A DNA stretch of 21,055 nt, from the IMG/VR virus record IMGVR_UViG_3300025646_008632, positions 1 to 21,055 of that record. One strand, 5' to 3'. Positions 1 to 21,055 of the stretch are shown piece by piece. The translations under genes were made by a program, and so were the position numbers. The stretch comes from a virus. Under the pieces are notes generated by a model. It searched no databases. It saw only the letters and a program-made list of their open reading frames with translations, and was not told the origin of the DNA. How positions within the stretch are numbered: position 1 is the stretch's first letter; every line of letters begins with the position of its first letter.

Positions 1-2
1 CG

Positions 3-221
3 CCTTATTTCCCACCGTTCTTCCCACCGTTCTTCCCTCCGTTCTTCCCACCGTTCTTCCCGCCTTATTTCCCGCCGTTCTTCCCACCATTCTTCCCGCC
101 ATATTTCCCACCATTCTTCCCTCCATTCTTCCCACCATTCTTCCCACCGTTCTTCCCGCCATATTTCCCACCATTCTTCCCGCCATTCTTCCCACCATTC
201 TTCCCGCCTAGATTTAAGTGA
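3..221 (+). CDS. C-terminal end of a (PPFF)n-repeat structural protein, partial
   Basis: This is the last 72 codons of a gene that begins upstream of the window and stops with TGA at 219-221. The reading frame spells sixteen full four-residue units PPFF or PPYF, then ends PPRFK. The frame is chosen because the 12-base units differ mostly at third codon positions of Pro (CCA/CCG/CCT), while the only amino-acid change is Phe to Tyr. The other two forward frames show less ordered substitutions and one stops at 209. Pro/Phe-rich low-complexity C-termini of this kind occur in virion or fibre proteins of marine phages, from memory of such annotations. Its position upstream of the oxygenases and the fibre genes at the other end of the window support a structural role. 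Function beyond that is inference. Confidence 0.6.
   Translation, partial: PYFPPFFPPFFPPFFPPFFPPYFPPFFPPFFPPYFPPFFPPFFPPFFPPFFPPYFPPFFPPFFPPFFPPRFK
12..209 (+). repeat. 12-bp tandem repeat coding for PPFF/PPYF units
   Basis: A 12-base unit (CC-N-CC-N-TTC-TTC, with some TAT-TTC variants) is repeated sixteen times without interruption from 12 to 203, plus a final Pro-Pro. Variation sits at wobble positions, which points to protein-level selection rather than a selfish DNA repeat. Confidence 0.85.
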
Positions 222-227
222 CAAGTC

Positions 228-274
228 TAGCATAGCCATCCTGGGAGTTTGAATTACCCAGGACGGCTATGCTA
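228..274 (+). other. Long inverted repeat / RNA hairpin between structural gene and oxygenase operon
   Basis: The arms 228-245 and 257-274 pair over 18 bp with one A-C mismatch (238 against 264), around an 11-base loop (246-256). No proper U-run follows, so it is not a textbook intrinsic terminator. It could terminate inefficiently, serve as an RNA processing or stability element, or be a binding site. The right arm overlaps the -10 box of a putative promoter. Confidence 0.75.
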
Positions 275-278
275 TAAT
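249..278 (+). promoter_or_regulatory. Putative extended -10 promoter upstream of the oxygenase cluster
   Basis: TATGCTATAAT at 268-278 gives a TGN-extended consensus -10 (TATAAT 273-278). A weak -35, TTGAAT, lies at 249-254 with an 18-base spacer. The predicted start point would fall at about 285, on the A of the first ATG of the downstream gene. The same 11-base motif recurs at 7675-7685. Part of the promoter lies inside the hairpin arm and loop, so folding and initiation may interact. Confidence 0.55.
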
Positions 279-284
279 GTTTGT

Positions 285-917
285 ATGAATGAACAGTCTG
301 AAAAATCACTTATAGAACCTGGATACTTTGGAAATTCTATTGACAATATAGTCATAGAAAAAAACTTCGTTGAAGAAAAAGATCTGATCGTTCTTCAAGA
401 GTTTCTCCCCAACATTGATAAATGGGAGAATCCAATGGAAGATGAGTATAATGAAGATGGAACTTGCACCTATGACTCCAGCTATTGGTGGGATAGAATG
501 TGCTCCGGTAGAATACTGCAAGAATTAAATCCAGATATATTTAACCTAATAGATAAATACATAAAGAAGATGCAGAATCTTCTTGAGGTTAAATTTTCCG
601 TGGAGTTATACCAAAGACCACCAGTGCTGGTTAGGTGGTTGCCGGGAAACGAGCAGCAACCTCATGCTGATAAGCAGTTGAACGATGGTTCGCCAAACCC
701 TTTTCCAACATATGATATTAATTCTATTATATACTGGAATAGTGATTTTGAGGGTGGTCAATTTTATTATCCTGAATTTGATATAGAACTACAAATAGAA
801 GCGGGTATGGCGGTAGCCCATCCTGGCGATATACATTATTTACACGGTGTTAAAAAGATGATATCTGGCGAAAGATGGACAACGCCATCTTTTTATACCA
901 TAACTAATATTCTATGA
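285..917 (+). CDS. Fe(II)/2-oxoglutarate-dependent oxygenase (hydroxylase)
   Basis: A 210-residue protein of the non-haem Fe(II)/2OG dioxygenase superfamily, in which two His and one Asp bind iron and an Arg binds 2-oxoglutarate for a substrate hydroxylation. Visible motifs are H127-A-D129, the distal H187 and R197 in the context G-E-R-W. A Gly-Gly-rich strand (FEGGQFYYP) of the double-stranded beta-helix lies between them. An in-frame TTG at 249 would lengthen the protein, but it lies in the loop of the hairpin and at the -35 position, so ATG 285 is preferred. No Shine-Dalgarno sequence precedes 285. The stop overlaps the next start (ATGA), so it is co-translated with the next oxygenase. Substrate unknown; the family includes prolyl and amino-acid hydroxylases. 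Confidence 0.85.
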   Translation: MNEQSEKSLIEPGYFGNSIDNIVIEKNFVEEKDLIVLQEFLPNIDKWENPMEDEYNEDGTCTYDSSYWWDRMCSGRILQELNPDIFNLIDKYIKKMQNLLEVKFSVELYQRPPVLVRWLPGNEQQPHADKQLNDGSPNPFPTYDINSIIYWNSDFEGGQFYYPEFDIELQIEAGMAVAHPGDIHYLHGVKKMISGERWTTPSFYTITNIL

Positions 918-1462
918 TAAAAAAAACAGTCTTTGATAAAGTTCATATAATCCATAATCTTTTTTCCAAAGAAGAACTTAGTGAAATAAGATTAGCTTTA
1001 GAGCAAGTAAAATGGCAAGAAGACCAAAATGGAAATCACATAGTTCAGGTTGAGTCTGTAGACAGTAGTATATTTCCACATGTAATAGATGCCTACAATT
1101 CTAAGGTTTCTATACTAAAATCTGAAATAGAAAAAGACTTCTTTTACAGTGTAGGAAGCGAAAATCATTCTGCCGTCGTAAGATATAGGGAGGGATGGGC
1201 ATTACACTCTCATGTTGATTCATGGTCTAATTTAAAAACTTTTTCAGGCTACCCTAGTAGAGACGTAAGTTCTTTGATATATTTGACTGATGATTTTAAA
1301 GGTGGTAAACTGGTTTTTAATGAATTAAAAATCGAAATAGAACCAATAGCTGGTTCTGCCGTTTACTTTCCTTCAGATGAAAAACACATACATGAAGTAA
1401 CGGAATTGATATCTGGAAATAGGTGGGTTTCTACCTGTTTTTGGCACCTTATAAAAGAATAA
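914..1462 (+). CDS. Fe(II)/2-oxoglutarate-dependent oxygenase, compact form
   Basis: A 182-residue single-domain 2OG oxygenase, little more than the catalytic jelly roll. The iron triad is H100-V-D102 and H160, and R170 (G-N-R-W) is the expected 2-oxoglutarate ligand. The strand pattern SLIYLTDDFKGGKLVF between the triad residues is typical of prolyl-hydroxylase-like members. The start ATG overlaps the upstream stop by four bases (ATGA) and no strong ribosome-binding site is visible, so translation is probably coupled. It resembles the upstream gene in the distal region (HGV or HEV followed by SG.RW), suggesting old paralogy. Substrate not predictable. Confidence 0.87.
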   Translation: MIKKTVFDKVHIIHNLFSKEELSEIRLALEQVKWQEDQNGNHIVQVESVDSSIFPHVIDAYNSKVSILKSEIEKDFFYSVGSENHSAVVRYREGWALHSHVDSWSNLKTFSGYPSRDVSSLIYLTDDFKGGKLVFNELKIEIEPIAGSAVYFPSDEKHIHEVTELISGNRWVSTCFWHLIKE

Positions 1463-1477
1463 GAAATAGGAGAAAAA

Positions 1478-2362
1478 GTGGAGTATTACAACCTGGGCGA
1501 CCCAAAATTGGGAATAAAAGTTTATCAAAATACAATCGATAAGGACGCCAATATACCAGCAAGACTGCACGCAGCTTTAGATGATAGTTCTCATCAATAT
1601 TTTAGGTGGCACGAATCTCTCGTTGGCGAAGGCGTAAAGATGCCAGATTATAGAGACTGTGTGGATTTTAAAATGGATGAATCCTATATATCTGGCACAC
1701 CAAAAGAATTTTCTGACATCATAGACATATATACAACAGTTGCAGACGCTCAAAAAGAATGCCTCAAAGACTATCAATCACAGTATAGCGTAAAAATGAA
1801 TTATATGGAAGCAATAAATTTTGTTAAGTATACGCCGAACCAACACTTCAGCGTCCATACTGATCATGGCTTCTCCTATATATGCACCATATCATGCGTA
1901 ACATACTTGAATGATGAATATGATGGTGGAGAATTGTATTTTCCTTATCTAGATCTAGAGTGGAAGCCAGAGTTTGGTGACTCGGTGTTCTTCCCTTCAA
2001 CATTCATCTTCGCACACTCGTCTAAGCCGGTTAAATCTGGCGTTAAGTATAGTGCTGTAACAATGTTCGACTACAACGACGATGCTCATCAGCACGGTGG
2101 ATTTTCTAGAGATTTTGGACACAACAACAATCAGCCATATGAACCAGCGGTTGTAGATAAAGATGCTCCTGTTGTTTATGGTTCTGGAGAACCAGTCTTG
2201 GTAAATAGATCTAATGTATCAATGGATGATAGTTCTCTTAGGGAAATAATAAGAGAAGAGATACAAAATTATGCAATGGAAAGCTGGAAGCAATGGCAAG
2301 CTAATGGTGCGGACATGTCAAACATGGGTAACTATCAGAAATACGTGGCCGGAGCAAAGTAA
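1478..2362 (+). CDS. Fe(II)/2-oxoglutarate-dependent oxygenase with Lys at the usual Arg site
   Basis: A 294-residue protein. The catalytic domain covers about residues 110-200, with H127-T-D129 and H180 as iron ligands and a GGELYFP strand between them. The usual C-terminal Arg that binds 2-oxoglutarate aligns with K190 (context S-G-V-K-Y-S), a conservative change that can still bind a carboxylate in some superfamily members. About 90 residues follow the domain: an Asn/His-rich linker and a probable helix near the C-terminus (LREIIREEIQNYAMESW). Translation starts at GTG 1478 behind AGGAG. The stop overlaps the following ATG (TAATG). Substrate unknown. Confidence 0.82.
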   Translation: MEYYNLGDPKLGIKVYQNTIDKDANIPARLHAALDDSSHQYFRWHESLVGEGVKMPDYRDCVDFKMDESYISGTPKEFSDIIDIYTTVADAQKECLKDYQSQYSVKMNYMEAINFVKYTPNQHFSVHTDHGFSYICTISCVTYLNDEYDGGELYFPYLDLEWKPEFGDSVFFPSTFIFAHSSKPVKSGVKYSAVTMFDYNDDAHQHGGFSRDFGHNNNQPYEPAVVDKDAPVVYGSGEPVLVNRSNVSMDDSSLREIIREEIQNYAMESWKQWQANGADMSNMGNYQKYVAGAK

Positions 2363-3087
2363 TGTCTAAGCTAACCTTAATAAGAACACATCAAATCTCG
2401 CCTGAGATAAAGCAGTCGAGACTGAAAAGAGACTGGATGGACGACACCTATAACAAACATGCTTATAGATGCCTTCCACTCAGTGCTGCAAATGTAAATG
2501 GATGGGAAGCCATTTTGCAGCAGGACGTTGTTGTCACTTGGGAAGGTGGCAACAGCGTCCCTAAAATCGTTGAAGGTGATACCTACAGAGGTAGAGCTAT
2601 CGCCAACTGTAATAAAATAGGTATGATTGATTTTCATATTGGTTGGGCGTTTAAGACGGAGCCAGGATTTCACACTTGGATTAGTGGTTCACCAAACTAT
2701 TTTATTGATGGGGCAGTTCCGCTTACGGCAAGTATACCTTCAGATTGGTGGCCTGATGAGGTTCAGGCCGGTTGGAAAATAACTAAAGTTAATGAACCAG
2801 TTGTCTTCCCAGCCGGAATGCCCTTTATATTCTTTATGGTATATCCGTCTAACCTAATGCCGGAGATGGAGATTGAAGTTGAATATCTTTGGGATAAGCC
2901 AGATCTTATGAACGAGAGAATGGCCTACAGTGACGCCAAAATGAAGAAGTTACGTGAAGAGCCTTGGACCTGGATGAATGGAATACGCACGGGTTTAAAC
3001 GAAAAGGGGGAGAGAATAGGTCCTAGACACGATAATCTACCTAAACTAGGGGAACCTGAGATGAAAGAGGTTGAATACAATGGATAA
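2362..3087 (+). CDS. DUF6065-like protein
   Basis: A 241-residue protein matching, from memory, the pattern of the DUF6065 family: an RDWMD motif (24-28), RCLPLSAANVNGWE (36-49), an FHIGWAF segment (91-97) with a TWISGSPN turn (105-112), a DWWPDEVQAGWKI segment (128-140), and an FPAGMPFIFF strand (149-158). The many Trp, Gly and Pro turns suggest an all-beta fold. Its biochemical function is not known to me. It starts at ATG in a TAATG overlap with the upstream oxygenase and has GGAG before it, so it is in the same operon. Co-occurrence with 2OG oxygenases suggests a shared pathway, but that is inference. Confidence 0.7.
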   Translation: MSKLTLIRTHQISPEIKQSRLKRDWMDDTYNKHAYRCLPLSAANVNGWEAILQQDVVVTWEGGNSVPKIVEGDTYRGRAIANCNKIGMIDFHIGWAFKTEPGFHTWISGSPNYFIDGAVPLTASIPSDWWPDEVQAGWKITKVNEPVVFPAGMPFIFFMVYPSNLMPEMEIEVEYLWDKPDLMNERMAYSDAKMKKLREEPWTWMNGIRTGLNEKGERIGPRHDNLPKLGEPEMKEVEYNG

Positions 3088-3361
3088 TATTCCAGCTAAA
3101 ATGAAAGTGATTACACCACTTGGTGATGAGGAGTTTTCTCTTGAGAAGAGTGAATCTAAATTAACCTTATCTATCTTTAAGGGCTCTGCTGATCTGAATA
3201 TAGTTATAGATGATGAAGACCTACTGTTGGCAGAGGGAGAATTAAATACGCCATTTGATTGTAGGTTAATTTTCTCCTTAGAGAAAGACAGATGCTTAGT
3301 AAAAATAGAAGATCCTACTTTAGATGAAGTCTATCTTGAATCAGTTTGTGAGGTCGCATAA
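3080..3361 (+). CDS. Small acidic protein of unknown function
   Basis: A 93-residue protein that I do not recognise. It is acidic (runs such as DDEDLLLAE near the middle) and rich in predicted beta strands, with no signal peptide or membrane segment. ATG 3080 is chosen over an in-frame TTG at 3071 because AAAGAGG at 3064-3070 sits at the right distance from the ATG. It overlaps the end of the upstream gene by eight bases and its own stop overlaps the next ATG (TAATG), so it is translationally linked to both neighbours. It could be an accessory subunit of one of them. Confidence 0.7.
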   Translation: MDNIPAKMKVITPLGDEEFSLEKSESKLTLSIFKGSADLNIVIDDEDLLLAEGELNTPFDCRLIFSLEKDRCLVKIEDPTLDEVYLESVCEVA

Positions 3362-3981
3362 TGTCAATATACGATGTAGAACTTAAGTCAATAGATGGTG
3401 AAGATAATTTTATGGAGCAGTTTAAAGGCAAGGTAACACTTGTGGTTAATACTGTTTCTAAGTTTAATTATGATCCCCAGTGTTCAGTTTTCTGGTCTTA
3501 TGCGAGAACGGTTAGGCATTTTTGGCAACTGCAGAAATTGCAAGAAGAGTTTGAGGACAGAGGTTTTAGCGTTGCAGGCTTTCCCTGCAATCAATTTGCC
3601 CAAGGCCTAATGGAATCTGGAACAAATGAGGAAATAAGCTCTTTTATGAAAGAAGTATATCCATTCGTAAAATTTCCTATTTCAGAAAAAATAGAAGTAA
3701 ATGGACCCAACGAGTGTGAAGTATATTCCCTTTTAAAGGGTAAAGCATTGAGAAATAAGTCTGATAATATGGCTGATAATTCACAGTCAGCTCAAGATGG
3801 CTGGAATAAAGAAGGTGCAGCCTTAGCAAGAATACCTCACTCATGGGAGATGTTTGTTGTAGGTAGATCAGGAACTCTAATAGGTAGATTCAATTGGCAG
3901 ACCATGCCGTTGGATACGGTTCCCCTCACCACTGGTGAAAGTTGGACAATTAGAGAATGTTTAGATGAAGTATTGGGTTAG
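3361..3981 (+). CDS. Glutathione-peroxidase-like protein lacking the catalytic Cys/Sec
   Basis: A 206-residue thioredoxin-fold protein of the glutathione peroxidase family. Family landmarks are a VVNTVSKFNYDPQ segment (28-40), aligned to the usual NVASxCGxTPQ loop, then GFPCNQF (73-79), GTNEEI (87-92), KFPISEKIEVNG (104-115) and a W162 segment (HSWEMFVV). The peroxidatic Cys or selenocysteine position aligns with F35. The catalytic Asn after the Trp aligns with E163. Gln78 and Trp162 of the tetrad are kept, as is Cys76 (the resolving-Cys region). There is also an insertion of roughly a dozen residues around 41-55, with a Cys at 41. It is therefore unlikely to be a canonical peroxidase and may have a new role or a relocated Cys. 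It starts in a TAATG overlap behind GAGG. Confidence 0.75.
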   Translation: MSIYDVELKSIDGEDNFMEQFKGKVTLVVNTVSKFNYDPQCSVFWSYARTVRHFWQLQKLQEEFEDRGFSVAGFPCNQFAQGLMESGTNEEISSFMKEVYPFVKFPISEKIEVNGPNECEVYSLLKGKALRNKSDNMADNSQSAQDGWNKEGAALARIPHSWEMFVVGRSGTLIGRFNWQTMPLDTVPLTTGESWTIRECLDEVLG

Positions 3982-4011
3982 TTACTATTACTATGATGCG
4001 TGGAGGTAATA

Positions 4012-4866
4012 ATGAGCCTAAGAAATTCTTTAATTCAGTCTAAAAAAAATAATGACAAAGAAAAGCTAGAATCATTAATAAATTCTCTTGGCTTAAGTCG
4101 GGATTTTTTTTGTGAACCTTATGATTTATTAATAAATTATTGGAACATTTTTAGACCAGAACCAAACGAAATACCAGATCATAAAGATGGTAGATTCTCT
4201 TCCTTTGTTTCGTTTTGGAAATCTAAGTCATTTATTGAAGGTGAATCTTACTGGATGGCTCACTCATGCTTCTGCGAAAATGCTACACTTCTACCCAATA
4301 ATAGTCCTTCGCTAAATGATAAGTTTTTTCCAGTTCTAATGGAAGAATATTATAATGAGGAAAATATTTTAAACTCCCTTATGTGGAATAGGGGAATTGA
4401 TAATGTCAAACAAAACACACAACTCATGCACTCGATAGACAATGAGGTAATGTTTATTCATGTTCTTGGGCACTCAGCTATAGCCTATGTTCACGCAGAA
4501 TCTAGGGAGTTTTGTGAGGACAGATATCTCACCCATCCGTACGCAACATCCTTTAGTACACATGAACTGTTTAAGCTGCTGCTTGAGTGGCAATGGGCAA
4601 GAAGAGAGTTGGGCTCATCAGAGCCAGTAGCAGTATTGGCCGATGAGTTCTTAAGTATTTTTGGTTTAGATTATTCTGATTCACAAAATAAAGTAGTATC
4701 AGATTTATTAAATCTGCCGGATCAACAGGTGGCTCAATATATTAAAACTGGATCAATAACAGTTAATGAACTATCCCCTGCCTGTCCCCAAAGTTTCCAT
4801 GACTGGCTTGCTAGTGTTGGAGATGTATTTTCTCTTATTAAGTATAGAGCAAATTCTTTAATATAA
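4012..4866 (+). CDS. Unknown protein, 284 residues
   Basis: I do not recognise this protein. It looks soluble and helix-rich, with many aromatic residues. A central His-rich stretch (FIHVLGHSAIAYVHAE, about 150-166) and clusters of Cys/Glu/His (HSCFCE near residue 80, REFCEDRY just after 166) could bind a metal, but I cannot match them to a family. GGAGG at 4002-4006 places the start at ATG 4012; an in-frame GTG at 4000 is less likely. About 30 bases separate it from the GPx-like gene and no terminator is visible between them. The C-terminal 60 residues look helical (SDLLNLPDQQVAQYI). Confidence 0.7.
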   Translation: MSLRNSLIQSKKNNDKEKLESLINSLGLSRDFFCEPYDLLINYWNIFRPEPNEIPDHKDGRFSSFVSFWKSKSFIEGESYWMAHSCFCENATLLPNNSPSLNDKFFPVLMEEYYNEENILNSLMWNRGIDNVKQNTQLMHSIDNEVMFIHVLGHSAIAYVHAESREFCEDRYLTHPYATSFSTHELFKLLLEWQWARRELGSSEPVAVLADEFLSIFGLDYSDSQNKVVSDLLNLPDQQVAQYIKTGSITVNELSPACPQSFHDWLASVGDVFSLIKYRANSLI

Positions 4867-4883
4867 TTAAATGTGAGGTTATT

Positions 4884-5075
4884 ATGTTTGATGCAAAAAT
4901 TAGGTCAATTGATTGGTTTAATCAATACATAGAAAGACTGTGCACGTCATTAGAATTAGATGTTAGTACAGTTTCTTCAGACATGGATATCCCCGTGTCT
5001 GAAGATGATAGATCCTACACTTCTTTTAAGTGTCTAAAAGATATGTTGACATTAAGAGATTCTTTAGGAGAATAG
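4884..5075 (+). CDS. Small unknown protein, 63 residues
   Basis: A short open frame with a good ribosome-binding site (TGAGG before ATG 4884). It starts 17 bases after the previous stop and is followed after one base by the next start, consistent with a real gene in the operon. The product is acidic, with two predicted helices (DWFNQYIERLCTSLEL and TSFKCLKDMLTLRDSL). No family recognised. Confidence 0.6.
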   Translation: MFDAKIRSIDWFNQYIERLCTSLELDVSTVSSDMDIPVSEDDRSYTSFKCLKDMLTLRDSLGE

Positions 5076-5076
5076 T

Positions 5077-5349
5077 ATGAAGAGATTTACCATTTCAAAT
5101 GATGGCGTAGAACATCTTCCTAAAGAGGCTGCAAAAACAACAAAAGATTTAACAGATTTAACCGACTCAGACAGAATCCTTCACGCTAGCGACGAAGAGC
5201 CTAACGAAAGGTATATTGACGACCTCGCCATAAAGTTTAATCCGCACTATGTGTCGTGGACATTAGAAGATAATCTTTCTTTTCTTTGTGTAAACTTAGA
5301 TGAAGAAAAGGTAGATTCCGAGAAAATAGAGGATAATAGATTAACATGA
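5077..5349 (+). CDS. Small unknown acidic protein, 90 residues
   Basis: It starts at ATG 5077 directly after the previous TAG, with AGGAG upstream, and its stop overlaps the next ATG by four bases. The product is hydrophilic and acidic with a low-complexity Thr/Asp stretch (TTKDLTDLTDSDR) near residues 25-38. No signal peptide, membrane segment or known motif is visible. Coding status rests on spacing, ribosome-binding site and tight overlaps. Confidence 0.6.
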   Translation: MKRFTISNDGVEHLPKEAAKTTKDLTDLTDSDRILHASDEEPNERYIDDLAIKFNPHYVSWTLEDNLSFLCVNLDEEKVDSEKIEDNRLT

Positions 5350-5663
5350 GTATTAGGGCTTTCGATCAGGCAGTTAGAACAAACTTGTATAACCCACTAA
5401 AGGACTATGAATACTTAAGGGAAAAACTTTTGGAGGTCCTATTGTTAGTTGGTTACTCTGAGGATGACGTAGATTCAATAACTATTGACGAAATAGTAAA
5501 TTCAATACGTGAAACCTATCCATACATTAGAGTTGATAACACTAATGATTTCAACACAGAAAGTGAATTGGTATTAAAAGAGATGAGTATTCTTTTGGTA
5601 ATGAATATCAGAAGAATATGGTTTAGATATAACTTGGCAAAGGTGGCTCTCGAAAATGGATGA
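5346..5663 (+). CDS. Unknown helical protein, 105 residues
   Basis: It begins in an ATGA overlap with the gene upstream and overlaps the next gene by eight bases. The product is predicted mainly helical: YEYLREKLLEVLLLVGY near residues 19-35 and LVLKEMSILLVMNIRRIW near 75-92 are amphipathic or hydrophobic helices. The second could be a membrane-associated segment but is interrupted by charged residues. No family recognised. Its place between other unknown genes gives no clear functional hint. Confidence 0.6.
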   Translation: MSIRAFDQAVRTNLYNPLKDYEYLREKLLEVLLLVGYSEDDVDSITIDEIVNSIRETYPYIRVDNTNDFNTESELVLKEMSILLVMNIRRIWFRYNLAKVALENG

Positions 5664-6399
5664 AGTATTAAACAATAAAACATTAATAACCAATATAATT
5701 ACAAAAGAATCAAGTTCATATTCGTGCTTGGAGCTGGATTATGATTACTGGGAAGTAATGGTGGATGCAGCTAACCTAATAAGCTCCTATTGGACATCTA
5801 TAAATACCGACAAAAGAAGTATAGCCGTTGGTGCAGATTTCTATATACATGTTTGGGATTTGTATGTTGGAGACATTACTGGATGGAGAGAACAAAGTTA
5901 CATATCCGGTGGCATCTACGCTCAAATGCTATGCGATATTCTTCAGCCCAATAATGTTCTTATATCTTCTCCTGATCGGCACTTTGATTTGGTGGCGCTA
6001 CTTTCCCAGAGAGGATGTAATTTAACATTTTTAAATAATGAATGTCTTTACAATTTTGAAAATTTTGTTAGAGACCTACAATCATATCCTTTCGATATAC
6101 AGTATTCCGCAATAGATTATCAAGATATTTTAGACTCTACAACAGAGCAGTATGACTTCATGCATCTTCAATCATCCGATGCTATTATCGATCTGAACCT
6201 AGTTGATGCCTACATAAATTCCCTTAACTCAGGTGGCGTGATATACATGCCACACGCTAATGAAAATGGTAGACTTTATGGGGAAGATTATTTTATTGAA
6301 CCAATAGTTCCCGTGTTTGATAAGTTCTTGGATAATCCAAATATGTATTCATATCATATTCCAAATACAATAGGATTCCAGGTGGCAATTAAAAAATAA
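5656..6399 (+). CDS. Unknown protein, possibly a degenerate Rossmann/methyltransferase-like fold
   Basis: A 247-residue protein with alternating alpha/beta character: VLISSPDRHFDLVALLSQRG (94-113), a later strand YDFMHLQSS followed by a helix, and GGVIYMPH (about 194-201) near the C-terminus. This order resembles the last strands of class I SAM-dependent methyltransferases, but the glycine-rich SAM loop is not recognisable. The assignment is weak; an unrelated alpha/beta enzyme is equally possible. It overlaps the previous gene by eight bases and is followed after 15 bases by the P450, so the two are probably co-transcribed. Confidence 0.6.
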   Translation: MDEVLNNKTLITNIITKESSSYSCLELDYDYWEVMVDAANLISSYWTSINTDKRSIAVGADFYIHVWDLYVGDITGWREQSYISGGIYAQMLCDILQPNNVLISSPDRHFDLVALLSQRGCNLTFLNNECLYNFENFVRDLQSYPFDIQYSAIDYQDILDSTTEQYDFMHLQSSDAIIDLNLVDAYINSLNSGGVIYMPHANENGRLYGEDYFIEPIVPVFDKFLDNPNMYSYHIPNTIGFQVAIKK

Positions 6400-6414
6400 T
6401 TGGTTATTTAAAAT

Positions 6415-7662
6415 ATGATTGATGTAACTAATAGCTCTTCTTGGATATATAGTCTTTATTCTAATAGCGAAGATAGATTACTAAGAGACAGTCTCTTTTC
6501 GGAACTAAGAAAAAAAAATCAACTCATCTATTATGAACCATACACTTTTCCTAAGGCGAACGTAGATTTTGGTTCTGGATTCCATGCTGTAGTAAACTAT
6601 GAAGATGTGGAAGCTGTAAGTCGAAATCCATCATTGTTCTCCTCGGCTAAAGGTACCAATATACCAAACTTACCTTTAGATGTTTCTAGATTCTTTGGCT
6701 CCATGGTAAATATGGATGACCCTGAACACTTCAAAATGAGAGCAATAATATCTAAGGCATTTACACCAAAATCTATAACTCTAACAGAAGAAAATGTAAA
6801 ACTAAAAGTTCAGCAAGTTATTGGGGAAATGGTAGAAAATAATCCATCTGGTAAGTGTGACTTTGTTAAGAATTTTTCATCTAGAATTCCAATGGAGTTT
6901 ATTTGTGAAATGATGGACATACCAACTCAAGATGTAGCTGAACTTAATGACTATACAAATAGGGTAGCTGGACAAATGGACCCTGATTTTGAAATGACAT
7001 TTGATAATATTATTGAGTCGGCATACGGCGTTTTCGAATATGCGAAGCGCTTTGCAGAACTCAAACTAAAAGATCCTGGCGAAGATCTAACCAGTGCAAT
7101 ACTGCATGCAGAGGTTGATGGAGAAAGAATTTCCCTTGATGATTTCTGTTCATTTTTTCTATTACTGGTAATGGCCGGAGGTGAGACTACTAAGAATGTT
7201 ATTAGTCATGGTCTTGATTTTTTAACAAAAAACCCTGAGCAGAGAGAAGATTGGTTTAATAATTTTGAAGACTTAAGTAAGTCGGCAATTGAAGAATTGG
7301 CTAGGTATAGTACTCCAGTTATACACTTTAGAAGAACTGTAACAGAAGATTGTGTATTAAAAAATACTCAATTAAAAAAGGGTGATAAGGTAGTTATGTA
7401 TTACCTTTCTGCTAATATGGATGAAAATTATTTTCATAACCCTATGAAGTTTGATGTAAGAAGAAGTTTTGAAAATAGGCAGTTTTCTTTTGGTGCAGGT
7501 GGTCCACATTTCTGCCTCGGTGCAAATTTAGCCAGAAGACAGATATATCATTCTTTCAATGAATTACGTAAACAGCTCCCTGAAATTTGTTCAGTAGAAG
7601 AACCTTCATATCTAAGAAGTGAATGGGTGAATGGTATAAAATCTCTAAACTGCGAGTGGTAA
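6415..7662 (+). CDS. Cytochrome P450 monooxygenase, complete
   Basis: A 415-residue soluble bacterial-type P450, of normal length (about 400). Motifs are all in place: MDDPEHFKMR (100-109) before the C-helix; the I-helix oxygen-activation motif AGGETT (254-259); ExxR of the K-helix (E294-R297) followed by a PVIHFRRT segment; and the haem-binding loop FSFGAGGPHFCLG (357-369), with C367 as the thiolate ligand. The loop GGPHFCLGANLAR resembles bacterial P450s of the CYP125/CYP142 type that act on sterols or other lipids, but that is too little to fix a substrate. P450s of this class need ferredoxin and a reductase, and neither is encoded in the window. There is no clear Shine-Dalgarno before ATG 6415. 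P450 genes are rare in phages. Confidence 0.95.
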   Translation: MIDVTNSSSWIYSLYSNSEDRLLRDSLFSELRKKNQLIYYEPYTFPKANVDFGSGFHAVVNYEDVEAVSRNPSLFSSAKGTNIPNLPLDVSRFFGSMVNMDDPEHFKMRAIISKAFTPKSITLTEENVKLKVQQVIGEMVENNPSGKCDFVKNFSSRIPMEFICEMMDIPTQDVAELNDYTNRVAGQMDPDFEMTFDNIIESAYGVFEYAKRFAELKLKDPGEDLTSAILHAEVDGERISLDDFCSFFLLLVMAGGETTKNVISHGLDFLTKNPEQREDWFNNFEDLSKSAIEELARYSTPVIHFRRTVTEDCVLKNTQLKKGDKVVMYYLSANMDENYFHNPMKFDVRRSFENRQFSFGAGGPHFCLGANLARRQIYHSFNELRKQLPEICSVEEPSYLRSEWVNGIKSLNCEW

Positions 7663-7674
7663 TTTTTGTAGTAT

Positions 7675-7685
7675 TATGCTATAAT
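7675..7685 (+). promoter_or_regulatory. Second copy of the extended -10 promoter motif
   Basis: TATGCTATAAT, identical to 268-278, lies in the 47-base gap after the P450 and 24 bases before the GTG of the next oxygenase. The predicted start at about 7692 leaves an 18-base leader containing AGAGG. No good -35 is visible. The exact 11-base identity in two of the few intergenic gaps supports a shared promoter class. Confidence 0.55.
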
Positions 7686-7709
7686 TTTGTTAAATAGAAA
7701 GAGGTCACA

Positions 7710-8825
7710 GTGTCTAATAATGTTCTAGAGGATCAAGTTCATGATCCCACAAGCGAAAATGAAGTTGGCAGAAGATATGTCGCTAGTTCAGCTTTTCCTG
7801 ATACACCAAAGCTGACGGATGAAGACATCAAAGAAATATCACAGTATCATGTTGAGGTAATTGGTCCTGGAATATTAGTTTTTCGTAACGTTCTCAAGTT
7901 TGATAGAGATCCAGTATTCGATTATCTAGATGAAATGGCTTCAATTTCTCACCATCACAGATGGGAGTACATTGAGGCTGAAGACGGTGAAAAATATGGT
8001 ATTAACGAAGATGGATTTAGGTATAGGCCAGAAGACATACCTGCTACACCCGTACGGATTCTTCATCCAATACACGATCAGACCCCAGATGTTGTGCGCG
8101 ACTTCTTTTTTGGCATGGAAGAAACCATATATAAATGCCTGATTAGGTATACAGACTACTACCCACTGATAGTAGGTTGCTTATGGTGGAGAAATCGTGG
8201 CCACATACTTAGATACGAAGGTGAAGGGGTTTTGGGTGCTCACTGTGATAACGACACCAACTACAAGGTTACCGAAGGTGTACGGTACATGCCGCGAGGA
8301 CAGATGGCAGCAAGACAAACTTGTGGAGCATTAGTTTACCTAAATGATTGTGTTGACACAGAGCAAGAGATGGATGGAAGAAATACATTTATGGGCGGAC
8401 ATCTACGATTCTTCCATCTGGACGTGGATTATAAACCTCAAAAGGGTGATATAGTATTTTTTCCAACTAATTATATGGCCTCCCACGAGGTTGATAGAAT
8501 GACTGGTGGAGTGAGATATAGTTATTTATCATTTTTTGGTCAGGGTTCCGGGCACGCCGAAGCAAACATTCAAATTGTTGAGCCGCAAGACTCAATCCAG
8601 TGGTGTCCCGCTATGTGGATGAACTCAATATACGATGACTACGAAAGATACTGTAAATCAGAACACTCAAGATTTACCACTGGAGAGGAAACCAATATAG
8701 GTATAAATCCAGTTTATCAGGGTAGATGCGTTGCTCAGTACGGTGAGACACACCAGGCAGAGAGTTTAAATATAGAGGATGCAGCTAATTGCGGTACTGA
8801 CCCGGTAATAATAGAAGAGGGTTAA
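7710..8825 (+). CDS. Fe(II)/2-oxoglutarate-dependent oxygenase, paralog array copy 1
   Basis: A 371-residue 2OG oxygenase, the longest of four tandem relatives. Iron ligands are H178-C-D180 and H259, with R269 (G-V-R-Y) for 2-oxoglutarate. Features shared with the next three genes are a GxGIxxF start of the domain (52-58), a YGINEDGFRY segment, a YYP...CLWW...GH motif (150-165) just before the iron site, and KGDIVFFPTNYMASHEV leading to the distal His. It alone has about 45 extra N-terminal and 80 extra C-terminal residues. It starts at GTG 7710 with AGAGG upstream, behind its own putative promoter. Substrate unknown. Confidence 0.88.
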   Translation: MSNNVLEDQVHDPTSENEVGRRYVASSAFPDTPKLTDEDIKEISQYHVEVIGPGILVFRNVLKFDRDPVFDYLDEMASISHHHRWEYIEAEDGEKYGINEDGFRYRPEDIPATPVRILHPIHDQTPDVVRDFFFGMEETIYKCLIRYTDYYPLIVGCLWWRNRGHILRYEGEGVLGAHCDNDTNYKVTEGVRYMPRGQMAARQTCGALVYLNDCVDTEQEMDGRNTFMGGHLRFFHLDVDYKPQKGDIVFFPTNYMASHEVDRMTGGVRYSYLSFFGQGSGHAEANIQIVEPQDSIQWCPAMWMNSIYDDYERYCKSEHSRFTTGEETNIGINPVYQGRCVAQYGETHQAESLNIEDAANCGTDPVIIEEG

Positions 8826-8828
8826 TTC

Positions 8829-9716
8829 ATGTTACCATTTGGTGCAGAGCCATTAGGTAGTGGTATAGTTTTATTTAAAAATAAAATCAATGTACCCGAT
8901 GAACTAACATCCTTCCTATATTCTCTTAAGGAAGAGTCTAAGGTAAAGCATTACTCTTATGTATGTGATGAAAATGGCAATCAAATATATGCGACTAACA
9001 AGAGTGGTCATAGGTTTAAGCTTGAAGATATAGACAAAAACTGTAGTAGAATAACAGATTTCTATGATTCTTGCACGCAAGACTGGCAGTCAGACTTTTT
9101 TAGGAGCTGCGAAAAGGCAATATACCAGTCAATGATCGAGTACGCATCGATGTACCCAATGGTGCTACCGTGTCTGTGGTGGAAAACCCATGGTCACGTT
9201 TTAGCGTACGGGCCAGGTTCAGATCTAGGTCTACATTGCGACAATGATATTAACTTCTCTCCTGGTTTTGAGCCAGACTTTCAGCTTGGTATACGTCATG
9301 TGCTGGCTGCAATAACATACTTTAACTCCTCAAAAGACACGGTAGATGACGATAACTTTGTCGGTGGAAAAATAACCTTCCCTTATGCTGGTGTAACATA
9401 TACTCCTGAAAAGGGAGACATTTTAATGTTTCCTGGAAACTACATGTGTGCTCATCAGGTAGATGAAGTATCTGCTGGTAACAGGTATGCATTTTTAGAA
9501 TATTTTGGTCAAGGATCCTCTGATCAGGATAGGGGAGTAAATATTTCATACCCCAGTCCCAATACAACTAGTGGTCAAACCTGGATGCCAGATTTATTTG
9601 AGGATTACAGAAAATATGTGATACAATATTATGGTGAAAGTTACGATGAACACAAACTACTTCCCGTTAATAGGGTATTTCATAGTTCAAACACAAAAAA
9701 AGAGGTGGCTAATTGA
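8829..9716 (+). CDS. Fe(II)/2-oxoglutarate-dependent oxygenase, paralog array copy 2
   Basis: A 295-residue 2OG oxygenase homologous along its whole length to its neighbours on both sides. H136-C-D138 and H209 bind iron, and R219 (G-N-R-Y) is the 2-oxoglutarate site. The N-terminal region carries GSGIVLFKN (10-18) and NKSGHRFKLED (57-67). The CLWW...GH motif precedes the iron site, and EYFGQGS ends the core as in copy 1 (FFGQGS). It begins three bases after the preceding stop with GAGG upstream. Closest to copy 1 by eye. Substrate unknown. Confidence 0.88.
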   Translation: MLPFGAEPLGSGIVLFKNKINVPDELTSFLYSLKEESKVKHYSYVCDENGNQIYATNKSGHRFKLEDIDKNCSRITDFYDSCTQDWQSDFFRSCEKAIYQSMIEYASMYPMVLPCLWWKTHGHVLAYGPGSDLGLHCDNDINFSPGFEPDFQLGIRHVLAAITYFNSSKDTVDDDNFVGGKITFPYAGVTYTPEKGDILMFPGNYMCAHQVDEVSAGNRYAFLEYFGQGSSDQDRGVNISYPSPNTTSGQTWMPDLFEDYRKYVIQYYGESYDEHKLLPVNRVFHSSNTKKEVAN

Positions 9717-10594
9717 TTTTCAATGATGTAGACGGCGAACATCTTGGTGGTGGCGTAGTTATCTTTCGTAATGCCGTAAGCTATGACTTTGATTGGACTT
9801 ATGAAATCTTTTGTAGAGCCCTTGATGAAGAGCACGCCGACATGTATACTTTAACTAATGACCCTGAAACGGGTGATGAAATATACCTAAATAAAAGTGG
9901 GTATCTATTCAGCAAGGAGTCTGTAGACTCAATGCCCAGAAGAGCATCTATGATGCACCAGGATGGTAGAGAGGAAGTTCATACTCTATTCGATTTCTTA
10001 GAGAACTCAAAAGATAAATACCTATTAAAATACTTTGAGATGTTTCCCTTGGCATATAACTGCGTATGGTGGAAGGTTAAGGGCCATGTAGTGTCCTATA
10101 AAGAGGGGGTTTACCTGGGTAGTCACTCAGATATAAGCGCTGAGTATATCTATGGTGTCCACCAGACAACCAATGAGTTAGCCCTAAGAAATGTTGTTTC
10201 CTGTATAGTCTACGTTAACTCTTCTGTGGATTCGGAGGATGAATTAGATGGAAATAATTTCACTGATGGTCATCACTATTTTAATTATTTAGATATCGAC
10301 TACAAGCCAAAAGCTGGAGACATAATGATGTTTCCATCCAATTACGTCGCAGCCCATGAAGTTAAACCAGTTGGAAAGGGGCATAGGGTTAGCTATCTTG
10401 GCTGGTATAGTCAGGGAACTCCTAATCCAAGTGTTTATGAGGCTGTGTGCGATCCATTAAAAGAGCCAGAGCTAGGTAAGATTAGTACAAACGTTTACCT
10501 TCCAACGCTCAGAGAAGATTATAGATCCTATTTAATTTCTAAGGGATATGATGAATCTTCAGATCAGTTTAAGGTTACCAATTTAAATACGTGA
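9713..10594 (+). CDS. Fe(II)/2-oxoglutarate-dependent oxygenase, paralog array copy 3
   Basis: A 293-residue member of the tandem family with H138-S-D140 and H215 as iron ligands and R225 (G-H-R-V) as 2-oxoglutarate ligand. It shares GGGVVIFRN (12-20), LNKSGYLF (59-66), NCVWW...GH (116-125) and KAGDIMMFPSNYVAAHEV (200-217). It must start at TTG 9713, because no in-frame ATG or GTG lies near. AGAGGTGG at 9701-9708 is well placed, and the start overlaps the upstream stop (TTGA), so reinitiation is likely. The middle of the iron motif is Ser rather than Cys as in copies 1, 2 and 4. Confidence 0.87.
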   Translation: MIFNDVDGEHLGGGVVIFRNAVSYDFDWTYEIFCRALDEEHADMYTLTNDPETGDEIYLNKSGYLFSKESVDSMPRRASMMHQDGREEVHTLFDFLENSKDKYLLKYFEMFPLAYNCVWWKVKGHVVSYKEGVYLGSHSDISAEYIYGVHQTTNELALRNVVSCIVYVNSSVDSEDELDGNNFTDGHHYFNYLDIDYKPKAGDIMMFPSNYVAAHEVKPVGKGHRVSYLGWYSQGTPNPSVYEAVCDPLKEPELGKISTNVYLPTLREDYRSYLISKGYDESSDQFKVTNLNT

Positions 10595-10603
10595 GGTAAA
10601 GAA

Positions 10604-11383
10604 ATGAAATCAAAACATTTGGGTATGGGCGTGGTTCTCTGTGAGAATGTAATAGATATAGATAATGATCTTGTAAACGAATACACAGCCTGGCTTAAAA
10701 AAAACGAAGAAGACTCTTTTACTTATTACGAAGAAGATGGCGTAAGATATGCGAGAAATAAAACAGGTTTTAAGTTTAAATTAGATGATGTCAGTCTTGC
10801 GCCCCAAAGATTTCTTGATCTTGAAGGTAAAGAGGTTGATAGAGATCCTAAGCCAGAGTGGTTAGACTTTGTTCAGCAGTGCGAAGACGCTATATATACT
10901 GCTCTAGTTGAATACTGTAAGTATTTTCCAGACGCAGCTACAACTGCTTGGTGGAGACCTAGAGGTCACATAGCTGGATATGAAAACGGCCAAAATATTG
11001 GGGCACACTGTGATGATCAAATTCCTTGGGAGTGGAATAGTAGACCACAAAGCCAAGTATCAATGCATAACAGCACTAGTACAAACCTGTATTTAAACAC
11101 CTGCGGGAAAGATTATGAGGGTGGGGAAATCAACTTTCCTTCAATACCCTACTCATATGAGCCTAAGGCGGGCGATGTGATTATGTATCCGTCTAATTAC
11201 ATAGGTAGACATCAAGTGTTTCCTGTTACTTCTGGTAATAGATATGCGTTTTTAACAATGGCGTGCTATGGAGTTGATTTTAGCAATGAACAAGAAATTA
11301 TCGGCATGGAGAATCCCTACAAAATATGGATGCCCAATCTCATAAGAGACTCTATGGAAGGTGGTGTTAATGAAAGTTTATGA
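10604..11383 (+). CDS. Fe(II)/2-oxoglutarate-dependent oxygenase, paralog array copy 4
   Basis: A 259-residue, shortest member of the tandem family. H135-C-D137 and H203 form the iron site and R213 (G-N-R-Y) the 2-oxoglutarate site. The shared landmarks are GMGVVLCEN (7-15), RNKTGFKFKLDD (51-62), TAWW...GH (114-122), YEGGEINFP (171-179) and KAGDVIMYPSNYIGRHQV. The C-terminal extension of copies 1-3 is reduced. GAGG precedes ATG 10604, nine bases after the previous stop. Its end overlaps the next gene by 14 bases. Substrate unknown. Confidence 0.88.
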   Translation: MKSKHLGMGVVLCENVIDIDNDLVNEYTAWLKKNEEDSFTYYEEDGVRYARNKTGFKFKLDDVSLAPQRFLDLEGKEVDRDPKPEWLDFVQQCEDAIYTALVEYCKYFPDAATTAWWRPRGHIAGYENGQNIGAHCDDQIPWEWNSRPQSQVSMHNSTSTNLYLNTCGKDYEGGEINFPSIPYSYEPKAGDVIMYPSNYIGRHQVFPVTSGNRYAFLTMACYGVDFSNEQEIIGMENPYKIWMPNLIRDSMEGGVNESL

Positions 11384-12191
11384 TACACTGTCGCAGGATG
11401 ACATTGCGTCTAATATAGAAATATACAAAGATGATCTCCTAAATGAAAAAGTGCTATTTTTCAACACCGTAGAGTTGAGTCACGAAGAAATAGCAGATTT
11501 TTTGCCTCTACTAGATCAACAATGCACAGATCGTAGGGTGGAGTATTTGAATAATCAGCAGCATGAGGGGTTATTGAGAGCACCTTCTTCCATAACTGTA
11601 GATGAACAAGAAGATTTTGTTTTTAGGAACTGGCACTGTGACAATTCCTTAGCCGAGAATCCTCATTGTCAAATTCCAGTAATTATCTCTATGAGAATGG
11701 ACACTTTAAAGTGCGATAGGGATTTGAGTAAAACCCTTTTTGTAGATACAAAAAAGATGCTAGATAATGCTCCAAGAGATTTAGTGGACTGGATGAAAGG
11801 AACATATTTTATAGATTTAATGGGTTATGAAAATGAAGGTAAAATACCGTATGTTTCCAATGATGATTTAGTTAAGCCACTTAGAGCTTTCCCATCAATT
11901 ATGACACATGAGGTAACTGGTTTTAATCATTTCGTTTTAATGAGTCAGAAATATTCTTTTTTTCCTGAAAATAAAACTATGGAAGATAAATATAGGCTTT
12001 ATGTTAAAGATTATTTGAGTGATTATAATAACATGGACATCATCACATGGAATGAGGGATCTCTAGTTGTTTGGGACAACAGAAGTGTTATACATTCTTT
12101 TCAAGCAGGGTGGCAGGATGATGAAAGAATCTTTACAAGATATCAGTTTGGCTTTACGTTACCCTTCTATAGGCCAGAGGAGAGCATGTGA
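11370..12191 (+). CDS. TauD/TfdA-like Fe(II)/2-oxoglutarate dioxygenase
   Basis: A 273-residue protein of the TauD/TfdA/clavaminate-synthase branch. H89-C-D91 (RNWHCDNS) and H242 (VIHSFQAG) are the iron ligands, and R257, fifteen residues after H242 as in TauD, is the 2-oxoglutarate ligand. The GSLVVWDNRSVIH motif (230-242) is characteristic of this branch. ATG 11370 is preferred over in-frame GTGs at 11361 and 11364 because GGAAGGTGG at 11355-11363 then serves as ribosome-binding site. It belongs to a different branch from the four preceding genes. Members hydroxylate taurine, small acids, amino acids or natural products, so the substrate is open. Confidence 0.87.
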   Translation: MKVYDTLSQDDIASNIEIYKDDLLNEKVLFFNTVELSHEEIADFLPLLDQQCTDRRVEYLNNQQHEGLLRAPSSITVDEQEDFVFRNWHCDNSLAENPHCQIPVIISMRMDTLKCDRDLSKTLFVDTKKMLDNAPRDLVDWMKGTYFIDLMGYENEGKIPYVSNDDLVKPLRAFPSIMTHEVTGFNHFVLMSQKYSFFPENKTMEDKYRLYVKDYLSDYNNMDIITWNEGSLVVWDNRSVIHSFQAGWQDDERIFTRYQFGFTLPFYRPEESM

Positions 12192-13063
12192 AAAATTATT
12201 TAGGTTTAGATATACCAGAGTACAGAGTTACTTTAGATGATGCTCTTAGCAGCATAGACTTCTATGCAGAAGAGTTTACGAAAAATGGAATCTTAATATT
12301 TAAAGAAATGAATCTAACAGAAGATGATCAACTACTACTTCTAAGCACTCTGGGTGATATTTTAGGATGGTTTCCTAATAGTCAAAACAAATTTCATGGT
12401 AAGTATATAGAGGATCATACTGAGTTATTGAATAAATATAAATCATCAGGCCAGCCTAATACTCCTGATGAAATTATTTTAGCATACCATTTAGAGTGCA
12501 CAAACTACGAGGTTCCACAGGTTGCTTCGGCGTGGAATATGACAAAGTTTGATTGCGATAGTTATTCTGGAAAAACTTCTTTTATAGATTCTAGAATTGT
12601 GTTTAATAAATTAACCAATAAAGAAATATCATTCCTATATAATTGTTTAATTGCTCATATCCATAGTGGCGTGATAGAAGAAGGTAAATTTATACATCCG
12701 CATGAAGCAATTTCTAAGCACCCCCTTTATGACTATGACTGTCTTCGCATCGACGCAAAAGGTCCTAAGTATCAAAAGCTTCATAAGTTTAAGGGTAAAG
12801 ACCCAGGTACTATAAATAATATAAGATATAAAAGACTTGTATATAAAATACACGATACCATTAAGGAGTTGTCTAATTCGGAATGCTACTGGCATAGCTG
12901 GTCTAAGGGGGATGTAGTTATTCCTGATCTAAATGTAATGTATCATGCAGTTAGAGGTGGCTTTACTTATGGTCAAAGAGAATTCGTTGGGTTTTGGGCT
13001 TTTCCTGAGAGCGAGAAGTCTATGCAGCAATTTGAAAACGACATGCATATATTGTGCAATTAA
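12188..13063 (+). CDS. TauD/TfdA-like dioxygenase with an HxE iron motif
   Basis: A 291-residue TauD/TfdA-branch protein. The first iron motif is H101-L-E103, with Glu in place of the usual Asp, and the distal His is H253 in GDVVIPDLNVMYHAVRGG. R264 is the likely 2-oxoglutarate ligand, eleven residues after H253. HxE triads are known in clavaminate synthase and in amino-acid oxygenases such as AsnO and VioC, so the enzyme is probably active. It starts at GTG 12188 in a GTGA overlap with the upstream gene, behind GAGGAGA. Pairing with the preceding TauD-like gene suggests successive oxidations, which is inference. Confidence 0.83.
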   Translation: MKNYLGLDIPEYRVTLDDALSSIDFYAEEFTKNGILIFKEMNLTEDDQLLLLSTLGDILGWFPNSQNKFHGKYIEDHTELLNKYKSSGQPNTPDEIILAYHLECTNYEVPQVASAWNMTKFDCDSYSGKTSFIDSRIVFNKLTNKEISFLYNCLIAHIHSGVIEEGKFIHPHEAISKHPLYDYDCLRIDAKGPKYQKLHKFKGKDPGTINNIRYKRLVYKIHDTIKELSNSECYWHSWSKGDVVIPDLNVMYHAVRGGFTYGQREFVGFWAFPESEKSMQQFENDMHILCN

Positions 13064-13076
13064 TTGAGGAGTATCC

Positions 13077-13760
13077 ATGATAGTTATAGATAACTTTATC
13101 AGAGATCAAGAGCTGATTTCTGATATAAAAAACGATGATAATTTTTTCCCTAAAGATATGGGCAGCATAGAAAACATTGGAGAGGTCAATAACTATTTTC
13201 ACGTAGAAGATGCAGATTGCTACGCACCATATATGTTTTGGGATGGTTGGTGGAAAAGTCCTGCAGATACTCTTAAGAAAAGAGTTGTTCAAGAAATATG
13301 GTCAAAGGATAACTTTCTTCCTTTTCCACTAGAAGAAGTATGTGGTTTTGAGTATTGGACTAGAACGTTTAAAGAAGGGCAATATCTCAGATTGCATGTA
13401 GACGAGGACACTTTTGCATATCAAAAAGATAAAACGTTTAACGCCCCTGCATATGGTTGTGTTTGGTATGGCTTTTCTCAGTCCGATAATCCGGGTTTCT
13501 TAGAGCTGCACGAAGGTGTGATTTCAGGTTACCCAGAAAATGCCCTTGAGTCAGAAAATATTGATCCATTAATATCTCCTCCAGAAAGAAGAGAGAGAAT
13601 AGCTCATAGGCCAAACAGGCTTATATGCTTCAATGCTGGTAGGCGCTTACATGAAGCTACACCAACAATGAGTGGCGTTAGGCAGGTTATGGTTGTGAAC
13701 GTATGGCACAAAAATAGTCCTCCAAGCGCCCTTATTTCTGGTGGATTTTATTATGAGTAA
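13077..13760 (+). CDS. Fe(II)/2-oxoglutarate-dependent oxygenase
   Basis: A 227-residue 2OG oxygenase unlike the tandem family in detail. H107-V-D109 (RLHVDED) and H192 (RRLHEATP) form the iron site and R202 (SGVRQV) the 2-oxoglutarate site. A long insert between them (about 135-180, Pro/Glu-rich) separates the strands. It has a consistent GAGGAG ribosome-binding site before ATG 13077 and follows the TauD-like gene by 13 bases. It is the tenth predicted 2OG oxygenase in the window and the last in this run. Substrate unknown. Confidence 0.85.
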   Translation: MIVIDNFIRDQELISDIKNDDNFFPKDMGSIENIGEVNNYFHVEDADCYAPYMFWDGWWKSPADTLKKRVVQEIWSKDNFLPFPLEEVCGFEYWTRTFKEGQYLRLHVDEDTFAYQKDKTFNAPAYGCVWYGFSQSDNPGFLELHEGVISGYPENALESENIDPLISPPERRERIAHRPNRLICFNAGRRLHEATPTMSGVRQVMVVNVWHKNSPPSALISGGFYYE

Positions 13761-13785
13761 ATATAGTTGAAGGATATGAGAAGAT

Positions 13786-14544
13786 ATGGAAAGATATTTT
13801 AGTTCAAATTTCTTAGTTAAAGAACAAGAGTGTAGCATAGGCGGCCTATGGGGTGGCTTATATCAGGCAAAATGCTTAGAGGCTTTAAGTTCGATAACAA
13901 GCTCTAAGGTGGTAACTCTTAATACGCAGATTGCAGATTCCTTAAAAAGTGGAAGTGAAGTCCAAGTAAATGTTGAGCAGATATATTCTGGTGGCGTAGA
14001 GCAATACCTTATAACATTCACAAGTGAATCTAAAGTAGTATCGACTACACAGGCCATATGTGGTTACAGTTTGTCTGATTACGATAAGCAGTTTAGCAAG
14101 ATGCCCGCCATGGAAGCGGTCGATGAGTGCAATGAGATGTTTTTCTTTGAATTGACACCAGAAACCGATATATTAAGAAGCTTTAAGACAAAATGGCCAT
14201 CAAAAAAACCTGATGGAGTAAAGGATAAATTATTCTGGGTAAAGTATTTGAATCAAGAAATTCCGCTTAGTCAACAATACTCTATTATATCAGATGTATC
14301 TTGTGCACTTCTCGGCATGCCGTTTAAGATGGGTGATTTGTCTTATTTGCTAAGTGTATCTAGTCATTATAATAGGGAGGTAGAAAGTGAGTGGTATTTA
14401 GCTTCAGTAGAATATATTTCTGCCAATGAAAATTTTCTTAATATGAGAACAAAACTTTATTCAAGTTGTGGAACTCTTGTCTGTACCTCTACTTCAACCT
14501 CTGTAATTACGACCAGTAGGCGCTTTGAGGATTCGGCTTCCTAA
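13786..14544 (+). CDS. Thioesterase-like protein, probable double hotdog fold
   Basis: A 252-residue protein resembling the acyl-CoA thioesterase-like (TesB/thioesterase superfamily) double hotdog. GGLWGGLYQAKCLEAL (19-34) matches the central-helix entry of the first hotdog. The strands VVTLNTQIADSLKSG and VQVNVEQIYSGGVEQYLITF follow. The second half repeats the plan, with a helix at ISDVSCALLGMPF (168-180), YLASVEYISA, and a final CGTLVCTSTS strand. D170 is at the position where such enzymes carry an active-site Asp. The likely role is hydrolysis or transfer of an acyl thioester. The assignment is from overall pattern, not a diagnostic motif. It follows the last oxygenase by 25 bases. Confidence 0.6.
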   Translation: MERYFSSNFLVKEQECSIGGLWGGLYQAKCLEALSSITSSKVVTLNTQIADSLKSGSEVQVNVEQIYSGGVEQYLITFTSESKVVSTTQAICGYSLSDYDKQFSKMPAMEAVDECNEMFFFELTPETDILRSFKTKWPSKKPDGVKDKLFWVKYLNQEIPLSQQYSIISDVSCALLGMPFKMGDLSYLLSVSSHYNREVESEWYLASVEYISANENFLNMRTKLYSSCGTLVCTSTSTSVITTSRRFEDSAS

Positions 14545-14580
14545 GTGCACCCGGTATGCCCAAGGCTAGTTTGGTAGTGT

Positions 14581-15654
14581 ATGCGTAACTCTGTAAAAAA
14601 AAGAAAACTAAAAAAGATAAATATTCAAAATTTGAATATAAAAAACTTTTCTGAAGCTGTTAATAATTTAGATAAAGAAACTTTACCTGAATTTACCTGG
14701 GATAAAAAATATCTATGTGAGGGCAAGGTTCCATTTTTTGCAGATGGTTTTCCCTGGCATAAGCCGGTGGACGATTTGTTCTACAGGGTTAATAATATTG
14801 GTATCCCCGGGGAAGATTTTATATCCGATGCAAAAGGATTGGCATTGGGTTGTTCGGTAACAGCGGGATGTGGACTTTGGCATAAATGGACTTGGCCCTA
14901 CATTCTTTCTCAGGAACTTGGTTATCACATTAACTCTCTTGGTTCACCAGGGCGAAGTCTTTCTGATATAACGCAGAAAATATTTCAATACATAAAGAAA
15001 TACGGTAAGCCAAAAAATTTATTTATTCTTACCCCAGATATACTTAGGTTAAGAGCTGTTGAATTAAAGGACTCAAGCAACGAAAACCACTACAACGCCA
15101 ATACCTATTCTTGGTACACTGATCTGAATAGCTATTCAAAACACTTTAAAGATCATCCACATGTGTATAATACAATTCTGGGAAATAAAGTTATATATCC
15201 AGTTGAGTTTGGTATGACGCAATTCATTACAGAAATATCACGACTTGAACAAATTTGCAATTACATGGATATAAACCTTAGGGTTTCATCTTGGGACGGA
15301 CTTGCAGGTCACACAATAAGATCAACTATTTCCTCTGATATTATTTGTGATGATTTAGTTCTTAATGAAATAGATATTTTTGAGAAATTTAATTTAAAAG
15401 GATTTTCAAGTTTGATTCACACAATAAATTTATATACCGCAGAGATAGATAATTGTGGATGCCATTCTGATCACCCAATTAGACATAACAAGTACTGGAG
15501 AACGGCTGCAGACAATTCTCATCCCGGAATACACGCTCACATACACTACGCCGAAAGATTTTTAGGCAGGCCTGTCTCTAGCCAAGTGCTAGACAATATT
15601 AACCAACCACTTCCAGATGTAAGTGTAATCTCAGAGCCCTCAAAGAAAGAGTAA
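14581..15654 (+). CDS. SGNH/GDSL-like hydrolase or acyltransferase
   Basis: A 357-residue protein with SGNH-fold landmarks. Block I is ALGCSVTAG (88-96), with S92 the likely nucleophile and Cys where GDSL proteins have Asp. The oxyanion Gly of block II lies in NSLGSPGRS (118-126). Block V is ADNSHPGIHAH (310-320), giving the Asp-x-x-His pair D311/H314. There is a strand LFILTPDILRLRAV (147-160) between. A basic N-terminus (NSVKKRKLKK) is not a signal peptide. Enzymes of this fold hydrolyse or transfer acyl groups on sugars and lipids. A neighbouring thioesterase and carbamoyltransferase would suit an acyl-modification role. Ribosome-binding site is weak, so the exact start is less sure. Confidence 0.68.
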   Translation: MRNSVKKRKLKKINIQNLNIKNFSEAVNNLDKETLPEFTWDKKYLCEGKVPFFADGFPWHKPVDDLFYRVNNIGIPGEDFISDAKGLALGCSVTAGCGLWHKWTWPYILSQELGYHINSLGSPGRSLSDITQKIFQYIKKYGKPKNLFILTPDILRLRAVELKDSSNENHYNANTYSWYTDLNSYSKHFKDHPHVYNTILGNKVIYPVEFGMTQFITEISRLEQICNYMDINLRVSSWDGLAGHTIRSTISSDIICDDLVLNEIDIFEKFNLKGFSSLIHTINLYTAEIDNCGCHSDHPIRHNKYWRTAADNSHPGIHAHIHYAERFLGRPVSSQVLDNINQPLPDVSVISEPSKKE

Positions 15655-15657
15655 GAT

Positions 15658-15777
15658 ATGAATTTATATATTTTTCGTTTAATTACTGTATTGAAAATTA
15701 AAAAAGTATTTAGGAAAATATTATTTTTAATAACTAAAAAAGAAAAATATAAAGAGCCAAAAAGATTTATATATTAA
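15658..15777 (+). CDS. Small basic hydrophobic protein, 39 residues
   Basis: A short open frame in the A/T-rich gap between the SGNH-like and carbamoyltransferase genes. ATG 15658 has AAAGAG about seven bases upstream, and TAA lies at 15775. The peptide alternates hydrophobic and Lys/Arg residues (LYIFRLITVLKIKKVF, then RKILFLITKKEK) and could be an amphipathic membrane-associated helix. Carbamoyltransferase genes of the NodU type in bacteria often have a small membrane protein (DUF5989) beside them. Any relation here is speculative, based on position and size only. A/T-rich DNA can produce such frames by chance. Confidence 0.45.
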   Translation: MNLYIFRLITVLKIKKVFRKILFLITKKEKYKEPKRFIY

Positions 15778-15787
15778 GGTTACTTTT

Positions 15788-17230
15788 ATGATATTAGGAA
15801 TAAATGATTGCAGTCACGACGCAGCGGTTAGCTTGGTGGATAATGATAAGATATTATTCGCTGGCCATTCGGAAAGATATTCTAGGATTAAAAATGATTG
15901 GTATATAAACGATGACATTATAAATGACGCCACATCTTATGGATCTCCAGTAAATATAGCATACTACGAAAATAGAATTTCTAAAAGATTTAGAAAATTT
16001 ATACACGGTGGTCTAAATGGTGATTATAAAAAACTTTACAAAAAAAATATTAAATCACTAAAAAAAATAAAAGAATACCAATCAGACCACCACCTATCTC
16101 ACGCTTGTGCAGGCTATTACACAAGTAAATTTAGGGAAGCAACAGTGGTTGTGGTCGATGCTATAGGTGAATTTGAGACTGCAACCATATGGCATGCGAC
16201 GGGGTCCTCTCTTCATAAGAAGTATTCATTAATATATCCAGTAAGTTTTGGATTGTTTTACAGTGCATACACTGAGCTACTTGGCTTGATTCCTGGTACT
16301 GAAGAGTACATTTTAATGGGCATGGCTGGTTTCGGTAATCCAAAAAAATATTTTTCTTATATAAATGACTCTTTTCCGTCCTTCGATCATCAAGTACAAA
16401 ATTTTCATACAGGAGTAAATAACTTTCCTTTTATTATAAAATCAGAACAAGATAAATTCGACATAGCTGCTGCAGTTCAGAAGGTGTTTGAAAACAGGTT
16501 GATGGAATTTATGTCTTTTGCCAGAAACCTAACAGGTTGTAAAAACTTGGTTTATATGGGTGGCTGTGCCCTAAACTGTTCGGCAAATACTAGGTTGATT
16601 AAGCACTGGGATGACATTTGGATTATGCCGAGCCCAGGAGACGCTGGATCCAGCCTTGGGGCAGCTCTTTTATACAATCAAAAACATGTCTTGTGGGATG
16701 GACCATATTTGGGGCACAATATACCCGGAGAGTATCCTGTGGAAAAAATTATTTCTGAAATAACAAATAAATCAATAGTCGCTGTTGCATCAGGAAGGGC
16801 TGAATTTGGCCCTAGGGCGCTCGGTAACCGCAGTATATTAGCTGACCCAAGAGATCCTAATATTAAGAATATAGTCAATACAGTGAAGAATAGGGAGAAG
16901 TTTAGGCCCTTTGCTCCAGTAGTAACAGAAGAATCCGCTTCAGAGTGGTTTGAAATCGATAAGCCCTCCCCTTACATGCAGTATGCGGTTAAGTGCAAGA
17001 GACCAGAACAGATACCTTCTGTAGTTCATGTTGATGGTACATCAAGAGTTCAAACTGTAAACGAAAACCAAAATCCTGGACTTTATCACACTATTAAAGA
17101 GTGGGAATATCGTACTGGGATACCCGTGTTATTAAACACGAGTTTAAATATAAAAAATGAGCCACTATTAAATTCTCAGATAGATATTATAAGATGGAAG
17201 AAAAGAAATCCTCACGTAAAAATTGTTTAA
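15788..17230 (+). CDS. NodU/TobZ-family carbamoyltransferase
   Basis: A 480-residue O-carbamoyltransferase, shorter than many bacterial members (550-600) but with both domains. The N-terminal Kae1-like part opens with MILGINDCSHDAAVSLV and contains the metal-binding DHHLSHA (100-106), GGCALNCSAN (258-267) and PSPGDAGSSLGAAL (281-294). The C-terminal part carries GRAEFGPRALGNRSI (336-350), KFRPFAP (371-377) and NTSLNIKNEP (450-459). The enzyme uses carbamoyl phosphate and ATP, via a carbamoyl-adenylate, to carbamoylate a hydroxyl group. Known substrates of the family include Nod factors and aminoglycosides, and phage members are linked to modified nucleobases. The C-terminus ends soon after the NTSxN motif. 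It is the last gene before the terminator. Confidence 0.93.
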   Translation: MILGINDCSHDAAVSLVDNDKILFAGHSERYSRIKNDWYINDDIINDATSYGSPVNIAYYENRISKRFRKFIHGGLNGDYKKLYKKNIKSLKKIKEYQSDHHLSHACAGYYTSKFREATVVVVDAIGEFETATIWHATGSSLHKKYSLIYPVSFGLFYSAYTELLGLIPGTEEYILMGMAGFGNPKKYFSYINDSFPSFDHQVQNFHTGVNNFPFIIKSEQDKFDIAAAVQKVFENRLMEFMSFARNLTGCKNLVYMGGCALNCSANTRLIKHWDDIWIMPSPGDAGSSLGAALLYNQKHVLWDGPYLGHNIPGEYPVEKIISEITNKSIVAVASGRAEFGPRALGNRSILADPRDPNIKNIVNTVKNREKFRPFAPVVTEESASEWFEIDKPSPYMQYAVKCKRPEQIPSVVHVDGTSRVQTVNENQNPGLYHTIKEWEYRTGIPVLLNTSLNIKNEPLLNSQIDIIRWKKRNPHVKIV

Positions 17231-17259
17231 AACCATTTTTGAAAGAAAGTTACTAAATG

Positions 17260-17291
17260 AAAACAGGCCTTAAAAATTTTTCCTGTTTTTT
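17260..17291 (+). terminator. Rho-independent terminator after the carbamoyltransferase gene
   Basis: AAAACAGG (17260-17267) pairs with CCTGTTTT (17282-17289), and the run of six T (17286-17291) follows directly. The loop contains a further self-complementary AAAAATTTTT. It sits 30 bases after the stop codon. A second small palindrome, CCCTATAGGG, follows at 17294-17303. Confidence 0.7.
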
Positions 17292-17371
17292 ACCCCTATA
17301 GGGATTTTATTGGCTAAGCCTCTAATGGGGTTACTATATAGAAAAGATTCTTTTTTTGTGGTAAAATTACT

Positions 17372-17379
17372 TATAAATT
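17372..17379 (+). promoter_or_regulatory. T4-late-like promoter box upstream of fibre genes
   Basis: TATAAATT at 17372-17379 is one base from the T4-type late promoter consensus TATAAATA. It lies 17 bases before ATG 17396, in the only sizeable gap on this side, just after a terminator. It is followed by TGAGGT as ribosome-binding site. Such boxes also arise by chance in A/T-rich DNA. Confidence 0.5.
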
Positions 17380-17395
17380 TTTATTGAGGTATATT

Positions 17396-17755
17396 ATGAC
17401 AGTAGTTCAAAAACGCTTGGTTGGCCCCATTACTCTAACGACTATAGCAGATGACTATTATACCGTTCCTCAAAATACGGTAACTATAGTGAAAGAAATT
17501 ACTTTATGTAATTTTTCATCTGCAACCTGTACAGTTAAAATATATTGTAAAGTAGCTGGGCAAACCCTGTCGGACTCACACTTAATAATGCACGATCTAT
17601 CGCTTTCCCCGGATGAAACCGTATCAATGTCAACCTCTTTGGTGTTGAATAATAACGGCTCTAGTGCTGGTTCAGGAACATCTGATCAAATTATAGCCTT
17701 ATGTAATACAGGTGGTTCTGTAAATATGGTAGTTAATGGCATAGAGGAGTTCTAA
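17396..17755 (+). CDS. Small phage virion/tail-associated protein
   Basis: A 119-residue all-beta protein with the pattern of small phage structural domains: a YYTVPQNTVTIVKEITLCNFSS segment split over residues 21-43, then DLSLSPDETVSMSTSLVLNN, then a closing VNMVVNGIEEF strand. The motif 'tVPa.t.tivkei.lcN' is familiar from tail or fibre-associated proteins of many marine phages. ATG 17396 is chosen over an in-frame TTG at 17384 because GAGG lies between them. Its stop overlaps the next ATG (TAATG), so it is coupled to the fibre gene. A precise place in the virion cannot be assigned. Confidence 0.7.
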   Translation: MTVVQKRLVGPITLTTIADDYYTVPQNTVTIVKEITLCNFSSATCTVKIYCKVAGQTLSDSHLIMHDLSLSPDETVSMSTSLVLNNNGSSAGSGTSDQIIALCNTGGSVNMVVNGIEEF

Positions 17756-18531
17756 TGACAGGCTTTCGCCGTAACAATAGGTACGGTGTTGGAAAGAGCT
17801 ATTTTGACTCCTCTTCATCACTTGAAGACGAAACACTGTCCTTAATAAATTCACTAGATGTAGCTAACGCAATATATGGATCCGGGGAAGATGGTAGTGT
17901 AACTCTGGACGGATCATCTGCTGTTGCTGGCATGAGTCCATCTTCTCAGATATACACAATGACGAGAGACATGTTTTTTTATAATCTGACAATAGGTCCT
18001 AGTGTACATTTAAAAACATCTGGCTATAGACTCTTCGTAAAGAATACTTTGACTTTGTCAAGTCAATCAAGAATAGGGTTTACCGAAGGATTTTCAACTC
18101 CTGGATCGATTATGCAGGGGGGTTCTGTTTCTGAATCTGTATTGAACAGCCTTGGAGGATCAACTACGCATAGACCAGCAACTCAACCTTCTTTAGATTC
18201 TGGTGGCCCGTCTTATTACAGGCAGCCGATTAATGCCATAAAAGGATACTCAATTACCGCTGGTGTTCCAACTCCTACCTTTTTAAGGGGAGGAGCAGGA
18301 GGTCAAGTCGGAAAGGGGGGAGGTGTAGTTATCTTGTGTGCAAGATATATAGTTGTTGAATTGGGCAGTGCACACGTGAGTGCGCCCGGAACATCTGGTC
18401 AGGGTGGTGGCGGTGGTGGTGTTGTTATCATTGTCTCTTCCAATTCAGTAATAAACAGCGCTATATCTATTGATGTATCTGGTGGCTTAAATGCTTCAGA
18501 TGGAACATTTATTTACTCTCAGGTAGTTTAA
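17755..18531 (+). CDS. Glycine-rich phage tail-fibre/adhesin-like protein
   Basis: A 258-residue fibre-type protein. An N-terminal region with GSGEDGSVTLDG (about 42-53), then DMFFYNLTIGPSVHLKTSGY and RLFVKNTLTLSS, is the beta-solenoid-like module common in phage fibres and adhesins; the next gene has a variant of it. The C-terminal half is rich in glycine, with RGGAGGQVGKGGGVVIL near 181-197 and a GQGGGGGGVVIIV run near 214-226, interleaved with short hydrophobic strands. This recalls polyglycine-type receptor-binding tips. No chaperone or hydrolase domain is seen. GAGGAG precedes the ATG. Confidence 0.72.
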   Translation: MTGFRRNNRYGVGKSYFDSSSSLEDETLSLINSLDVANAIYGSGEDGSVTLDGSSAVAGMSPSSQIYTMTRDMFFYNLTIGPSVHLKTSGYRLFVKNTLTLSSQSRIGFTEGFSTPGSIMQGGSVSESVLNSLGGSTTHRPATQPSLDSGGPSYYRQPINAIKGYSITAGVPTPTFLRGGAGGQVGKGGGVVILCARYIVVELGSAHVSAPGTSGQGGGGGGVVIIVSSNSVINSAISIDVSGGLNASDGTFIYSQVV

Positions 18532-18532
18532 T

Positions 18533-21055
18533 ATGTCAAAAAAAATTAGAAAGATAAACAGTAAATTCAGTAGGAGTAAGGCCGAGTCAACATTGACTTC
18601 TGGTGTTGATGAAATATTTGGCGATGGATCTGATGGCTCGCATACTATATCTTCGGGAAATACAGAATACTTACAATCTGACAAGTACTACACTAACTTA
18701 ACTATTGAGTCGGGCGCGACCCTTTTTACTAATGGATTTAGGATATTTGTTAATGATAGATTGACGAACAACGGTACGCTCGGAATGCCGCAAAACATCG
18801 TTCAAACTTCAAATAGCTCAACTATTTCTGGTAGATCTGATTTAGACTTTCTTTACTCCTGGGGTTCCGGTGGTAGTTTATCGGAAGGTGATATACACGA
18901 CCTTGAGAAAAGTATTAATGGATATATAATTTCCACCGATGGCTCAATCTACTCAATAGGCGGTGGTGCTGCTGGTGAGCAAGAGGTTTATGATGTAACA
19001 GATCCGGGTGAAGGTGATGTTGGTCAGGATGGTTCTCCTGGAGAAAAAGCTGATGCGGATGTGGGTGAACCGGGCGGTCCTGGTAACCCTGGTGCAACTG
19101 GAAATCCGGGGAATCCAGCAGTTCTGCCCTCTGGAAATATCAGAGGTAAGGGCGGTGGAGTGATATTAATAGTTGCAAAAACTATTTCCGGAAACGGCTC
19201 TATAGAGAGTTATGGCACAGGATATTCTATAGGCAACCCTGGTTCTCAGGGCAATCCCGGGACAGTAGGAGTCGATGGTAATCCAGCACCAAATCTTCCC
19301 TCCTTTTACAATGAAGGGTCTCCATATCCAGCAGGAGTTCATGCTGGAAACAGTTCAATTCCGACTGGGTCACATACACACGGTCCGGGAACGATACCTG
19401 GTAGTGGCCCAATAGTTTCTAATAGTGGAAAGTTAAGTCATAATGCGGCGATATCTGGAGGAAACAACAATGCTAGCACCCATAATCATGGCGACGTTTA
19501 TGATCCATCAGATTTATATGATCGAGTAAACTCTGCACCTTTTCCAACAGATGGCACACTAAGGCCAGCCGGTATAAACGCTGGATCACACTCACATCCT
19601 GCTGTTGGTAGCGCCAATGATCCGAGCCCGGTTCCATATCTGAATGGAGTCTTTCAGGCTCTTAATCCCTTTAGTAAACCAGATTCCAATAGAATAACGA
19701 CACACAACGCAGCGTACATACCTGCATCTTACAATGCGGGATATCACCATCACGGCGCTGGACCAACTTCTAGTAATTATGATCCAAGCCAAGGAGCTGT
19801 TCCCGGCCATCATCTGCCCCCAGCTTCTGACCCCGATGTCATATCTCAAAATCCATCTGTCCATAATGCTCATAATTCAGCTGCAAACGCACCACATCCA
19901 GCTTTTAATACAACTCATAGTTTTCGTTATAATTTTTCACCGGCTAGACCGGCAGTTCCGGTATTTTATGATGCGACAGATTATAGTGGACCTCACAATG
20001 CTCCTTCCAACACGGCGCACTACAATGCTGGACAGCACTCTCACCCAGCTGATAGCCCATGGTCTAATCAGCCTAGTGTTAATAAAGCGGTCTTACAGTC
20101 AGAGGGTCCACACCCGGCAAATGTTAACCTTGGACATCACGCAGTTCTAACGAATCACCACAACGCCGGTCATTATCCCGCAGGATATAACCCTGGTGCT
20201 CATCACCACCCAGCAGGGACTGCTATTCCAGCTACTATTGCTACCGATCCAAATGCAGGAAATTCATATAGTGGATATAATTCTGGAGTTCACTCACACC
20301 CCGCTGGAAGTAGTTGGTCAAACCAACCTGCTCACGTTAAGTCTCTACTAGATGCAGAGGGACCACATCCGGCAAATGTTTCTAACGGCCACAATGCGGT
20401 TGTATCAAGTCATCACAATGAAGGAAATCACTCAGGGGGATATAACCCTGGGGGTCACCATCACGGCGCAAACGCTAATCTACCATATACTATAAGAAGT
20501 GATCCAAATTCTGGTAACTCTATTCATAGCCACAACGCTGGCCATCACCAGGGAAATCCGCACCCATCTGGACACAATCCTCACGGCCAACACGCCGCCG
20601 GTTCACATGCGCCAAATCCTACATCTAACCATGATCACAATGGAAACGCTGTTAGTGGTCACAATTCAACACACAACCCAGAAGGCCACAACTCAGCATC
20701 TACCCATTATGGGGATCATCACCCAGCAAATCCACATGGTCCAGTCCCACCAAGTGCTAAAAGTCCGCACAATGCTCACTCGGTTCACAACGCAACAAAC
20801 AAAGTGCATGGCCACACTCTTGGAAGGCACACCAACCACATAGCGGCAACCCCCCATCCTTCTCACCACCACCCGGGGAACCCTTATACAAACCATAACG
20901 CTGGACACCACCCAGGAAATCCGCATCCATCTGGCCATAATCCTCATGGACCGCACGCCGCCGGTTCACATGCACCCAACCCAACATCCAATCACAATCA
21001 CAACGCAAACAGTTATAATAGTCACAATCCTGGAAATTATAATCATACTGGTGGA
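18533..21055 (+). CDS. Large His/Asn/Pro/Gly-rich tail-fibre protein with collagen-like segments, 3' end missing
   Basis: The frame stays open for 841 codons to the end of the window. The start at ATG 18533 follows the previous stop by one base with AGGTAG upstream. N-terminal 80 residues repeat the fibre module of the preceding gene (GDGSDGSHTISSG, then YYTNLTIESGATLFTNGFRIFV). Collagen-like Gly-X-Y triplets come next: GNP, GAT, GEP and similar at 19007-19120, then six triplets at 19232-19285, separated by a GKGGGVILIVAKTI strand. From about 19330 on, the protein is low-complexity, built of His, Asn, Pro, Gly, Ser and Ala with many HxH and HH pairs; 28 of 121 residues in 20534-20896 are His. 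No Cys seen. Probable long fibre or adhesin; metal binding is inferred. Confidence 0.8.
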   Translation, partial: MSKKIRKINSKFSRSKAESTLTSGVDEIFGDGSDGSHTISSGNTEYLQSDKYYTNLTIESGATLFTNGFRIFVNDRLTNNGTLGMPQNIVQTSNSSTISGRSDLDFLYSWGSGGSLSEGDIHDLEKSINGYIISTDGSIYSIGGGAAGEQEVYDVTDPGEGDVGQDGSPGEKADADVGEPGGPGNPGATGNPGNPAVLPSGNIRGKGGGVILIVAKTISGNGSIESYGTGYSIGNPGSQGNPGTVGVDGNPAPNLPSFYNEGSPYPAGVHAGNSSIPTGSHTHGPGTIPGSGPIVSNSGKLSHNAAISGGNNNASTHNHGDVYDPSDLYDRVNSAPFPTDGTLRPAGINAGSHSHPAVGSANDPSPVPYLNGVFQALNPFSKPDSNRITTHNAAYIPASYNAGYHHHGAGPTSSNYDPSQGAVPGHHLPPASDPDVISQNPSVHNAHNSAANAPHPAFNTTHSFRYNFSPARPAVPVFYDATDYSGPHNAPSNTAHYNAGQHSHPADSPWSNQPSVNKAVLQSEGPHPANVNLGHHAVLTNHHNAGHYPAGYNPGAHHHPAGTAIPATIATDPNAGNSYSGYNSGVHSHPAGSSWSNQPAHVKSLLDAEGPHPANVSNGHNAVVSSHHNEGNHSGGYNPGGHHHGANANLPYTIRSDPNSGNSIHSHNAGHHQGNPHPSGHNPHGQHAAGSHAPNPTSNHDHNGNAVSGHNSTHNPEGHNSASTHYGDHHPANPHGPVPPSAKSPHNAHSVHNATNKVHGHTLGRHTNHIAATPHPSHHHPGNPYTNHNAGHHPGNPHPSGHNPHGPHAAGSHAPNPTSNHNHNANSYNSHNPGNYNHTGG
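19007..19285 (+). repeat. Interrupted collagen-like Gly-X-Y segments within the large fibre gene
   Basis: Two runs of Gly-X-Y triplets lie at 19007-19120 (with breaks) and 19232-19285 (six uninterrupted triplets). Pro is often in the Y position (GSP, GEP, GGP, GNP), the position hydroxylated in collagen. They are separated by a hydrophobic strand module. Confidence 0.7.
20021..20530 (+). repeat. Two tandem copies of a diverged 255-bp (85-residue) unit in the His-rich fibre
   Basis: Copy 1 begins at 20021 and copy 2 at 20276. Shared blocks include NxGxHSHPAxSxWSNQP, EGPHPANV (20102 and 20357), a GHxAV block, HHN and GYNPG followed by HHH, then DPNxGNS. The offset is constant at 255 bases, so this is an in-frame tandem duplication that has diverged. 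Confidence 0.8.
20534..20647 (+). repeat. 38-residue repeat, copy A (partner at 20897-21010)
   Basis: A 114-base segment coding for NAGHH.GNPHPSGHNPHG and continuing to SHAPNPTSN recurs 363 bases downstream. The encoded peptides match at 34 of 38 positions. Several differences between copies are synonymous third-position changes, so conservation acts on the protein. Confidence 0.85.
20897..21010 (+). repeat. 38-residue repeat, copy B (partner at 20534-20647)
   Basis: The second copy of the 114-base segment, differing from copy A by Q/P twice, D/N once and G/A once. The 363-base offset (121 codons) suggests a larger period that continues beyond the window end. Confidence 0.85.

Follow-up and report, generated by a model that had tools for sequence, protein, structure and literature searches.

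The window analysed here is a 21,055-nt stretch of viral DNA (positions 1 to 21,055 of IMG/VR record IMGVR_UViG_3300025646_008632), in which the end of a repeat-bearing tail protein gene is followed by ten Fe(II)/2OG oxygenase genes, a P450 gene and, at the far end, a fibre gene. A chimeric assembly was rejected, since an independent IMG/VR record, L007, is 99.93% identical to the window across 16,694 b. The features are:

3-221, +: C-terminal (F/Y)FPP array of a tail protein (remainder in L007, 1214-3343)
285-917, +: 2OG oxygenase, P3H/P4H-like; the family found closest to FFPP arrays
914-1462, +: 2OG oxygenase (PF13640)
1478-2362, +: 2OG oxygenase, P4H-like (PF13640); second core family
2362-3087, +: DUF6065 protein; often accompanies FFPP loci
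3361-3981, +: glutathione-peroxidase-like protein with altered active site
5656-6399, +: conserved partner; methyltransferase-like by eye only, without a family match
6415-7662, +: cytochrome P450; CYP124A1 is the closest solved structure
7710-8825, +: 2OG oxygenase paralogue 1
8829-9716, +: 2OG oxygenase paralogue 2
9713-10594, +: 2OG oxygenase paralogue 3
10604-11383, +: 2OG oxygenase paralogue 4
11370-12191, +: TauD-type oxygenase
12188-13063, +: TauD-type oxygenase with HxE triad
13077-13760, +: diverged 2OG oxygenase, identified from its fold
13786-14544, +: accessory protein, thioesterase-like (sub-threshold matches)
14581-15654, +: SGNH-hydrolase-like by eye only, without a family match
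15788-17230, +: O-carbamoyltransferase family
17393-18531, +: two pre-fibre proteins (17393-17755 and 17755-18531), conserved with the fibre in G002 and G006
18533-21055, +: fibre with collagen-like and His/Asn-rich repeats, running past the window end

The ten oxygenase genes and the P450 gene reported in the earlier note all lie where it placed them, on the + strand, and the iron-ligand triads that it described were seen in 10 of 10 genes (HxD/E, a distal H and R/K). When the families of 285, 1478 and 13077 are aligned, the triad and basic residue show no variation (genes are named by their first position). At the level of Pfam profiles the assignment held for eight of the ten, with 914, 1478, 7710, 8829, 9713 and 10604 above the curated cut-off for 2OG-FeII_Oxy_3 and 11370 and 12188 above that for TauD. 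The other two fell below: 285 had no oxygenase match in Pfam, and 13077 matched 2OG-FeII_Oxy_3 under the threshold (E 0.0099). The PHROG match of 285 is phrog_2297, labelled 'DNA endonuclease', which also matches the clear 2OG oxygenases 914 and 1478. Both proteins nevertheless have the jelly-roll fold that the note's assignment called for, as their AlphaFold (AF2) models (pLDDT 94.3 for 285 and 93.0 for 13077) contain a double-stranded beta-helix according to Foldseek and VIA. Fold matches are biased in this branch of the superfamily because its solved structures are mostly protein hydroxylases. The 285 model is closest to collagen prolyl 3-hydroxylase P3H1 (Foldseek 6.9e-11; VIA Z 17.2, 178 residues, 3.2 A). 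P3H1 was also top in a sequence search of the 285 family against the PDB (8.8e-11); PiuC and P4H are further close solved relatives of 285. The sequence of 13077 had no relative in the PDB; its model matched WelO5 and PHD2 best in Foldseek and a PHD-type prolyl hydroxylase best in VIA (Z 12.5, 165 residues, 3.6 A), leaving prolyl hydroxylases tied with small-molecule enzymes. The solved relatives of the 1478 family are P4H, LH3 and P3H1, and the 7710-10604 paralogues have a weak PDB match to PiuC (E 0.008). Chance is excluded as the source of the oxygenase block, because 30 random viral loci (253 kb) contained zero such genes.

The P450 is intact, as had been claimed, with a full-length match to PF00067 (82.8 bits, above the Pfam cut-off) and with both the heme-Cys motif FxxGxxxCxG (FSFGAGGPHFCLG) and AGGETT preserved. 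It is closest to CYP124 (E 8e-103 with CYP124A1), and no redox partner gene for it was recognised in the window. The P450 is present in only 5 of 31 records and the carbamoyltransferase, whose solved relatives are antibiotic-making enzymes, in four loci of the related-locus set. These two and the TauD proteins are variable accessories; unlike the P450 and carbamoyltransferase, the FFPP gene and the oxygenases recur constantly across loci. The 3361 product matches the glutathione peroxidase profile, and by eye its NTVSKFNYDPQC segment has no Cys at the usual position. A comparison of the DUF6065 protein with the PDB gave no meaningful relative.

A PHROG search of the 21,055-nt window alone identified no tailed-phage hallmark gene. 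Relatives sharing the module carry portal, tail, helicase and primase genes, all of which are present in a 170-kb relative of the block. A scan for FFPP-repeat DNA matched at least 120 viral contigs, whereas 84,980 prokaryote genomes yielded no more than 4 contigs, two of these four loci holding the same 285- and 1478-type genes. A bacterial biosynthetic locus was rejected on the basis of this near absence from prokaryotes and of the portal and tail genes in relatives. Among 50,697 isolate phage records the window had no DNA match, 285, 1478 and 7710 had distant relatives only, and the P450, DUF6065, 13077 and 17755 had no relative. A search of 26 records for T4 Gp23 matched none of them, but it carries no weight because its control was matched nowhere either.

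Positions 3-221, where the earlier note had missed the repeat, encode the C-terminal part of a fibronectin-III tail protein, which has 710 aa and 21 (F/Y)FPP units and is complete in L007. The repeat is constant in protein sequence despite differing Pro and Phe codons, and a DNA-repeat artefact was rejected on that ground. Sixty-six FFPP loci have 3 kb or more of downstream flank, and in 55 of them a 2OG gene lies at most 3 kb downstream; the median gap from the array to the nearest such gene is 72 bp. The linkage is directional (6.29 2OG genes per 10 kb downstream compared with 0.16 upstream), and in 63 of the 70 FFPP loci having at least 8 kb downstream there were 5-12 oxygenases. In the control set of collagen-repeat loci 9 of 47 had a 2OG link; collagen-like fibres were rejected as a general substrate, based on this roughly ten-fold weaker enrichment.

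When loci were merged at 80% identical DNA the link was retained in 38 of 46 clusters; merging at 70% identity by single linkage left it in 7 of 11, a collapse to few clusters which indicates that the independent cases are fewer than the loci. For the reverse test we picked 52 loci via the 7710 gene in which a strong 285 homologue is present, and 37 of them have an FFPP array; of the 15 lacking one, 11 have less than 400 b upstream of the 285 homologue. The link is not absolute: of the FFPP loci with 3 kb or more downstream, 11 have no 2OG gene within that distance, L211 (14 units) and L168 (13 units) among them.

This recurrent pairing of repeat and oxygenases in dozens of uncultured viruses suggests that the enzymes modify the virus's own fibres, not host metabolism. 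We consider it probable that the block is a fibre-modification module whose oxygenases hydroxylate the FFPP array and probably neighbouring fibres, and the window belongs to a widespread and apparently undescribed phage tail module. What was observed are the families, folds and active-site residues of the enzymes, their setting in phage DNA and the linkage to the FFPP gene; from context and fold we infer the substrate, modified residue, step order and effect as follows. A tail operon would terminate in a structural protein with a fibronectin-III or other N-terminal part and a mostly C-terminal [F/Y/H]FPP array, and several P4H/P3H-like Fe(II)/2OG oxygenases would be encoded immediately after it. 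Before or during virion assembly these would hydroxylate the array, as collagen hydroxylases do with collagen, most likely on the prolines of the PP pairs and perhaps on aromatic residues too, with the P4H-like and P3H-like enzymes possibly acting in sequence; FFPPYFPPFFPP is a putative peptide substrate for the 285- and 1478-type enzymes. Neighbouring repeat-rich fibres would probably also be hydroxylated, and the fibre at 18533-21055 is a possible second substrate. A point against this reading is that a single simple repeat looks insufficient as substrate for 5-12 enzymes, several of which must have other targets. The P450, TauD, O-carbamoyltransferase and peroxidase-like proteins may provide lineage-specific additional decoration or support, and the effect could be to give a strongly hydrophobic array solubility, stiffness or adhesiveness. 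At slightly less than an even chance, the 5-12 oxygenases act on a Phe-Phe-Pro-Pro repeat of the virion to produce a rod or glue with multiple hydroxylations, which would be a novel kind of phage fibre, built post-translationally; we hold just as tentatively that this would involve hydroxyproline, possibly dihydroxyproline or DOPA, and that uncultured tailed phages have widespread dedicated machinery for it.

The published view of cyanophage 2OG oxygenases ascribes them to host metabolism (PMC3037559, echoed in PMC4164917 and PMC9602691), and enzymes whose targets are host metabolites, or which alter 2OG levels and so nitrogen signalling, could simply be located at the end of a tail operon, a common cargo site; the cargo-like P450, carbamoyltransferase and TauD genes share the block. 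We think this unlikely, however, as a cargo site leaves unexplained both the frequency of the FFPP linkage and the short gap, as well as the resemblance to protein hydroxylases of the families most often found nearest the array. An AlkB/TET-like role in nucleic-acid repair or modification has been suggested for cyanophage genes that encode a prolyl-4-hydroxylase domain and lie next to uvsX/uvsY (PMC2984593), and the 285 family has weak Tet-like matches (E 0.03-0.04), but it scores far better with prolyl hydroxylases and the neighbouring genes here are tail genes, making this very improbable.

The earlier note had proposed an oxidative tailoring pathway carried by a virus, possibly acting on one scaffold or on fibre proteins. 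The enzymes are real, the genes of relatives support a phage-borne block and the context favours fibre proteins, while a small-molecule pathway gained no positive support. In such a pathway the oxygenases, P450, thioesterase-like protein and carbamoyltransferase would build or modify one scaffold (lipid, glycan or peptide), with a product that is perhaps attached to the virion or alters the host surface. Such a product might be indicated by the presence of the P450, the thioesterase-like protein and the carbamoyltransferase. In its favour are the membership of the CYP124-like P450 in a lipid hydroxylase family, the antibiotic-making relatives of the carbamoyltransferase and the closeness of the 13077 fold to the small-molecule enzymes WelO5, HrmJ and BelL. 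Nevertheless, no assembly enzyme (NRPS, PKS or RiPP maturase) was recognised, and the patchy occurrence of the P450 and carbamoyltransferase contrasts with the constancy of the oxygenases and FFPP gene; we regard such a pathway as distinctly unlikely.

The 2OG oxygenases belong to the common unexplained genes of marine phages and are usually classed as host-metabolism genes. Their strong and directional linkage to a tail repeat nearly absent from prokaryote genomes offers a concrete, cheaply testable substrate. Hydroxylated structural proteins occur in animals, plants and large DNA viruses; to our knowledge they are not known from phages, and an open-literature search found no paper on them. 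If the fibre-modification reading is true, a common gene family gains a function and hydroxylation extends to the structural proteins of phage virions, which would bear on adhesion, on host range and on biomaterials.

The view of the earlier note that the density of oxygenases is exceptional was not supported: relatives commonly have 5-12 in the module, and among isolates S-SCSM1 has 24 2OG oxygenases per genome (PMC9602691) and S-CREM1 ten (PMC9964418). The window shares with T4-like cyanophages the 2OG-Fe(II) oxygenase superfamily (PF13640, phrog_61), several per genome, and some of the S-SCSM1 genes adjoin tail-fibre genes, as here. However, the cyanophage enzymes have only distant protein identity to those of the window and a published role in host metabolism, and no FFPP array was found among 15 S-SCSM1 proteins examined from one 49-kb stretch. 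The P450 aligns over nearly its whole length with CYP124, the methyl-branched lipid omega-hydroxylase of M. tuberculosis, but is phage-borne. Mussel foot proteins carry tandem Tyr-Pro-Pro motifs that are hydroxylated (hydroxyproline, DOPA) and become adhesive, a likeness to the FFPP array that is one of analogy only, without homology. A close parallel in fold, facial triad and 2OG-binding basic residue is with the collagen prolyl 4- and 3-hydroxylases and lysyl hydroxylases (P4H, P3H1, LH3), among them vCPH of the chlorella virus PBCV-1. Collagen hydroxylases, of which vCPH is a known viral case, act on a repetitive, proline-rich structural substrate, as presumed here; they recognise Gly-X-Y, whereas the presumed substrate of the window enzymes is [FY]FPP, and the window block has many diverged oxygenases per operon in a tailed phage of prokaryotes.

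All ten Fe(II)/2OG-dependent (2OG) oxygenase genes and the single P450 gene that an earlier note had claimed for the window, which is one entire virus record in IMG/VR (21,055 b), were confirmed where it had placed them, and all ten oxygenase genes encode the HxD/E...H...R/K pattern. Two of these (285 and 13077; genes are named by start position) fell below the Pfam cut-off. Their confident AlphaFold models (pLDDT 94.3 and 93.0, respectively) resemble solved 2OG oxygenases, with prolyl hydroxylases among the best matches. Genes 7710-10604 are four diverged paralogs with 29-34% identity to the first. PHROG names mislead around 285-917: 2OG oxygenases are hit by families called "DNA endonuclease" (phrog_2297), "DNA endonuclease V" (phrog_274) and "ferrochelatase" (phrog_3531). 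Almost the whole window is a single series of + strand genes, several of whose ends overlap:

285-917, + strand, gene end overlapping gene 914
8829-9716, + strand, gene end overlapping gene 9713
11370-12191, + strand, gene end overlapping gene 12188

Based on these overlaps within a single-strand series, the window genes are likely co-transcribed.

Positions 3-221 encode the end of a tail protein whose array of Phe/Tyr-Phe-Pro-Pro ([F/Y]FPP) units had escaped the earlier note. The protein is complete in L007, a separate record with 99.93% identity to the window over 16,694 b that adds 3,125 b beyond its left end; its 710 aa comprise a fibronectin-III-like region, then 21 [F/Y]FPP units, then RFK. 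The same kind of protein is encoded immediately upstream of the oxygenases in the related contigs G002 (whose copy has a Pfam fn3 match), G006 and G025. The 96 distinct arrays collected comprise 1,394 units, with a median of 14 copies per array and at most 35; in 63 of the 96, no more than 10 residues follow before the reading frame ends. The N-terminal parts vary, being fn3, another Ig-like domain or short and without a Pfam match. Position 1 of the unit is mainly F or Y, at times H, and F occupies position 2 in 1,345 of the 1,394 units, proportions which describe the arrays found and are no independent test, since the search pattern demanded PP and favored F/Y and F. Unlike these proportions, the codon variation in the arrays is informative: all four Pro and both Phe codons are in use.

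To find arrays irrespective of their neighbors, viral contigs were scanned for DNA encoding four [F/Y]FPP units in a row, giving at least 120 matches, and nearby oxygenases were called with HMMs trained on the oxygenases of the window and on their relatives. Among the matches listed, oxygenases were present in 76 of 108 loci and lay within 3 kb downstream in 55 of the 66 having at least that much downstream sequence, with a density of 6.29 per 10 kb downstream vs. 0.16 upstream. Array and nearest oxygenase were separated by a median of 72 bp, and where 8 kb of downstream sequence was available, 5-12 oxygenases were present in 63 of 70 loci; both values include loci first found through 7710. 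Because the repeat loci are related to one another, these counts overstate independence; after dereplication at 80% DNA identity the link was kept in 38 of 46 clusters (among the matches listed). As controls, 30 loci matched by a meaningless 15-mer had no oxygenases in 253 kb, and 9 of 47 collagen-repeat loci had one. In the reverse direction, an array was found in 37 of 52 loci chosen by 7710 and holding a strong 285 homolog; in 11 of the other 15, the 285 gene is preceded by <400 b. Eleven repeat loci with sufficient flank, among the matches listed, had no nearby oxygenase; in several the array is short or internal, while in two (L211 and L168) it is long. The same pattern matched only four contigs in 84,980 prokaryote genomes, three of which encode the same kind of array (a Verrucomicrobiales MAG and a Gammaproteobacteria MAG); 285- and 1478-type genes are present in two contigs of this set, L244 and L245. 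A weaker downstream excess was observed at collagen-like (GPT)n phage fibers (L251-L369; 0.62 downstream vs. 0.04 upstream per 10 kb), which may be hydroxylated too.

The earlier note's view of the block as phage-borne is backed by relatives, although PHROG profiles matched no hallmark gene in the window itself. Relatives of 7710 occur in 70 viral loci on contigs of up to 210 kb, most sharing the neighbors 285, 1478, DUF6065, a GPx-like gene and the four paralogs. In G002 (86 kb) and G006 (45 kb) the block sits amid long tail-fiber-like genes, and G025 (170 kb) also encodes a portal, helicase, primase and tail proteins. The G006 contig further encodes a secreted-looking protein (L092, G006:C1:4350-6107) with long Thr-rich linkers, a style we take to be associated with marine Actinobacteria and hence a possible hint to the host.

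Besides oxygenases, the commonest downstream families are DUF6065 (50 of 109 loci; 2362-3087 in the window), a frequent partner of these loci, and a further unnamed family (27), followed by GPx-like (18), 5346 (12) and 5656 (11) families. At the site where SKCG or SKUG is usual in glutathione peroxidases, the GPx-like protein 3361-3981 reads NTVSKFNYDPQC and its counterpart in L173 (9029-9658) reads IASKLGYEPKC; the catalytic Cys may be displaced or missing. P450s occur in five of 31 records, the window and L007 being one pair among them, and other P450s were seen inside or near the module in G002, G005 and G026. The window P450 (6415-7662) has actinobacterial CYP124A1 as its nearest solved structure; a tblastn search of 50,697 isolate phage records yielded no relative of it. 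The window carbamoyltransferase belongs to an O-carbamoyltransferase family and, speculatively, might use hydroxyls made by the oxygenases.

As for substrate, collagen prolyl 3-hydroxylase 1 (P3H1) is the best solved relative of the 285 family by sequence (E 8.8e-11) as well as by fold (Z 17.2, a value that HIF prolyl hydroxylases match to within 1), and those of the 1478 family are bacterial prolyl 4-hydroxylase (P4H), collagen lysyl hydroxylase LH3 and P3H1, matches biased by the fact that solved structures in this branch are mostly protein hydroxylases. P3H1 targets prolines adjacent to 4-hydroxyproline, and therefore a P4H-like and P3H-like pair acting on the PP units is plausible. The core enzymes probably hydroxylate the array. 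Left unmodified, it would be very hydrophobic; hydroxylation would alter its solubility, stiffness or adhesion. Against the array as substrate, there are more enzymes than one repeat would seem to need; the remainder would act on neighboring fibers or other residues. One such fiber, 18533-21055, has a collagen-like stretch (GNPGNPG) and His/Asn/Gly/Pro-rich repeats that are very rich in His and Asn, and it runs off the window; longer homologs occur in G002 (46541-49765) and G006 (33029-36400).

Published roles for phage 2OG oxygenases are in host nitrogen metabolism (PMC3037559) or, alternatively, DNA repair (PMC2984593), and in the open-licence literature we found no paper that connects them with the tail proteins of phages. 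In a structure-based survey, the commonest human match of phage proteins was the prolyl hydroxylase EGLN3, with matches widespread in phages of marine bacteria (PMC12774648). High oxygenase counts are not without precedent, S-SCSM1 having 24 such genes (PMC9602691) and S-CREM1 ten (PMC9964418), and the earlier note's view that the density stands out is not supported. In the isolate cyanophage S-SCSM1, the short tail fiber gp127 (L370, 33880-35145), beside several 2OG oxygenase genes, has a long, low-complexity, Arg/Pro/Phe/Gln-rich insert. Five 2OG-annotated genes of S-SCSM1 adjoin tail-fiber genes at 210-220 kb; together with the odd insert, this is compatible with fiber modification but proves nothing.
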